A DNA stretch of 64,000 nt from Psychroflexus longus. GTDB taxonomy: Bacteria; Bacteroidota; Bacteroidia; Flavobacteriales; Flavobacteriaceae. The stretch's first letter is position 1. Every line of letters begins with the position of its first letter. Position numbers and translations under genes: made by a program. The stretch spans positions 1 to 64,000 of the forward strand of contig NZ_JAIQZE010000003.1 in NCBI RefSeq assembly GCF_020164595.1, in the 5' to 3' direction. The notes under the pieces are model-generated. The model worked only from the letters and a program-made list of their open reading frames with translations. It was not told where the DNA came from and made no database searches. Below, piece by piece: positions 1 through 64,000 of the stretch.

Positions 1-82
1 CTTCGACTACCTGAAGCTTAAAAGAAAGCGAATAATCTTTTTGGGTTCGCTTTACATACCCTTTATTTGTTGGTGATTCCAT
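1..82 (-). CDS. IS3-family transposase OrfA, N-terminal fragment cut by the window edge
   Basis: Reading leftwards from an ATG at 80-82 gives 27 codons with no stop before the window ends. The peptide begins MESPTNKGYVKRTQKDYS and continues LSFKLQVVE. This basic start followed by a 'KRTQKDYS-SFKLxVVxE' pattern is what I know from OrfA proteins of Bacteroidetes IS3-family elements, whose N-terminus is a helix-turn-helix DNA-binding domain. Only this N-terminus is present, so whether the element is intact cannot be told. A competing plus-strand frame (2-76) also lacks an early stop but resembles no family I know. Recognition is from pattern memory, not from a search. Confidence 0.7.
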   Translation of the reverse strand, partial: MESPTNKGYVKRTQKDYSLSFKLQVVE

Positions 83-123
83 ATACACTTGATTTTAGTG
101 TATCGCTATATTAGGACGGGACA
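1..123 (-). mobile_element. End of an IS3-type insertion sequence (partial)
   Basis: The transposase fragment at 1-82 is preceded on the minus strand by about 40 bases that begin TGTCCCGTCC (123 down to 114). A TG-starting terminus at this distance from orfA fits the terminal inverted repeat of an IS3-family element. The other end lies outside the window, so neither the partner repeat nor a target duplication can be checked. The exact boundary at 123 is inferred. Confidence 0.55.
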
Positions 124-134
124 TTTAGAGCATT

Positions 135-168
135 AAAAAAGGCCATTTAAATTAAAATGGCCTTTTTT
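135..168. terminator. Bidirectional intrinsic terminator after the TonB receptor gene
   Basis: Perfect 14-bp inverted repeat: left arm 135-148 (aaaaaaggccattt) and right arm 155-168, with a 6-base loop. The GGCC core is flanked by A and T runs on both sides, so it can work in either direction. It lies just past the stop of the minus-strand receptor gene and separates that gene from the IS end. Confidence 0.85.
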
Positions 169-186
169 TTGAGATCTTATTATTAA

Positions 187-3100
187 TTAGAAACTAATAT
201 TCAATTGAGAGAAGACTCGTGTACCATCAATTCCAAACTGAGTAGTCTGCCATGGATACTTAAATCTACCAACAAAATCTAAATTTCTATCTTGTGGTGC
301 GCCGCCTCTTCCTGCATAGGCTTCTGCAAAAGTATCTGGGAATACGTCAAATAAATTATTTACACCAATGGTGAAATTAATTTTATCTGTAAACGCATAG
401 TTAACACTCAAATCGGTTAAGGTTTTACCACCATAAGTTGCGTCATCTAAAGGATTACTTGGGTGTCTGTAAGTTACAGAACCATAATACATCAAGGATA
501 AATTAGTGGTGAACTTATCAATCTCATAACTAAGTGTACCGATAATTTTCTCTCTTGGTCTCCAGGTTTCTACTCTTGAAATATCTTCTCTTGAAAATAA
601 AGCATCTCCAAGATTATTGTTTTCTATAAAACTTGGGAAATTAGTTCCTTGAACTTCAGTTCTATTAAAGTTTGCCGCTAAGCTACCGCTTAGGAAACCT
701 CTACCAAATTCAAGATTACTTAGTGTATACACAATATCAATACCCTGAGTTCTTGTGTCAATTGCATTCAAAAAGAAACCAGCAGCACCTACACCAACAT
801 TATCCAGAGTTTGATCAATTGGACTTGTAGGATCTCCAGTTGCAGTAACTTGTCCAGATAATACAATTCTATCGTCAACGTCTATTTGGTAAGCATCTAT
901 CGTAATTCCTGAGTTTTGACTGATTCTGTATGTCAAACCAGCACTTAAATTGAAAGAAGTCTCTGCATCTAGCTCGGGAATACCCAAAGCCCTCAAAGCA
1001 GGATTTCCGTTGTCCAGGATACCGTTTTGTTGAACACCATTTTCTGTTAGAGTAGTTGTCGTTGCCGTATAGTATACCTGATGTAAAGAGGGAGCTCTAA
1101 ATCCACTACTGACAGATCCTCTTAATACAAGCTTATCATCGAGGGTTTTGTAACGAGAACTCATTTTCCAACTCACATTAGAACCAAAATCACTATAATT
1201 TTCATACCTCAAAGCACCGCTCAAAAGGAAATCTTCTGTGATATCCGCGGTGATATCCGTATAAAAACCAATGTTGGATCTGTAATCGTCAGATGCATTT
1301 TCTGGACTGAAGCCACCAAATGATTCTGACCCTGTTCTTCCGCCTTGTGCGTCTGGAGACTCACCATCACCATAGGAAGCAAACTCCCCTTCTTCGGTAA
1401 CAAAGTTTTCAGTTCTATGCTCTACACCAAAGGCGACAGATAAAGCTTCAAGTCCGGTGTCATAAAATGTTCTGTTTACATCCAGATTGTTGACCACATG
1501 ACTAAACTCATGCGCACCATTGTAAAAATTGGAAGGACTTGCTCCAGCAAAGGATTGGTTAAAAGAATCTTCTATATAATAATCTATTCTATTTTTACCT
1601 AAAGTTGAACTAAGATCAAAATTCCATTCATTACGAGTTGTTCTCAGACCTAATGAAAATGTATGATCTCGAATCTGTGGTGCCATTTTGGCTAAAAAGA
1701 AATCCTGATTTGGATAAATGGCTTCAAACCCAGGGACCCAGTAAGGAACTCTTGCAAACTGAGGCGCAGAACCTTCTCGATCGGTTAAAGTACCAAAAGA
1801 GTATATTTCAGTTTCGGTTTCCTCGTCTAGGGTGTAACCTAAATTGTAGGCAAAATTGGTAATTGTCATTTCTGGCAAACCGACTTTAAACCCGGCACTT
1901 GGATTTCTATCCAAGAAATTACTCAAATCATTTAATGTAAAATCCGGTACTGCTCCGGGGATTCCCCAGTAGTCAGCTTCATCTTGAACGCTGGTGATTT
2001 CTCCCGCTCGTTGGGTTGTTTCGGAATCCATATGACTTAGTGTAAAGTTTACGTAACCGTTTTCACCTAAATCCGCTCCAAAACCTGACTCTAATTGATA
2101 TTGTTCACCGTCACCACGCGTGGTTGTGCTGAAACTGTTATTGATAAACGGATCTACTTTTTCCTTCATCACTAAGTTTATAACACCAGCTATCGCATCA
2201 GAACCATATTGCGCAGCGGCACCATCTCTTAAAACTTCTACATTTTCTAAAGCAGCAGAAGGAATAGCTTTCATATCCACACCAACTTCACCTCGTCCAG
2301 GAGTTACATAACTGTAAACAAGCGCACTTGCATTTTTACGTTTTCCATTGACCAAAACTAAAGTTCTACTTGGAAATAAACCTCTCAAATCTGCAGGGCT
2401 AAAGTGAGCCGCGGCATCAGAGACGGGTTGCTCAGTTGCATTATAAGAGGGTACACGTAACATCAATTGTTGATCTACAGTAGTCTTTCCTGTTTTTTCT
2501 AAATCTTTGGTTTTAAAATTATCTACAGCTACAGGAGAATCAAAAGACGTTCTAGGCTTACCTCTTGTACCTACAACCACTACAGCGTCTAGTTGTCCTG
2601 CATCTGGTTTTAACTGTACTTCGATTTTTGATTTACCTTGCACATTTACTTCCACATTTTTAAAACCAACGTAAGACACGACAAGTATGTTCTTTCCCTC
2701 AGGAACTTCTAAAGTGAAGTTTCCATCAAAGTCGGTTTGGGCACCAGTACTTGTTCCTTTCACTACGACATTGGCTCCAGGAAGTGGATTGCCATTTTGA
2801 TCGACAACCAGACCCGTGATTTCGCGATCCTGAATTATCCCCTCAGTTAATTTTGTTAAAGTTGACGTGGATGACGATGTGAGTACGATTTGATTTCCAT
2901 TGAAAGCATAATCAAAATTTGCTTTCTTGCTTATTTCTTTTAAAATATCTTCAAATGCAGAATTTTCTGCAGTAATACTCACCGGTTTATTTTCTTCAAT
3001 GTCGTCAATATTATAGAAAAAATTAAAGTTTGACTCAGACTTCATTTTGTCCAAAACATCAATGAGCGCCGCATTTTCATAGTTTAATGATAAACTCTGA

Positions 3101-3234
3101 AATAGCTTTGGATTAGCAAATCCTTGCACTGTCACCAAAATCATTAGGACTAGAGAAAGCATCGCTTTTCCTGTCCAGTGGAGGGAAACAAAGTTTCTGC
3201 TCCCTTTCACTTTTTTTGTGTAATTCTTCATCAT
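187..3234 (-). CDS. TonB-dependent outer-membrane receptor with STN signalling domain
   Basis: 1015-residue outer-membrane receptor. A basic start and hydrophobic signal segment (about residues 24-40) lead into an STN domain (about 50-105), the periplasmic module through which receptors contact FecR-type anti-sigma factors. Next come a carboxypeptidase-D-like beta domain (about 135-215, ending near the typical LDAVVVVG), a plug domain (about 230-355, with LVLVNGKR and VEVLRDGAAAQYGSDAIAG) and a 22-strand-type barrel ending in a terminal Phe. It lies 25 bases downstream of fecR, probably as one operon, with a terminator after it. No SusD partner is adjacent, which suggests a siderophore, vitamin or small-ligand receptor, but the substrate cannot be read from the sequence. 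The start has two adjacent Met codons; either fits. Confidence 0.93.
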   Translation of the reverse strand: MMKNYTKKVKGSRNFVSLHWTGKAMLSLVLMILVTVQGFANPKLFQSLSLNYENAALIDVLDKMKSESNFNFFYNIDDIEENKPVSITAENSAFEDILKEISKKANFDYAFNGNQIVLTSSSTSTLTKLTEGIIQDREITGLVVDQNGNPLPGANVVVKGTSTGAQTDFDGNFTLEVPEGKNILVVSYVGFKNVEVNVQGKSKIEVQLKPDAGQLDAVVVVGTRGKPRTSFDSPVAVDNFKTKDLEKTGKTTVDQQLMLRVPSYNATEQPVSDAAAHFSPADLRGLFPSRTLVLVNGKRKNASALVYSYVTPGRGEVGVDMKAIPSAALENVEVLRDGAAAQYGSDAIAGVINLVMKEKVDPFINNSFSTTTRGDGEQYQLESGFGADLGENGYVNFTLSHMDSETTQRAGEITSVQDEADYWGIPGAVPDFTLNDLSNFLDRNPSAGFKVGLPEMTITNFAYNLGYTLDEETETEIYSFGTLTDREGSAPQFARVPYWVPGFEAIYPNQDFFLAKMAPQIRDHTFSLGLRTTRNEWNFDLSSTLGKNRIDYYIEDSFNQSFAGASPSNFYNGAHEFSHVVNNLDVNRTFYDTGLEALSVAFGVEHRTENFVTEEGEFASYGDGESPDAQGGRTGSESFGGFSPENASDDYRSNIGFYTDITADITEDFLLSGALRYENYSDFGSNVSWKMSSRYKTLDDKLVLRGSVSSGFRAPSLHQVYYTATTTTLTENGVQQNGILDNGNPALRALGIPELDAETSFNLSAGLTYRISQNSGITIDAYQIDVDDRIVLSGQVTATGDPTSPIDQTLDNVGVGAAGFFLNAIDTRTQGIDIVYTLSNLEFGRGFLSGSLAANFNRTEVQGTNFPSFIENNNLGDALFSREDISRVETWRPREKIIGTLSYEIDKFTTNLSLMYYGSVTYRHPSNPLDDATYGGKTLTDLSVNYAFTDKINFTIGVNNLFDVFPDTFAEAYAGRGGAPQDRNLDFVGRFKYPWQTTQFGIDGTRVFSQLNISF

Positions 3235-3259
3235 AATTTGTTTTTGTTAATACTTATTT

Positions 3260-4435
3260 TTAGCTATTGATTGTTGGTTTCTTATTGAATATTCTTACGT
3301 GTTTACCATCGATTTCAAATTCGAAATGTGAACTCAAAGCGATAGTTTGTAATGTTTCTTTAAGTGATTCATCATGAAACTCTCCTCTATAAACAGTGTT
3401 CCATAATCCATCAATTTCACTGGTAATAATAACATTGTATCGGCGTTCAAGTTTTTCCTTTAGTTCTAGGAAAGACAGTCCATCAACAACAAGAACATTA
3501 TCAATCCATGAATTGAAGTTTTTGGCCTCTACATTATTTATACTTAGGCTTAGGTCTGTTTTTTTGAAAACAGCTTGTTGATTAGGATTCAACTCTAAAG
3601 CATTTTCATTTTGAAAACTTTTATAGACATGAACTTTGCCTTCCATTAAAGTAGTTTTGGTGCTGTGATCGTTAGCGTAGGATGCTACGTTAAAATGAGT
3701 TCCCAAAACCTTGATGTTAACGCTAGGCGTATTAACTATAAATGGTTTGTGCTGATCACTTAAAACCTCAAAGTATGCTTCTCCTTTGACTTCTACTTGT
3801 CTGGTATTGGAGTTTGGGTCAAAATTCTGTGGGAATCTAAAACTGGTTCCAGAGTTTAGCCATACTAAAGTCCCATCGGACAATTTTAAACGAATTTTTT
3901 CTCCGTAAGGAATATCAATCTGGGTAATGGAAGTGTCAATTTCAACTTTATTTTCATTTCCAAAAACTATGATATCATCAGATTTACTTGCTACTAATTT
4001 TCCATTGCTGGTTTTGACATACTCTGTTGATTTTTTGTCAATAATCTGTTGGCTCCCATCTGGCAAGATAATCTGAATATGTTTGAGGCTTTCATTAGTT
4101 TCTTTAGAACTTAAAGTATGTTTTGAAGTTTTATTTACTTCGAAGTGGTTATAAAGAAAACCCAATGCAATTAAAACCATGAAGCTCGCCGCGATTGAGA
4201 TCACTTTCAATCTTTGTAGACGTTTCTGTTTTTTCAACTGAATCTGATTATAGAATTTTTCAAAGGCTTTATCAGTGTCAAAATGAAGTGGAATGACATA
4301 TGAGTAAGACTTGATTTTGTCCTTAAAAATATTAAGGTTTTTTAAGTCTTTTTTAACCCAATCATTGAGTTGAAATCTCTCTCTTATTGAAAGACTTCCT
4401 TCTAAATATTTATCAATAAGTTTTTCAGGATTCAT
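3260..4435 (-). CDS. FecR-family anti-sigma factor
   Basis: 391-residue inner-membrane regulator that would hold the neighbouring ECF sigma factor and receive the signal from the STN domain of the downstream receptor. The N-terminal cytoplasmic segment (1-75) is followed by one membrane span (about 78-100). A periplasmic FecR domain follows (about 170-285, with YGEKIRLKLSDGTLVWLNSG and VKVLGTHFNV-like strands), then a C-terminal DUF4974-type domain (about 315-385). This is the standard Bacteroidetes FecR architecture. It is probably co-transcribed with the receptor gene. Unlike the common arrangement, the sigma gene is divergent, with 110 bases between the two starts. Confidence 0.93.
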   Translation of the reverse strand: MNPEKLIDKYLEGSLSIRERFQLNDWVKKDLKNLNIFKDKIKSYSYVIPLHFDTDKAFEKFYNQIQLKKQKRLQRLKVISIAASFMVLIALGFLYNHFEVNKTSKHTLSSKETNESLKHIQIILPDGSQQIIDKKSTEYVKTSNGKLVASKSDDIIVFGNENKVEIDTSITQIDIPYGEKIRLKLSDGTLVWLNSGTSFRFPQNFDPNSNTRQVEVKGEAYFEVLSDQHKPFIVNTPSVNIKVLGTHFNVASYANDHSTKTTLMEGKVHVYKSFQNENALELNPNQQAVFKKTDLSLSINNVEAKNFNSWIDNVLVVDGLSFLELKEKLERRYNVIITSEIDGLWNTVYRGEFHDESLKETLQTIALSSHFEFEIDGKHVRIFNKKPTINS

Positions 4436-4545
4436 TTACAAATAGATCAAACTTCTTACTTATAAGATGCAACTTTTGTTAAAAACCCCTATTCAATCTC
4501 TGAAAAATTGAATATTATATCGATATTATAGCTAAATTGCTAATA

Positions 4546-5070
4546 ATGGAAGAATCAATTTTTATTAAAAAACTTAAGCAAGGTGATGAAATAGCCTACA
4601 AAATACTTTACACTAAATACTACCAATGGCTTTGTAATTACATCTTTAAGTTATGTGAAAACAAAAAAATTTCAGAAGATATTGTTCAAGACATGTTAAT
4701 GAATTTTTACGTCAAACGTCAAAAAATAGAAATTCAAACGTCCTTAAAAAATTACCTTTTCACTTCTAGCCACAATCAGTTTCTGCAACATTTACGAAAA
4801 AAGAAAATCAAGTTTGATCATTTAGATGAAGTAAAATGGGAGGCGATCGCAAATTCCATGAACACTCAGGAAAATCATCGAGAAAGTAAATTGAAGAAAT
4901 TACATAAACTTATCGATGAACTCCCCCCCCGGTGCAGAAAAGTATTCATCAAAAGCAAACTAGATAAAATTAAGTACAAAGACATTGCTGAGGATATGGA
5001 TATATCTGTAAAAACAGTAGAAAACCAAATGTCAAAAGCACTGAAGTATTTGCGGGAACGTGCAAATTAA
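4546..5070 (+). CDS. ECF RNA polymerase sigma factor (FecI-like)
   Basis: About 174 residues. Sigma region 2 lies near residues 20-75 (YTKYYQWLCNYIF, SEDIVQDMLMNF) and region 4 near 120-172 (LPPRCRKVF, KYKDIAEDMDISVKTVENQM). This matches the extracytoplasmic-function sigma-70 family found beside FecR and TonB receptors in Bacteroidetes. I chose the ATG at 4546 over an upstream in-frame TTG at 4537 because the family begins a few residues before the first helix. The gene is divergent from fecR and the receptor. A run of eight C (4923-4930) falls at the linker between the two regions, encoding the Pro-Pro-Arg of LPPRC; a one-base change there would remove region 4. Confidence 0.93.
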   Translation: MEESIFIKKLKQGDEIAYKILYTKYYQWLCNYIFKLCENKKISEDIVQDMLMNFYVKRQKIEIQTSLKNYLFTSSHNQFLQHLRKKKIKFDHLDEVKWEAIANSMNTQENHRESKLKKLHKLIDELPPRCRKVFIKSKLDKIKYKDIAEDMDISVKTVENQMSKALKYLRERAN

Positions 5071-5409
5071 TTTTCTTTTAAATCAGGTCTACATTTCTAT
5101 TTTGATTCAGTTGATTAGCAAATAAAACTACTTCCCGATTTTTCAAATCTAAAAAAAAGCCAGACCTGGTAAATAAAAATCCTTTTCGATTTTTTAACTA
5201 TAAAATTTAACAGCTAAATATTTTAAAGAACATCAAGTTTAGAATGGCAACATCAATTTGAGTGTAATTTTATTAATTATAGCTCAAAATTTGTACACCT
5301 AGAAATGATTTAGAATTTCTGATTACTTGATATTCATTGTTACAATCTAAAATCAAGTTTGATTTAATTTGAAAACAAGAAAGCCAGTTTTTTCTTAAGT
5401 CTGCAATCG
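5071..5409. other. Gene-poor spacer after the sigma factor gene
   Basis: About 340 bases of very AT-rich sequence. No frame has a plausible protein, and I see no strong hairpin with a T-run and no tRNA-like fold. A distant pair AGGTCT / AGACCT (near 5085 and 5162) is too far apart to be convincing. Confidence 0.5.
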
Positions 5410-5754
5410 TTAGATTAAGTTTAGAAAACGTTCTGTGGCATCTTCAGAAAAAATTCCTGTGTAATTCATGACAATACTCAATGGATCCATATGCAGTAAG
5501 AACTTACTTGCGTTATCATTTATATCGATGAGTGGGTTAAAAAGTGCAGCACTTATATGAGGGCGCAGAGGCTCCAAATCTGAATCAAAAACAGTTTCTA
5601 AATTATGCTGAATAATAACTTCCGGATCGGAGTCCAAAATCTTTTCTAGATAAACTTCAGTTGAGGTTTGTAATAGACCCAGATAAATAAGATCTGGATG
5701 GATTTGGTCTTTGTACTTAAATCTAAAATTTTCAATCAGGTTAATACGTTTCAT
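5410..5754 (-). CDS. Hypothetical protein, orphan frame in a gene-poor stretch
   Basis: 114-residue frame with an ATG start, no signal peptide and no membrane span. Composition is acidic (many Asp and Glu, for example LEKILDSDPEVIIQ and ETVFDSDLEPLRPH) and looks like a soluble folded protein, with alternating hydrophobic and charged residues. I recognise no family or motif. It stands alone between the sigma factor and the amidase, with long spacers on both sides and an opposite direction to the next gene. It could be a real lineage-specific gene or a remnant of one. The amino-acid composition favours coding. Confidence 0.45.
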   Translation of the reverse strand: MKRINLIENFRFKYKDQIHPDLIYLGLLQTSTEVYLEKILDSDPEVIIQHNLETVFDSDLEPLRPHISAALFNPLIDINDNASKFLLHMDPLSIVMNYTGIFSEDATERFLNLI

Positions 5755-5949
5755 AATAGTGGTTTAATAAATTGTAAAAGCATTAAATTCAGGATGAAAG
5801 CTTTTTGTCATGAATCAAAACTAGCGATATTTTTCTCATTGCGCAAAATTCTCGATTTAATTTCTTCATTAAATGAGCTCTTAATTAGTAATTATACCAA
5901 TAATTTGTAAATTCAGCAGATCTTTCAAAATTTTCTAATATTCCTACTT

Positions 5950-7596
5950 ATGCTTAAAAACAGCTCAATATTACTTATTCTTTTATCTTTTTTCTCTTTG
6001 ATTTCCTGTAAAAAAGAAGATTTCCCAGAATTTCAAACCTGGGTTCCTTATGATGAAACTGGATTGATAAAATCCAATGAAAATAACGAGTCAGAACGAT
6101 TAAGGTATAAACTCATTCAATCTAAGGTTTCAGACCGAAATGAGCTTATCACAAACATTACATCACAATTGAGTGGTTTTTCAGAAGAAAAATACATGGA
6201 ATTATCTCCTTTGATTTTGGACCAGGGCATTCAGACGCTTCAGGATCATATTTCAGATGGAAAAATTTCTTACAAAGAATTAACACAATGGTATTTATAC
6301 AGAATAGCAAAATTTGAAAGTGATAAAGCTCTTTCTCTGAATGCGATGATTTCCATAAATCCTGAAGTGGTTATGCAGGCTGAAAAACTTGACAATAGTA
6401 AGTCTTCCATAAAACATCCCATCTATGGAATGCCTATAATTTTAAAAGACAATATCAACACCAAAAACATGCCTACTACTGCAGGTGCAGTTGCTTTGAA
6501 GAATAACCAGCCTGAAAATGATGCTGAAATCGTAGCAAACATAAAATCCTATGGAGGTTTGATCTTAGGTAAAGCTAACCTTAGTGAATGGGCAAATTTT
6601 CTTTGTGATGGTTGTCCTAATGGTTACAGTGCTATTGGTGGTCAAACTTTAAATCCTTACGGAATAAGGGAATTTGATACCGGTGGTTCCAGTTCAGGAA
6701 GTGCTGTTGCTATTGCTGCAAATTATGCAGCCGCAGCCGTAGGTTCAGAAACCTCGGGGTCTATTCTTTCTCCTTCCAGCCAGCAATCTGCAGTTGGCTT
6801 AAAACCAACTGTAGGAATTCTAAGCCAAGATGGAATAGTTCCTATATCGAGCACTCTGGATACACCAGGCCCTATCACCAGAAATTTAAAAGACAACTCA
6901 ATTTTATTTTCAGCAATGGCATCGGCATCTGATGAAGACTTTGGCTCGAAAGTGCCTTGGGAAATTCAATCTAGAAAAGATTTGAAGGGAGTTCGATTTG
7001 GAGCTTATGAATCCTACTCGGAAAATCCTTTGTATAAAAAAGCATTAGAAGAATTGAGAAGTCTTGGGGCCGAGGTGATTGAAATTGATCCTGAAGCTAT
7101 GAGTTTTGAAGGTTTTCTTGAATTATTGAGCGGTGATATGAAGATTGACCTTGAAAATTATTTATCTATATATTCTTCTGATAATATTAAAATAAAAACT
7201 ACTAGTGATGTTATGAAATTTAATCTTGAAGATTCAACCTTAAGAATTCCATATGGTCAAGCTAGGTTTGAAGGTATTGAAGAGCTTGATTTATCAGAAA
7301 CAGAACTTATTGAAATCAGACAAAAACTATTACTTGCAGGCATAGATTATTTTGAAAAGCCTATGCAGAAAAATAATCTTAATGCTATTCTATCCATCAA
7401 TAATTATAATGCTGGTCAAGCTGCAGCTGCAAAGTATCCAGCGCTAACAGTTCCTATGGGATACAATGAAGATGGTGAGCCTGAAGGACTTACGTTTATT
7501 ACGAAACCTTATCTGGAATCTGATATTTATAGCTTTGCAAAGCTGTATGAAAAGGTCTCAAACCAAAGAAAATCACCAGAAAAATATCTTAAATAA
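5950..7596 (+). CDS. Amidase-signature family amidase, lipoprotein
   Basis: 548 residues. A lipoprotein signal peptide ends in LISC (Cys20), so the enzyme is probably anchored in the cell envelope. The amidase-signature core carries the Ser-cisSer-Lys triad: Lys166 in MPIILKDNI, Ser247 in GGSSSGSA and the nucleophile Ser271 in SETSGSILSP. The family hydrolyses carboxylic amides and includes GatA, but the export signal and the lack of gatB/gatC argue against a tRNA-amidotransferase role. The natural substrate is unknown. It is followed after 11 bases by a secreted S9 peptidase, probably in one operon, which hints at peptide or amide scavenging. Confidence 0.92.
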   Translation: MLKNSSILLILLSFFSLISCKKEDFPEFQTWVPYDETGLIKSNENNESERLRYKLIQSKVSDRNELITNITSQLSGFSEEKYMELSPLILDQGIQTLQDHISDGKISYKELTQWYLYRIAKFESDKALSLNAMISINPEVVMQAEKLDNSKSSIKHPIYGMPIILKDNINTKNMPTTAGAVALKNNQPENDAEIVANIKSYGGLILGKANLSEWANFLCDGCPNGYSAIGGQTLNPYGIREFDTGGSSSGSAVAIAANYAAAAVGSETSGSILSPSSQQSAVGLKPTVGILSQDGIVPISSTLDTPGPITRNLKDNSILFSAMASASDEDFGSKVPWEIQSRKDLKGVRFGAYESYSENPLYKKALEELRSLGAEVIEIDPEAMSFEGFLELLSGDMKIDLENYLSIYSSDNIKIKTTSDVMKFNLEDSTLRIPYGQARFEGIEELDLSETELIEIRQKLLLAGIDYFEKPMQKNNLNAILSINNYNAGQAAAAKYPALTVPMGYNEDGEPEGLTFITKPYLESDIYSFAKLYEKVSNQRKSPEKYLK

Positions 7597-7607
7597 ATTA
7601 TTACATC

Positions 7608-9653
7608 ATGAATTTTACACGTCTTAGCTTATTTTTATTTGGTTTTATTTCGTTCTTAAATATTCAACTTAACGCCCAAGTAGATGAAAACCATTTTGAT
7701 TACATGGATCTTTTTGATTTACAGATGGTTTCAAATCCTGAAATTTCTCCAGATGGGAACACCATAATTTATGAAAGACATCAGTTTGATGTCATGACAG
7801 ACCGTAGATTAGTAAATCTATGGCAAATCTCCTTTGATGGCAAAGACCATTATCCAATCACGTCCGGAACTAAGAATTACGGAAATGTCTCCTGGTCTCC
7901 ACAAGGTGATAAATTTGCGTTTACTTCCAATCAAGATGGTTCAAATCAACTCTATGTGTATTGGGTAAAATCAAAAACAACAGCTGCTCTTACGAATTTT
8001 ACAGAAAGCCCTGGAAACATAAGCTGGTCTCCAGATGGGTCTCAACTCCTTTTTAGCAAGTTTGTATCAGAATTATCTAAAGCTGTGAAACCTGGCATAC
8101 CAGCACCTCCAACCGGAGCCCAGTGGGAAAAAGAAGCAGATGTCATAGATAAAGCTGTATACCGAAGAGATGGCGGGGGTTATGTCCAAGATGGGTACAG
8201 CCATTTATTTATAATTTCAGCTGAAGGCGGGACGGCACGTCAACTCACGTCGGGTTCACATCAATATGGATCTCCTTCCTGGGCTCCAGATGGGAAGCAT
8301 ATTTTGTACACCGTCAACAAATCTAAAAATGCTGAACTTGATCCTAACAATGAGCAAATCTTTCAGCAAAACATTATAACAGGAGAGGTAGAACAACTCT
8401 CCAAAGAGCGTGGACCTTTCAACTCTCCAAAAATTTCTCCAGATGGAAAATATATCGCTTATACAGGTTTCAAAGATAGATTTGTAGGATATCAATTGAC
8501 TCAACTTTATTTGATGGACAGAGACAATAAACAAGTTGAAGTTTTATCAAACAATTTCACTCAAGACATTTCATCCATAACCTGGTCTAAAGATAGCAAG
8601 TCTATTTATTTCAGATTTGATGAAGAGGGGAATAGTAAAGTTGGTAATATAGATCTTAAAGGAAATTCAACTACAGTAGCTGAAAACCTTGGTTCTGCAA
8701 GTATTGGAAGACCTTATGGTGGTGGAAGTTATTCTGTTTCAGATAAGGGTAACTTAGCATTTTCTCATGTTACAACTTCAACGCCCTCAGAATTGGCAGT
8801 TTTAGGCAGAAAGTCGAATTCACAACCAAAACTTCTTACGAGTCTAAATGAAAATCTATTGAAGTCTAAAAAGACAGGAAACGTAGAGGAATTCTGGGTG
8901 GATTCATCAGTAGACGGGTTTAAGGTTCAGGGTTGGATCATCACACCACCAAACTTTGATCCTTCCAAAAAATATCCAATGATTTTAGAAATTCATGGTG
9001 GTCCTTATACTAATTATGGATCTCGATTTTCTCCAGAATTGCAATTCATTGCAAGCCGGGGTTATGTGGTGGTTTATACCAATCCACGAGGAAGCACCAG
9101 TTACGGCGAAGACTTTGCGGCTTACATCAATCATAATTATCCAAGCGAAGATTATAACGACTTAATGGATGCTACAGAGTATGTAGTAGATCAAGGCTAT
9201 GTTGATGAAAACAATCTGTTTATTACTGGAGGCAGTGGAGGAGGAGTGCTTACCGCCTGGTCAATTGGTAAGACAGATAGATTTAAGGCTGCTGTAGTGG
9301 CAAAACCAGTAATCAATTGGTATAGTTTTGTTTTAACTGCAGATGGTTCTCCATTCTTTTCAAAATACTGGTTCAAAGACAAGCCTTGGGAATCTCCGGA
9401 AGATTATTTAAAGTATTCTCCAATCTCACTGGTAGGAAATGTAAAAACACCAACGATGCTTTTGACCGGTCAGGAAGATTACAGAACACCTATGAGTGAA
9501 ACCGAACAGTATTATTCAGCATTAAAGCTACAGGGAATTGATGCAGTGATGGTAAGAATCGCGGGTTCTGGCCATGGTATTGCGGGAAAACCTAGTAATT
9601 TGTTTAGAAAAGTAGGATACATCACAAATTGGTTTAATAAGTATAAGGACTAA
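7608..9653 (+). CDS. Secreted S9-family prolyl oligopeptidase-like peptidase
   Basis: 681 residues. An N-terminal signal peptide (cleavage near LNAQ, about residue 24) is followed by a beta-propeller of WD40/TolB-like repeats (repeated ISPDG, WSPDG and WAPDGK motifs, about residues 40-400). The C-terminal alpha/beta-hydrolase domain (about 430-681) holds the catalytic triad Ser543 (GGSGGG), Asp624 (GQEDYRTP) and His656 (SGHG). This matches acylaminoacyl- or dipeptidyl-peptidase-like S9 enzymes that trim short peptides in the periplasm. It sits 11 bases after the amidase gene and 155 bases before the crtA-like gene, which has its own probable control region. Confidence 0.94.
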   Translation: MNFTRLSLFLFGFISFLNIQLNAQVDENHFDYMDLFDLQMVSNPEISPDGNTIIYERHQFDVMTDRRLVNLWQISFDGKDHYPITSGTKNYGNVSWSPQGDKFAFTSNQDGSNQLYVYWVKSKTTAALTNFTESPGNISWSPDGSQLLFSKFVSELSKAVKPGIPAPPTGAQWEKEADVIDKAVYRRDGGGYVQDGYSHLFIISAEGGTARQLTSGSHQYGSPSWAPDGKHILYTVNKSKNAELDPNNEQIFQQNIITGEVEQLSKERGPFNSPKISPDGKYIAYTGFKDRFVGYQLTQLYLMDRDNKQVEVLSNNFTQDISSITWSKDSKSIYFRFDEEGNSKVGNIDLKGNSTTVAENLGSASIGRPYGGGSYSVSDKGNLAFSHVTTSTPSELAVLGRKSNSQPKLLTSLNENLLKSKKTGNVEEFWVDSSVDGFKVQGWIITPPNFDPSKKYPMILEIHGGPYTNYGSRFSPELQFIASRGYVVVYTNPRGSTSYGEDFAAYINHNYPSEDYNDLMDATEYVVDQGYVDENNLFITGGSGGGVLTAWSIGKTDRFKAAVVAKPVINWYSFVLTADGSPFFSKYWFKDKPWESPEDYLKYSPISLVGNVKTPTMLLTGQEDYRTPMSETEQYYSALKLQGIDAVMVRIAGSGHGIAGKPSNLFRKVGYITNWFNKYKD

Positions 9654-9754
9654 TTTTTTCCGAAATTCATTGAACTTTATCCTGAATTTGAAACGAACTT
9701 AATTGAAGGTTTCCATCATTGAATCATTCATTGTTTAAATATTAATAAAATTAA

Positions 9755-9790
9755 GGTAAAAACTAATTCGAAACGACATTAGTTTTCACC
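9755..9790. promoter_or_regulatory. 36-bp near-perfect palindrome upstream of the crtA-like gene, candidate operator
   Basis: Left arm 9755-9770 and right arm 9774-9790 pair at 15 of 16 positions, with one mismatch (9758/9787) and one bulged C (9777), around a 3-base AAA loop. The outer halves read GGTAAAAACTAAT and ATTAGTTTTCACC. It ends 18 bases before the crtA-like start and overlaps a weak -7 element (CACCTTTG, 9787-9794; consensus TAnnTTTG). It could be the operator for the MerR/B12 regulator of the facing operon. Alternatively it could be a transcript hairpin or a weak terminator for the S9 gene, though no clean T-run follows directly. Confidence 0.5.
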
Positions 9791-9808
9791 TTTGTCTTTT
9801 TATACATT

Positions 9809-10498
9809 ATGTCACAAATTACTACACTTACCGTTTTAACTTATAATGGCTTTGCTGATAAATTCTGGGCATTATCGATGATGCAATTTGGTCATCGGTA
9901 TATGAAAACAGTTGAAGGACAAAGCTTTTATAAACTAATGGGAAGTGGCAAGGATAATTTCAATCCTTTACCGGACTGGAATGTGTACGCGGTATTACAA
10001 GTTTGGGATGATGAGTCTTATGCTCAGGACTTTTTTGATACGCATACTTTAAGTCAGCTTTATAAAAAGCATGCGACAAAAATGGAAGTGCTTTATCTTC
10101 AAAGTATTCAGGCTAGAGGTTTGTGGAACGGTAAGAATCCATTTCAGTCTTCGGTTCAAGCTAAAGATATAGCTAAAGATGATAAGATTGCTGTGATTAC
10201 TCGAGCTAGCATTAAAACCAATATGCTTCTGAAATTCTGGAAGTTTGTTCCAGAATCTCAAAAACCACTTGAAAATGCAGAGGGACTAATCTATACAAAA
10301 GGCTTTGGAGAATTACCGTTTGTAGAAATGGCGACCTTTAGTATTTGGGAAACTATGGATAGCCTTCAAGCTTATGCTTATCAAAGTCATGAACATATCA
10401 AAGCCATCCAAAAAACGAGAAAGCTGGACTGGTACAGCGAAGAACTTTTTTCAAGATTCAGGCTTCAAGAAAAAATTGTTATAAAGGATGCTAGTTAG
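9809..10498 (+). CDS. crtA: CrtA-related carotenoid hydroxylase (spheroidene monooxygenase family)
   Basis: 229 residues matching the CrtA family from the start: an N-terminal FADKFWALSMM segment, FYKLMGSGKD, and WNVYAVLQVWDDE correspond to the well-known 'GLADRLWAF', 'FWKLMGSG' and 'VYAILAxWPDE' blocks of spheroidene monooxygenase. CrtA in purple bacteria is a haem protein that adds the 2-keto group to spheroidene. A crtA-related gene from the marine Flavobacterium strain P99-3 has been described as a carotenoid 2-hydroxylase in myxol formation, and that is the likely role here. The gene converges on crtY and their stop codons overlap (10495-10498). No other member of the carotenoid operon lies on this strand, so it has separate transcription. 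Confidence 0.85.
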   Translation: MSQITTLTVLTYNGFADKFWALSMMQFGHRYMKTVEGQSFYKLMGSGKDNFNPLPDWNVYAVLQVWDDESYAQDFFDTHTLSQLYKKHATKMEVLYLQSIQARGLWNGKNPFQSSVQAKDIAKDDKIAVITRASIKTNMLLKFWKFVPESQKPLENAEGLIYTKGFGELPFVEMATFSIWETMDSLQAYAYQSHEHIKAIQKTRKLDWYSEELFSRFRLQEKIVIKDAS

Positions 10499-11655
10499 GT
10501 ATTAAAGCCGTCTTTTGCATGTCTAAAAAATCCTTTGATGAATGGGGATGAGCTTAAATTCATTATGATTTTTAGATCCTCCTGAAATGAAGATTTTTCG
10601 TCAAGAAATCTAAAAATCGTTTGAATTGAATTGTTTTTATACATTCTGTAAAATAATTCTTCCCCGAAGGAATTTTCCTTAGTGAGCACTTCAAGAAAAA
10701 TTTTATCGTAATGCTTATATTTTTTTGGTGAAGAGTCTTTATAAAAATCTTGTTTTGATTTCAGAAACTTGATAATATTCTGACTTTTCCTTTCGCAATT
10801 TTTAAAAGAATAACCAGATGAGGCTTTCACCCAGCCTCCGGCTGTTCCTATTTTGATGATATGTTTTTGATTGAAGTCTTCAAAAGGGAAATTGGTCATT
10901 GGTATAATACCATTTTCAGTTTCAAGAATAGTATAATCTTCAACTTTTAAATTCTCTGCAATATATTTTTGTAAATAATCATCATAAGTGGATTCACTTA
11001 CAAGGTCTGGACTAAAATAGGTAAACTCTACTAAAGCTTTTGTTGATGAAAAAGGTAAAATGTAGGTAAAACTTGTCGTCTGTCCATCCTTTAGGTCATA
11101 ATCCATCATCGTGAATTTTGACTCATCAAAAACCGGTGTTTTTGTTTCAATGATCCAGCCTTTAAAATGTTGAGCTACGTTTAAATAGTCGGTATCGTCT
11201 AAAGAATAGCTTGACGGAATTCTACTATCAAACACATATTTAGCTTCATAATTTCCTCCAGTGGTTGTGATGATTGCGCTTTCTTGCGACTGAACAATTT
11301 TTTGAACTTCCTCAGTCTTCCAGTCGATGTTTGGTTTCTGAAGCTTTATTTTTGCGTCAGCATAAAACTGAGCTGACCTTAGCATCTTATAGCTATACTT
11401 TTTTAGGTCCAGAATAATGTTCTCTCCATTCGCTTTTACTATGCCTTTATCCCAGGTTTTAGACACTAAGTGGTCCCATTTTCCTTCGCCTTTTTCCCAG
11501 AAACTCCACGTTCTATCGTTTTTATTTTTTTGATCTTTATCTAAAATCAAAATAGATTTATTTTCAAAAAAAGCATCATCGTTCATTGCAAGAGCAAGAT
11601 TTAATCCAGCTGCACCAGCACCAACGATTATGTAATCATATTTAGAAATAGACAT
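10495..11655 (-). CDS. crtY: Lycopene beta-cyclase
   Basis: 386 residues. The N-terminal FAD-binding motif IIVGAGAAGLNLA (about residues 9-21) and the later block KIGTAGGWVKASSGYSF (about 270-286) are typical of CrtY-type lycopene cyclases. It closes the beta-ionone ring on lycopene. If only one end is cyclised the product is gamma-carotene, the substrate for the hydratase and desaturase encoded upstream. It is the last gene of the carotenoid operon. Its start overlaps the end of the cruF-like gene by 14 bases, and its stop overlaps that of the convergent crtA-like gene. Confidence 0.93.
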   Translation of the reverse strand: MSISKYDYIIVGAGAAGLNLALAMNDDAFFENKSILILDKDQKNKNDRTWSFWEKGEGKWDHLVSKTWDKGIVKANGENIILDLKKYSYKMLRSAQFYADAKIKLQKPNIDWKTEEVQKIVQSQESAIITTTGGNYEAKYVFDSRIPSSYSLDDTDYLNVAQHFKGWIIETKTPVFDESKFTMMDYDLKDGQTTSFTYILPFSSTKALVEFTYFSPDLVSESTYDDYLQKYIAENLKVEDYTILETENGIIPMTNFPFEDFNQKHIIKIGTAGGWVKASSGYSFKNCERKSQNIIKFLKSKQDFYKDSSPKKYKHYDKIFLEVLTKENSFGEELFYRMYKNNSIQTIFRFLDEKSSFQEDLKIIMNLSSSPFIKGFFRHAKDGFNT

Positions 11656-12286
11656 AGAAGTAGATAAAGAATGCGAGTTGAACTAAGTATAAATTGAGGG
11701 AAATAAGAAATTGCCCTTTTATTTTGGCTAGGTGAAATACCAGATGAAATATGAACGAAATAATACCCCAGGCAATATAATTATCTATGGGGGCATAGCC
11801 TCCAGAGAATTCCCAGAAATCAAATATTGGAGCTACTTTTTCCATGAATAAATCTAAAAATAGCATCATGAAGGTCCCTAATAACGATTTTAAAAAAATA
11901 TTGTCGGATAAGTGATTGGCGACTGCACCACATATAAATGTCAACATTGCCCAATTAATTCCTATGAGAATGGGCACTTCAAAAATCTTCGGACCAAAAT
12001 TATCTCCGTAGGCATATTCTCCAAAAAATAAACCGAAGGTCACTCCTAGATATTCTGCGTAGATACCTAAAACTCCAAATAGAATAAATAAAATCCACTT
12101 TTTAATAGTATCCAGCGGAAAGAAAAATATGAGGGCCAGAAACATGATGAAAAGATTGAGAGCTGTTCTGCTTGCAAACCAATCTTGATAACCCAGGCTA
12201 ATCCCTATTATTCCAGAAATATGAAAAAGCCAGAGAATTCCAATAGCTATAAGAACGTATTTTTTTTCTTTATAAAGGCTTTTCAT
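11642..12286 (-). CDS. cruF: CruF-like carotenoid 1',2'-hydratase (DUF422 membrane protein)
   Basis: 214-residue integral membrane protein with about seven hydrophobic segments. The middle part (YAEYLGVTFGLFFGEYAYG, then PILIGINWAML, and a later APIDNYIAWG) matches the DUF422 'carotenoid biosynthesis protein' family. In flavobacteria and cyanobacteria this family contains CruF, which hydrates the 1',2' double bond of the acyclic psi end of gamma-carotene. The context fits: it lies between a CrtD-like desaturase and crtY in the same operon, with 9 bases before it and a 14-base overlap after it. Without an assay the exact reaction is inferred from family and neighbours. Confidence 0.85.
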   Translation of the reverse strand: MKSLYKEKKYVLIAIGILWLFHISGIIGISLGYQDWFASRTALNLFIMFLALIFFFPLDTIKKWILFILFGVLGIYAEYLGVTFGLFFGEYAYGDNFGPKIFEVPILIGINWAMLTFICGAVANHLSDNIFLKSLLGTFMMLFLDLFMEKVAPIFDFWEFSGGYAPIDNYIAWGIISFIFHLVFHLAKIKGQFLISLNLYLVQLAFFIYFYVYF

Positions 12287-12295
12287 TCACATAAA

Positions 12296-13765
12296 TTAGG
12301 CTTGTGGAACTAAATCTGAAACGATTTTTGCAGATAGTAAGCATAATGGAATACCACCACCTGGGTGAACACTACCACCACAAAAATAGAGGTTTTTTAT
12401 TTTAGAACTAAAGTTAGGATGTCTTAAAAACGCAGCAAATTTATCATTGCTAGAAGTACCGTATAAGGAACCCTGAAAAGAAGCAGTTGCCGTTTCAATA
12501 GTTTCAGGTGTTTCTACATGTTCTATTTCGATATGGTTTTCAATCTTGGTGTCAAGGCATTTATTTATTTTGGCAATTACTTTTTCCCTAATATAAGTAG
12601 TTTGAGCTGACCAGTCCTGACCACAATTTGTAGGTGCGTTCAACATTACGAACCAATTTTCGCAACCTTCTGGAGCATCACCATTAACTTCTTTTGAAGT
12701 TATGTTGATATAAACTGTAGGATCATCAGCAAAATATTTTTTATTAAAAAGGTGATCGAATTCCTTTTTGTAATCTTCCGTAAATAGAATGTTGTGTAAG
12801 TCTAGTTCTTTAAACTTTTTATTCACACCCCAATAAAAAATTAATGCTGAACTTGAGCGTTCCTGTTCCAATGTTTTTTTTGGTGGTGTTGCTTTTTTTA
12901 GTAATGATTTATAAGCGGAATAGACATCCATATTACAGATGACCATGTCAAATATCTGCTCTTCTTGATTGACTCTGATACCTCTTATTTTTTTATCGTC
13001 ATAAAGAATTTCATCAACTTTTTGGTTGAGCTTAAAAATGATTCCGACGTCTTTAGCCAATTTGGTCAGGCTTTGTGAAATATCATGCATTCCATGTTTT
13101 GGAATATATGCTCCGTAATTCATTTCCAAATGAGGAATCATAGACATAATTCCAGGTGTCTTGTATGGAGAAGAACCATTGTAAGTAGCAAATCTGTTAA
13201 AGAGTTGAACGAGCTTTGGATGTTCAAAATACCTTTCATTGACTTCATTAAGACTATTGTCTAGATGAAGTTTTCCTAGATTAATAACTGCCTTTAAAGT
13301 GTCTTTAGATAAGTAAGTGCTAAATTTATGAAGCGATTTTTCTAAAAAAAGCCTGGATGTTAAATTGTATTTAGTTTGAGTACTTTTCAAATAATCACTA
13401 AGATTATTTTCAGGCTCATTAAAGGTTTTGGCAGCTTCTTTTATAAATGTATTTTTATCTGCGTTGACTTGAAATCGCTGGCCATCTTCCCAGAAGTAAT
13501 TGCAGATGGTATTTTTTCTTTTGTATTCGAAATAGGACTTAGGATCTATGTTATATAGACCAAAAAGCTCATCAACAAGTTGAGGCATGGTAAAAAGTGA
13601 AGGACCATAATCAAACCTGTAATCACCTCTTCGGAAGCTGTGAAGCTTGCCTCCAGTATAATTGTTTTGTTCAAAAACTTCTACGTGATAGCCTTTAGCC
13701 TTTAACCGTAATGCTGATGCTATTCCAGCAATGCCAGAACCAACAACTGCAATTTTCATATTCAT
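12296..13765 (-). CDS. crtD: CrtI-family carotenoid desaturase, probable 3',4'-desaturase CrtD
   Basis: 489 residues with an N-terminal dinucleotide motif AVVGSGIAGIASALRL, GGKLHSFRRGDYRFDYGPS, and a C-terminal FCGGSVHPGGGIPLCLLSAK block. These mark a CrtI-type carotenoid oxidoreductase. A second, more typical CrtI is encoded in the same operon. This copy adjoins the cruF-like gene, so it is best read as CrtD, the 1'-hydroxycarotenoid 3',4'-desaturase of saproxanthin and myxol formation. ATGs at 13765 and 13759 are both possible; the first directly abuts the crtZ stop. A duplicate phytoene desaturase is the alternative. Confidence 0.85.
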   Translation of the reverse strand: MNMKIAVVGSGIAGIASALRLKAKGYHVEVFEQNNYTGGKLHSFRRGDYRFDYGPSLFTMPQLVDELFGLYNIDPKSYFEYKRKNTICNYFWEDGQRFQVNADKNTFIKEAAKTFNEPENNLSDYLKSTQTKYNLTSRLFLEKSLHKFSTYLSKDTLKAVINLGKLHLDNSLNEVNERYFEHPKLVQLFNRFATYNGSSPYKTPGIMSMIPHLEMNYGAYIPKHGMHDISQSLTKLAKDVGIIFKLNQKVDEILYDDKKIRGIRVNQEEQIFDMVICNMDVYSAYKSLLKKATPPKKTLEQERSSSALIFYWGVNKKFKELDLHNILFTEDYKKEFDHLFNKKYFADDPTVYINITSKEVNGDAPEGCENWFVMLNAPTNCGQDWSAQTTYIREKVIAKINKCLDTKIENHIEIEHVETPETIETATASFQGSLYGTSSNDKFAAFLRHPNFSSKIKNLYFCGGSVHPGGGIPLCLLSAKIVSDLVPQA

Positions 13766-14212
13766 CTATTTGTTGTTTTTCAGAAAACGTTTTGGTGGTA
13801 TAAGCATACCAAAACACTCACTGTCTTCTTTTCCTAAATGCTTATGATGTATTTTGTGAGCTCTTCGAATACCTTTTGCATACCAGTGATTTGCTTTTCG
13901 GAATAACTTAAATCTTTGGTGGATAAATATATCATGAACAAGAAAGTATGCTAAACCGTAACCCGCTATACCAGCACCAATAGCTACTGCAAATTGAAAT
14001 TCTGCAACCATGAAAAAGTACATGCTTACAACGGCATAGAAAACAAAAAACAAATCGTTGCGTTCCCACCAACTTTTATGATCTTTTAAATGGTGGTCTT
14101 TATGAAGAACCCACAAAAAACCATGCATAATATATTTGTGCGTAAACCACGCCATAAATTCCATCCCCAAAAATGTTGCGACAAACACAACAATCCAAAT
14201 CAATATATCCAT
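13766..14212 (-). CDS. crtZ: Beta-carotene 3-hydroxylase
   Basis: 148-residue membrane di-iron hydroxylase. It has the full set of histidine clusters of CrtZ: HKYIMHG, HKDHH, HDIFIHQR and HKIHHKH, set among about four membrane segments (for example FVATFLGMEFMAWF near the start). It adds the 3-hydroxyl to the beta-ionone ring, giving zeaxanthin-type rings or the 3-OH of myxol and saproxanthin. The length is normal for short bacterial CrtZ. It lies between crtB (4-base gap) and crtD (abutting), so translation is probably coupled. Confidence 0.95.
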   Translation of the reverse strand: MDILIWIVVFVATFLGMEFMAWFTHKYIMHGFLWVLHKDHHLKDHKSWWERNDLFFVFYAVVSMYFFMVAEFQFAVAIGAGIAGYGLAYFLVHDIFIHQRFKLFRKANHWYAKGIRRAHKIHHKHLGKEDSECFGMLIPPKRFLKNNK

Positions 14213-14216
14213 AATG

Positions 14217-15056
14217 TTAAACTAAATTAAACCTGCAAGAAATGTAGGATTTTGCAAGCAGGCTTGCTTTTTGATAATTAGGTACTCGTATTCTTTTATT
14301 CTTTATTTCTAAAGAAGGTGTGTTTTTTAATTTTTGAAGCAGTTTGGAGTAGTAAATGTAAGCTGTATAAACTCCTAATTTAGCTTCAACTGGTAATTTT
14401 GCTATACCTCTTAAACCTGCTTTAAAGTCTTCGTCAATTTCCGTTATAATTACATTTTTCGTTTCCTCATCCAAACGGCTTAAATCTGCATTCGGAAAAT
14501 AGGATCTTTCTAATTCTTCGCAGTCTGCTTTCAAATCACGTAGAAAATTCACTTTTTGAAAAGCGGATCCTAAACGCATTGCATCGTTCTTTAGACTTTC
14601 GTATGCTTCTTTATCTCCCTTGACAAATACTTTAAGACACATCAAACCTACCACATCTGCACTTCCGTAGATGTAAGCTTCATATTCTTCTTGAGTTAAA
14701 TAATTGGATTTGTGCAAATCCTTTTCCATACTATTCATGAAAGACTCATACAAATGAGCATCGATATCATACTTATGAACAGTTTCCTGAAAGCTATTCA
14801 GAATTGGGTTGAGGCTGATTTTTTGATTTAAAGCTTCGTATAAATCATTTTTAAAATTTTTAAAAAGCTTGGACTTGTCATAATCGTGGAAAGTGTCAAC
14901 AATCTCATCAGCAAATCTTACAAACCCGTAGATATTATAAATGTCTTGCCTTATTGAAGGTGCAAGCAATTTTGTTGCAATCGAAAAAGATGTACTGTAA
15001 GAGTTTGTAACTAACTTACTGCAATCTCTCGAAACTGTATCAAATAATGACTTCAT
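14217..15056 (-). CDS. crtB: Phytoene synthase
   Basis: About 279 residues of the squalene/phytoene synthase family. The first aspartate-rich motif is FVRFADEIVD, followed by a second region AFQKVNFLRDLKAD that binds Mg-diphosphate. It joins two geranylgeranyl diphosphates into phytoene, the first committed step. I place the start at the ATG at 15056. The frame extends to a TTG at 15074 inside the end of crtI, but MKSLFDTVSRDCS is the usual family beginning. It directly follows crtI. No geranylgeranyl diphosphate synthase gene is present in the window, so the precursor must come from elsewhere. Confidence 0.96.
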   Translation of the reverse strand: MKSLFDTVSRDCSKLVTNSYSTSFSIATKLLAPSIRQDIYNIYGFVRFADEIVDTFHDYDKSKLFKNFKNDLYEALNQKISLNPILNSFQETVHKYDIDAHLYESFMNSMEKDLHKSNYLTQEEYEAYIYGSADVVGLMCLKVFVKGDKEAYESLKNDAMRLGSAFQKVNFLRDLKADCEELERSYFPNADLSRLDEETKNVIITEIDEDFKAGLRGIAKLPVEAKLGVYTAYIYYSKLLQKLKNTPSLEIKNKRIRVPNYQKASLLAKSYISCRFNLV

Positions 15057-15060
15057 TAGT

Positions 15061-16518
15061 TTAATTTTTTTCAATTAACTCAGATACCAATTTACCTGAT
15101 ATTAATGCTGGTGGAACGCCAGGCCCAGGAACTGTCAATTGCCCTGTAAAATAAAGGTTCTTAACCTTTTTACTCTTCAATTTTGGTCTTAAAAAAGCCG
15201 TTTGTAATAATGTGTTTGCCATACCATAAGCATTCCCTTTGTATGAGTTGTAATCTTCTACAAAGTCATTAACACAAAAAGACCTTTTAAATATAATATT
15301 TTTCTGGACGTTTTGGTCAGTCAAAGATTCAAACCTTGTCATGATTTTGTTAAAGTATTCTTCCCTTAGTTCTTCTGTATCCTCTATTCCTGGAGCTATG
15401 GGTACAAGGAAAAAACCGTTTTCGTGACCTTCTGGGGCAGTTGAAGGATCAGTTAAGGAAGTGAAGTTTGCGTAAAATAAAGGTTCATCAGGCCACTTTG
15501 GAGTTGTATAAATATCTTTAGCATGCTCATTAAAATCCACATCAAAGAACAAATTATGATGTTTGATATTTTCAAGTTTTTTATCAAAACCGATATAAAA
15601 AAGAAGTGAAGATGGGGCAAAAACTTTCTTATTCCAGTAAGCTTCGGAATATTGACGATGTTTTTGATCTAATAAAGTTTCTGTATGGTGGTAATCTGCT
15701 CCTGATAAAATAGTGTCATAATTTATAGTTTCACCATTCACTTCTAAAGCAACAGCAGTATTGTTTTCGACTTCAATTTTATCAATGTTTGCATTGGTGT
15801 TTATTTTAACGCCAAGCGATTCAGCCAATTTAACCATAGCAGCAATGACTTCGTGAAATCCACCTTTAGGATGCCATGTCCCGAGACCGAAATCAGCATA
15901 ATTCATAAAATTATAGAAAGATGGAGTTTCGCTAGGCTTAGCCCCTAAAAATAAAACAGGGAACTTAAGTATTTGCTTGAGTTTTTCACTTTTAAATTCT
16001 TTTTCAACATCTTTATCGACAGTACTAAAAAACTCACCTAATTTGGTAATAGTTTTTGGGGTAACCAACTCTAAAGGGGAGACACCAGGTTTATAGACTA
16101 AATCTTTTATGGCTATGTCGTAATTGTCACGAGCATTGTCAATAAATTTTTTAAGTTTCTTGGCTCCATTTTCTTCTTCCTTATCAAAAATCTTATAGAT
16201 CTTATCTAGGCTATCACCAATCTCTATGGTTTCGCCTCCCTCGAAAATGACCTGGTAACCTGGATCCAGCTTATCGAGTTCATAAAAGTCTGAAGGTTTT
16301 TTACCAAAATCTGCAAAAAATCTTTCAAAAACATCAGGCATCCAATACCAGGATGGCCCCATATCAAAAGTGAATCCTTTTTCTTTAAAGCGTCTTGCTC
16401 TACCTCCAAGGCTATCGTTTTTTTCAAAAATTTCAACTGTATTTCCACTTTGGGCAAGATAACATGCCGCCGCCAAGGATGAAAAGCCGGAGCCAATTAC
16501 TGCAATCGATTTACTCAT
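15061..16518 (-). CDS. crtI: Phytoene desaturase
   Basis: 485 residues. The N-terminal FAD/NAD motif is AVIGSGFSSLAAACYLA. Family blocks SLGGRARRFKEKGFTFDMGP, WHPKGGFHEVI and the C-terminal FTGQLTVPGPGVPPALISG are standard for CrtI, which takes phytoene to lycopene in successive trans desaturations at the membrane. It begins one base after the stop of the MerR regulator gene and is followed at once by crtB, so regulator, desaturase and synthase are almost certainly one transcript. Confidence 0.96.
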   Translation of the reverse strand: MSKSIAVIGSGFSSLAAACYLAQSGNTVEIFEKNDSLGGRARRFKEKGFTFDMGPSWYWMPDVFERFFADFGKKPSDFYELDKLDPGYQVIFEGGETIEIGDSLDKIYKIFDKEEENGAKKLKKFIDNARDNYDIAIKDLVYKPGVSPLELVTPKTITKLGEFFSTVDKDVEKEFKSEKLKQILKFPVLFLGAKPSETPSFYNFMNYADFGLGTWHPKGGFHEVIAAMVKLAESLGVKINTNANIDKIEVENNTAVALEVNGETINYDTILSGADYHHTETLLDQKHRQYSEAYWNKKVFAPSSLLFYIGFDKKLENIKHHNLFFDVDFNEHAKDIYTTPKWPDEPLFYANFTSLTDPSTAPEGHENGFFLVPIAPGIEDTEELREEYFNKIMTRFESLTDQNVQKNIIFKRSFCVNDFVEDYNSYKGNAYGMANTLLQTAFLRPKLKSKKVKNLYFTGQLTVPGPGVPPALISGKLVSELIEKN

Positions 16519-16519
16519 T

Positions 16520-17419
16520 TTATAAATTTAATGTCAATTCTGAAATATCCCTAAAGGCTCTGATTCCCTCAGGAAGTTTAGTGTTTTTTTCAATTAATTC
16601 AACCGCCTTTCTTCCCAATATCCAATATTCACAAAGACCTTCTGGACAGATGTGTTTTTTAAAATCATCCAAATACTGATCAATATTATCAGGTTTTGTA
16701 GTGAGATAGCTAACAAAGACGGTATTATCATATAAGGTTGAAAGATAAGTTAAATCTTCCATAGGAAGGCTTTGACCTAGAAAAATAACTTTGTAGCCAT
16801 GAGACAAGATTTCAAAATTAGCATAATAAAGACCTATATCATGAATTTCTTCATCGGGAAGGAAAAGAACAAAAACCTTATCAGTTTTTGAAGCCTGTTC
16901 TTTTTGAAGACTTTCAATATTGATAAACAATTTTTGCTTGATTAAATTTGAAATAAATTGTTCGTGGGCCGGTGTAATTGTGCCGGCTTGCCACAATAGA
17001 CCAATTTCAATCATTAAAGGCATAAACACTTCTTCATAAATGTCTGAAAAAGTCTTGTTGATGAGCAGGTTTTCATAAGTTCTCAAAAATAACGGCTGAT
17101 CAAAATTCATCATAGCCACCTTCATGGATTTTAATGCTCTGTTGGAATTGCTTTTACTAGTTGTGATACTCTGAACCAACTCAGAAATTTCTCCATCATT
17201 CATTTTTGAAATCCGTGAAATTTTGTAACCGTTTTCATTTAAGAACGCGATATTCAATATTTTCTGGAGTCCAGTAACCCCATAATTTCTAATATTGGTT
17301 TCCGTGCGTTCTGGTTCTAAAACATTGTAGCGTTTCTCCCACATACGAATAGTATGTGCTTTGATCCCGCTCAACGATTCTAAATCTTTAATGCTGAAGT
17401 TTTGTTTAATGTTTCCCAT
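16520..17419 (-). CDS. MerR-family regulator with B12-binding domain (CarH/LitR-like)
   Basis: About 299 residues from the ATG at 17419. An N-terminal MerR winged helix (FSIKDLESLSGIKAHTIRMW, EKRYNVLEPERT) is followed by a helical cap (about 100-175) and a Rossmann-type cobalamin-binding domain (about 185-300). The lower-ligand motif ExHxxG is present as EIHDIG (His193 from this ATG). The cap motif of CarH, W-x9-E-H, reads W-x9-E-Q here (LLWQAGTITPAHEQF). CarH proteins repress carotenoid genes in the dark with adenosylcobalamin and release DNA in light. Its place as first gene of the crt operon suggests self-control and control of pigment synthesis. An upstream TTG at 17434 is rejected because it falls at the probable transcription start. 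Confidence 0.9.
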   Translation of the reverse strand: MGNIKQNFSIKDLESLSGIKAHTIRMWEKRYNVLEPERTETNIRNYGVTGLQKILNIAFLNENGYKISRISKMNDGEISELVQSITTSKSNSNRALKSMKVAMMNFDQPLFLRTYENLLINKTFSDIYEEVFMPLMIEIGLLWQAGTITPAHEQFISNLIKQKLFINIESLQKEQASKTDKVFVLFLPDEEIHDIGLYYANFEILSHGYKVIFLGQSLPMEDLTYLSTLYDNTVFVSYLTTKPDNIDQYLDDFKKHICPEGLCEYWILGRKAVELIEKNTKLPEGIRAFRDISELTLNL

Positions 17420-17438
17420 AACTATATATAACAATAGT

Positions 17439-17446
17439 CAAAAATA
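17439..17446 (-). promoter_or_regulatory. -7 promoter element of the carotenoid operon
   Basis: On the minus strand the bases read TATTTTTG, an exact match to the Bacteroidetes -7 consensus TAnnTTTG. It ends 19 bases before the regulator ATG (17419), giving a short leader. No clear -33 TTTG is seen at the usual distance, which would fit an activated or otherwise regulated promoter. Confidence 0.6.
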
Positions 17447-17462
17447 TAGATTATTATCATAC

Positions 17463-17496
17463 TTTGTTTAAAAATTCAAGTTAAAACTTAAACAAA
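17463..17496. promoter_or_regulatory. Inverted repeat upstream of the carotenoid operon promoter
   Basis: Perfect 9-bp arms TTTGTTTAA (17463-17471) and TTAAACAAA (17488-17496) with a 16-base spacer. The spacer itself contains AAGTT-AA-AACTT (17478-17489, slightly overlapping the right arm). It lies just upstream of the -7 element and is a candidate binding site for the operon's own MerR/B12 regulator. Such repeats arise by chance more often in AT-rich DNA, so this stays tentative. Confidence 0.4.
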
Positions 17497-17580
17497 TAAT
17501 TCATTTTGAATCTTAGTTTTTAGCCTGATATCTTAAAATAATTAAGAAACGTGGAAACTTGCTTTTAAAACTAGGATGAA

Positions 17581-18399
17581 TTACAAGGTGGAAATATCAA
17601 GTCTGTAAGGGTTTTCCTCCTCTGTAGAAATGCCCAAAGCCTCATGCACATAATCAAAAGTGGATAAAAGTCTTGGCTTACCATCAACCAATGCTACATC
17701 GTGTTCAAAGTGGATACTAGGTTTTCCGTCCGAAGTTAAAATAGTCCAACCATCGGGTAATTGCTTGATACGCTTAGTACCCATATTAATCATCGGTTCA
17801 ATGGCTATGGTCATTCCTTCAATAAATTTTTTCCCACGTCCTCTTTTACCATAATTTGGTATCTGAGGATCTTCATGCATTGTTTTCCCAAGTCCATGAC
17901 CAACAAGTTCTCTCACAACCCCGTAACCGTGTTGCTCCGTGTATTTTTGAATAGCATAACCAATATCTCCAACGCGATTCCCTTCTACAAACTGTTTAAT
18001 GCCCTTGTAAAGTGATTCTTTCGTCACACGAATAAGCTTTTTTACATCTTCATCGACTTCACCTACTTCAAAGGTGTAAGCATGATCACCGTAATATTGA
18101 TTTTTTACTGCACCACAATCTACAGAAAGAACATCTCCTTCTTGTAGAGGTTTGTTGTTTGGTATGCCATGAACTACTTGATCATTAGGGCTGACGCAAA
18201 GTGTATTCGGGAAATCATAAAGCCCCAGAAAACCTGGAATAGCTCCGTGATCTCTAATGAATTCTTCTGCAAGTTTATCAAGATGTAAAGATGTAATGCC
18301 TGGTTTTATTTCTTTGGCAATCATCCCTAAAGTCTTGGAAACAATTTGAGCACTTTCGTACATCAGTTTTAATTCCTCCCTTGTTTTTGTAATTATCAT
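17581..18399 (-). CDS. map: Methionine aminopeptidase, type I
   Basis: 272 residues with all five metal ligands of the pita-bread fold: Asp94 (SVDCGA), Asp105 (YGDHAY), His168 (VGHGLG), Glu201 (AIEPMIN) and Glu232 (HFEHDV), plus substrate His77. It removes the initiator Met from nascent proteins in the cytosol. It is the last gene of a compact minus-strand group gpmI - thioredoxin-like - HAD - map, beginning directly at the end of the HAD gene. In many bacteria map sits with ribosomal genes, so this may be a second copy, though that cannot be judged from one window. Confidence 0.96.
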   Translation of the reverse strand: MIITKTREELKLMYESAQIVSKTLGMIAKEIKPGITSLHLDKLAEEFIRDHGAIPGFLGLYDFPNTLCVSPNDQVVHGIPNNKPLQEGDVLSVDCGAVKNQYYGDHAYTFEVGEVDEDVKKLIRVTKESLYKGIKQFVEGNRVGDIGYAIQKYTEQHGYGVVRELVGHGLGKTMHEDPQIPNYGKRGRGKKFIEGMTIAIEPMINMGTKRIKQLPDGWTILTSDGKPSIHFEHDVALVDGKPRLLSTFDYVHEALGISTEEENPYRLDISTL

Positions 18400-18822
18400 T
18401 TATTTCTTTTTAAAAATGGATTTAAAAAAACCTTCTTTTTTATTTTTTAGTCTAACTAAATCTTCATCTTCACCAATCAATTCTCTGTAAATATTTCCCC
18501 AACCGATGAATCCACCTATATTTCTATCATCTATAAAAATGTCAGCATTTATTTTTCTGCTTATATCATCACTATAACTTTCTTCAGGGTAGCTTTTGTT
18601 TACTGCGTAAAAATCAATTCCTTGTTTTTTGCAAAATTTAACCGCTTCATCAAGACTCTCACCACTTCTGTAGGTCCATAAAATAAGAACAAAACCTTTT
18701 TTTTGAAGTTTTTTTAAAGTTTCAATAGCAAACAGTTTTGGTTTACCGATAGACGGATATTTATTCTCTACGATAGTACCATCAAAATCTATCGCTAATA
18801 CAGGTCTTTTAGAAGAGATCAT
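18400..18822 (-). CDS. HAD-superfamily hydrolase (BT0820-like)
   Basis: 140-residue small HAD protein. Motif I is LAIDFDGTIVE (nucleophile Asp and acid Asp), motif II lies around VLILWTYRSG, and the final acidic motif is FIDDRNIGG. The short length and the WTYRSG/DDRNIGG pattern match the Bacteroidetes 'BT0820-like' hydrolases of unknown substrate. A phosphatase role is likely. It lies 9 bases after the thioredoxin-like gene and abuts map. Confidence 0.88.
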   Translation of the reverse strand: MISSKRPVLAIDFDGTIVENKYPSIGKPKLFAIETLKKLQKKGFVLILWTYRSGESLDEAVKFCKKQGIDFYAVNKSYPEESYSDDISRKINADIFIDDRNIGGFIGWGNIYRELIGEDEDLVRLKNKKEGFFKSIFKKK

Positions 18823-18831
18823 AGGTCAGAA

Positions 18832-19425
18832 TTAAAAATCATAGACATGTTTATAATCCTGCCTAGAAAATATTTTGAGAAGGTCTTCTTCTAAAGTTTC
18901 TTGTGGGAATTCAACAAATCGATTAACCTCTTCGCCCTGCTCATCATAAACTATGATGGTAGGCACGTTGAAAACATTCAATTGGTTTCTTTTTTCGTTT
19001 GAAATGTTGGGAACAACTTTATCTTCATCAACTCCTATGAGAGTAAGATCATTGTAATCAAAATTAACTTGATCTAGTATTTTAATAAACCCTGGAAACT
19101 CTCTCTGGCTATCCTCACACCATGTTCCCATGTATACAACAATCTCAAAATTCTCTTTTTTTACAAAATCGCCAATTCTATCGACGACTTCAGGTTTTAG
19201 TGTGAAACTCTCGTAGTTATTTTCAAACCATATTCTATTATTTGAGGATTTCAGATCCTTAAGTTTAAACTCACCTAGAATAAGCTCGTTTTCTTCAGGT
19301 AGTACTTTATTTTGGGTATCTTCTTCAGGCTTTACTTTGTCTTCAGTGTTTTTTTTAGACAAAGTACAACTTGGAGAAAATGTCGAGATGACAAGAACAA
19401 AAATTAATCCGTATATTTTTCTCAT
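18832..19425 (-). CDS. Thioredoxin-like lipoprotein with a CxxS active site
   Basis: 197 residues. A lipoprotein signal (SPSC, about Cys20) precedes an acidic, low-complexity spacer rich in Lys and Glu (about 22-47). A thioredoxin fold follows (about 60-190) with VVYMGTWCEDSQREFPGF and cis-Pro in FNVPTIIVYD. The active site is WCEDS, so the second cysteine of the usual CxxC is a serine. That suggests an isomerase, holdase or substrate-trapping role in the envelope rather than a simple disulfide reductase. Its start overlaps the gpmI stop by 4 bases. Confidence 0.85.
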   Translation of the reverse strand: MRKIYGLIFVLVISTFSPSCTLSKKNTEDKVKPEEDTQNKVLPEENELILGEFKLKDLKSSNNRIWFENNYESFTLKPEVVDRIGDFVKKENFEIVVYMGTWCEDSQREFPGFIKILDQVNFDYNDLTLIGVDEDKVVPNISNEKRNQLNVFNVPTIIVYDEQGEEVNRFVEFPQETLEEDLLKIFSRQDYKHVYDF

Positions 19426-20942
19426 TTTAGTAATGAATTTTGTGTCATTAAATCTGGTTTTGCTATTCCCATTAATTCTAAAATAGTAGGAGCAATGTCC
19501 CCCAATATCCCATCGTTTACAGATTTGATATCCTTATCTACTAAAATAAATGGTACAGGATTGGTTGTATGAGCTGTATTTGGAGAGCCATCCTCATTTA
19601 ACATTGTTTCGCTGTTTCCATGATCTGCGATTACAATAACTGAATAGTCTTGCTTTTCAGCTGCAGTCACTACTTCTTTAAGGCATTCATCCACGGTTTC
19701 ACATGCTTTTACAGCAGCATCAAAATCTCCTGTATGACCTACCATATCAGGGTTAGCAAAATTTAAACAAATAAAATCTCCTGATTTTTCTTCAACTTCT
19801 TTTACAATTTTGTCTTTGAGTTCGTATGCACTCATTTCTGGTTGTAAATCGTAAGTTGCCACTTTTGGAGAATTTACCATTATGCGTTTTTCATCTCTAA
19901 AGGGTTCTTCTCGGCCACCCGAAAAGAAAAAAGTGACATGAGGATATTTTTCAGTTTCAGCTGCTCTTATCTGTGATTTACCTGTAAATTCAAGTACTTC
20001 ACCTAAAGTTGCTTTGATATTGTCTTTTTTATAAACTACATTGATGTTCTTGAAAGTATCATCATATTTGGTCATAGTGACGTAATATAATGGGATGGAT
20101 TTCATTCCATAATCAGGAAAGTCTTCTTGACTCAGTGCTTGCGTCAATTGTCTTCCTCGATCTGTTCTAAAATTGAAGAAGATTACAACATCACCTTCAG
20201 CTATCTTGGCAACAGGTTTACCTTTAGATGTAATTCCAATTGGATTTATAAATTCATCAGAAACACCATTATCATAGCTTTCTTGTAGAACTTCAAGCGG
20301 ATTCTCAGTGTAAGTTTCGGCTTCGCCTTTTACAAGCAGGTCGTAAGCCTTCTCTATTCTCTCCCAACGTTTATCTCTATCCATTGCATAGTATCTACCA
20401 ATAATACTAGCCAATTTTGTATTTGTTTTTTCTAAATGTGGCATTAACTCTTCAATATAACCTTTACCTGAGTGTGGGTCAACATCTCTTCCATCTGTAA
20501 AAGCATGAACATATTTTTTTGTGATGCCATAATCATGTGCAGCAGTAGCGAGACCTTTCAGGTGGTTAATATGGGAATGGACACCTCCATCACTCAGAAG
20601 ACCTAAGAAATGAACTGCTTTGTCATTTTTCTTGGCATAATCAAATGCTTGTTCCAGAACTGGCTCATCTTTAAGAGTATTTTTCTCAACAGCCATGTTG
20701 ATTTTTACAAGGTCTTGATATACAATTCTTCCAGCTCCAAGATTCATGTGACCAACTTCAGAATTGCCCATTTGTCCTTCTGGTAAACCAACATTAAGAC
20801 CATCAGTTCTTAAAGTTGCATTTGGATATTTTTTATATAAACTATCTACAAAAGGAGTTTTTGCTTTATCTACTGCGGAAATTTCCTTGTTAGGAGATAT
20901 TCCCCAGCCGTCAAGTATGGCTAATATGACTTTCTTGTTCAT
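19422..20942 (-). CDS. gpmI: 2,3-bisphosphoglycerate-independent phosphoglycerate mutase
   Basis: 506 residues, the normal size for iPGM. Catalytic Ser61 lies in GQMGNSEVGHMNLGAGR, metal ligand Asp11 in LAILDGWG, and further metal motifs include HAFTDGRDV and VIADHGNSETM. It interconverts 3- and 2-phosphoglycerate in glycolysis and gluconeogenesis, using two Mn ions in the cytosol. It is the first gene of the gpmI - thioredoxin-like - HAD - map group. Confidence 0.97.
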   Translation of the reverse strand: MNKKVILAILDGWGISPNKEISAVDKAKTPFVDSLYKKYPNATLRTDGLNVGLPEGQMGNSEVGHMNLGAGRIVYQDLVKINMAVEKNTLKDEPVLEQAFDYAKKNDKAVHFLGLLSDGGVHSHINHLKGLATAAHDYGITKKYVHAFTDGRDVDPHSGKGYIEELMPHLEKTNTKLASIIGRYYAMDRDKRWERIEKAYDLLVKGEAETYTENPLEVLQESYDNGVSDEFINPIGITSKGKPVAKIAEGDVVIFFNFRTDRGRQLTQALSQEDFPDYGMKSIPLYYVTMTKYDDTFKNINVVYKKDNIKATLGEVLEFTGKSQIRAAETEKYPHVTFFFSGGREEPFRDEKRIMVNSPKVATYDLQPEMSAYELKDKIVKEVEEKSGDFICLNFANPDMVGHTGDFDAAVKACETVDECLKEVVTAAEKQDYSVIVIADHGNSETMLNEDGSPNTAHTTNPVPFILVDKDIKSVNDGILGDIAPTILELMGIAKPDLMTQNSLLK

Positions 20943-20994
20943 GTGAAATAATTTTACGCTAAAATAAGAATTATTGATAGATACGATGGAGTGT

Positions 20995-21741
20995 TTAAGA
21001 AGGCATTAAACTAGGATTGATTCCAGTGCCATAATCATTAAAGTAGCTGTCCATGAATTTCTTTGTTAGTTTTGACTTCCCATCAAACTTTAAATTTCCC
21101 CAGGCTTTTTTATAATTTTCTTGAAGTTGAAGTTTCAGAAAAGATTTTGACTTTGGGGCAAACGAGTAATGCCAGGGTTCGTAATTAAACCCAGATCGAT
21201 TTTTATTTTTAGTATAGACCAGTTCAAATCCAAAATTTTCTGCATTTTCATCCATCCAGGACCTCATTTTTGAAAATGGTCCATTTCCATGGTAGTTTTC
21301 TTCCATTAGAAGATCTCCATCTGGTAAATTTACGTAATCATCAATCAAATCCACCTCTGTTCCCCAGTGGTGTCTGGAGGTTCCTGGAATAGAGGAGTAG
21401 GTGATAATTTCTGAAATAGCCTTAGTTGAATTATGAGTTTTGATGAGTTGGTTGAATTTTCGCTCCCATATTGCTTTTTGATGCTTGAAACTCCTGTATC
21501 CAGAAGCTATTCTTAAATCTATTCTATCTTCTAAAGCTTTAGACTTCATTTCAAGAAAAGCCTCATAAGTATCTTTTTCTAATAAAATAGTGTCAGATTT
21601 TAAGTGTGATTGACTTAAACCTAAAAGATTTTCAATTTCGATATTTTCATAGCTAAATAAGCTTAACAATTTTGAATTGATAGAAAATTGTGTTCCGATG
21701 GCAACTAAAGTGGAGGTCTGGATAAATCTTTTTCGGTTCAT
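20995..21741 (-). CDS. VanY-like D-alanyl-D-alanine carboxypeptidase (M15B)
   Basis: 248 residues with an N-terminal export segment (RKRFIQTSTLVAIGTQF). The zinc motif SxHxxGxxxD is present as SRHHWGTEVD, with the second part EPWHYSFAP near the C-terminus and ASGYRSFKHQ as the substrate-binding block. Such enzymes trim the terminal D-Ala from peptidoglycan stem peptides in the periplasm. It follows the GNAT gene after one base, so co-transcription with clpP and GNAT is likely. Confidence 0.92.
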   Translation of the reverse strand: MNRKRFIQTSTLVAIGTQFSINSKLLSLFSYENIEIENLLGLSQSHLKSDTILLEKDTYEAFLEMKSKALEDRIDLRIASGYRSFKHQKAIWERKFNQLIKTHNSTKAISEIITYSSIPGTSRHHWGTEVDLIDDYVNLPDGDLLMEENYHGNGPFSKMRSWMDENAENFGFELVYTKNKNRSGFNYEPWHYSFAPKSKSFLKLQLQENYKKAWGNLKFDGKSKLTKKFMDSYFNDYGTGINPSLMPS

Positions 21742-21742
21742 C

Positions 21743-22186
21743 TTAAATTAGTTTCTTAAACATAACATAGTGAGGACCAATATCAGGAATTTCAAATTGG
21801 TCTGAGATGACCTTAAAATCAAGTTTTTCGTAAAATATTACTGCATTTTCTCTAGCATTACACCAAATAATTTCTGTATTCATTTTTTTTAATTCCTTTT
21901 CAGAATATAAAACCAATTTTTTTCCAATATTTTGTCTCTGGTACTCGGGATGTACAGCCATGCCTCTAAGTTGATACTGAAATGAATCTACTAACTTATC
22001 TGTTTTTGCAAGGAATAAACTAAGCACACCGATGCATCTAGAATCAAGGAAAGCACCAATATGCTTGGTGCTTTCTAGTTCATCTCCCTGCATTTCGCAA
22101 GAACTTCTTGGTTTTCCTTGTCTTAAAACAAGATGTCTTAAATCCTTGGTTTCAGCGGAAGAAATATATTTAAAATCAATAGACAC
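21743..22186 (-). CDS. GNAT-family N-acetyltransferase
   Basis: 147 residues. The acetyl-CoA-binding motif A is RGMAVHPEYQRQNIGKKL, followed by a FYEKLDFKV block; both are standard for GNAT. The start is a GTG at 22184-22186, two bases after the clpP stop; no nearer ATG gives a full domain. The substrate is unknown. Confidence 0.88.
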   Translation of the reverse strand: MSIDFKYISSAETKDLRHLVLRQGKPRSSCEMQGDELESTKHIGAFLDSRCIGVLSLFLAKTDKLVDSFQYQLRGMAVHPEYQRQNIGKKLVLYSEKELKKMNTEIIWCNARENAVIFYEKLDFKVISDQFEIPDIGPHYVMFKKLI

Positions 22187-22188
22187 GT

Positions 22189-22737
22189 TTAAGATAAAAT
22201 ACCGTCTACTATACCGTAATCTAGAGATTCTTGCGCATTCATCCAGTAATCACGCTTAAAGTCTTTCATGACTTTTTCAAAATCTTGTCCACAATTGTCG
22301 GCTAAGATTTGAGCACTCAATTCCTTTATTTTTAAAATTTCCTGAGCCTGAATTTCTATATTAGAAGCCTGACCTTGAGCACCACCCATTGGTTGGTGAA
22401 TCATGATTTTAGCATGAGGTTGGATAAATCGCTTTCCTTTTTCTCCTACAGACATCAATATGGAACCCATTGAAGCTGCTAAACCACTACATATTGTTGA
22501 CACTGGGCTTTTCAAGGATCTCATGGTATCATAGATTGCAAAACCATCGGTTACATAACCTCCAGGACTATTGATGTAGAATTGAATTTCATCATCACTT
22601 TCCATATCTAGATACATCAGTCTGTCAATGATGTGTTTTGCACTTTTACCATCAACCTGACCATTTAGAAAAATTTTTCTTTGCTCTAAAAACTTTTTAT
22701 CTATAAGATCTTGAACTTTTCCTGCTTTATCGCTCAT
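22189..22737 (-). CDS. clpP: ATP-dependent Clp protease proteolytic subunit
   Basis: 182 residues with the catalytic triad Ser89 (GLAASMG), His114 (MIHQPMGG) and Asp163 (KRDYWMNA), and the usual INSPGG oxyanion segment. It forms the barrel-shaped chamber that degrades proteins delivered by ClpX or ClpA. It is shorter than typical ClpP with little N-terminal extension, and no tig or clpX neighbour is present, so it may be a second ClpP paralogue. It is first in a clpP - GNAT - VanY group. Confidence 0.94.
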   Translation of the reverse strand: MSDKAGKVQDLIDKKFLEQRKIFLNGQVDGKSAKHIIDRLMYLDMESDDEIQFYINSPGGYVTDGFAIYDTMRSLKSPVSTICSGLAASMGSILMSVGEKGKRFIQPHAKIMIHQPMGGAQGQASNIEIQAQEILKIKELSAQILADNCGQDFEKVMKDFKRDYWMNAQESLDYGIVDGILS

Positions 22738-22830
22738 ATTATTATTTTTGAAATGTAAAATTAAAATTATATTCTAAAGACTTCTTATAATTTAAAGACT
22801 ATTAACTTTCGCCAAAAGTTCAAACAAAAG

Positions 22831-22858
22831 AAAAAGACCTTATAAAAAGGTCTTTTTT
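22831..22858. terminator. Intrinsic terminator between the collagen-motif lipoprotein gene and clpP
   Basis: Stem AAAAGACCTT / AAGGTCTTTT (arms about 22832-22841 and 22848-22857) with A and T runs on both flanks. It lies just past the stop of the minus-strand lipoprotein gene at 22876 and would end that transcript before clpP. Confidence 0.75.
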
Positions 22859-22875
22859 AAGTTATCAAATCTTTA

Positions 22876-23406
22876 TTATTGAACTTTTAGCACTTTAGCA
22901 TTTGGCATAGCTTCCATCACTGATTCGTAACTATTTAAGTTTTCATTGCTTTCTGCAAAATCGGCTGGTATAATTGCAATCCTAAAGACCTGATCTGTAA
23001 GAAAATCATTGGATACTGTATTGAGATCAATATTTCCATCTAGAAAAATATTGACGTCAAAAAACGTATGATTGTAGTTATATACCAATTGATTTCCATC
23101 ATTGAAGAAAAAACTATTAGGCAAGGGTGTCCATACATCCACGGGTCCTGAAGGATCACTAACAGTCTCTTCCAACAGATAAACTTTTACTATATCACTT
23201 TCGAAGACTTCAACCTCATTAGGAGGGAATTCAAAAATAAAAGAGAAGTTATCTTGCGCTAAAAAGTCAATTTCAATTTCAAATATGGTTCCAATAATTG
23301 CATCCCCAGGTGCACCATCTAGTCCTGGAGGTCCTTGTGGTCCGCGATCACCTTCACAACTTGAGACAATAAAAATGATGGCAAGTAATAAGCTTAATTT
23401 TTTCAT
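22876..23406 (-). CDS. Lipoprotein with a short collagen-like triplet run
   Basis: 176 residues from the ATG at 23406; the frame extends to a TTG at 23415 that I reject. A lipoprotein signal ends in VSSC, directly followed by about six Gly-X-Y triplets (GDRGPQGPPGLDGAPGDA). After them comes a beta-rich C-terminal domain (about 40-176) with no family I recognise. Many Bacteroidetes encode such 'collagen-like' lipoproteins of unknown role. Six triplets are too few for a stable triple helix alone, so the run may be a linker or a trimerisation aid. It follows a cytosolic msrB closely. Confidence 0.8.
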   Translation of the reverse strand: MKKLSLLLAIIFIVSSCEGDRGPQGPPGLDGAPGDAIIGTIFEIEIDFLAQDNFSFIFEFPPNEVEVFESDIVKVYLLEETVSDPSGPVDVWTPLPNSFFFNDGNQLVYNYNHTFFDVNIFLDGNIDLNTVSNDFLTDQVFRIAIIPADFAESNENLNSYESVMEAMPNAKVLKVQ

Positions 23407-23411
23407 GATTT

Positions 23412-23801
23412 TCAATTTTCAAAATTAATACTCAAGGAGTTAACGCAATAGCGCTTCCCTGTTTCTGTTGGACCATCATCAAAAATGTGGCCAATGTGCC
23501 CTCCACAATTGGAACAGAGTATTTCAATTCGCGTCATACCAAAAGTCGTATCTTTTTTGTATTCTATAGCACCTTCAATTGAGCTATCAAAACTTGGCCA
23601 TCCACAATTGCTTTCAAATTTGGACTCACTGTCAAATAATAATGCTCCACAACCATTGCAATGGTATTCTCCATCTTCGAAGTGCGCATTGTATTTACCT
23701 GAATGAGGGGGCTCAGTTCCTTTTTCTCTCAAGACATGATATTCTTTTTCAGAAAGTTTTTCTTTCCAGTCTTGATCTGTCATTTTATTTTTATCAGTCA
23801 T
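23412..23801 (-). CDS. msrB: Peptide-methionine (R)-S-oxide reductase, cytosolic form
   Basis: 129 residues. Zinc cysteines lie in CNGCG and CSNCGG, the substrate block is SNCGWPSFD, and the catalytic Cys is in GKRYCVNS. It reduces the R-sulfoxide of methionine in proteins. There is no signal peptide, so it acts in the cytosol. A second msrB with a lipoprotein signal lies 5 bases upstream on the same strand, so one transcript probably serves both compartments. Confidence 0.95.
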   Translation of the reverse strand: MTDKNKMTDQDWKEKLSEKEYHVLREKGTEPPHSGKYNAHFEDGEYHCNGCGALLFDSESKFESNCGWPSFDSSIEGAIEYKKDTTFGMTRIEILCSNCGGHIGHIFDDGPTETGKRYCVNSLSINFEN

Positions 23802-23806
23802 AAATA

Positions 23807-24292
23807 TTATGATTTATCTTTTGGTCTAAATTCTAAGGCTGCTCCGTTAATACAGTGTCTTTTACCGGTAGTTTCTTGTGGTCCATCATCAAATATATGG
23901 CCTAGATGCCCACCACAATCTCCACATAACAATTCGGATCTTTCGTAGCCCAATTTTCTGTCAGAACTAAAAGCTAAGCTATTTTCTACTGCTCTATCGA
24001 AACTCGGCCAACCTGTACCACTGTCAAATTTATGCTCGGTTTCATAAAGTTCATTACCGCATGCAGCACAAACAAAAACTCCAGGTTCTTTAACATCATT
24101 CAGTGGACTTGAGAAAGGTCTTTCAGTGTCAGCTTTTCGCAAAACCCGATACTCTAAATCAGTAAGTTCGGCTTTCCACTCGCTTTCTGTTTTTTGGACT
24201 TTATACTCTTTAGTGGTTTTTTCATCCTGTTGGGCTTCAGATTTACAAGAGATAAATACAATAGCAAGGATTAAAATTGATATTTTTTTCAT
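23807..24292 (-). CDS. msrB: Peptide-methionine (R)-S-oxide reductase, exported lipoprotein form
   Basis: 161 residues. A lipoprotein signal ends in FISC (about Cys16). The MsrB domain (about 35-155) has zinc cysteines in CAACGN and CGDCGG, a GTGWPSFD block and the catalytic Cys in GKRHCINGAALEF. The signal peptide places it in the envelope, where it would repair oxidised exported proteins. It is first in the msrB - msrB - lipoprotein group and is divergent from the M48 protease gene. Confidence 0.94.
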   Translation of the reverse strand: MKKISILILAIVFISCKSEAQQDEKTTKEYKVQKTESEWKAELTDLEYRVLRKADTERPFSSPLNDVKEPGVFVCAACGNELYETEHKFDSGTGWPSFDRAVENSLAFSSDRKLGYERSELLCGDCGGHLGHIFDDGPQETTGKRHCINGAALEFRPKDKS

Positions 24293-24385
24293 TTTGAATT
24301 TTTTTAAAAGTTAAAGTTAATAAAGTATGACTATACAATTGTCACAAATCAATCACATCTAAAATCAAATGTTCTATTTTATGTT

Positions 24386-24393
24386 TAGTTTTG
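24386..24393 (+). promoter_or_regulatory. -7 promoter element for the M48 protease gene
   Basis: TAGTTTTG, an exact match to TAnnTTTG, ending 15 bases before the ATG at 24409. It supports that ATG over the upstream in-frame TTG at 24391, which lies inside the element. Confidence 0.55.
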
Positions 24394-24408
24394 GTAAAAA
24401 TTTATATT

Positions 24409-25230
24409 ATGGCTAAGTTCAAATTTTATACCAGTTTTTTAATAATATTCATCATTGTTGTTGGCTGTGGACAAAACCCTTTCACAGGGAAAAGTACTTT
24501 AGCATTGGTTCCAAATTCTCAAATACTTCCGATGTCTTTTCAACAATACAATCAAGTCCTTGAAGAGAGTAAGGTGATTAAAGAAGGTGAACATGCCCAA
24601 ATGATTCAAAGAGTTGGACTTAAAATCGCCAATGCTTCTGAACGTTGGTTAATGGAAAATGGTTACCCTAATTATACTGATGATTACAAATGGGAATTCA
24701 ACCTTATAGAGGATGATCAGGTAAATGCTTGGGCCATGCCAGGAGGCAAAATTGCTTTCTACACTGGAATCCTTCCTATTGCCAAAACCGAAGCTGGTGT
24801 TGCTGCAATAATGGGCCATGAGGTAGCTCACGCCCTTGCTAACCATGGCCAGCAACGTATGAGTGCAGCACAATTGCAACAGGTAGCTGGTGCAGTTGGA
24901 ATGATGGCTATTGGGGATGATCAACAAAGTCAGCAAATTTTTGCAACAGCCTACGGCATCGGGTCTCAAGTAGGTATTATGTTACCATTTAGCAGGAAAC
25001 ACGAAACTGAAGCAGATAAAATTGGTATCAATTTGATGGCCATTGCGGGTTATGATCCAGATGAGGCAGCAGAACTTTGGAAACGCATGAAAGAAAATTC
25101 TGGAGGTGGCGGACCACCCCAGTTCCTTAGTACGCATCCAGCTAATGATGAGCGAATTAAAAACCTGCAAAATTGGTCGAGTGATGCTAAAAAAGAAGCT
25201 GCTAAATATGGTGTGACTTCTTTTCAATAA
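24409..25230 (+). CDS. M48-family metallopeptidase, lipoprotein
   Basis: About 273 residues. A lipoprotein signal ends in VVGC. The M48 domain carries the zinc motif HEVAH (His137-His141 from this ATG), the downstream ETEADKIG that gives the third ligand, and the WAMPGGKIAFYTG block. It resembles LoiP/BepA-type periplasmic proteases that survey outer-membrane protein assembly, but has no TPR tail. The MFS gene follows after 6 bases. Confidence 0.93.
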   Translation: MAKFKFYTSFLIIFIIVVGCGQNPFTGKSTLALVPNSQILPMSFQQYNQVLEESKVIKEGEHAQMIQRVGLKIANASERWLMENGYPNYTDDYKWEFNLIEDDQVNAWAMPGGKIAFYTGILPIAKTEAGVAAIMGHEVAHALANHGQQRMSAAQLQQVAGAVGMMAIGDDQQSQQIFATAYGIGSQVGIMLPFSRKHETEADKIGINLMAIAGYDPDEAAELWKRMKENSGGGGPPQFLSTHPANDERIKNLQNWSSDAKKEAAKYGVTSFQ

Positions 25231-25236
25231 TAAGTT

Positions 25237-26568
25237 TTGAAGTTTATTTCACTTCCAAAAGGACATAAAAAACTCATTCATGCGTGGGCTTTCTACGATT
25301 GGGCAAACTCCGTTTACCCCTTAGTCATTAGTTCAGCCATCTTTCCAATCTATTATGGAGCATTAACCCTTATCAAAAACGATCAAGGAATTGTAATAGA
25401 TGATACTGTCTGGTTTCTTGGTTTTGGTTTCAATAATGATGCGCTGATAAGTTATGTTACAGGCTTAGCTTTTATAGTTATTTCTATCATGAGTCCTTTA
25501 CTAGGCGGTATGGCAGATTATATAGGTAATAAAAAGAATTTTATGAAATTCTTCAATTACCTCGGAGCTTCAGCGTGCATTGGCTTATTTTGGTTTGATC
25601 TTGATCACTTGTTGTTTGGCCTAGTTTGCTACTTTTTTGGGTTGATAGGATTTTGGGGAAGTATTGTCTTCTACAATTCCTATTTACCAGATATAGCCTA
25701 TAGAGATCAACAGGATAAAGCTTCAGCAAAAGGGTTTTCTTTAGGGTATATAGGAAGTGTAATTTTACTTGTACTATGCCTTGTCCTCATCATGAATCAC
25801 AGGGCTTTAGGATTCGAAAGCGAGGATCTGCCTACTAGAATTTCATTTATACTTACAGGTATTTGGTGGATAGCATTTAGCCAATATACTTACGCTTTTT
25901 TACCAAAAGGGAATCGAAAAGGAAGTGCTAAAACCAAAGATTTACTTTTCAATGGGTTTAGGGAACTTAAGAAAACTTACAAAAAAATTAAATCCTCCTA
26001 TGGGTTTGAACCTTACTTAAGGGCGTTTTTTGTTTACAGCATGGCAGTACAAACGATCATGCTGATTGCCACCTATTTTGGTGTAGGCGAAATACAATGG
26101 GCCGAAGGAGAATCGACCAATGGACTTATTATAAGTATTCTTTTAATTCAACTCGTTGCTATTGCTGGGGCAAACGCTGCCTCAAAACTTACAGAACACT
26201 ATGGTAACATCAATATTTTAATAGTAATCAATATTATTTGGATTGGTATCTGTATTTATGCCTTCTTTATTACACAGCCTATTCAATTTTATATCACTGC
26301 TTTTTTTGTGGGTTTGGTTATGGGAGCCATTCAGTCCTTATCGAGGTCAACTTATTCCAAATATATCCCTGAAAATGAAAAGGACACAGCTTCCTTTTTT
26401 AGCTTTTATGAAGTCACTGAAAAAATCGGAATCGTTATCGGAATGTTTTTGTATGGTTTCATAGCTCAAGTTACAGGCAGTATCAGAAATGCTATTTTGT
26501 TTCTCATCATTTTTTTTGCAGGTGGTATTTTCTTACTTTTTAGGTTGAAATTCAAAACTAAAAAATAA
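25237..26568 (+). CDS. MFS transporter of the UMF1 (Atg22-like) family
   Basis: 443 residues, about 12 membrane segments. The N-terminal HAWAFYDWANSVYPLVISS is the hallmark of the UMF1/Atg22-like branch of the major facilitator superfamily, some members of which export amino acids. SLSRSTYSKYIP in the second half is also typical. The only start giving the conserved N-terminus is a TTG at 25237, six bases after the protease stop. It starts a plus-strand run with the two lipid-metabolism genes that follow at 2-base gaps. Confidence 0.92.
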   Translation: MKFISLPKGHKKLIHAWAFYDWANSVYPLVISSAIFPIYYGALTLIKNDQGIVIDDTVWFLGFGFNNDALISYVTGLAFIVISIMSPLLGGMADYIGNKKNFMKFFNYLGASACIGLFWFDLDHLLFGLVCYFFGLIGFWGSIVFYNSYLPDIAYRDQQDKASAKGFSLGYIGSVILLVLCLVLIMNHRALGFESEDLPTRISFILTGIWWIAFSQYTYAFLPKGNRKGSAKTKDLLFNGFRELKKTYKKIKSSYGFEPYLRAFFVYSMAVQTIMLIATYFGVGEIQWAEGESTNGLIISILLIQLVAIAGANAASKLTEHYGNINILIVINIIWIGICIYAFFITQPIQFYITAFFVGLVMGAIQSLSRSTYSKYIPENEKDTASFFSFYEVTEKIGIVIGMFLYGFIAQVTGSIRNAILFLIIFFAGGIFLLFRLKFKTKK

Positions 26569-26570
26569 GT

Positions 26571-27500
26571 ATGGCATTTCTTTGGCACTTCACTGCAGTA
26601 GAATTAAAAGACACTGTTTTAGTTACCGGCACAGTCCTAAGAAATCAAACTTCAATTGATAAATCTCCCCGGTCTATATTTGTTAATGCCTGGAATGTTC
26701 TTAGCTCTTATCGAAAAAAAACGTACAAAGGAAAATCTATTCGAATTGAAACTCAATCCCAAACATTTACTGTTGAAGCCAATAAAAAAGGATATTTCTT
26801 CAAAATATTACCAATTGATAAATTGGTGAACTTTAAGGTATTTGACGAAAAACACAATCATTTAAGCATTGAGCAAATACATCCTTATTATTTTAAAAAC
26901 TTACCAACTTCTGTGGAGGTGATTTCAGATATTGATGATACAGTGATTCATTCTCACACAGCTTCAGCATTGAAGAGAATATTCACGATTTTATTCAAAA
27001 GACCAAAGCGAAGAAATAAAGTGTTATTCAGCAATGCTTTACTTGATTTTTTTGATGAAAATCAATTCAGAATAGCTTATTTGTCTAAAAGCGAAAGTAA
27101 TTTGTTTGGTTTAATAACTGCGATATTCAGATTTAATAAAATTCCCTCAGGACCTCTTTTTTTAACGGGTTATTTGAAGTTCAAGTCTTTATTCAAACCG
27201 AAAAAGGGAAAACATAAAGTTGATTTTCTGCATCACCTTTTCTCAAATCTACCAGACAAAAAGTTTATTCTAATTGGTGATGATACTCAAAAAGATATGG
27301 ACATTTATGCCGAAATTGTGAACGATTACAAGTCGCAGATTGTAAAGGTTTTTATTAGACAGACCAGATTTTCAGTTGATAAAATTCAAAAAGAAAAATG
27401 GAATACTCTTCAGGCAACAGGGGTAGCTTGTACTTATTTTCAAGATGATGACGATGTAGAAGCGGAGATAGAAAACATTAAAGCCCTATTAAATTTATAA
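26571..27500 (+). CDS. APP1-type phosphatidate phosphatase (DUF2183)
   Basis: 309 residues. The N-terminal beta-rich part (about 1-110) is followed by the APP1 catalytic domain with the HAD nucleophile motif SDIDDTVIHS (Asp120, Asp122), AYLSKSES as motif II, and FILIGDDTQKDMDIY as the acidic motif. Yeast App1 dephosphorylates phosphatidate to diacylglycerol; bacterial members are uncharacterised. The next gene encodes a diacylglycerol-kinase-type enzyme, the reverse reaction, with only 2 bases between them. Confidence 0.88.
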   Translation: MAFLWHFTAVELKDTVLVTGTVLRNQTSIDKSPRSIFVNAWNVLSSYRKKTYKGKSIRIETQSQTFTVEANKKGYFFKILPIDKLVNFKVFDEKHNHLSIEQIHPYYFKNLPTSVEVISDIDDTVIHSHTASALKRIFTILFKRPKRRNKVLFSNALLDFFDENQFRIAYLSKSESNLFGLITAIFRFNKIPSGPLFLTGYLKFKSLFKPKKGKHKVDFLHHLFSNLPDKKFILIGDDTQKDMDIYAEIVNDYKSQIVKVFIRQTRFSVDKIQKEKWNTLQATGVACTYFQDDDDVEAEIENIKALLNL

Positions 27501-27502
27501 GG

Positions 27503-28372
27503 ATGGAAATTCTTTTAGTTATTAATCCTGTATCTGGTAATAAAAATAAAGATGGTTTCACAGATTCAGCGAAGCTCATACTCAGTAAATCTGGTTTGGA
27601 TTATCATATTTTTAAAACAACAGGAAAAAATGATTGCGAGCAACTGGAAGGATTAATTGCTTCTAAGTCTCCCAAAAAAGTAATCATCGCTGGAGGTGAC
27701 GGTACATTAAATATGTTTCTCAAGCCTTTGATGGAAAATAAAACTAAGGTCGGATTTATTCCTATGGGTTCCGCCAATGGCATGGCTGAAGAGCTTAATC
27801 TTGTTGATTATCCAAAAAGGCTTTTGCAAAAGTTTTTGGATTCTGATGACTTCCAAAAACTGGATTTACTCCAAGTGAATGGTTCTCATTTACTTCTTCA
27901 TCTTGGCGATCTTGGAGCCAATGCCAATCTTGTTGCCAATTATGAAAAAGATGGTGGTAGAGGAATGTTTACTTATGCCAAACATTTCTGGTCTGAGTTT
28001 AAAAACCCTAAAAGTTTTGAATTTGAAATTGTAACAGATCAGATGGAATATGAAAGAAAAGGAGTGATGCTAGCCATCTGTAATGGTAGAAAATATGGAA
28101 CAGGTATTCCTCTTAATACCATTGGTAAAATTGATGATGGTTTTTTCGAACTAGTTATAGTAAAAGGCATGGATTTTTCTGATCTTATAAAAGCTACTTT
28201 ATCAAAATTTGATGAAGATTACCAAACCGAGAATTTAGAAACTATACAGGCAAAATCTGCTACAATAAGGTTGAAAGAATCAAGAATACTTCAAATAGAT
28301 GGAGAGGTTATTGATGAGTTTAAAGAATTACACATTAAATTGATTCCAAAAGCTCTACATTTTATTAAATAA
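27503..28372 (+). CDS. Diacylglycerol kinase-type lipid kinase
   Basis: 289 residues of the DAGK catalytic (YegS/BmrU-like) family. The nucleotide-binding motif is GGDGTLN (residues 64-70), with INPVSGNK at the N-terminus and the GSANGMAEEL block. It would phosphorylate diacylglycerol or a related lipid at the membrane. It is the last gene of the MFS - APP1 - kinase run and ends at a bidirectional terminator. Confidence 0.92.
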   Translation: MEILLVINPVSGNKNKDGFTDSAKLILSKSGLDYHIFKTTGKNDCEQLEGLIASKSPKKVIIAGGDGTLNMFLKPLMENKTKVGFIPMGSANGMAEELNLVDYPKRLLQKFLDSDDFQKLDLLQVNGSHLLLHLGDLGANANLVANYEKDGGRGMFTYAKHFWSEFKNPKSFEFEIVTDQMEYERKGVMLAICNGRKYGTGIPLNTIGKIDDGFFELVIVKGMDFSDLIKATLSKFDEDYQTENLETIQAKSATIRLKESRILQIDGEVIDEFKELHIKLIPKALHFIK

Positions 28373-28401
28373 AAAAATGCCAGCTTTTAGCTGGCATTTT
28401 T
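28373..28401. terminator. Bidirectional intrinsic terminator between convergent genes
   Basis: Perfect 13-bp stem: left arm aaaaatgccagct (28373-28385), 3-base loop, right arm agctggcattttt (28389-28401). It lies between the lipid kinase stop and the end of the minus-strand M1 peptidase gene and can end both transcripts. Confidence 0.92.
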
Positions 28402-28424
28402 AATATTAAAAATATTAGAAGTGT

Positions 28425-30749
28425 TTACTTACCTTCCTTAAAGGCATCAAATTCACTTGCTTTATTTTCTCTTGGCCATACATTGTTTGAGGTATCGATA
28501 TCTGCAGTTTCCTCTTTAGGATCAACGATCATCTTAACAATTTCCTTTTCAGAAAAAATTGCCTTTTTTACTTCTGAATCATTTTTTCTCCAAACCTGGA
28601 CTGGATACTCAATTATTTCTGAAGTATCGTCAGCATAATGAAATTCAATAATTATCGGCATTACTAAACCACCTGGTTTATTGAAAGTGATTTCATAAAT
28701 ATGTTTAGGATGTTTCATCTCATCTATTTCTTGCTGAGTGAAATTATCCATTAAATATTCTCTAAGTTTTGGAGCATTTTCTAAAGGATCACCTTCTTTC
28801 ATCGATGCCTCAAAGCTTTCACTATCTGCAGTCAGTAAATACACTGCATCTTTAGTACGAGGATCATTCGCAGGATCATCAATACCATATCTTGCTAATA
28901 AGGCTTTACCTTCAACAGTTGGATTACTAGTTATGAAATAGTTCTTCACATCCTCAATACCTATATCTACATAGTCTGTGGTGTAGAACCAGCCTCTCCA
29001 ATACCAGTCTAATTCAACTGCAGAAGCATCCTCCATGGTTCTAAAGAAATCTTCTGGAGTAGGGTGCTTAAACATCCATCTTTGAGCAAATTTTTTGAAT
29101 GAATAATCAAATAACTCTTCACCCATTACAGTTTCTCTTAAAATATTTAAAGCAGTTGCTGGCTTACCGTAGGCATTGTTACCTAGTTGATAAACTTGCT
29201 CTGGATTGGTCATGATAGGAGAAATGAAGTCTTGATTTCCTTTCATGTAGTTCACAATTTTGGAAGGTTCACCACGTCTAGATGGATATTTCTCATAAAC
29301 CTGGTTGTTTCCTTGTAATATTTCAGGATATTTCTTAGCAAACTCTTGCTCAGATAAATACTGCATAAACGTATTAAGTCCTTCGTCCATCCATCCCCAC
29401 TGTCTTTCATCACTATTGACAATCATTGGGAAGAAGTTGTGTCCAACCTCGTGGATAATTACACTCATCATACCGAATTTTACTCTGTCCGAAATGAATC
29501 CATTTTCATCTGGACGTCCATAATTCCAGCAAATCATAGGATATTCCATTCCCTGACTTCTAGCATGAACCGAAATTGCTTTGTGGTAAGGATATTGAAA
29601 AGTAAAGTTGCTGTAAGTTTCAAGTGTACTTGCAACTGCTCTCGTTGACCAGTCTTCCCACAGTGGATTACCCTCTTTAGGATATAGCGATACTGCCATC
29701 ACATCTTTGTCCCCAACCTTTACAGCCATCATGTCCCAGATAAACTTTCTTGAGGTTGCAAATCCAAAATCTCTGACCATATTGGCTTTAAATTCCCAAG
29801 TTTTGGTTTTGGTAGCATTCATTTTTTCGTTGGCAATAGCTTCCTCTTCAGTCACTATGACAACTGGTTCATCGTAAGAAGTTTTTGCTTTTTCAAAACG
29901 ATCCAGCATAACTTTACTAAATACCTGGTCTCTATTTTGCAATTTGCCTGTAGCATCTAGGATGTGATCTTCAGGAACTGTGATTTTTACATCATAATTT
30001 CCGAAAGGCAAAGCGAACTCTCCGCTTCCCCAGAATTGATAATTTTGCCATCCTTCCTTATCATTGTAAACAGCCATTCTTGGGAAAAATTGTGCAATGA
30101 CGTATGCTCTATTGTCATCTTCTTCAAAGTATTCATAACCAGAACGACCTCCATTGATGGTGTGGTTGTTAATTAAATAATCCCATTCAATCGAGAAGTC
30201 AAAAGATTCACCAGGCATAAGAGGTTCTGCTAAATCCACTCTCATCATTGTATAATTGATAGTGTATGGAATAGCCTCGCCGTTTCTGTGTACTTTTTTA
30301 ATATTGAACCCACCATCAAAATCTGCTTTCATATGAGAATTCACAAAATTACCAGCTGGAGTAACCGGAGCAAACTCACTACTGTTTCTTTCTTTAGCAG
30401 GACTGTCTTTTGCTCTTATATTTTGATCTAGCATCACCCATAAGTATTCCAAAGCATCAGGTGAATTGTTGGTGTAAGTAATGGTTTCTTCACCGTAAAG
30501 TCTTGTATTTTCATCATCCAGAGTAATGTCCATCACATAATCAGCTGTATTCTGATAATATTGATGTCCTGGTGCTCCAGAAGCAGTTCGATACACATTT
30601 GGTGTAGCAAATTCATCGTAGAGTTGCCTAAATTTATTCTGGTTGGTATGACCTTCCTGTTTTTCTTCTGCTTGTTCTTCTTGAGCATATCCAGACATGG
30701 AAAGCACAAAAACAGAGAGTAAAAGACTTGTGTACTTAATTAAATTCAT
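28425..30749 (-). CDS. M1-family zinc metallopeptidase, secreted
   Basis: 774 residues. A signal peptide ends near SGYAQ (about 22). The zinc site is complete: His433-Glu434-xx-His437 (HEVGHN) and Glu456 in WMDEGLN. It belongs to the large Bacteroidetes branch of gluzincin aminopeptidases. It is exported and probably acts on peptides in the periplasm. It is the last gene of a group with DUF6702 and two carboxypeptidase-D-like proteins, a combination often seen in flavobacteria. Confidence 0.94.
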   Translation of the reverse strand: MNLIKYTSLLLSVFVLSMSGYAQEEQAEEKQEGHTNQNKFRQLYDEFATPNVYRTASGAPGHQYYQNTADYVMDITLDDENTRLYGEETITYTNNSPDALEYLWVMLDQNIRAKDSPAKERNSSEFAPVTPAGNFVNSHMKADFDGGFNIKKVHRNGEAIPYTINYTMMRVDLAEPLMPGESFDFSIEWDYLINNHTINGGRSGYEYFEEDDNRAYVIAQFFPRMAVYNDKEGWQNYQFWGSGEFALPFGNYDVKITVPEDHILDATGKLQNRDQVFSKVMLDRFEKAKTSYDEPVVIVTEEEAIANEKMNATKTKTWEFKANMVRDFGFATSRKFIWDMMAVKVGDKDVMAVSLYPKEGNPLWEDWSTRAVASTLETYSNFTFQYPYHKAISVHARSQGMEYPMICWNYGRPDENGFISDRVKFGMMSVIIHEVGHNFFPMIVNSDERQWGWMDEGLNTFMQYLSEQEFAKKYPEILQGNNQVYEKYPSRRGEPSKIVNYMKGNQDFISPIMTNPEQVYQLGNNAYGKPATALNILRETVMGEELFDYSFKKFAQRWMFKHPTPEDFFRTMEDASAVELDWYWRGWFYTTDYVDIGIEDVKNYFITSNPTVEGKALLARYGIDDPANDPRTKDAVYLLTADSESFEASMKEGDPLENAPKLREYLMDNFTQQEIDEMKHPKHIYEITFNKPGGLVMPIIIEFHYADDTSEIIEYPVQVWRKNDSEVKKAIFSEKEIVKMIVDPKEETADIDTSNNVWPRENKASEFDAFKEGK

Positions 30750-30773
30750 AAGCTGTGGGTATTATAATTTAAA

Positions 30774-31274
30774 TTAATTGTGTAAAATGGTTTTTTTTGA
30801 AATGTTCTTTTCAAGAATAAAGCTTTTTTTTAACTTATCTGATTTAAAATGAATCATGTTTTTTTGCTCTTGAAATAAATCTGTCAAAATTGAATTTTCT
30901 ATAGTCAAGGCTTCAAAATCTTCAAGATCTTTTACCTCCAAAAACAAATATACCATATCATCTTCATATTTTCTTCCTATGTATTCAAAAGACAAAACAC
31001 CAGATTTAGTCTCTAAAATAAACTTATCTCGAATGTATTTTTCAATATAAAAATCTATCTCTTCGACTTCAAGAGTTGGAATAAGTTTAAAGTTCTTATC
31101 ATATCGCTTGTTGATCACATTTTCAAAATCATCTGTAAATATTCTGGATATGATCTGGAGGCTTTTCTCCTTTTTCACATAAGTGATATCGGTAACACTC
31201 AAATAAAATTCGTGATCTGTCTTGGTTGTTGGGGTTAATATTAACCATAGCATCAAAATTCCGAAAAGCTTCAT
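30774..31274 (-). CDS. DUF6702-family protein
   Basis: 166 residues with a short hydrophobic N-terminus (export signal). The beta-rich body contains HEFYLSVTDITYVKKEKS, LQIISRIFTDDFE and later a YLFLEVKD strand. This matches my memory of DUF6702, a small Bacteroidetes family usually next to an M1 peptidase. Function is unknown. It overlaps the upstream gene by 4 bases and precedes the M1 gene by 24 bases. Confidence 0.85.
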   Translation of the reverse strand: MKLFGILMLWLILTPTTKTDHEFYLSVTDITYVKKEKSLQIISRIFTDDFENVINKRYDKNFKLIPTLEVEEIDFYIEKYIRDKFILETKSGVLSFEYIGRKYEDDMVYLFLEVKDLEDFEALTIENSILTDLFQEQKNMIHFKSDKLKKSFILEKNISKKTILHN

Positions 31275-32014
31275 TCTGTAATTTCTTTTAATTTTAGATA
31301 TGCAATAGCTTTTAATTTCAATTCATCGATCAAAGCTAGGGGATCATTTTTTTCTAGTATGGTCATAGTTTGCTCATCTTCTGCGCAAAAATAAGCGAAA
31401 TCATCAACATATATCCTCGGGATATTTAAGTCTTTGGTAATAAGGTCTGCTGAGACATTTCGCAAGACTCTGTTTTTATTGGATTGAATATCTGCATTTG
31501 CTTTTCTTTTCCGCAATACTTTGGCTTCACCTGTAATGGCATAAATAAGCGGTGTGAGCATTCCTGTGCTAGCAGAGTAAATCTCCCTTTCTACTTTTTC
31601 TAATTGTCTTGGAACACCAAACCCAAATTGACGCTGGTCCACAAAATCTACTTTCACCTGATCTATGTCGCTACTCAAATCTCCTGAGAGTTGATATTGA
31701 TTGATTGTAACTTCAGGGAGTTCATTGATTTCGAGTTCTAAAAATATAGAGGTTGTAGTTTTTAAATTATTTTCCTCAACCTTTAAAGTGTAGGTTTTGT
31801 GCTGTAAAGAGGTGAATAAAATAGAATCGCCAACATTAGCTTTTATACTATATTTACCTTCTTGATTTGAAACACTCCCGATCTTTTGGTTAATGTTGAT
31901 AATATTTACCTGGTAAGTTTCGACTGAATCTGCGAAAATTTTGCCCTCCATGTAGGTCTCCTGTGAGAAGATAAAACAAGGAAAAAGGACAAGTAGATAC
32001 AGGAAAGTCTTCAA
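31271..32014 (-). CDS. Carboxypeptidase-D-like regulatory domain protein (first of two)
   Basis: 247 residues. A signal peptide ends near CFIFSQ. The beta-sandwich that follows (about 20-110, with NQEGKYSIKANVGDSILFTS and ELPEVTINQY) is the carboxypeptidase-D-like module also found at the N-terminus of TonB receptors. The rest (110-247) is mixed alpha/beta with no known motif. A related protein is encoded directly upstream at a 1-base gap. Function is unknown; an envelope binding role is likely. Confidence 0.8.
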   Translation of the reverse strand: MKTFLYLLVLFPCFIFSQETYMEGKIFADSVETYQVNIININQKIGSVSNQEGKYSIKANVGDSILFTSLQHKTYTLKVEENNLKTTTSIFLELEINELPEVTINQYQLSGDLSSDIDQVKVDFVDQRQFGFGVPRQLEKVEREIYSASTGMLTPLIYAITGEAKVLRKRKANADIQSNKNRVLRNVSADLITKDLNIPRIYVDDFAYFCAEDEQTMTILEKNDPLALIDELKLKAIAYLKLKEITE

Positions 32015-32015
32015 A

Positions 32016-32795
32016 TTAATTTTCGGCTTTAAACTCTTTGGATTTTTCTATCAAAAATGAAATTAGATCCAGTTCATTTCCTTTATCCAGCATTTGCTTT
32101 GTCAATCCATGATCTTCTACATAGAATATGAATTGGTTGATATTTTCTTTTTTAATATCAAGCTGCTCTTTAAAAAATGAATCCTTATATATTTTTCTCA
32201 CCATCACATCCACATCCCTTGGGAGTTTATGTTCTTCTACAATTTCTTTTGAAGAGAGAATTTCTCTAAAAATATTAGCGATATTTAAACCATTCTTGAT
32301 AAAACGTTGTTCTGTAGTGTAGTTTTCTGTAATGGTTTGTGACCTTACATAAGGTTGCATACCTTCATATTCATTCAATACTTTTTCAGATTCTGGAGCC
32401 AGATAAAATTCCGTTTTCACTTTTTTAGCATCCACTTCGATGTTTCCTTCAAGATCGTAAGGTCTTACAATTACTTCATCCAAAGTATTGATTTGATCAT
32501 TAATTCTAATGGTCATTTTTTTCTTTTTGATAATGTTTTCATCAACAATTACTATAAAATTTTGATATTGAATGGCTTCAAATCTTAATCTATCTCCTTC
32601 TCTCACAGAAATACCAAATTGCCCATATTGATTGGTTACGGTTCCTTCTTTGGAATTTTGATTAATGATTTCTATTTGAGAAATTTCACCATCTAGAGGG
32701 ACTATGACTTCACCAGCGATATAGACCCGATTGTCTATTTGTGCAGTTATATTTTGAATTAAAAAGAGGATAATAATAGTAGAGATCAGTCTCAT
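32016..32795 (-). CDS. Carboxypeptidase-D-like regulatory domain protein (second of two)
   Basis: 259 residues with signal peptide (NITAQ) and a carboxypeptidase-D-like domain (about 22-115: YIAGEVIVPLDGE, NQYGQFGISVREGDRLRFEA, LDEVIVRPYDL). It is the same architecture as the next gene, and the two look like an old duplication. It is first in the four-gene group ending with the M1 peptidase and is divergent from pepE. Confidence 0.8.
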   Translation of the reverse strand: MRLISTIIILFLIQNITAQIDNRVYIAGEVIVPLDGEISQIEIINQNSKEGTVTNQYGQFGISVREGDRLRFEAIQYQNFIVIVDENIIKKKKMTIRINDQINTLDEVIVRPYDLEGNIEVDAKKVKTEFYLAPESEKVLNEYEGMQPYVRSQTITENYTTEQRFIKNGLNIANIFREILSSKEIVEEHKLPRDVDVMVRKIYKDSFFKEQLDIKKENINQFIFYVEDHGLTKQMLDKGNELDLISFLIEKSKEFKAEN

Positions 32796-32841
32796 ATGTT
32801 ATTTTTTGTACAATCTACTTAAAAAATCAGAAATGTCACTC

Positions 32842-32849
32842 TAGTTTTG
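32842..32849 (+). promoter_or_regulatory. -7 promoter element for pepE-glsA
   Basis: TAGTTTTG matches TAnnTTTG exactly and lies 50 bases before the pepE ATG in the space between divergent genes. Confidence 0.45.
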
Positions 32850-32898
32850 CTGATAAATATATGTTAAGTCAAGTCGATTTAACTAAAGTCATCATTTA

Positions 32899-33597
32899 AT
32901 GCAAGCCATCGTTGCCAGTACATCAACCGTTTATGGAAGTTCATATTTAGAGTATCTTTTACCAGAACTTAAAACACATTTTGAAAATACAGATGAGGTA
33001 GTGTTTATTCCTTTTGCCAGACCTGGAGGGATTTCTCATGAAGAATACACTGCTAAAGCTTCGAAGGGTTTAAAATCCTGCGTAAAAAAAGTTATTGGTT
33101 TGCATGAATTTGAAGACATGAACAAAGCCATTTCCAATGCGAAAGCTATTTTTGTAGGAGGTGGTAATACGTTTTTATTGGTAAAACAACTTCATGAACT
33201 TGACTTAATGACGACACTCAAGCAAAGTATTCAAAGCGGTGCGAAATATTTAGGAACAAGTGCCGGGAGCAATATCTGCGGTCTAACAATGCAAACGACC
33301 AACGATATGCCTATTGTGTATCCTCCATCTTTTGAAACTCTAGGTCTACTTAATTTTAATCTTAATCCTCACTACCAGGATCCAGATTCTTCATCAACAC
33401 ACAAAGGTGAAACCCGAGAGACCAGAATAAAAGAGTTTCAAGCTTTAAATCCTACAGCCGTCGTAGGTCTGAGAGAAGGGAGTTGGATTAAAATTAATAA
33501 TTCTGAAACTACTCTTGAAGGAGAACTTCCTGCCGTTATATTTGAACCAGGAAAACTACCTTATGAATTGAATCCTAAAAGTTACTTTAAATTTTAA
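32899..33597 (+). CDS. pepE: Alpha-aspartyl dipeptidase (peptidase E, S51)
   Basis: 232 residues. The nucleophile is Ser121 in GTSAGSN, preceded by FVGGGNTF and followed by NLNPHYQD with the catalytic-region His. It hydrolyses dipeptides with an N-terminal Asp in the cytosol. It is followed after 3 bases by glutaminase, so the pair would feed Asp and Glu pools. Confidence 0.95.
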   Translation: MQAIVASTSTVYGSSYLEYLLPELKTHFENTDEVVFIPFARPGGISHEEYTAKASKGLKSCVKKVIGLHEFEDMNKAISNAKAIFVGGGNTFLLVKQLHELDLMTTLKQSIQSGAKYLGTSAGSNICGLTMQTTNDMPIVYPPSFETLGLLNFNLNPHYQDPDSSSTHKGETRETRIKEFQALNPTAVVGLREGSWIKINNSETTLEGELPAVIFEPGKLPYELNPKSYFKF

Positions 33598-33600
33598 AAA

Positions 33601-34515
33601 ATGGATTATCAAGCGATTTTAAATATCCTTCAGAAGGAATTTACGCCCAAAGAAGGAATGGGAAAAGTAGCTAGTTATATTCCAGAACTATCCAAAGTTG
33701 ATCCACTTAAATTTGGAATTTACCTTTTTTGCCAAGATGGATCTTCATTTGAATTTGGTGATAGCCAGGAAAGGTTTTCAATTCAAAGTATTTCGAAAGT
33801 TTTCACGCTTACTATCGCCAAGGAATTGTTGGGTAAAGATTTATGGGAAAGAGTAGACGTTGAGCCTTCCGGCACACCTTTCAACTCCCTTACAGAGCTG
33901 GAAAGAGAAAAAGGTATTCCGCGTAATCCTTTTATAAATGCAGGCTCTATTGTTGTAGCAGATGCATTGCTTAGCGTATTGGAAGATCCTAAAGAAGACC
34001 TTTTGATGTTTGTGCGCAAGCTCTGTGGAGACAATGATATACATTTCGATAAGGCTGTAGCCAAAAGCGAAAAAAAGCATGGTTATCGCAATAAAGCTTT
34101 AGTCAATTATATGAAATCTCTGGGTAATATTTCCAACGATACCGAGAAAATTCTTGATTTCTATTTTTATCAATGTTCAATTGCCATGACTTGCGAGCAA
34201 CTATCCAAAGCCTTTATGCTGTTTGCAAATGAGGGAAAGCACTTTCAAACACAAGAGAAAGTAATCGATAGACAAAGTGTAAAACGTATCAATTCTATCA
34301 TGCAGACTTGCGGATTTTACGATGAGGCAGGGGAGTTCAGCTACAGAGTTGGATTGCCTGGAAAGAGTGGAGTAGGCGGAGGAATTGTGGCGGTACATCC
34401 AGAACAATATTCTGTAGCCGTCTGGAGTCCAATGCTCAATCAAAAAGGAAATTCAGCATTGGGAATGAAGGTTTTAGAAGAATTGACCACGCTCACAGGT
34501 TTGTCTATTTTTTAA
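33601..34515 (+). CDS. glsA: Glutaminase
   Basis: 304 residues, the usual length for the beta-lactamase-fold glutaminase. The catalytic SxxK is Ser63-Ile-Ser-Lys66 (IQSISKVF), with NPFINAGSIV and GLPGKSGVGGGIVA as further family blocks. It converts glutamine to glutamate and ammonia in the cytosol. Probably co-transcribed with pepE. Confidence 0.97.
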   Translation: MDYQAILNILQKEFTPKEGMGKVASYIPELSKVDPLKFGIYLFCQDGSSFEFGDSQERFSIQSISKVFTLTIAKELLGKDLWERVDVEPSGTPFNSLTELEREKGIPRNPFINAGSIVVADALLSVLEDPKEDLLMFVRKLCGDNDIHFDKAVAKSEKKHGYRNKALVNYMKSLGNISNDTEKILDFYFYQCSIAMTCEQLSKAFMLFANEGKHFQTQEKVIDRQSVKRINSIMQTCGFYDEAGEFSYRVGLPGKSGVGGGIVAVHPEQYSVAVWSPMLNQKGNSALGMKVLEELTTLTGLSIF

Positions 34516-34568
34516 AAATCTTATCTAAGTTTTAAAATTTTATATTTCGCAATTCAGAAAGAGTCCAG

Positions 34569-34576
34569 TATATTTG
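34569..34576 (+). promoter_or_regulatory. -7 promoter element directly before the tatA-like gene
   Basis: TATATTTG matches TAnnTTTG and ends only 4 bases before the ATG at 34581, so transcription would begin at or next to the start codon. Confidence 0.45.
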
Positions 34577-34580
34577 TAGC

Positions 34581-34883
34581 ATGATAAATTTACCTCTTTT
34601 TATTAGTGGTTCAGAAATAGCTTTTATCCTATTCATTTTGATAATGGTTTTTGGGGCTGATAAAATTCCTGAAATGGCCAGATTTTTTGGGAAAACCATG
34701 AAGTCGTTCCGACATGCTACAGATGAAATCAAAACTGAAATCACCAAGCAGAAAAAGGATCATAATTTAGATTTCGACATCAAAAAAGAAGTTGAAGACA
34801 GAACCAAAACTCTCGAGTCTAAAACTTCCAAGTTAAAAGATGAAGTGGAAGATGCTATTGGCCCTATTAAAAGAAGATTTTAA
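34581..34883 (+). CDS. tatA: TatA/TatB-like twin-arginine translocase protein
   Basis: 100 residues: one N-terminal membrane helix (about 12-27), the conserved FGADKIPEMARFFGK hinge and amphipathic helix, and a charged helical tail rich in Lys and Glu. This is the TatA/B family, the membrane component that forms the export path for folded proteins. The short N-terminus and long tail leave TatA versus TatB open. No tatC is nearby. The next gene starts at its stop. Confidence 0.9.
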   Translation: MINLPLFISGSEIAFILFILIMVFGADKIPEMARFFGKTMKSFRHATDEIKTEITKQKKDHNLDFDIKKEVEDRTKTLESKTSKLKDEVEDAIGPIKRRF

Positions 34884-35464
34884 TGGAATTAAATCCAACC
34901 CGATTGGATTGGGAGTTAATGGTTTTTTTGAATAATTCTAGTCCAGATATTCTAAACGCATTCTGGAGTTTTGTTACCTACACAGAAAATTGGATTCCCT
35001 TTTATGTATTTTTACTTGCCCTGTTTCTTTACAAGTCAGATCTCAAGAAAGGTTTAGTGAGAATCTTGTTTCTACTGTTAAGCGTTGGAGTCACTCATTT
35101 GATTACAGAATTAGTTAAACATCTGGTTGAAAGACCTCGACCCAATGCAACCGAGGAGATTTTGAATTCGATCAAGATTCTTTATGAACCTTCCAATTAT
35201 AGTTTCTTCTCGGGTCATGCTTCTACTTCTTTTGCAGCTACCATATTTATCTATTTACTTTTAAAGTCAAAATTCAAGTACCTCGGATTGATATTTATTT
35301 GGCCTATTTTGTTTTCCTTAAGCAGAATCTTTGTTGGGGTTCACTTTCCGAGCGATATCATAGTGGGTGGAGGTGTAGGGACTTTAATCGCTATATTATT
35401 TATTAAATTTTATTCCGATTCAAAAAGTAAATTACTGAGTGTAAGTAATCAAAACAATACTTAG
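34883..35464 (+). CDS. PAP2-family membrane phosphatase
   Basis: 193 residues with about five membrane spans. All three phosphatase signatures are present: Lys79...Arg84-Pro85 (KHLVERPRP), Ser110-Gly-His112 (SGHAST) and Arg148...His154...Asp158 (SRIFVGVHFPSD). Likely substrates are undecaprenyl diphosphate or phosphatidate/phosphatidylglycerol phosphate. Its last 33 bases overlap the end of the convergent transporter gene. Confidence 0.93.
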   Translation: MELNPTRLDWELMVFLNNSSPDILNAFWSFVTYTENWIPFYVFLLALFLYKSDLKKGLVRILFLLLSVGVTHLITELVKHLVERPRPNATEEILNSIKILYEPSNYSFFSGHASTSFAATIFIYLLLKSKFKYLGLIFIWPILFSLSRIFVGVHFPSDIIVGGGVGTLIAILFIKFYSDSKSKLLSVSNQNNT

Positions 35465-36307
35465 AATAGCAACTGCAATACCAACCCAATTTTTTCGAAT
35501 CATCCTTTCCTTGAAAAATAAAATTCCCAGGATTGTCGATAACAATACAATACTTACATTATTGATAATAAAAATACTTGAGCTGTCAAGACCTTCTATT
35601 CTTAGGGCCAGTATGAAAAAGTAGATTGAAAAGTAATTGGGAATACCGAGTAAAAAACCTCCAAGTAGATCTTTTCTTTTGAAGTTTGCCTTGTATTTAA
35701 ATTTTCTTATTCCAAACATTATAAGACCGGTGACGCAAGCAAAGAAAAAAGTGCTTGCTGAAAACAAGGAAATTTCATCATTTGGAACATAAGTATTTTC
35801 TAAAAATTTGATGCTGCTTTCAATAATTCCACTACCAATGAAGACCAATAATGGAAATATAAAATACTTCATATCAATGCTCAAGCCCTTCTTTTTCCTG
35901 ACTGATACCAAGTAGACCGAAATTAAAGCAGTTATAATCCCAATAATTTTTAGAAAGCCTAAAGATTCATTGTAATAGACGATCACAAAGATGACGGGAA
36001 TAGCGACACTCATTTTACTGGAGACAGAAACCACAGACATTCCTCCTTTCTGAGTCGTAATCACCATGAGCGTAAATACTAAAATAAACATAGCACCCAA
36101 AGCCATTGAGCCGTAAAACCAGTCTTTTGAAGTTGCCACCCAGATTCCTTCCAGGGAAACATTCCCCTGGATAATGATCCCCAAGACAAATGCTGTAAAA
36201 TAATTAACGATAAGTGCATTAAGTGTAGTGACCTTATATTTTCCAAAAAGCTTAAAGGCAATATAAATTGCACTTGAGGACAAAATACTCAAAATTAGCG
36301 CTATCAA
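35432..36307 (-). CDS. EamA/DMT-family transporter
   Basis: 291 residues in about ten hydrophobic segments arranged as two repeats of five, typical of EamA drug/metabolite transporters (GIITALISVYLVSVRKKKG near the middle, LSTILGILFFKERM near the C-terminus). Substrate unknown. It overlaps the HAD gene start region by 4 bases and the convergent PAP2 gene by 33 bases. Confidence 0.9.
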   Translation of the reverse strand: MIALILSILSSSAIYIAFKLFGKYKVTTLNALIVNYFTAFVLGIIIQGNVSLEGIWVATSKDWFYGSMALGAMFILVFTLMVITTQKGGMSVVSVSSKMSVAIPVIFVIVYYNESLGFLKIIGIITALISVYLVSVRKKKGLSIDMKYFIFPLLVFIGSGIIESSIKFLENTYVPNDEISLFSASTFFFACVTGLIMFGIRKFKYKANFKRKDLLGGFLLGIPNYFSIYFFILALRIEGLDSSSIFIINNVSIVLLSTILGILFFKERMIRKNWVGIAVAILSIVLITYTQ

Positions 36308-36912
36308 AATAAATCACTTTTTTTAGAAAACAATTCAGTGACCTCTTCTTGTCCAGCCTGTAAATGCCAGGTACGAATACCCAATTTTTGCGCCGTTAGC
36401 GTATGTTCCAAAGTATCGTCAACAAAAAGTGTTTCGTCCGGCTTCAAACCATTTTGATCCAAGACAAACTCAAAAATAGAAGCATCAGGCTTTCTAAAAT
36501 GAATTTCATGTGACAAATAAAATTGATCAAAGCATGAACGGAATTCTTCATAAACTGAAATATTTTCCTTCACCCAATTGATATGAAGTTCGTTTGTATT
36601 GCTGAGTAAAATCAACTTGAAATTTCCTTCCGCTTTTAATTTTTTCAAAAACTTTAATCTATGCTCGGGAAATTCTATCAAAATAGAATTCCATGCGGTT
36701 TTAAATGTTTCAGTAGTAAGTCTATTAAATCTTTTGGTGTAGCAGTGTATAAACTCAGCTGAAGAGACCATGCCTTTCTCGTAAGCATTATTAATCTTGA
36801 CAAGTTCAACGTCCAATTCAGAAATACCGTTTTCTTTCAAGTGCTTCCCAGTGGCCGATTTGTCAAGGGTAAGAAATACATCTCCAAAATCAAATACGAT
36901 GGTTTTAATCAT
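36304..36912 (-). CDS. HAD-family phosphatase
   Basis: About 202 residues from the ATG at 36912; the frame extends to a GTG at 36936 that I reject because the family begins with IKTIVFDFGDVFLTLD. Motif II is ILLSNTNELH, the Lys is in RKPDASIFEF, and the acidic motif is ETLFVDDTLEHT. This resembles YihX-type HAD phosphatases acting on sugar phosphates. It overlaps the end of ribD by 8 bases. Confidence 0.9.
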   Translation of the reverse strand: MIKTIVFDFGDVFLTLDKSATGKHLKENGISELDVELVKINNAYEKGMVSSAEFIHCYTKRFNRLTTETFKTAWNSILIEFPEHRLKFLKKLKAEGNFKLILLSNTNELHINWVKENISVYEEFRSCFDQFYLSHEIHFRKPDASIFEFVLDQNGLKPDETLFVDDTLEHTLTAQKLGIRTWHLQAGQEEVTELFSKKSDLF

Positions 36913-37948
36913 TATAGTAGTAATTGAGTTGATCACCTTCTATGTCAAAAGTTTCAGAAGCTTGTTTTTTAAAAACAGGACCTTTCACTCCAGTTTCAAT
37001 AGCATTTTGCCCGGTAAACACACGAGCTTCGTCCCATAAACCCGCATCTATAAAACTTTGCAGCGTTTTGCTGCCTCCTTCAATAATCAAAGATTGTAAC
37101 TCAAGATCATAAAGTTTTTTCAAAAGTTGAGGTAAAATGTCATTATCAAAATCTAGTTTCTCAAACCTAAGATGCTCACTATGTTTTGGACTTAATCCAT
37201 CCTGATGAAACACGATTGTAGGCTGCGACGAATCCATAACAGCAAGGTTTTCTTTAAGCTTAAGCGTTTTGTCAATTACCAACCGAACAGGGTTTTTGCC
37301 ATCCCAATGCCTTACATTCAGTCTCGGATTATCCATAAGAGTCGTTTGTGTTCCTACCAAAATACTTTGCTCTTCGCTTCTCCACTTGTGCACAAGTTGT
37401 TGAGAATAACTGTTAGTAATCCAGAAAATTTCATTTTTCTGCTGATCGACAGGAGCAATAAAATCAAGCTTGGTCTTTGCCCATTTCAAAATAATATAAG
37501 GTCTTTTTTTTCTGTGGAATGTAAAAAAACGCTTATTCAGCTTTTCACACTCGTCCTCACAGACGCCAACATTTACAATTCTTCCAGCCGCCAAAAGCTT
37601 TTTCACTCCCATTCCAGCAACCTTTGCAAAAGGGTCTATAGTACCTATGACGATGTTTGGAATCTTTTTATCGATAATAAGATCGCTGCAAGGAGGCGTT
37701 TTTCCAAAGTGACTACATGGCTCCAAAGTGACATAAAGTGTAGATTTTGATAATAAAGAGGGATCTTTCACGGCATTGATGGCACGTACTTCAGCATGAG
37801 CTTCTCCAGCTTGGATGTGCCAGCCTTCGCCTATTATTTTGTCTTCATGAACAATAACGCAACCCACCAATGGATTGGGGTAGGTGGTGCTCAGTCCATT
37901 TCTGGCCAATTCTAAACATCGTTTTATGTAAAATTCTTTAGTATTCAC
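36905..37948 (-). CDS. ribD: Bifunctional riboflavin biosynthesis deaminase/reductase
   Basis: 347 residues. The deaminase domain (1-145) holds the zinc site His51-Ala-Glu53 with Cys78 (EPCSH) and Cys87 (PPCSDL). The reductase domain (about 150-345) has LKWAKTKLDFIAP and ILVGTQTTLMDNPRLNVR. It performs the second and third steps of riboflavin synthesis. I see no FMN riboswitch upstream. It is first in the ribD - HAD - EamA group. Confidence 0.96.
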   Translation of the reverse strand: MNTKEFYIKRCLELARNGLSTTYPNPLVGCVIVHEDKIIGEGWHIQAGEAHAEVRAINAVKDPSLLSKSTLYVTLEPCSHFGKTPPCSDLIIDKKIPNIVIGTIDPFAKVAGMGVKKLLAAGRIVNVGVCEDECEKLNKRFFTFHRKKRPYIILKWAKTKLDFIAPVDQQKNEIFWITNSYSQQLVHKWRSEEQSILVGTQTTLMDNPRLNVRHWDGKNPVRLVIDKTLKLKENLAVMDSSQPTIVFHQDGLSPKHSEHLRFEKLDFDNDILPQLLKKLYDLELQSLIIEGGSKTLQSFIDAGLWDEARVFTGQNAIETGVKGPVFKKQASETFDIEGDQLNYYYND

Positions 37949-38093
37949 GGTGTAAAAATAGAAAAAGACTGAAGTTTACCACTTATAATCAAAGGGATTT
38001 TAAGGATTTATTGTTCCTTATTTTTTCTGAATTTGATATCAACAAGATTTTTAAAATTTTACGACAGATACACCTATAACTTTTTAATTCATT

Positions 38094-38101
38094 TAATTTT
38101 G
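38094..38101 (+). promoter_or_regulatory. -7 promoter element upstream of the GNAT-mgsA pair
   Basis: TAATTTTG matches TAnnTTTG and lies about 70 bases before the ATG at 38169. The rest of the 220-base space back to ribD holds only a weak TAAGGA/TCCTTA hairpin near 38000. Confidence 0.4.
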
Positions 38102-38168
38102 CGTGTGGTATTTAGTTCGGCTAAAACCAGTAAATTCAAATTAAACAAACTTTTCAACTGAAGCCAAC

Positions 38169-38654
38169 ATGACAGAAATTAAAATACGCCCAATCCAGAA
38201 AAAAGACAATCCAAAAGTCGCCGAAATGATTCGTTATGTATTGGTTGAACAAGGAGCACCAAAAGTTGGAACCGCATATGAAGACAAAACTTTGGATCAA
38301 CTTTTTGAAACATTTCAAAAAGAAAGAGCAGAGTATTTTGTATTGGTAGAAGGTGATAATATTTTGGGAAGTGCCGGCATTTCGCCGTTAGAAAATGGAG
38401 ATTCAGAAATTTGCGAATTGCAGAAAATGTATTTTGATCCAGAGGCCAGAGGCCGAGGTTTGGGAAGCCAAATGATGCAAAAGTGTCTGGATTTTGCAAG
38501 AAATCAAGGGTTTAAAGAATGCTATATTGAAACCTTGCCAAACATGAAGGCTGCTCAGAAACTTTATCTAAAGACTGGTTTCGAATACATTCCAGAAAGA
38601 ATAGGAGACACTGGCCATTATTCATGTACAGTTTTTATGAAGAAAATAATATAA
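38169..38654 (+). CDS. GNAT-family N-acetyltransferase
   Basis: 161 residues. The acetyl-CoA motif is MYFDPEARGRGLGSQMM, followed by ETLPNMKAAQKLYLKTGFEY, the usual GNAT C-terminal half. Substrate unknown. The methylglyoxal synthase gene begins 8 bases downstream, so they are probably co-transcribed. Confidence 0.92.
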   Translation: MTEIKIRPIQKKDNPKVAEMIRYVLVEQGAPKVGTAYEDKTLDQLFETFQKERAEYFVLVEGDNILGSAGISPLENGDSEICELQKMYFDPEARGRGLGSQMMQKCLDFARNQGFKECYIETLPNMKAAQKLYLKTGFEYIPERIGDTGHYSCTVFMKKII

Positions 38655-38662
38655 CCTGACAG

Positions 38663-39031
38663 ATGAAAAAAATCGCAATCATTGCTCACGATGGGAAAAA
38701 GCCAGAGATGGTAAATTTCATCAATAGAAATTTAGAAATGCTTAAAAAAGCAGAACTTGTTGCAACAGGAACTACTGGTAAGCATGTCGAAAACACAGGT
38801 CTGAAAACTGACAAAAAACTTTCAGGACCCATTGGTGGCGATGCGCAAATAGCAGCTTTGGCAGCTGAGAAAAAATTATCGATGATACTTTTCTTCAGAG
38901 ATCCACTTGGTAAGCATCCGCATGAACCAGACGTCCAGATGTTGATGAGGATTTGCGATGTACATAATATCCCAATTGCTACAAACCCTGCAACAGCTCA
39001 GCTTCTTCTGGACGCTTTTTTCAAAGATTAA
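38663..39031 (+). CDS. mgsA: Methylglyoxal synthase
   Basis: 122 residues matching MgsA throughout: IAIIAHDGKK, TGTTGKHVE, GPIGGDAQIAA with the catalytic Asp, FFRDPLGKHPHEPDV and IPIATNPATAQLLL. It turns dihydroxyacetone phosphate into methylglyoxal, relieving phosphate-starved glycolysis. Its end overlaps that of the convergent thioesterase gene by 4 bases. Confidence 0.97.
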   Translation: MKKIAIIAHDGKKPEMVNFINRNLEMLKKAELVATGTTGKHVENTGLKTDKKLSGPIGGDAQIAALAAEKKLSMILFFRDPLGKHPHEPDVQMLMRICDVHNIPIATNPATAQLLLDAFFKD

Positions 39032-39468
39032 TTTTTTGGAATAGTATTTTCAATTAAGGCCATAATATGTTCCGGACACCGCATAGGCTTTTTTGTGGCC
39101 ATGTTGACAAAAACCAAAGTGGTTTGACCTAGAGTGAGAAGTTCGTTATTTTGATTTTTGATGGTGTAATCAAAAATAATAGTCGCGCTAGGTAATTTAT
39201 TGAGGCTGACTTCTACATTTAAAATATCGCCAAATTTTGCGGGTTTCTTGTAATCTATTGTTAACCTACTCAAAGGTAACATTACGCCGCTATCTTCCAT
39301 TTTTTGATAATGCATCCCCATTAATCTTAACCAATCTACCCTGGCTTGTTCAAAATAAATTGGGTAAACTGAGTGATGAACGACGCCCATCTGGTCCGTT
39401 TCCGCATACCTTACTTCTATTGAGGAAGAGGTGGAAATAGGTCTTATATCTTTACTATTTTTGCTCAA
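39028..39468 (-). CDS. Acyl-CoA thioesterase (YbgC / 4-hydroxybenzoyl-CoA type)
   Basis: 146 residues, one hot-dog fold. The family motif is VRYAETDQMGVVHHSVYPIYFE, here split as YAETDQMGVVHHSVY with the active-site Asp, followed by EQARVDWLRLMG. It hydrolyses acyl-CoAs in the cytosol. It is divergent from dnaA, a neighbour pair I recall from other flavobacteria. Confidence 0.93.
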   Translation of the reverse strand: MSKNSKDIRPISTSSSIEVRYAETDQMGVVHHSVYPIYFEQARVDWLRLMGMHYQKMEDSGVMLPLSRLTIDYKKPAKFGDILNVEVSLNKLPSATIIFDYTIKNQNNELLTLGQTTLVFVNMATKKPMRCPEHIMALIENTIPKN

Positions 39469-39631
39469 AATTTATCATTTAACAACTCTTTAAGTATAGG
39501 CAGAAAAAACGAGAATTTCAACCCGAAATAGATTTTTTTATTAAAAAGTTTGTTCACATATTTGTCATCCCGATGAGGTAAAATTAGCTTCATCTGAATA
39601 TAATTTTAATACAAATACTTTAAGCTTAACT

Positions 39632-41062
39632 ATGTCAAAATCAGCAACTTCGGTTTGGGAAAACTGCCTTATTTTCATTAAGGACAACATCTCAGATCAA
39701 GCTTATAAAACTTGGTTTCAACCCATAAATGCTGTAAAACTCAATGATAATGCTTTAAGTATTCAAGTGCCTTCAAAATTCTTTTATGAATGGTTAGAAG
39801 AGCATTATGTTGACTTGTTGAAAGTTGCCCTTACCAAAGAACTAGGTAAGTCTGCAAAATTGGTTTATGTTATTCGAATGGAAAATGCCGAAGGGAACCG
39901 ACAGCCCTTCACAGAAAAAATTCCAAGTACCCAACGCTCCAGTGTTCATTCTCAATCTGTAGATTTTCCCTCCAGGCAGAAAAAACCAGAATTAAGAAAT
40001 CCTTTTGTGATTCCAGGAATTAGAAATTTAAAAATTGATTCCCAATTAAATTCAAATTATAATTTTGATAATTTTCTGGAAGGAACTTCCAATAGACTGG
40101 CTAGATCTGCTAGTCTTGCGGTCGCCAACAAGCCTGGTGGAACTTCCTTTAATCCACTGCTTATTTTTGGAGGAGTAGGACTTGGTAAAACTCACCTGGC
40201 ACACGCCATTGGTTTGCAGGTGAAGGATAAATTTCCAGAAAAAACGGTTCTTTACATATCCGCAGATAAATTTACTCAACAGCATATAGATGCTGTTTCC
40301 AAGAATAATAGAAATGATTTTATCCATTTCTATCAGATCATCGATGTTCTCATTGTCGACGACATTCAACTTATTTCAGGTAAAAAAGGAACTCAGGATG
40401 TGTTCTTTCATATTTTCAATCATTTGCATCAAAATGGGAAGCAAGTGATTTTGACCAGTGATAAAGCTCCTGTCGATATGCAGGATATTCAACAGCGCCT
40501 TTTATCAAGATTCAAGTGGGGACTTTCTGCAGAGCTTGAACAACCTGATTATAATACGCGTATAAAAATTATCAAAAATAAACTCTACAATGACGGAGTT
40601 GAAATGCCAGATGAGATTTTAGATTATGTAGCTTCAAGAATTACCAATAACATTCGTGAACTTGAAGGTGCTATTATCTCTCTCATTGCGCACTCCTCCT
40701 TCAGTAAGACAGAGATTACTATAGATCTTGCCGAGCAGATTGTAAAAAATTACGTAAAGAATAACAAAAAGCCAATATCTCTGGATGATATTCAGAATGT
40801 GGTAAGCGATTACTTTCATATTGAGATTGAAGAATTACAATCGAAGAGTAGAAAGCGAAATGTGGTTCAAGCTAGACAAATCGCTATGTACTTTGCCAAA
40901 GAAATCACTAAAACCTCGCTAACAAATATTGGCAGGCACATAGGCCAAAGAGACCACTCTACAGTTTTACATTCTTGTAAAATTGTTTCTAACTTACAGG
41001 AATCTGATAAGCAGTTTAGGAAATTCATTCAAGACTTAGAGATCAAATTCAAGCAGTTATGA
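39632..41062 (+). CDS. dnaA: Chromosomal replication initiator protein DnaA
   Basis: 476 residues in the usual four domains: an N-terminal oligomerisation domain (1-85), a variable linker (85-140), an AAA+ core with Walker A GGVGLGKTHLAHA (about 180-192) and Walker B VLIVDDIQ, and a C-terminal DNA-binding helix-turn-helix with the signature GQRDHSTVLHSCKIV. It opens the replication origin in its ATP form. The 163-base upstream space has at most one imperfect DnaA-box-like site (TTGTTCACA near 39550), so oriC is not clearly here. The phosphatase gene overlaps its stop by 4 bases. Confidence 0.98.
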   Translation: MSKSATSVWENCLIFIKDNISDQAYKTWFQPINAVKLNDNALSIQVPSKFFYEWLEEHYVDLLKVALTKELGKSAKLVYVIRMENAEGNRQPFTEKIPSTQRSSVHSQSVDFPSRQKKPELRNPFVIPGIRNLKIDSQLNSNYNFDNFLEGTSNRLARSASLAVANKPGGTSFNPLLIFGGVGLGKTHLAHAIGLQVKDKFPEKTVLYISADKFTQQHIDAVSKNNRNDFIHFYQIIDVLIVDDIQLISGKKGTQDVFFHIFNHLHQNGKQVILTSDKAPVDMQDIQQRLLSRFKWGLSAELEQPDYNTRIKIIKNKLYNDGVEMPDEILDYVASRITNNIRELEGAIISLIAHSSFSKTEITIDLAEQIVKNYVKNNKKPISLDDIQNVVSDYFHIEIEELQSKSRKRNVVQARQIAMYFAKEITKTSLTNIGRHIGQRDHSTVLHSCKIVSNLQESDKQFRKFIQDLEIKFKQL

Positions 41063-41517
41063 CCAAAATATTGATGGTGTGTTTAGGGAATATTTGCCGT
41101 TCGCCACTGGCGGAAGGAATTCTAAAGTCTAAGCTTGATTCATCAAAATTTGAAATCGATTCTGCCGGTACATCAGGTTATCATGAAAACGCGTTGCCGG
41201 ATCAGCGCTCTATTGATGTAGCCCAGAAAAATGGATTGGATATCACTGACCAAAGGAGCAGAAAGTTTACTAAAGAAGATTTTAAAATCTTTGATCATAT
41301 TTTTGTGATGGATACTTCAAATTATGAAGATGTTTTAAGTCTTGCAGAAACTCAGGAAGAAAGAGATAAAGTAAGCCTTATTCTGAATAAAATATTTCCT
41401 GGAGAAGATGAAAGCGTTCCAGATCCTTATCATAATTCAATGGATGGTTTCAATCAAGTTTATGCCATGCTAGAAGAATCATGCTCTGTGATAGCGAAGG
41501 AATTGCAGAAGTCTTAG
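41059..41517 (+). CDS. Low-molecular-weight protein-tyrosine phosphatase
   Basis: 152 residues. The P-loop CxxxxxR is Cys8-LGNIC-Arg14 followed by SP, and the acid loop is VPDPYHNS. It removes phosphate from tyrosine or possibly arginine in the cytosol. It overlaps dnaA by 4 bases and is followed by the methyltransferase gene, a conserved order in flavobacteria. Confidence 0.95.
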   Translation: MTKILMVCLGNICRSPLAEGILKSKLDSSKFEIDSAGTSGYHENALPDQRSIDVAQKNGLDITDQRSRKFTKEDFKIFDHIFVMDTSNYEDVLSLAETQEERDKVSLILNKIFPGEDESVPDPYHNSMDGFNQVYAMLEESCSVIAKELQKS

Positions 41518-41537
41518 CCTAAATAAAATTTCAATAA

Positions 41538-42257
41538 ATGGAAAATATTCAGAAAAAAGGTAAACTATATCTTATTCCAAATCGCCTTGGAGATTTACCG
41601 CCTTTAGAAGTGCTTCCTCTTTCCATTCGTAAAGTAATTAATGAAGTTGATCATTATATCGTTGAAAATGAAAAAGTAGCAAGACACTTTATAAAGAAAA
41701 TTGTTCCATCAAAATCTCAACCTAGTCTTGACTTTAAGCTCCTCAATAAATTTACTTCGGATCTGGAAATTCCAAATTTCTTAGACCCTTGTGAAGAAGG
41801 TATAAATATGGGACTGCTATCTGATGCAGGTTGTCCAGGAGTTGCAGACCCTGGCGCTCAAGTTGTTGCATTAGCTCATCAAAAGAATATTCAAGTGGTT
41901 CCATTGGTTGGACCTTCTTCTATTTTGCTGGCATTGATGTCCAGCGGCCTTAATGGCCAAAGTTTCACTTTTCATGGTTATCTACCTATCGATAATCAAG
42001 AGCGGAAGCATTTTGTAAAGAAAATCGAAAGAGCTTCCATAGAATTAAATCAGGCTCAGATTTTTATTGAAACGCCTTACAGAAACAATAAATTATTAAT
42101 CAGTTTGATTTCGACTCTTCAGGCTTCTACCAGAATAAGTGTAGCGGTAGACCTTACACTATCCACCGAGTTTATTAAAACTCAAACTGTATCAGAATGG
42201 AAAAAAACTTCCATAGATTTGCATAAAAGACCTGCCATTTTCTTAATTCAGGGCTAG
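41538..42257 (+). CDS. SAM-dependent methyltransferase, RsmI-like (tetrapyrrole methylase fold)
   Basis: 239 residues. GKLYLIPNRLGD at the start, LLSDAGCPGVADPGAQVV and PLVGPSSILLALMSSGLNG in the middle place it with RsmI, the 16S rRNA C1402 2'-O-methyltransferase. This is the shorter Bacteroidetes variant. FIETPYRNN is the second-half motif. Role in rRNA modification is inferred from the family. Confidence 0.88.
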   Translation: MENIQKKGKLYLIPNRLGDLPPLEVLPLSIRKVINEVDHYIVENEKVARHFIKKIVPSKSQPSLDFKLLNKFTSDLEIPNFLDPCEEGINMGLLSDAGCPGVADPGAQVVALAHQKNIQVVPLVGPSSILLALMSSGLNGQSFTFHGYLPIDNQERKHFVKKIERASIELNQAQIFIETPYRNNKLLISLISTLQASTRISVAVDLTLSTEFIKTQTVSEWKKTSIDLHKRPAIFLIQG

Positions 42258-42285
42258 AAGTAATTTTTATTCTCAAATTTTTTTA

Positions 42286-42909
42286 TTGGAAAAAGACGCT
42301 TACAAAACTATAGACCGACCTGGTCAAGAAATACTTTTCAAAGAAAAAGCAAGTAAATTTTTTGCCTATTCTTTTCCAGTCGATAAAGAAGATGAGGTTG
42401 AATCCGCGCTACTTGAATTGAAATCAAAACACAATAAAGCAGGGCATTTTTGCTATGCCTGGCAGATGGGTGAAAATTATGAGCATTTTAGAGTCAACGA
42501 TGATGGAGAGCCTTCCAATTCTGCGGGAATGCCTATTCTTGGTCAGTTACAAAATTTTGAGGTCACAAATATTTTGGTTGTTGTGGTTAGGTATTTTGGA
42601 GGTACCAAGCTTGGAGTTGGCGGATTGATTTCAGCTTATAAAACTGCTGCCAAAATGGCCTTGGAAAACAGTAAGATTATTTCCAAAACAATAAATCTCA
42701 ATTTTGAAGTGACTTGTGAGTATGATAAAATGAATCTGGTCATGAGACTGGTAAAAGAATACGATCTTGATATTATAGAACAAGATTTGAAACTAGATTG
42801 CCATTTTAAGATTGGCGTTAGAAAGAAAGATTTTGAAATGATTTACAAGAAATTTGAAGTTGTATTTGGTTTTGAAGTTTCTAGTAAATTTAAAGCTGAA
42901 GAAAAATGA
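42286..42909 (+). CDS. YigZ/IMPACT-family protein
   Basis: 207 residues. The start is a TTG at 42286, which gives the conserved beginning EKDAYKTIDRPGQE; no ATG serves. The family core is FFAYSFPV, DDGEPSNSAGMPILGQLQ and VVRYFGGTKLGVGGL. YigZ proteins are small IMPACT-type proteins, possibly ribosome-related, without an agreed function. The prmC start overlaps its stop by 4 bases. Confidence 0.92.
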   Translation: MEKDAYKTIDRPGQEILFKEKASKFFAYSFPVDKEDEVESALLELKSKHNKAGHFCYAWQMGENYEHFRVNDDGEPSNSAGMPILGQLQNFEVTNILVVVVRYFGGTKLGVGGLISAYKTAAKMALENSKIISKTINLNFEVTCEYDKMNLVMRLVKEYDLDIIEQDLKLDCHFKIGVRKKDFEMIYKKFEVVFGFEVSSKFKAEEK

Positions 42910-43748
42910 AGAACCTCAAGCAACTAAAAAAAGAATTTATTGAAGATCTACAGTCCATTTACGAATCAGATGAAATTTCGACCTTTTTTACTTGGCTTGC
43001 TGAAGATTTATTAGATCTGAAAACTCACGATATTTTACTTAAGACTGAATTTGACCTATCAAAAAGTCAGCTTTCAAAATTTGAAGATGCAAAAGAACGA
43101 CTTAAAAAGGAGGAGCCTATTCAGTATATTTTGGGTTATTCCGAGTTTTTTGGACTCAAACTGAAAGTAAATCCCGATGTGTTGATTCCACGTCCGGAAA
43201 CCGAGGAACTTGTTCAATGGATTTTGAATGATTACAAATCGAAAGAACTTCAGTTGTCGATTATTGATTTAGGAACGGGCAGTGGTTGTATTCCTATCGC
43301 ATTAGCCAAGCATCTGCCTCAAGCCAAGATCAAAGCTTTAGATGTTTCAGAAAAAGCATTAAAACTTGCAGCATCAAATTCCGAGGAAAATCATTCTCAA
43401 GTTGAATTTATTAAAGCAGATCTTCTAAAGTTGAACACATTACCAGCAGTTGATATTGTCGTGTCTAATCCGCCTTACGTGAAAAGCGCAGAAAAGTCTA
43501 ATATTAAAAAAAACGTAGTGGACCATGAGCCACATGTGGCCTTATTTGTAGAAGATGACGACGCACTGATTTTTTATAAAATAATTGCAGAACTCGCCTT
43601 AAAACTTGAAAAACAACCAGTTGTTTATACGGAGGTAAGTCAATATTTGGCAAAGGAAACGCGCGATCTTTTTTTAAATCTTGGATTCAAGAACGTAGAA
43701 TTGAGGAAAGATTTTAGAGGAAATGATCGAATGCTAAAAGCCTATTAA
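42906..43748 (+). CDS. prmC: Peptide chain release factor N5-glutamine methyltransferase
   Basis: 280 residues. An N-terminal helical domain (1-85) binds the release factor. The Rossmann domain has the SAM motif IIDLGTGSGCIPIALA and the catalytic NPPY in VVSNPPYVKS, preceded by the typical LIPRPETEELV. It methylates the GGQ glutamine of RF1/RF2 in the cytosol. It is the last gene of the dnaA - prmC run. Confidence 0.96.
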   Translation: MKNLKQLKKEFIEDLQSIYESDEISTFFTWLAEDLLDLKTHDILLKTEFDLSKSQLSKFEDAKERLKKEEPIQYILGYSEFFGLKLKVNPDVLIPRPETEELVQWILNDYKSKELQLSIIDLGTGSGCIPIALAKHLPQAKIKALDVSEKALKLAASNSEENHSQVEFIKADLLKLNTLPAVDIVVSNPPYVKSAEKSNIKKNVVDHEPHVALFVEDDDALIFYKIIAELALKLEKQPVVYTEVSQYLAKETRDLFLNLGFKNVELRKDFRGNDRMLKAY

Positions 43749-43775
43749 AAATAGTCCGTAGGCGCTTTTCCGATT

Positions 43776-43783
43776 TATTTTTG
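43776..43783 (+). promoter_or_regulatory. -7 promoter element for ligA
   Basis: TATTTTTG matches TAnnTTTG, 48 bases before the ATG at 43831, in the short space after prmC. Confidence 0.45.
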
Positions 43784-43818
43784 AATGAATTTAGTTTTAA
43801 TTTTAAGGACTATACTAA

Positions 43819-45831
<2,013 letters not shown>

Positions 45832-45843
45832 GCTAGTCAACTG

Positions 45844-45865
45844 GTAGACCGGTCAACCGGTCTAC
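45844..45865. terminator. GC-rich hairpin between convergent ligA and nucleotidase genes
   Basis: Perfect 9-bp stem GTAGACCGG (45844-45852) / CCGGTCTAC (45857-45865) with a TCAA loop, followed by ATTTTACA. It lies between two convergent stops. The T-run is weak, but the position and stability suggest a shared terminator. Confidence 0.65.
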
Positions 45866-45869
45866 TATT

Positions 45870-46784
45870 TTACACTTCAATCACCAAACTTTCGTTTTTG
45901 TTAGCTCCTTTTTCGTCAAAATAAAAATCAATACGACCGACATTAATGCCAGCCCAACCTACTTGGTTTACAAGAACTTTTTTGCCTTCTAAGTTCTCAA
46001 TAATGCTTGGTTTGTCTAAAAAAGTATGGGTATGTCCTCCGATAATCAGGTCGATGTCTTTGGTTTGTGTAGCTAATTTTAAGTCATCAATTTTATCAGA
46101 TCTATAGCTATAGCCTAAATGCGATAAACAAATCACCAAATCGCAATTCAACTCTTCCTTCAAAATTTTACTCTGTTCATGAGCAATGTCGACAGGATTT
46201 AAATATTCAGTCTCTTTGTAAAGATCTTTCGAAACCAGTCCTTCGAGCTGAATTCCCAATCCAAAAACACCCACTTTAAGTCCGTCAACTTCATAAAGTT
46301 GATGTGGTTTTACCAAACCATCGAGGCTTGTATTTCTCAAATTATAATTAGCATTTAGCAAATCAAAATCGGCGTGCTCCAGCTGAGCAGCGATATTATC
46401 GATGCCATTGTCAAACTCATGATTTCCAATGGTTGAGGCATGATAGCCCATTTTACTCATCAGTTTATACTCCAATTCACCTCCATAAAAATTAAAATAA
46501 GGCGTGCCCTGAAAAGCATCACCAGCATCAAGAATAAGCGTGTTGGGATTCTCTGATACTACACTTTGAATATAACAATACCGTCTCGACACACCACCAA
46601 GATTAGCGTATTTGCTGTCATTGGCGGGGAAAGGATCGATGTGGCTGTGCACATCGTTGGTATGTAAAATGGTAAGTTTTTTGGAAAAGGGTTTTGGTTG
46701 AAAAGCACTTAGCATCCCAATTCCACTCACTGCTGTAAATGCCGTTGCTGCTCCGGTGGTTTTTATAAAATGTATTCTTTTCAT
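45870..46784 (-). CDS. Metallophosphatase domain of a split 5'-nucleotidase
   Basis: 304 residues with an N-terminal export segment (TTGAATAFTAVSGIGML). The calcineurin-like metal motifs are complete: LHTNDVHSHIDP, DAGDAFQGTPYF, GNHEFDNG and GGHTHTFLD. This equals the N-terminal catalytic half of UshA-type 5'-nucleotidases. The C-terminal half is absent here and encoded by the separate upstream gene, 4 bases away. The product would act in the periplasm on nucleotides or related phosphoesters. Confidence 0.92.
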   Translation of the reverse strand: MKRIHFIKTTGAATAFTAVSGIGMLSAFQPKPFSKKLTILHTNDVHSHIDPFPANDSKYANLGGVSRRYCYIQSVVSENPNTLILDAGDAFQGTPYFNFYGGELEYKLMSKMGYHASTIGNHEFDNGIDNIAAQLEHADFDLLNANYNLRNTSLDGLVKPHQLYEVDGLKVGVFGLGIQLEGLVSKDLYKETEYLNPVDIAHEQSKILKEELNCDLVICLSHLGYSYRSDKIDDLKLATQTKDIDLIIGGHTHTFLDKPSIIENLEGKKVLVNQVGWAGINVGRIDFYFDEKGANKNESLVIEV

Positions 46785-46788
46785 GGCT

Positions 46789-47541
46789 CTAGTTTTGCAG
46801 TTGGATAAAGCGCTTATCCCTCACTGGCGCTATAGTGTCTTTCTTTTTGAAATAGTCAATAAACAAATTTCTCAGCTTGTAATCCAAAGTTTCTACGTTT
46901 TCTGCATTCAGGAAAAAATCCATGCGGTCTCCGCCTTTTATCAAGTAATCCGATGTGGCTACGTAGTATGTTTTATTTTGAATTTGCTCTCCGTTCATTT
47001 TAGCTTCAAGCAATTCACCTTCAGCATTTAAGATGACTTGAAGCCCGGCGATGGGATGAGCAGTTTTGTTTTTGGCCAGATAATTTATCAAAGCTCTAAG
47101 TTCTTCTGAAGACAAGGCTGCCACAGCCACTTCATTCTCAAAAGGCATGATATTGTAAGCAGTTCTGGTGCTGATATCACCAGCATTGATTCCCGAACGG
47201 ATACCACCATAATTCAAAATAACAGCATCTATTGTATTGCCGGTCCGTTTTTCGAAAACAGGATTTGCCATTTCCATCACAGCGTCTGCCATCATGTTGC
47301 CAATTGGAGTGTTGAACTTAGCATCCGATTTGTACATCGCTTCTGGAGTGTAAGCTAAAACACCTTCCATTTCTTCAGTAATGTGTTCTCTATATGGTGT
47401 TATAAAGTCTTCCAGATCTTTATTCTTGGCAATAGAATCGGAGATTTGTACTTGTTGACCTTCAATTTTTGAAAGTGTTTTCGGATTTTCAGAACATGCC
47501 CACAAGCTGAAAGCCAAAAACAATATGCTAATTTTATTCAT
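46789..47541 (-). CDS. 5'-nucleotidase C-terminal domain protein, lipoprotein
   Basis: 250 residues. A lipoprotein signal ends in LWAC (Cys16). The body is the UshA C-terminal (substrate-binding) domain: NTPIGNMMADAVMEMA, VILNYGGIRSGINAGDIS, YNIMPFENEVAV and YYVATSDYLIKGGD. It has no metallophosphatase part of its own. It precedes the gene for that part by 4 bases, so the two are likely co-expressed and may assemble at the membrane. Confidence 0.92.
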   Translation of the reverse strand: MNKISILFLAFSLWACSENPKTLSKIEGQQVQISDSIAKNKDLEDFITPYREHITEEMEGVLAYTPEAMYKSDAKFNTPIGNMMADAVMEMANPVFEKRTGNTIDAVILNYGGIRSGINAGDISTRTAYNIMPFENEVAVAALSSEELRALINYLAKNKTAHPIAGLQVILNAEGELLEAKMNGEQIQNKTYYVATSDYLIKGGDRMDFFLNAENVETLDYKLRNLFIDYFKKKDTIAPVRDKRFIQLQN

Positions 47542-47659
47542 TTTTCAAATTTGCGGTAAATATAATTGCTTTTTCAAACTTAAAAGCTGAATAAACTCCA
47601 CAAAATAATTATGTTTTGTGTATCCTTTTATTTGATTTTACAAAGTGCTTAAGGAATGT

Positions 47660-47675
47660 TATTTTTGTACTTTTG
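47660..47675 (+). promoter_or_regulatory. Two adjoining -7 elements upstream of the CPA2 antiporter gene
   Basis: TATTTTTG (47660-47667) is directly followed by TACTTTTG (47668-47675); both match TAnnTTTG. The ATG is at 47695, about 20 bases on. Confidence 0.5.
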
Positions 47676-47694
47676 CAATTCTAATAAATAAGCT

Positions 47695-49698
47695 ATGGAA
47701 ATCCCTTTACTCAAAGAAATCGTTGTTGTTTTAGGCATTTCGATTGTTATTATTTTAGCTTTCCAAAAACTCAAAGTTCCTTCCATATTAGGCTTCTTAT
47801 TTGCAGGTATAATTGTTGGCCCTAGTGCTTTCAATTTACTGAGCTCTTCTCATGAAGTAGAGTTACTTTCAGAAATAGGAATTATTTTTCTTCTTTTTAT
47901 TATCGGAATTGAATTGTCCTTTAGTGGCTTGATGAAAATCAAGAAAACCGTTTTCATTGGTGGTGGATTACAGGTTGGTGGTACGATTTTGATTACGGCT
48001 TTAGTGGCCATGGCTCTAGGAGTAGAAATCAATACGGCTGTATTTCTTGGTTTTCTAATTTCTTTGAGTAGTACGGCTATTGTCCTTAAAATGCTTCAGG
48101 AAAAAGGAGAAATCAAGTCACCTCACGGTAAAGTTGCGCTTGGTATCTTGATTTTTCAAGACATTATTGTTGTACCGATGATGCTGTTAACGCCAATTTT
48201 AGCTGGGAAATCTGATAATATCGGAGAAACACTCCTTATTTTATTAGCTAAATTGATAGGTGTTGGTATCGTGGTTTTTGTGCTTCAGAAATACATTGTT
48301 CCTTACATTTTCAAGTTAGTGGTTAAGTCTAAAAATAGAGAGCTATTTATTTTAACAACGATTGTTTTCTGTTTTTCTGTAGCCTGGTTGACCTCTTCAG
48401 TAGGTTTATCTCTTGCTTTAGGTGCTTTCTTTGCGGGTTTGATTATTTCAGAGTCGGAATATAGCCATCAGGCCACGGCTAATGTTTTACCCTTCAGGGA
48501 AATTTTTATCAGTTTCTTTTTTATATCGGTAGGTTCTCTGCTTGATCTTAAATTTTTCATCAATAATGTAGTTTACATTCTCCTATTCGTTATTGCTGTA
48601 TTGGTTATCAAGATGCTTATCGTTGGTCTTGTTGCGTTGGTCTTAAAAAACCAACCCAGAACAGCGTTTATGTCTGCATTTAGTATTTTCCAAGTTGGTG
48701 AATTTTCTTTGTTGCTTTCTACCGTTGGCTTACAAAACGATTTGCTTCCAGACGGATTGTACCAATATTTCCTTGCAGTCTCGATTTTAACGATGGCCCT
48801 TACGCCTTTTGTCTTGCAAAAGTCACACAATATGTCCAGCTTTATGCTGAAAGCGACTATTCCTAAGCGCGTGAGGAAACGCATGAATAAGCGAAAAATT
48901 GACAATAGTAGTCAGGAAGTAGACCAGGATCACGACTGGAAAGATCATGTCGTGATTGTGGGGTATGGTATCAATGGTAAGAATATTTCCAGAGTGACTT
49001 CTCATATAGACATTCCTTACGTCATTTTGGATATGGACTATGAAGCTATTAAGGAAGCTAAGCAGAAAAATCAACCTATCGTTTTCGGAGATGCTTCCGA
49101 TCCGGAGATACTGAAACACATCAATATACAAAAAGCGAGAGTAGTGGTAATTGCCATTTCAGATCCTAACGCCACCAAAAAGATTATTTCTTCGGTAAGA
49201 TTGTTTTCTCAAACGGTTTATATCATTGTCAGAACTCGATACGTCAAGGAAATTGAAGAAAACATGAAGGTTGGAGCTGATGAAGTGATTCCTGAAGAAT
49301 TCGAGACTTCCATTGAAATCTTTACCCGAGTATTGAGACAATATATGGTCACTCAAGGCGATATCGAAAACATTGTGACCAACATCAGATCCTCGGACTA
49401 TGAAATGTTGACAAGCATAAAACCAACCTCTACCAATGCTGTGTTCCAACAATTGAATATTCCAGACAAAGAAGTGGCGACTCTACACGTTCAGCACGGA
49501 AATAATAATATTGCGGGAAGTTCTATTCAAACTTCAGGTATTGGAAAAAATTATAATGTCACTGTTTTAGCTATTAAACGTGGAAGAAAATATATTTCAG
49601 ATATCCAACCTGATACTAAAATTGAAATTGACGATTTAGTGTATATTTTCGGAGCTTCAAAAGATATCAATGCACTCAATAAAGTGATAAAATTTTAA
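47695..49698 (+). CDS. Monovalent cation:proton antiporter (CPA2, KefB-like) with TrkA domains
   Basis: 667 residues. About 12 membrane spans (1-380) form the Na/H exchanger domain (LGFLFAGIIVGPSAF, FLLFIIGIELSF, ISLSSTAIVLKMLQ). A cytoplasmic TrkA-N (RCK) domain follows (about 415-530) with the nucleotide motif VVIVGYGINGKN, and a TrkA-C domain lies near the end (about 580-667). This matches KefB/KefC-type K+/H+ antiport under nucleotide control. Confidence 0.94.
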   Translation: MEIPLLKEIVVVLGISIVIILAFQKLKVPSILGFLFAGIIVGPSAFNLLSSSHEVELLSEIGIIFLLFIIGIELSFSGLMKIKKTVFIGGGLQVGGTILITALVAMALGVEINTAVFLGFLISLSSTAIVLKMLQEKGEIKSPHGKVALGILIFQDIIVVPMMLLTPILAGKSDNIGETLLILLAKLIGVGIVVFVLQKYIVPYIFKLVVKSKNRELFILTTIVFCFSVAWLTSSVGLSLALGAFFAGLIISESEYSHQATANVLPFREIFISFFFISVGSLLDLKFFINNVVYILLFVIAVLVIKMLIVGLVALVLKNQPRTAFMSAFSIFQVGEFSLLLSTVGLQNDLLPDGLYQYFLAVSILTMALTPFVLQKSHNMSSFMLKATIPKRVRKRMNKRKIDNSSQEVDQDHDWKDHVVIVGYGINGKNISRVTSHIDIPYVILDMDYEAIKEAKQKNQPIVFGDASDPEILKHINIQKARVVVIAISDPNATKKIISSVRLFSQTVYIIVRTRYVKEIEENMKVGADEVIPEEFETSIEIFTRVLRQYMVTQGDIENIVTNIRSSDYEMLTSIKPTSTNAVFQQLNIPDKEVATLHVQHGNNNIAGSSIQTSGIGKNYNVTVLAIKRGRKYISDIQPDTKIEIDDLVYIFGASKDINALNKVIKF

Positions 49699-49750
49699 TG
49701 CTTTCGCGTAACAAAATTTGAAAAAAGAGTCCGACAATAAATTAAAAAAA

Positions 49751-51610
49751 ATGAAAAAAATAATTTTAGCCATAGCAGTAGTATTAAGCGTGGTAAGTTG
49801 TAAAACTGTTACTCAGCCAGAAAATGACCTTATAGTAGTAGACGTTTTCCTTCATAATGTCGAAAACGATAAAGTAAAAGTAACTGTGAATCCAGGACGG
49901 ATTTCTTCAGACTCGCTTAAGTTTTACTTGCCAAAAACAGTTCCTGGTACTTATGCGATCAATAATTACGGTCAGTTCTCTGAAGATCTTGTTGCTTTGG
50001 ATTATGATGGTGAAGCTATGGAGGCTACTCGCAACGATGACAATACCTGGGTAATTTCTAATTCTTCGAACTTTGATAAATTGACCTATTACGTTAACGA
50101 TACTTATGATATTGAAGGTGAAGGCGGTGTGTTTTCACCAGCAGGAACCAATTTTGAAGCGGGTGATAATTTTATGCTGAATCTGCATGCTATGGTTGGA
50201 TATTTTGAAGATGCTAAAGAAACACCTTATAAAATTAATATCCATAGACCTTCAAACCTGGCAGCTTCTGCATCTTTGCCAATCACCAATCAAACTGAAC
50301 AAGAGGATTATGTGATAGATGAATTTTCTACAGAACGTTACTTTGGTGTGATTGATCACCCAATTTTATATTCTGAACCGGACACTACGAGCTTTGATAT
50401 TGAAGGCATGAAAGTGTCGTTGAGTATTCATTCTCCGAACGGCGTTCACTCTACAGAAGACTTAAAACCTGCTTTAGAAAAAATGGTTCAGGCTCAAAAA
50501 TCTTTTTTAGGTGAAATTGATAACACCAATGTGTATGCGATTTTACTTTACTTGTCGGATATGGAAAATCCTGATGCACGCGGTTTTGGAGCTTTAGAAC
50601 ATCACACGTCTACAAGTGTGGTTTTGCCAGAAACCATGACACTGCAACAGCTGGAAGAGTCGATGACTGATGTAGTTTCTCACGAGTTTTTCCATATCAT
50701 CACACCATTGAATATCCAATCAAAAGAAGTGCATTATTTTGATTATAACGATCCTGAAATGTCTCAGCACTTGTGGATGTATGAAGGGGTTACCGAATAT
50801 TTTGCTAACTTATTTCAAATCAATCAAGTCCTGATTTCAGAAGAAGAATTTTATCAACGTATGAATGAGAAGATCGAGACTTCAATGGCGTTTGACGATA
50901 CGATGTCGTTTACTGTGATGAGTGAAAACATCCTTGAAGATGATTATAAAGACAGTTATTACAATGTATACCAAAAAGGCGCGCTCATAGGAATGGCTCT
51001 AGACATCAGACTGAGAGAATTGAGTGACGGCGAAATGGGAATCTTGGACTTGATGAAACAATTAATTTCCAAATACGGAAAAGACACTCCATTTCAGGAT
51101 GATAAATTGATTTCTGAAATTGTTGATATGACTTATCCTGAAATCCAAAGCTTTTTTGATAAACATGTTTCAGGAAACACGCCAATACCATACGATGAGT
51201 ATTTCGCCAAAGTAGGTGTTGAAAAAACTCAAAGCTTGTCCAAAACTGGCTACTTCTTAAATGGAAGAACTCCATTTATTGATGCCAACCAAGATGAGGG
51301 AACAGTATTCTTCAGAGAAAGTTATCCAATGAATTCTTTTTTTAAGGATTTAGGTGTAGAAGGTGGCGATGTAATCAAATCCATTAATGGGACTGAATAC
51401 ACTTTAGAAAATATAAGACCACTTATCATGACATCCATGGGATGGCAGGAAGGCGAAGACTTCAAAATCACAATAGTAAGAGATGGAGAAGAAATGACAT
51501 TTGAAGGAAAAACTTCTCAACCTTACATCGAGAAAACAAGCTTACAGTCTATGGAGTTGGATGCTGAAGATCCAAAATTCAAATTAAGACAAGCTTGGCT
51601 AAAAGGCTAA
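49751..51610 (+). CDS. M61-family peptidase with PDZ domain, lipoprotein
   Basis: About 619 residues from the ATG at 49751 (an upstream TTG at 49718 is rejected; the lipoprotein signal MKKIILAIAVVLSVVSC starts at the ATG). The glycyl-aminopeptidase-like domain has the zinc motif HEFFH (His311-His315) and EGVTEYFAN with the third ligand. A PDZ domain follows near the C-terminus (GVEGGDVIKSINGTEYTLE). It would act on peptides at the envelope. Confidence 0.92.
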   Translation: MKKIILAIAVVLSVVSCKTVTQPENDLIVVDVFLHNVENDKVKVTVNPGRISSDSLKFYLPKTVPGTYAINNYGQFSEDLVALDYDGEAMEATRNDDNTWVISNSSNFDKLTYYVNDTYDIEGEGGVFSPAGTNFEAGDNFMLNLHAMVGYFEDAKETPYKINIHRPSNLAASASLPITNQTEQEDYVIDEFSTERYFGVIDHPILYSEPDTTSFDIEGMKVSLSIHSPNGVHSTEDLKPALEKMVQAQKSFLGEIDNTNVYAILLYLSDMENPDARGFGALEHHTSTSVVLPETMTLQQLEESMTDVVSHEFFHIITPLNIQSKEVHYFDYNDPEMSQHLWMYEGVTEYFANLFQINQVLISEEEFYQRMNEKIETSMAFDDTMSFTVMSENILEDDYKDSYYNVYQKGALIGMALDIRLRELSDGEMGILDLMKQLISKYGKDTPFQDDKLISEIVDMTYPEIQSFFDKHVSGNTPIPYDEYFAKVGVEKTQSLSKTGYFLNGRTPFIDANQDEGTVFFRESYPMNSFFKDLGVEGGDVIKSINGTEYTLENIRPLIMTSMGWQEGEDFKITIVRDGEEMTFEGKTSQPYIEKTSLQSMELDAEDPKFKLRQAWLKG

Positions 51611-51641
51611 GTTTTTCTTTATGATAATTTGTACAAAAACT

Positions 51642-51649
51642 TATATTTG
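51642..51649 (+). promoter_or_regulatory. -7 promoter element upstream of the DUF6913-dapA pair
   Basis: TATATTTG matches TAnnTTTG and ends 15 bases before the GTG start at 51665. Confidence 0.45.
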
Positions 51650-51664
51650 ATCTAAAACCTAAAG

Positions 51665-52162
51665 GTGCTGACATCTATTCAAAATTTTTTTCTTAACAAA
51701 AAGCTGGAGACTATAAAACCTTCAAAACTCGATAATTTTGGAGGATCAAAAATTGGTATTTTATTCAATGATGATGTTTCAGATAGATATCAATTACAGC
51801 AATTAATAGAGAAGAATTTTGATGTAGACCCTTCAGAAATTAATTTTCTAGGATTTAGCAGGCATCGGTATGACAGAGTTGAAAAACCAGATTTTGTTTT
51901 TATTCAAAAAGATTTTTCTCTTTTCGGACAACCCAACTCTGAAGTAATTACCGATTTTATAAGTCAGAAGTATAAATTGTTATTCAATTTTTTTGGAAGC
52001 GATGAACTCTGTTTAGAGATCATTGCACAACTTACAGAAGCCAAACTAAAAGTAGGTTTAAATGAATCCAACGAAAAAATAAGTGATCTTTTACTTGCCG
52101 TAGATTCCAAAAACCTCGATTTTTTTAAAGAAAGTTCAAAATACATTAAGCAAATAATATAG
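51665..52162 (+). CDS. DUF6913-like conserved protein next to dapA
   Basis: 165 residues from a GTG start. No signal peptide or membrane span. The body alternates strands and helices ([51 protein letters not shown]). I recall a Bacteroidetes family (DUF6913) of this size directly before dapA; the assignment is from memory. Function unknown. It ends 7 bases before dapA. Confidence 0.75.
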
Positions 52163-52169
52163 AAAACAG

Positions 52170-53048
52170 ATGAAAGAATTCATGGGAACAGGTGTTGCTC
52201 TTATAACACCTTTTACTGGAGAGAATGAAGTTGATGAAAATGCACTAAGACGTTTGGTTCAATTTCAAATTAAAAATGGAGTAGATTATATAGTAGTTAT
52301 GGGTACTACTGCAGAAAATGCAACTCTTTCTAAATTTGAAAAAGAACTCGTAAAAACTATAATTAAAAAAGAAAACAATGGGCGGTTGCCGCTTGTTTTA
52401 GGAGTGGGAGGTAACAATACCTCTCAAGTTGTAAAAGATCTGTCTACAGAAAACCTTGACGGTTTTGATGCAATTCTATCCGTTTCTCCTTATTACAATA
52501 AACCCACACAGGAAGGAATTTATCAGCACTTCGCTTCAATTTCTAAAGCATCACCACTCCCTGTTATTCTTTATAATGTTCCTGGAAGAACAGGGTCTAA
52601 TATGTTACCGCTTACGGTTACCCGGTTAGCGAACGAGTTTGATAATATAGTAGGTATAAAAGAAGCAGCTGGAGATATTGTCCAGGCTATGGAGATGATC
52701 CGAGATACACCTACAGACTTTCTTGTGATTTCTGGAGATGATATGATTGCTTTGCCAATGGTTCTCGCAGGTGGTGCTGGTGTAATCTCAGTGATGGCTC
52801 AAGGTTTTCCTTCTGAATTTACTAAGATGATGAATTTTGGTTTACAGAAAAAAGTAAAAGAAGCTTACCAGATTCAGTTTCAGTTGATGGACGGCATCGA
52901 TCTTATTTTTAAAGAAGGTAATCCAGCCGGAATTAAATCTGTATTGGAGCTTAAAAAGTTAACTGAAAGTGATGTCAGGTTACCTTTGATAAAAGCAACT
53001 TCAGAATTAAAATCTGCTTTAAGTGTTTTTATAAATCAATTGAAATAA
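52170..53048 (+). CDS. dapA: 4-hydroxy-tetrahydrodipicolinate synthase
   Basis: 292 residues of the TIM-barrel DapA family. The Schiff-base Lys is Lys164 (VGIKEAAGD), with Tyr135 in LYNVPGRT and the GTTAEN substrate loop at 45-50. It condenses pyruvate with aspartate semialdehyde in the lysine and diaminopimelate pathway. The start is the ATG at 52170. Confidence 0.97.
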
Positions 53049-53088
53049 GCTGAAAAAGCTTGCGTTTTTATTATCGAAGATTTATCCC

Positions 53089-53096
53089 TAATTTTG
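53089..53096 (+). promoter_or_regulatory. -7 promoter element for the bamD-rpoZ-coaBC run
   Basis: TAATTTTG matches TAnnTTTG, 17 bases before the bamD ATG. Confidence 0.5.
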
Positions 53097-53112
53097 CACG
53101 ATATTTAAGTTT

Positions 53113-53931
53113 ATGAAGCGTTTAATTATTTTACTCATAATAGCTATCGGTTTTACTTCTTGTAGTGAATACCAGAAGGTCTTAAAAGAAAAAGAGATTC
53201 TCCCTAAATATGAGCTTTCCAATGAGTTTTATGAAAAGGGAATTGAGACTGGTAAAAACAAATATTTCAGAAAAGCTATTCGATTATTTGATCAAATTTT
53301 ACCTCAGTATAAGGGTAAGCCATCTGGGGAAAAGGTGAGTTATATGAACGCTAATGCACATTATTTAGTTGGAGATTACTTTTTATCAGGTTATCTTTTC
53401 GAACGTTTTTCAAAATCATACCCCAATAGTGAGAAAGTAGAAGAGGCTTTTTTCAAAAGTGCAAAAAGTTACTACGAAGTTTCCCCTATTTATAGCAAAG
53501 ATCAAGAAGACACACGAACAGCGATATCCAAACTTCAATTTTATATCAATACGTATCCCGACGGAGAACACTTTGTGTCAGCTAATGAAATGATACAGGA
53601 ATTAAGTATCAAAATAGAAAAGAAATTTTACGAAATAGCAAAACAATATCACCACACAGAAAGATATAAAGCTGCTATTCAATCTTTTGATAATTTCATA
53701 CTTAAATTTCCAGGATCTAAGTATAGAGAAAAGGCTTTTTTCTACAAATTTGAATCCGCTTACATTTTAGCCATAAATAGTATTTCATCGCTTGTGCCAG
53801 AACGTTTGGCAGAAGCAAAGATTTATTATGAAGATTACATCAAATATTTTAGTGGTACTGAATTATCAGAGCAAGCTAAAATATATGCAACAGACATAGA
53901 AGAACGAACAAATACCTTAACAGAATTATGA
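53113..53931 (+). CDS. bamD: Outer membrane protein assembly factor BamD
   Basis: 272 residues. A lipoprotein signal ends in FTSC (Cys17). The rest is helical TPR-like repeats (about 30-250), including YFLSGYLFERFSKSYPNS and AIQSFDNFILKFPGSKYR, as in BamD. It is an essential part of the complex that inserts beta-barrel proteins. The next gene, rpoZ, overlaps its stop by 4 bases, the order found across flavobacteria. Confidence 0.94.
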   Translation: MKRLIILLIIAIGFTSCSEYQKVLKEKEILPKYELSNEFYEKGIETGKNKYFRKAIRLFDQILPQYKGKPSGEKVSYMNANAHYLVGDYFLSGYLFERFSKSYPNSEKVEEAFFKSAKSYYEVSPIYSKDQEDTRTAISKLQFYINTYPDGEHFVSANEMIQELSIKIEKKFYEIAKQYHHTERYKAAIQSFDNFILKFPGSKYREKAFFYKFESAYILAINSISSLVPERLAEAKIYYEDYIKYFSGTELSEQAKIYATDIEERTNTLTEL

Positions 53932-54263
53932 ATTCAAATATCAAACACACCAACGCTCCATTAAGCACAACTACTATTAATAAAAATAAAGTAGATTCTG
54001 CAACGGGGAACATTTACGAGGCCATTTCAATTATTTCTAAGCGTTCCAATCAGATCAATGTTGAGATGAAAAAGGAGCTTTTGGAGAAATTGGATGAATT
54101 TGCAACTTACAATGAAAATCTTGATGAGGTTTTTGAAAATAAGGAGCAGATTGAAGTTTCTAAATATTACGAAAGACTACCTAAGCCACACTCTATTGCA
54201 ATGGACGAATGGCTAGATGACAAAATTTACTATAGAAACACCAAAGAAAATACTGAAGAATAA
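53928..54263 (+). CDS. rpoZ: RNA polymerase omega subunit (Bacteroidetes type)
   Basis: 111 residues. NIYEAISIISKRSNQIN is the omega core, followed by a longer, acidic C-terminal half (KEQIEVSKYYERLPKPHSIA) typical of the Bacteroidetes version. It helps fold and assemble the beta' subunit. It lies between bamD and coaBC, the same order as in related genomes. Confidence 0.93.
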   Translation: MNSNIKHTNAPLSTTTINKNKVDSATGNIYEAISIISKRSNQINVEMKKELLEKLDEFATYNENLDEVFENKEQIEVSKYYERLPKPHSIAMDEWLDDKIYYRNTKENTEE

Positions 54264-54275
54264 AAGGTATTATCG

Positions 54276-55472
54276 ATGAGTATTTTAAGCGGCAAGCATA
54301 TCCTACTAGGAATTACGGGTGGCATTGCCGCTTATAAATCTGCATTCCTAGTAAGACTTCTCAAAAAAGCTGGAGCAGATGTCAAAGTTGTGATGACGCC
54401 AGAGTCGGAACAATTTGTAACACCACTTACCCTTTCAACACTTTCCGAAAATCCTGTGGTCTCTTCATTTACAGACGAGGAGAAAAATTGGAACAACCAC
54501 GTAGATCTAGGATTATGGGCTGACCTAATGTTAATAGCGCCTGCAACAGCCAACACCTTGTCCAAGATGGCAACTGGAAGTGCTAATAATATATTACTAA
54601 CAACTTATTTATCAGCGAAATGTCCAGTCTATTTTGCCCCTGCTATGGATCTTGACATGTATAAACATGAATCTTCCAAAGCAAGTATTGACAGACTTAT
54701 AAGTTTTGGAAATAAGTTTATAAAACCTGAATCTGGACAGCTAGCAAGTGGGCTTGTTGGTGAAGGAAGAATGGCAGAGCCAGAAAATATTGTAAGTTTT
54801 TTGGAAAAAGACATTCTATCACTACTCCCACTTTACGGCAAAACAGTTACCATTACAGCAGGCCCTACATATGAAGCTATTGACCCAGTTCGTTTTATCG
54901 GTAACCATTCCAGCGGAAAAATGGGTTTCGAGCTTGCACATCAAGCTTTAAAACTTGGAGCTGAGGTGAATTTAATTTCAGGACCGACACATTTGAGTTT
55001 AAATCACAGCAACCTGAATAGAATTGATGTTGTGAGTGCTCAAGAAATGTATGAGGCTGCAACATCTCTTTTCGAGAAATCAGATATTGTCATTGCTTCA
55101 GCTGCTGTGTCGGATTATAAGCCAAAAAAACAATTTGATAAAAAACTTAAGAAGACTGAAAATGCGATGCAAATCGATTTGGAGCCTACTCCAGATATCC
55201 TGAAGTCTTTAGGTGATAACAAAACACACCAGATTTTAGTTGGTTTTGCCTTAGAAACCGATGATGAGGAGAATAATGCGAAAGCTAAACTAAACAAGAA
55301 AAATTTAGACTTCATCGTTTTAAATTCTTTAAATGACAAGGGAGCAGGTTTTAAGAAAAACACCAATAAAATCAAGATTATAACAAAATCAGAAATAATT
55401 CGTTTTGAAACCAAGCCTAAATCTGAAGTTGCTTCAGATATCATGAATTTCATTCTTAAAATTGTCGATTGA
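54276..55472 (+). CDS. coaBC: Bifunctional phosphopantothenoylcysteine decarboxylase/synthetase
   Basis: 398 residues. The N-terminal CoaC flavoprotein domain (1-175) begins GKHILLGITGGIAAYKSA and holds the catalytic-region NHVDLGLWAD and PAMDLDMY. The CoaB domain (about 185-395) has ITAGPTYEAIDPVRFIGNHS and ASAAVSDYKPK. Together they make 4'-phosphopantetheine for coenzyme A. coaE lies further along in the window (60950). Confidence 0.96.
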   Translation: MSILSGKHILLGITGGIAAYKSAFLVRLLKKAGADVKVVMTPESEQFVTPLTLSTLSENPVVSSFTDEEKNWNNHVDLGLWADLMLIAPATANTLSKMATGSANNILLTTYLSAKCPVYFAPAMDLDMYKHESSKASIDRLISFGNKFIKPESGQLASGLVGEGRMAEPENIVSFLEKDILSLLPLYGKTVTITAGPTYEAIDPVRFIGNHSSGKMGFELAHQALKLGAEVNLISGPTHLSLNHSNLNRIDVVSAQEMYEAATSLFEKSDIVIASAAVSDYKPKKQFDKKLKKTENAMQIDLEPTPDILKSLGDNKTHQILVGFALETDDEENNAKAKLNKKNLDFIVLNSLNDKGAGFKKNTNKIKIITKSEIIRFETKPKSEVASDIMNFILKIVD

Positions 55473-56359
55473 TGAATTTTAAATGTGTATTGATTGCGAT
55501 TTTTTTTCCTTTTGTAGCTTTTTCTCAAGTTATTGAAGCCGAAGTTTTTCTGGATGCGCAACAAACAGGTAGGAATCAACTGTCAATTTTTTCAACTTTA
55601 GAAAGAGATCTTTCTGAATTCATCAATAACACTCAATGGACCGATTCCAACTTAAAACCTCACCAAAAAATTAAGTGCAGTTTTAATGTTATAATACAGG
55701 CTTACGATTCCGACAATTTTCAGGCGACTCTTCAAGTGCAATCATCGCGACCTGTCTTTGGATCTTCGATGAATTCAATTTTACTGAACATCAAAGACAA
55801 TGATTTTAATTTCACCTATAAAGAGTTTGAACCTCTTAATTACGATCCAAACGTATTCAACAATAATCTAATTTCCACTATTAGTTTTTACATATACACT
55901 ATTTTGGGATATGATGCAGACTCATTTGTGGAGGACGGAGGAACCGTATTTTATGAAGAAGCTAGGAAAATTGTAAACGCAGCTGGACAAAGAGGTGGTA
56001 ATGGCTGGGCAGACTCTGGAGCTTCTCAAAGTAGGTTTGGGATTAATAGAGATTTGCTCTCAGGTAATTTTTCCAATTTTAGAAAAGCATTATACATCTA
56101 CCACAGAAAAGGTTTGGATGTGATGCATCAAGATTTAGAAAGCGGGAAAGAAAATATCCTGACTGCTATAAATTTGATTTCTGAAAATTCTAAAAGCAGA
56201 CCTAATGCTGCTTTGTTCAGGATTTTCTTTGATGCAAAATCTGATGAAATAATGCAAATATTGAGTGGCGGACCAGAAATGAATATCGGTTCTACTGTAA
56301 GTACCTTAAATCAAATCGCTCCGGTTCATAATCGAAAATGGCGTATGATAGCCAACTAA
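55472..56359 (+). CDS. DUF4835-family secreted protein (PorD-like)
   Basis: About 295 residues from the ATG at 55472, which shares one base with the coaBC stop. A signal peptide ends near VAFSQ. The body matches the DUF4835 family (NPARPVFGSSMNS-type block, here SSRPVFGSSMNS; FYIYTILGYDADSF; GGNGWADSG; IYHRKGLDVMHQD). Members are annotated in some flavobacteria as PorD, linked to the type IX secretion system; that role is inferred. It sits in the conserved bamD-rpoZ-coaBC-DUF4835-recN order. Confidence 0.88.
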   Translation: MNFKCVLIAIFFPFVAFSQVIEAEVFLDAQQTGRNQLSIFSTLERDLSEFINNTQWTDSNLKPHQKIKCSFNVIIQAYDSDNFQATLQVQSSRPVFGSSMNSILLNIKDNDFNFTYKEFEPLNYDPNVFNNNLISTISFYIYTILGYDADSFVEDGGTVFYEEARKIVNAAGQRGGNGWADSGASQSRFGINRDLLSGNFSNFRKALYIYHRKGLDVMHQDLESGKENILTAINLISENSKSRPNAALFRIFFDAKSDEIMQILSGGPEMNIGSTVSTLNQIAPVHNRKWRMIAN

Positions 56360-56424
56360 TTATAGTGTAGATCTCACAATATTTAGTAGATTAGCTTACA
56401 ATTTAATTTCTAAAATCTTTATTT

Positions 56425-58077
56425 GTGCTAAGAGTTCTTGGGATCAAAAATTTTGCTCTTATTGAAGACATAAGTCTTGAATTTACCGATAATTTTTCAA
56501 TTATAACTGGTGAAACAGGTGCAGGTAAATCTATCATTCTTGGAGCACTTTCTCTATTACTTGGTAAGCGGGCAGACTTAAATTCTATTAGGAATTCTGA
56601 AAAAAAATGTGTCATTGAAGGTCAGTTTTCCATTGGTGCTTTCAATTTAAAATCTCTGTTTGATCATTTAGATTTGGATTATGAAGAAGAGACAATCGTC
56701 AGGCGAGAAATATTACCTTCAGGAAAATCTAGAGCTTTTGTAAACGATACCCCTGTGAAGCTTTCTAATCTAAGCGAACTTGGTATTCATCTTATAGATA
56801 TCCATTCTCAGCATGAAACGCTATCGATAGGAAATCAGGATTATCAATACGATGTTTTAGATACTGTAGCTCAAAATTCAGAACTCAAGCAGCTGTATAA
56901 AGAAAATTACAAGCTTCTCAATAAATTAAAAAAGGAATTTGATGAGCTAAAAGCCAATCAAATTAAAGCTGATGAAGCTTACGATTATAATCTTTTTTTG
57001 CTTTCAGAACTAACTGATGCGAACCTTAAACCAGGACTTCAGGAAGAATTGGAATCTACACAAAGCAAGCTGAGTCATGTAGAAGAGCTTCAGGAAAAAT
57101 TAGGACAATCGTATCAACAACTAGACGACGAATCTGTTGGGGTCGTGGCACAATTGAGAGAAGTAAATTTGCAACTTCGTAAAGCCTCACAGTTGGATCC
57201 AAGCCTTGAAGAGCTTTATCAAAGAGTTGAAAGTATTTTAATTGAGGCTGAAGATATAAGCTATGAAACTCATAATCAATTGGAATCTTTAGATGCAGAT
57301 CCTAAAGCTCTTGAGGAAGTAAATGAAAAACTTCAACAAATTTATACTTTACTGAAAAAGCATCATGTTTCAGATATTCAGGCTTTAATTGATGTAAGGG
57401 AAGATCTTGATCTACAGGTTTCCGTAAAAGAAAACGCTGAAAAGGAACTTCAAGAAGCTGAATCAAAAATCAACAAGCAAGAAGAAAAGCTTACGAAGCT
57501 AGCTAAAGAACTCTTTGAAAGCCGATCAAAAACTACCAAAACGATAACTGAAGTGGTGGAGGAGATGTTGAGTGAATTAGGAATTCCTGACGCAAGACTT
57601 GTCATAAAAGGAACTTTACACACTGCATTCACTCCGAAGGGCGCTGATAATTTTGAGTGGTTATTTTCAGCCAATAAGGGAAGTGAGCCACAAGATATTA
57701 AGCGTGTCGCTTCTGGAGGTGAAATGTCAAGAATTACTTTGGCAATCAAAAGTCTTCTAGCTCAATTTGATAATCTACCGAGTATAGTGTTTGATGAAAT
57801 AGATACAGGAGTTTCAGGTGATGTAGCTACCAAAATGGGAGTGATTATGAAAAAAATGTCTACATCCCTTCAGGTGATTTCTATCACTCACCTACCACAA
57901 ATTGCTGGTATGGGTCAACAGCATTTCAAAGTGTATAAAACTGTTCAAAACGAAAGAACACAAACCAATATTCAAATTTTAAAACATCAAGAAAGAATTG
58001 TTGAACTTGCCGAAATGCTTGGAGGAGATAAAACTTCTGAATCTGCATTGGCACATGCTCAATCTTTGTTAAAATGA
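56425..58077 (+). CDS. recN: DNA repair protein RecN
   Basis: 550 residues from a GTG at 56425, which gives the standard beginning LRVLGIKNFALIEDIS. The SMC-like ATPase has Walker A GETGAGKSI (about 30-38), a central coiled coil (about 160-360), the ABC signature VASGGEMSRI and Walker B SIVFDEIDTGVSG. It acts early at double-strand breaks. It is the last gene of the conserved block. Confidence 0.96.
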   Translation: MLRVLGIKNFALIEDISLEFTDNFSIITGETGAGKSIILGALSLLLGKRADLNSIRNSEKKCVIEGQFSIGAFNLKSLFDHLDLDYEEETIVRREILPSGKSRAFVNDTPVKLSNLSELGIHLIDIHSQHETLSIGNQDYQYDVLDTVAQNSELKQLYKENYKLLNKLKKEFDELKANQIKADEAYDYNLFLLSELTDANLKPGLQEELESTQSKLSHVEELQEKLGQSYQQLDDESVGVVAQLREVNLQLRKASQLDPSLEELYQRVESILIEAEDISYETHNQLESLDADPKALEEVNEKLQQIYTLLKKHHVSDIQALIDVREDLDLQVSVKENAEKELQEAESKINKQEEKLTKLAKELFESRSKTTKTITEVVEEMLSELGIPDARLVIKGTLHTAFTPKGADNFEWLFSANKGSEPQDIKRVASGGEMSRITLAIKSLLAQFDNLPSIVFDEIDTGVSGDVATKMGVIMKKMSTSLQVISITHLPQIAGMGQQHFKVYKTVQNERTQTNIQILKHQERIVELAEMLGGDKTSESALAHAQSLLK

Positions 58078-58110
58078 TTAACTTTACAGCACTAAATTAA
58101 AAATCAGACT

Positions 58111-58923
58111 ATGTCATATAATTTACTAAAAGGAAAGCGAGGGATAATTTTTGGAGCCTTAGATGAAAATTCTATTGCCTGGAAAACAGCCGAACGCGCT
58201 CATGAAGAAGGAGCTGAATTTGTTCTAACCAATGCTCCTGTAGCTTTGAGAATGGGAACTATTAATACGCTTGCCGAAAAAACAAATTCTGAAGTTATAC
58301 CAGCTGATGCTACAAAAGTTGAAGACCTTGAGAATCTGATTGAAAAATCACAAGAAATTCTAGGAGGCAAATTGGACTTTGTTTTGCATTCTATTGGAAT
58401 GTCCATTAACGTTAGAAAGGGCAAGCACTACACTGATCAAAATTATGACTGGACTCACAAAGGTTTGGATGTGTCTGCAATGTCTTTCCACAAACTGATG
58501 CAGACTCTGTATAAGAAAGATGCTATGAACGAGTGGGGAAGTATTGTCGCTCTTACCTATATGGCAGCTCAACGTGTTTTTCCAGATTATAATGATATGG
58601 CCGACAATAAGGCTTATTTGGAATCTGTAGCCAGAAGTTTTGGTTACTTTTTTGGAAAAGACAAAAAAGTAAGAGTGAATACGATTTCACAATCTCCAAC
58701 TCCTACTTCTGCTGGGCAAGGTGTGAAAGGGTTTACAGGATTTATGAACTATGCAGAAAGGATGTCTCCACTTGGTAATGCAACAGCATTGGAGTGCGCA
58801 GACTATACTTTGACTTTATTTTCTGACCTTACCAAAAAAGTTACCCTTCAAAATTTATTTCACGATGGAGGATTCTCAAATATGGGTGTAAGTCAGGAAA
58901 TTATGGAAGAAATGGAAGAATAA
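58111..58923 (+). CDS. fabI: Enoyl-[acyl-carrier-protein] reductase (NADH)
   Basis: 270 residues of the short-chain dehydrogenase fold with the FabI-type start GKRGIIFGALDENSIAW. The active site is Tyr150 and Tyr160-x6-Lys167 (PDYNDMADNKAYLES). It performs the last step of each fatty acid elongation cycle. Some residues differ from the E. coli protein in the way usual for Bacteroidetes. A strong terminator follows. Confidence 0.95.
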   Translation: MSYNLLKGKRGIIFGALDENSIAWKTAERAHEEGAEFVLTNAPVALRMGTINTLAEKTNSEVIPADATKVEDLENLIEKSQEILGGKLDFVLHSIGMSINVRKGKHYTDQNYDWTHKGLDVSAMSFHKLMQTLYKKDAMNEWGSIVALTYMAAQRVFPDYNDMADNKAYLESVARSFGYFFGKDKKVRVNTISQSPTPTSAGQGVKGFTGFMNYAERMSPLGNATALECADYTLTLFSDLTKKVTLQNLFHDGGFSNMGVSQEIMEEMEE

Positions 58924-58948
58924 AATTAGATAGATATTTTTCACTATC

Positions 58949-58978
58949 AATCCCGAAGCAAAGCTTCGGGATTTTTTA
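58949..58978 (+). terminator. Intrinsic terminator after fabI
   Basis: Perfect 11-bp stem aatcccgaagc (58949-58959) / gcttcgggatt (58963-58973) with a 3-base loop, followed by a T-run (to 58978). Confidence 0.92.
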
Positions 58979-58997
58979 TTTGTAATATCTTTACAGC

Positions 58998-60002
58998 ATG
59001 GTAGAGCTTCATTTTTCATTTATTATTCCTGTATACAACCGGCCTCAAGAAATCAAAGAATTACTGGAAAGTCTCACTTTGCTCGATAGAAGTTTTGAAG
59101 TTGTAATTGTAGAAGACGGTTCTCAAGACACTTGTGAAGAGGTAGTTGACGATTTCACTGGAAAACTAAATATTTCTTATTACTATAAAGAAAATTCTGG
59201 ACCTGGTGATTCAAGAAATTTTGGAATGGACAAAGCCAAAGGAAATTATTTTATTATTTTGGACAGTGATGTTATAGTTCCTGAAAAGTATTTAAAAACG
59301 ATATCCAAAGCTTTATCTGAAAACTATCTAGACTGTTATGGAAGTGGAGATAAGGCTTTAGAGTCTTTTAGTTCAATTCAAAAAGCTATAGATTATACGA
59401 TGACTTCTGTAATTACAACCGGAGGGATAAGAGGAGGTAAGCAGTCTAAAATTTCCAGATCATACGAACCAAGAAGTTTCAATATGGGAATTTCCAAAGC
59501 GGCTTTTCTTGATTCTGGAGGTTTTGGTCGAATTCATCCTGGTGAAGACCCGGATTTATCAATTCGGCTAAGAAAGTTAAAATTCAAAGTTGGATACATA
59601 CATGGCGCACATGTGTACCATAAAAGAAGGACAGATTTTAAAAAATTTTCGCAGCAAGTTTATAAGTTTGGTTTAGCTCGACCAATTTTAATATCACGTT
59701 ATCCAGAATCTTCAAAGTTGACCTATTGGTTTCCGTTTGTTTACAGTATAGGATTATTAATAGGCTTGGTCTTGCTTTTATTTAAGCTTGATTTTATATT
59801 TTATTTTTATGCGCTTTATAATTTCTTGATATTCGTCGATAGTCTTGTAGACTACAAGAATTTAAAAATTGCTTTATTCACAGTAATTTCAACAAATATT
59901 CAATTTATGAGTTATGGTGCTGGATTTATTTTGAGTTACTTTAAAATATGTATATTAAAGCAAATTCCTGAAAAAACATTTCCAAAACTATTTTTTAGAT
60001 AA
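58998..60002 (+). CDS. Family 2 glycosyltransferase, membrane-linked
   Basis: 334 residues. The GT-A catalytic domain (about 1-230) begins FSFIIPVYNRPQEIKELLES with VVIVEDGSQD and the DxD-type LDSDV. A later HPGEDPDLSIRLRKL block is typical. Two or three membrane segments follow (about 240-310). Donor and acceptor are unknown; a role in surface polysaccharide or glycolipid is likely. The next gene starts directly at its stop. Confidence 0.92.
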   Translation: MVELHFSFIIPVYNRPQEIKELLESLTLLDRSFEVVIVEDGSQDTCEEVVDDFTGKLNISYYYKENSGPGDSRNFGMDKAKGNYFIILDSDVIVPEKYLKTISKALSENYLDCYGSGDKALESFSSIQKAIDYTMTSVITTGGIRGGKQSKISRSYEPRSFNMGISKAAFLDSGGFGRIHPGEDPDLSIRLRKLKFKVGYIHGAHVYHKRRTDFKKFSQQVYKFGLARPILISRYPESSKLTYWFPFVYSIGLLIGLVLLLFKLDFIFYFYALYNFLIFVDSLVDYKNLKIALFTVISTNIQFMSYGAGFILSYFKICILKQIPEKTFPKLFFR

Positions 60003-60953
60003 ATGAGTAAATATAAACAGTTTGATAATCTCAAGACCAACCTCAAAAAGAAAAACTATAAAGCTTTTTTCTTTTTCATAGGATTTACTTTACTTATCTG
60101 GATTTTTGTTCAAATGTCGAAAACCTATAATCACGAGGTGAAATTGTCCTTTCAGCTTAAAGAAGTTCCTCAGCATATAGTTATCGAAGACAAATCTCAG
60201 GATATTTCAGTAGAAGTCAATCATACAGGTTTTAAGATCTTATTTATTAATCTTTTCAACTCGACCCTATCCTTAAATTTTGATGAACTGGACTCTATTG
60301 GTAATGCTTATACATTCAATCTAAAACAGAATAAATCCAAAATAGAAAAGCCATTAAGGGTTTCATCCGGTGAATTAGAAATCCTTCAGGACAGCCTTCA
60401 TTTTACTTTTTTTAAGTTGACCACAAAAAAATTAAAAATAAAACCAAACTTTCAAGTTAGCTTCAGCAAGGGATACGATTCAATTAAAAATTTCAGCTTC
60501 GATCCAAGTCATATTGAAGTTTCTGGAAACGTCTCCATTTTGAAAAAGCTTGAATTTATCTCAACTGAGAGGAAGAATCTAAAAGATATTTCAGATACTT
60601 TATACGGGACTGTTAATATTCAAAAAATCGATAGTGTTTCGATTAATTATCTGGTCGAAACCGTTAAGTATACTTTGCCTGTTGCCAAATTTACAGAAGG
60701 TAATTTCGAAATTCCTATTGATGTAGAAAACAATGCGAGCAATGAAGAGTTCGTGATTTTTCCTAAAACCGCTACAGTGAATTTCAAGACCAGTTTATCA
60801 AACTATGAGAAAATAGATGAATCTGGCTTTAAGGTAGTCGCTAAATATGAGCCAGATGAAGATTTTATGATCTTAGAACTCGTAAAGCAGCCGAAATTTG
60901 TCAAGAACGTTTCTCTCGAAAATTATAAAGTCGATTATTTAATTAAACGATGA
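60003..60953 (+). CDS. YbbR-like domain protein
   Basis: 316 residues. A short cytoplasmic start is followed by one membrane span (AFFFFIGFTLLIWIFVQM, about 22-40), then extracytoplasmic beta-rich YbbR-like repeats (about 50-310). In other phyla YbbR proteins (CdaR) regulate cyclic-di-AMP cyclase. In flavobacteria the family usually sits before coaE, as here. Function is not established. It overlaps the coaE start by 4 bases. Confidence 0.85.
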   Translation: MSKYKQFDNLKTNLKKKNYKAFFFFIGFTLLIWIFVQMSKTYNHEVKLSFQLKEVPQHIVIEDKSQDISVEVNHTGFKILFINLFNSTLSLNFDELDSIGNAYTFNLKQNKSKIEKPLRVSSGELEILQDSLHFTFFKLTTKKLKIKPNFQVSFSKGYDSIKNFSFDPSHIEVSGNVSILKKLEFISTERKNLKDISDTLYGTVNIQKIDSVSINYLVETVKYTLPVAKFTEGNFEIPIDVENNASNEEFVIFPKTATVNFKTSLSNYEKIDESGFKVVAKYEPDEDFMILELVKQPKFVKNVSLENYKVDYLIKR

Positions 60954-61537
60954 TAAAAATTGGACTCACTGGAGGAATTGGAAGCGGCAAAACTACAGTT
61001 GCGCAAATGTTTAAGGACAAAAATGTTCCCGTCTTTACAGCCGATATTGAAGCTAAAAAAATACTTGATCGGCCCGAAGTTTCTTCGGAAGTTTCACGGG
61101 TTTTTGGTGTTAAGTTGAATTCTGAAAACCTGATTAACAAAACTGAACTTGCCAAAATAGTTTTCAATGATGGTAAAGCTTTGGAAAGACTGAATTCCAT
61201 AATTCATCCTAAAGTTCATACGTATTTTGAAAGATGGCTATCCAAGCAAAAAGCTTTATATATTATCTATGAAGCTGCAATTATATTTGAAAAGAATAGA
61301 GCTTCAGACTTTGACTACACAATTCTTGTAACTGCACCCGAAGATCTAAGAATTAAACGTGTGATGGAAAGAGATGATATAACGAGTGCCGATGTAGAAT
61401 CAAGAATGAAAGCTCAATGGCCAGAGTCTAAAAAGAAAGAATTAGCAGATTTTATTATAGAAAATATTAATTTAAAAGAAACTCAACAACAGGTTAATAA
61501 ACTTCATGAAAAGTTTCTAAGCTTTTCAGATAAATAA
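60950..61537 (+). CDS. coaE: Dephospho-CoA kinase
   Basis: 195 residues. The P-loop is TGGIGSGKTTVA (about 6-17), with the CoaE blocks VFTADIEAKKIL, IIHPKVH and RASDFDYTILV. It performs the last step of coenzyme A synthesis in the cytosol. It is the end of the glycosyltransferase - YbbR - coaE run. Confidence 0.96.
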   Translation: MIKIGLTGGIGSGKTTVAQMFKDKNVPVFTADIEAKKILDRPEVSSEVSRVFGVKLNSENLINKTELAKIVFNDGKALERLNSIIHPKVHTYFERWLSKQKALYIIYEAAIIFEKNRASDFDYTILVTAPEDLRIKRVMERDDITSADVESRMKAQWPESKKKELADFIIENINLKETQQQVNKLHEKFLSFSDK

Positions 61538-61593
61538 AGGCATTGTCTTGTTAACTTTCGGTTAAACACCGAGAAAGCATTTTGTTAAAACTG

Positions 61594-61601
61594 TAATTTT
61601 G
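61594..61601 (+). promoter_or_regulatory. -7 promoter element directly before the histidine kinase gene
   Basis: TAATTTTG matches TAnnTTTG and ends only 5 bases before the ATG at 61607, so the transcript would be leaderless or nearly so. Confidence 0.5.
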
Positions 61602-61606
61602 GCAAA

Positions 61607-63175
61607 ATGAATAAACGTATATTTACATTCATAATTGTACTCATGAGTGTCTCTTTAATAGGGATCATCTTTGTTCAAGGCTACTGGATTAAAAACACAG
61701 TAGAGAGTAACGAAGAGCAGTTCTCCATGGGGGCTAAACAGATTCTTATCAACGTTGTTCAGCAATTAGAAAAAGAAGAGATCGACAAATATTATTTCAA
61801 ATTTGCTTCCATAGCAGATTCTGAAACTCCTGTAAGAGCTCAGCTTAGTGAAATTTTTCAAATGTTGCCAGATGATGGGATCTCCACAGAGTATTTCATG
61901 TATTCAAATCGTTTATTCCAAGAAGATTATAAAGTAGCATCTCCATTTCTTGCGGAAAACCAAGATTCTATAGAATTCAAAAAGTTTATCAACCGTAAAG
62001 TAACGGCTGTAATGAGAAGAGATGGAATCGATGGTGTTTCACAAAACGCCATGGAGCGTTATGAACGCATCAATAATCTGGAAGAAGAGCAAAAATATTT
62101 GTGGCTAGATGCTATCAAAGAAATGGCGTCAAAAATTCCAATACATAAGCGCGTAGATACCTTGGAAATCAAGAAATTGATTGAAGAGCAAATGGATAAG
62201 CGAAATCTGAAATCTGATTATGACTTTGGCATTTACAGCAATGCTTTATCTACAAAGGTGAGAACATCAAGTTTTGAATTGAATTCACCATCGACTTATG
62301 GTATCCCTGTTTATAGTTACAATGACGAATTTTCAGATTATCAACTATTCATTAATTTCAAAGATAAGAATCAGCAGATTTTATCATCAATTGCATTGAT
62401 GGGTGGGCTTTCAGTATTGTTTACTTTGGTGATAGTTTTAGCGTTTTCTTCAGCAATTGGTCAATTGATAAGACAAAGACAGATATCTCAGATCAAAACA
62501 GATTTTATCAATAACATGACTCACGAATTTAAAACACCCATAGCTACGATAAATCTTGCATTAGATTCTGTAAAAAACCCAATGATTTCAAAAAATCCTG
62601 AAGCTGTTGATCGATATATGAATATGATTCGGGAAGAAAATAAGAGGATGCACGCTCAGGTCGAAAATGTGTTGAGAATTTCTAAGCTCGAAAAAAATGA
62701 GCTGGACATTGATAAAGAAAAATTGAATCTTCATGAAATTATTGAAGATGCTATTAGTCACATCAACTTGATTGTGGAAGATAGAGGCGGTGTTATTAAA
62801 ACAGACCTCAGAGCAAAGAGGGATACTATACTGGCAAATGACTCACATTTTTCCAATGTGATCGTGAATATTTTGGATAACGCTGTAAAATATTCAACAG
62901 ATGCCCCTGTTATTAACGTAGAGACAGAGAATGTAAATAATTATGTTGTTCTGATTGTCACCGACCATGGAAATGGAATGTCAAAACAAGTACAGAAAAA
63001 AGTATTCGATAAATTTTACAGAGAACATACAGGTGATGTTCATAATGTAAAGGGTCATGGTTTAGGCCTCTCTTACGTTAAAAGAATAGTAGACGATCAC
63101 CACGGTGACATCTCTGTGAAAAGCGAAAAAGGAAAAGGAAGTTCATTTATAATTAAATTACCATTAATATCATAA
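61607..63175 (+). CDS. Sensor histidine kinase (RprX-like)
   Basis: 522 residues. Two membrane spans (about 6-27 and 263-284) enclose a large extracytoplasmic sensor region (about 28-262) with no named domain that I can recognise. The HisKA dimerisation domain carries His306 (NNMTHEFKTPIA). The ATPase domain has NILDNAVKYS (N box), DHGNGMS (G1) and GHGLGLSYVKRIV (G2). It phosphorylates the response regulator encoded 4 bases downstream. The overall build matches the Bacteroidetes RprX type. Confidence 0.94.
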   Translation: MNKRIFTFIIVLMSVSLIGIIFVQGYWIKNTVESNEEQFSMGAKQILINVVQQLEKEEIDKYYFKFASIADSETPVRAQLSEIFQMLPDDGISTEYFMYSNRLFQEDYKVASPFLAENQDSIEFKKFINRKVTAVMRRDGIDGVSQNAMERYERINNLEEEQKYLWLDAIKEMASKIPIHKRVDTLEIKKLIEEQMDKRNLKSDYDFGIYSNALSTKVRTSSFELNSPSTYGIPVYSYNDEFSDYQLFINFKDKNQQILSSIALMGGLSVLFTLVIVLAFSSAIGQLIRQRQISQIKTDFINNMTHEFKTPIATINLALDSVKNPMISKNPEAVDRYMNMIREENKRMHAQVENVLRISKLEKNELDIDKEKLNLHEIIEDAISHINLIVEDRGGVIKTDLRAKRDTILANDSHFSNVIVNILDNAVKYSTDAPVINVETENVNNYVVLIVTDHGNGMSKQVQKKVFDKFYREHTGDVHNVKGHGLGLSYVKRIVDDHHGDISVKSEKGKGSSFIIKLPLIS

Positions 63176-63179
63176 ATAT

Positions 63180-63902
63180 ATGGAAACTGAAAACAAAAAG
63201 ATTTTATTAGTAGAAGACGATCCGAATTTTGGAATCGTACTTAAGGACTATTTGTCCATGAATGAATACGACGTTACCCACGCTAAAAACGGTATGGAAG
63301 GCTTCGAAAAATTCAAGAAAGGAAATTATGACTTATGTATTTTGGACGTCATGATGCCTTACAAAGATGGTTTTACCCTAGCAAAGGAAATAAGAGCCAA
63401 AAACGAAGACATACCTATTATCTTCCTTACTGCTAAAGCAATGAAGGATGATGTGTTGAAAGGATACAAGGTTGGAGCTGATGATTACCTCAATAAACCA
63501 TTTGATAGCGAAGTACTATTGATGAAAATAAAGGCCATCATGCAACGCAAAAATTCAGATACACTTGCAGACAGCAAGCAATTTGAATTTAGCGTAGGTA
63601 ACTTTCACCTTAATTCTAAGTTGAGATTCTTAACATTTAAAGATGAGGAGCCTATAAAGCTATCTCCAAAAGAGAACGAATTATTGCGCTTACTTGCTCT
63701 ATATGAAAATGATCTGATGCCAAGAGAATTGGCATTGACCAAAATTTGGAGAGATGACAATTACTTTACGTCAAGAAGTATGGACGTATATATCGCCAAA
63801 TTGAGGAAATATCTGAAAAAAGATGATTCTGTGGAAATTTTAAATATTCACGGTGAAGGATTCCGTTTGGTAGTAAAAGGCTCGGACGGAAGAGGTGCTT
63901 AA
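63180..63902 (+). CDS. OmpR-type response regulator (RprY-like)
   Basis: 240 residues. The receiver domain (about 6-120) has the acidic pocket VEDDPN, phospho-acceptor Asp56 (CILDVMMPYKDGF) and the Lys of NKPFD. A winged-helix DNA-binding domain follows (about 135-235, with LSPKENELLRLLALY and SMDVYIAKLRKYL). It is paired with the histidine kinase just upstream. The transcript ends at a strong terminator. Confidence 0.96.
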   Translation: METENKKILLVEDDPNFGIVLKDYLSMNEYDVTHAKNGMEGFEKFKKGNYDLCILDVMMPYKDGFTLAKEIRAKNEDIPIIFLTAKAMKDDVLKGYKVGADDYLNKPFDSEVLLMKIKAIMQRKNSDTLADSKQFEFSVGNFHLNSKLRFLTFKDEEPIKLSPKENELLRLLALYENDLMPRELALTKIWRDDNYFTSRSMDVYIAKLRKYLKKDDSVEILNIHGEGFRLVVKGSDGRGA

Positions 63903-63932
63903 CAAGCTCACTTTTTTCAGTTCCAAAGTGAT

Positions 63933-63967
63933 AAAAAGTCTAATCGTTTAGAACGATTAGACTTTTT
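63933..63967. terminator. Bidirectional intrinsic terminator after the response regulator gene
   Basis: Perfect 16-bp stem aaaaagtctaatcgtt (63933-63948) / aacgattagacttttt (63952-63967) with a TAG loop. T and A runs on both flanks suggest that it serves convergent transcripts. Confidence 0.92.
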
Positions 63968-63998
63968 ATGTTTTAATATGGGCGATAATATCTTCGAA
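63966..63998 (-). CDS. Possible C-terminal end of a gene entering from the right (partial)
   Basis: Reading from the window edge on the minus strand, one frame gives FEDIIAHIKT followed by TAA at 63966-63968, at the edge of the bidirectional terminator. The peptide looks like a natural protein end, and the terminator placement fits a convergent gene. Ten codons are too few to be sure. Confidence 0.3.
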   Translation of the reverse strand, partial: FEDIIAHIKT

Positions 63999-64000
63999 AT

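Follow-up and report, generated by a model that had tools for sequence, protein, structure and literature searches.

The crtA-like gene of Psychroflexus longus is preceded by a near-perfect palindrome and runs towards a carotenoid operon that encodes a B12-binding MerR protein. What does the palindrome do, and does it tie crtA to the facing operon? In the preliminary description, one regulator, probably the MerR protein, was suggested to coordinate both, and a terminator of the upstream S9 peptidase gene was given as the main alternative. We examined these proposals in the window, that is, the whole analysed stretch of 64,000 nucleotides, and in related genomes. The features concerned are the following (window coordinates, invariant columns counted over 10 genomes):

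7608..9653, + strand: S9 peptidase gene, upstream neighbour of the palindrome
9731..9738, + strand: TTGTTTAA, left half of a "light box", at a fixed distance from the palindrome in 10/10 genomes
9754..9765, + strand: left arm of the palindrome, AGGTAAAAACTA, consensus AGGTGAAAACTA, 6/12 columns invariant, over the predicted -33 region
9766..9779, no strand: spacer, 14 bp in 10/10 genomes, 0/14 columns invariant
9780..9791, + strand: right arm of the palindrome, TAGTTTTCACCT, 10/12 columns invariant, holding the predicted -7 element
9780..9787, + strand: predicted -7 element TAGTTTTC, one base off the flavobacterial consensus TAnnTTTG, with a predicted transcription start near 9792
9809..10498, + strand: crtA-like gene, probably crtA-OH (carotenoid 2-hydroxylase of the psi end; NF045923, 193.7 bits; accessible text of PMC11855829)
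10495..17419, - strand: convergent crtY...merR operon, including crtB, cruF and crtZ
16523..17419, - strand: gene of the CarH-like MerR regulator with a B12-binding region (Pfam MerR_1 and B12-binding_2)
17439..17446, - strand: -7 element TATTTTTG of the merR-crt promoter, a full match to TAnnTTTG
17464..17495, - strand: complete light box TTGTTTAA-N16-TTAAACAA of the merR-crt promoter

The palindrome and its conservation upstream of crtA

We observed at 9754-9791 an inverted repeat made of two 12-bp arms, AGGTRAAAACTA and TAGTTTTCACCT, with a 14-bp spacer between them. It had been described at 9755-9790 as a palindrome with one mismatch and a bulged base, and the fold confirms both, the mismatch being an A opposite a C, together with an inner three-base stem. 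Taken without gaps, the arms extend in the window to 9753-9767 and 9778-9792, are complementary at 14 of 15 positions and leave a gap of 10; the unit conserved in evolution is 9754-9765, the 14-bp spacer and 9780-9791. It ends 17 nt before the crtA ATG at 9809 (18 nt if the end first described is used). When the 64-kb window was searched for arms of 15, mismatched at no more than one position and separated by 3-20 bases, 3 places qualified, and 20 order-1 Markov resamples together gave 4 such matches; with laxer arms of 12, there are 15 places in the window versus a mean of 6.65 in the resamples. Another strong palindrome, with 15-bp arms, lies at the window's end (63930-63970). Folded as RNA, the crtA palindrome beats 200 of 200 shuffles on both strands. 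It is real and above chance, and its conservation in 10 genomes is decisive in this respect.

Conservation in relatives was the check that the preliminary description had set beforehand, its absence being the refuting outcome, and this outcome was not obtained. For this comparison we took the 120 bases before each crtA start, with minus-strand loci turned. A crtA-like protein is present in 25 of the 27 Psychroflexus genomes, and the palindrome has been kept upstream of its gene in 10 of these 25. The carriers are the ten genomes with a CrtA identity of 74-100%, and the palindrome is absent from the fifteen at 46-65%. In L032 and L033 the CrtA matches start at residue 2, without an ATG, and the upstream stretch is slightly shifted; the absence there is taken from a genus-wide pattern search. 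L050, a more distant MAG whose CrtA relative is at 39%, was left out of the comparison. The genus-wide search (both arms and N14, up to 3 mismatches) returned the same 10 of 27 genomes, always before crtA and at one place each; the reversed control pattern gave 0 matches in the 27 genomes, and no further copy of the palindrome was found in them with up to 3 mismatches. Present at a single place in 10 genomes and at none in 17, it does not show the multiple copies of a repetitive or mobile element. In a draw of 397 genomes of the family the pattern matched in 3, namely the genome under study, G003 of the same genus and, with 3 mismatches, L092 of another genus, and the reversed control matched in 2. 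In our sample, the palindrome occurs once per carrier genome and is confined to a single clade.

Across the 10 genomes, 16 of the 24 arm columns are invariant. The gene order S9, crtA and convergent crtY...merR operon is also identical in 10/10, and an amidase gene before S9 was seen, wholly or cut, in nine, the contig of L053 beginning too late. In the more distant G001 (L054), crtA adjoins crtY, with no S9 gene upstream and no palindrome. Since S9 stands upstream in all ten carriers, context does not separate the presence of the palindrome from that of this neighbour, but the spacing data do. Indeed, the palindrome lies 17 nt from the crtA ATG in five genomes and 18 nt in the other five, and 60, 60, 80, 98, 100, 103, 122, 125, 138 and 166 nt from the S9 stop. 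Because the distance to crtA is fixed and that to S9 varies, the palindrome belongs to crtA. In addition, no indel is found in 10/10 genomes from a TTTGTTTAA block to the end of the palindrome, and the DNA before this block varies in length. In L045, L046 and L047, the stretch between S9 and crtA contains G+C-rich repeats with CCTGCCCGTC / GCAGGCGGGC, which account for much of the length variation and look like a dispersed intergenic repeat. The bare 9-mer TTTGTTTAA was tried as a genome-wide signature and rejected, with 130 occurrences versus 177 for its control.

The crtA promoter and the facing carotenoid operon

With 193.7 bits against the NCBIfam spheroidene monooxygenase family (NF045923), the crtA product is below the cut-off of 300. 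According to the accessible text of PMC11855829, the homologue of Nonlabens was shown to be CrtA-OH, which hydroxylates C-2 of the psi end to give deoxymyxol. By the labels used, the cluster in the window has the same gene set as that of Nonlabens and therefore crtA is probably crtA-OH; the crtZ label comes from gene order and from that accessible text only, with no Pfam match. The ends of crtY and crtA, which converge, overlap by 4 bases (10495-10498), so that there is no intergenic room for a terminator between the two transcripts and an antisense overlap is likely.

In the available part of PMC9723704, TAnnTTTG is the flavobacterial -7 consensus, placed at -12 to -5, and the median leader in Flavobacterium psychrophilum is 24 nt. 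An exact TAnnTTTG was not found in the ten crtA upstream regions. TAGTTTTC is the sole TAnnTTTn common to them (9/10; L048 reads TTGTTTTC), and we infer that it is the -7 element. It is contained in the right arm, in agreement with the overlap of palindrome and -7-like element noted in the preliminary description. If TAGTTTTC occupies -12 to -5, the crtA transcript would begin near 9792 with a leader of 17 nt, and the palindrome would span about -38 to -1, thus probably lying outside the message.

The merR-crt promoter has a core that is strongly conserved in 11 genomes and consists of TTGTTTAA, then TTTAACTT, then TTTTAAACAA, then TATTTTTG, with CTGTTTAA replacing TTGTTTAA in L047 and TACTTTTG replacing TATTTTTG in L053. 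When the two promoters are overlaid without gaps from their shared TTGTTTAA, TAGTTTTC of crtA and TATTTTTG of crt both fall at offset 49. The crtA half-box reads TTGTTTAA in 6/10 genomes, ATGTTTAA in 3/10 and TTGACTAA in 1/10. In the genome under study, TTGTTTAA-N39-43-TAnnTTT gave 12 matches versus 12 for its control; the combination being as frequent as its control, it is the conservation of both promoters, and not the rarity of the pattern, that supports the register.

It had been proposed that nine bases of the left arm, AAAAACTAA, recur as a shared control motif at 17513-17521 (minus strand). The 9-mer is in fact present there, but this claim does not hold: conservation of the crt promoter does not extend to this site, the 9-mer is found at chance frequency (202 in the genome versus 308 for the reversed control), and even the closest relative, L044, reads AAAAACTTG at this place. 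Moreover, since the palindrome occurs nowhere else in the genome with up to 3 mismatches, it cannot tie crtA to the crt operon. Co-regulation of crtA and crt by the CarH-like MerR is possible, not via the palindrome but through TTGTTTAA, whose distance to the -7 element is equal in the two promoters.

The MerR protein reaches 60.7 bits against NCBIfam CarH, far below the cut-off of 400, and is one of the two MerR_1 matches in the genome. Among PDB chains it matches 3whp and 5c8d, of which 5c8d bears the name CarH. In its alignment with 3whp, a W, an E and an H are kept at what we take to be W131, E141 and H177 of Thermus CarH, and a Q stands at each of what are presumably the places of H132 and H142, so that its photochemistry may differ from that of CarH. 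H177 is the axial ligand in CarH according to the available part of PMC4557120.

A sigma-70-like gene at 4537-5070 was considered as a partner and dropped, since, of the 6 relatives with loci long enough to include this place, only 3 have it (L044-L046, but not L047-L049; the loci of L051-L053 do not reach this region). By eye, it faces away from FecR-like (3260-4435) and TonB-dependent-receptor-like (187-3234) genes.

Operator, leader hairpin or terminator

The palindrome is thus conserved, unique, in a fixed geometry to crtA and to TTGTTTAA, and it lies in a promoter that is in register with that of crt. With a probability of roughly 0.6, we consider that it is a double-stranded operator that in Psychroflexus overlies the crtA-like (crtA-OH) core promoter. 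We infer a bound protein, the sign of its action and its physiological role as follows. A symmetric regulator, as a dimer or two dimers, would bind both 12-bp half-sites of the inverted pair, one on the predicted -33 region and the other on the predicted -7 element, and once bound would control the access of RNA polymerase; repression would be the likelier sign because the -7 element itself is covered. The crtA promoter would be built like that of merR-crt, keeping the TTGTTTAA half-box and its spacing to the -7 element, with the left arm in place of the second half-box, and the outcome would be a separate control of 2-hydroxylation on the way to myxol.

Conserved half-sites at a fixed spacing within a predicted promoter, as expected of a dedicated operator, are indeed what we observed, and the arms are unequally conserved, the better one (10/12) lying on the -7 element. 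That the spacer is fixed at 14 bp while its sequence is free suggests helical geometry or promoter spacing rather than a hairpin loop. In L051 and L052, whose palindromes are identical, a change from AGG..CCT to AGA..TCT on both arms keeps the symmetry. Against an operator stand the -7 reading, which is made on TAnnTTTC, one base off the consensus, and the half-box, which is exact in only six of the ten genomes. As a regulon-wide motif the palindrome was rejected, since pattern, half-site and core searches gave no further target sites: GTGAAAAC-N6-36-GTTTTCAC matched in 5 of 27 genomes, four times at crtA and once elsewhere, and its control matched in 2 genomes; single half-sites with at most one mismatch were not enriched in the genome under study (29 versus 62 for the control). 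The presumed regulator would therefore have one target. Single-target operators exist, and missing further copies do not exclude an operator. Among the known regulator motifs that we compared with the half-site AGGTGAAAACTA, none matched it.

Compared with interrupted palindromic operators of the repressor type, which lie over a core promoter, the crtA palindrome shares inverted half-sites whose spacing is constant and which cover the predicted -33 and -7 elements, but it is wide, with its 12-bp arms and 14-bp gap. With MerR-type dyads, located in the promoter spacer, it shares a symmetry centre between two promoter elements. However, classical MerR dyads are compact, with few bases between the arms, whereas here the gap is 14 and the arms are on the promoter elements themselves. 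The CarH/LitR operators of Thermus, Bacillus megaterium and Myxococcales also overlap carotenoid promoter elements and have a CarH-like MerR gene nearby; unlike them, the palindrome contains no tandem repeat of the CarH kind. In the accessible text of PMC9304148, CarH operators are tandem 11-bp direct repeats, nnnnTnnACAn, and no such operator was found in the arms. One could still suppose that the palindrome is an alternative form of the site of the CarH-like MerR, crtA and crt answering the same protein via unlike sites, given that this protein is encoded in the facing operon, that it accounts for one of only two MerR_1 matches in the genome and that TTGTTTAA adjoins the palindrome. We regard this as very unlikely: the arms are without TnnACA/TGTnnA, the known CarH repeat in the accessible text of PMC9304148, and no such palindrome is seen in the merR-crt promoter of 11 genomes or, with up to 3 mismatches, elsewhere in the 27 genomes.

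If the promoter were further upstream, the palindrome would be transcribed and a hairpin before the start codon could control translation, attenuation or mRNA stability. Each of the 9 distinct sequences is predicted to form a stable plus-strand fold, at -12.0 to -18.2 kcal/mol; the fold and loop set excludes L052, whose palindrome is that of L051. Of the arm cells, 98.1% pair, five of them as G-U or U-G. Plus-strand loops fold slightly better than shuffled ones, with a Stouffer z of -2.55 for nine related, non-independent sequences of which mainly two drive the effect; for the minus strand of the nine related sequences the z is -1.58. Covariation in the stem amounts to one two-sided change, with a score reached by 60 of 500 shuffles. 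This reading is nevertheless unlikely, since the spacer length is invariant and conservation is stronger in the right arm (10/12) than in the left (6/12), although the two sides of a stem should be equally constrained. The excess of wobbles (5 wobble, 1 A-C, 1 U-U) is near expectation, as 7 of the 12 left-arm bases wobble on transition by a hand count. Furthermore, no -7-like element common to the ten genomes was seen upstream of the palindrome, no Rfam family was found over it in window 9500-18500 at E values up to 1, and a predicted start at about 9792 argues against its transcription. Spacing, arm inequality, the lack of indels and the promoter register thus favour the operator over a leader hairpin.

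The earlier main alternative, an intrinsic terminator of the S9 transcript, agrees with the position of the hairpin behind S9, a gene that precedes it in all ten genomes, and with a T-rich tail (4-7 T among the first 8 bases). We find it highly improbable: the spacing data disfavour it, the hairpin lying 60-166 nt from the S9 stop versus 17-18 nt from crtA, in 10/10 genomes only two T follow the right arm before another base interrupts the run, and ordinary-looking terminator hairpins elsewhere in the window, e.g. 28372-28402 and 22830-22858, differ from it in their T run. A terminator consensus scan did not list the palindrome, its rules excluding mismatches and bulges. We also asked whether the palindrome could end the transcript of the convergent crt operon on the minus strand. 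Weak folds of this strand in several relatives (-8.3 in L048, -11.6 in L044 and -12.3 in L045) speak against it; in the window the minus strand is the stronger one. A terminator-like site inside crtA (minus strand, 10265-10225) was dropped as well, its fold ranging from -8.1 to -25.7 kcal/mol over 11 genomes. It would be extremely improbable, finally, that the symmetry serves RNA polymerase itself in a bidirectional promoter, each arm carrying TAGTTTTC in its own direction. The left-arm consensus does contain GAAAACTA, i.e. TAGTTTTC on the minus strand, but the symmetry runs four bases past the -7-like octamer (ACCT/AGGT), visual inspection showed no TTTG-like -33 element for either orientation, and the mismatch in the left arm of the window (AAAAACTA) spoils the mirror copy of the octamer. 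We know of no sigma factor that needs symmetry beyond the -7-like octamer.

We therefore describe the palindrome as a cis element of crtA that is specific to one clade, ordinary in kind and most probably an operator. It is useful because it is precise and testable, as a candidate operator on one hydroxylation step of a flavobacterial carotenoid pathway. In a literature search that had most subscription journals outside its reach, we found no paper on this palindrome or on crtA regulation in Bacteroidetes. A bolder and quite tentative reading, which we do not favour at present, is that the crtA-OH promoter is a two-input switch, combining a half light box for the CarH-like MerR with a lineage-specific palindromic operator for a single-target regulator. 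If so, the early carotenoids would be light-controlled and the addition of the 2-hydroxyl towards myxol would be decided separately.

The light box beside light-related genes

The light box, rather than the palindrome, is probably the site of the CarH-like MerR. It is inverted, TTGTTTAA-N16/17-TTRAACAA, and crtA has its left half only, at the register of crt; it thus differs from the tandem array of CarH in being an inverted pair. TTGTTTAA followed, after gaps of 13-18, by TTNAACAA gave 10 matches versus 0 for the control in the genome under study and was found in 26 of the 27 Psychroflexus genomes. The narrower N16/17 form was present in 35 of 60 genomes of the family, with 81 forward matches versus 2 forward and 4 reverse matches of the control (summed), some of the light-box matches being there by chance or inside genes. 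Examples of sites are the following:

17464-17495, window
3940-3972, L122
3901-3932, L123
3029-3061, L128
3280-3367, L131

In the genome under study, the N16/17 sites precede merR-crt, two photolyase operons and a DUF4136 gene. Ten proteins encoded beside boxes in the genus were a flavin reductase, two photolyases, a photolyase-related protein, an SDR, a DUF4136 protein, a rhodopsin, a beta-carotene dioxygenase and two unmatched proteins; a second rhodopsin gene stands beside a light box in L131. For the family, we scanned 20 neighbouring proteins from 19 of 30 loci with a light box. Four were Amino_oxidase proteins of CrtI length, six were fasciclin proteins and four had no match; the others were, one each, a flavin reductase, TetR_C, HSP90, SDR, methyltransferase and DUF2867/NmrA protein. 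The comparison has thus exposed a family-wide candidate operator for light-related genes (crtI-like, photolyase, rhodopsin and fasciclin genes). The literature search, again with most subscription journals outside its reach, gave no paper with both TTGTTTAA and "flavobacteri", and its sole match for TTGTTTAA with "carotenoid" concerns a pepper peroxidase.

In G016, TTGTTTAAGTTGAAAATTTATTAACTTTAAACAA (or its complement) is identical at five places, on contigs C16, C23, C29, C34 and C106, two of them at contig ends. This suggests a repeated, perhaps mobile, element with a box-like sequence.
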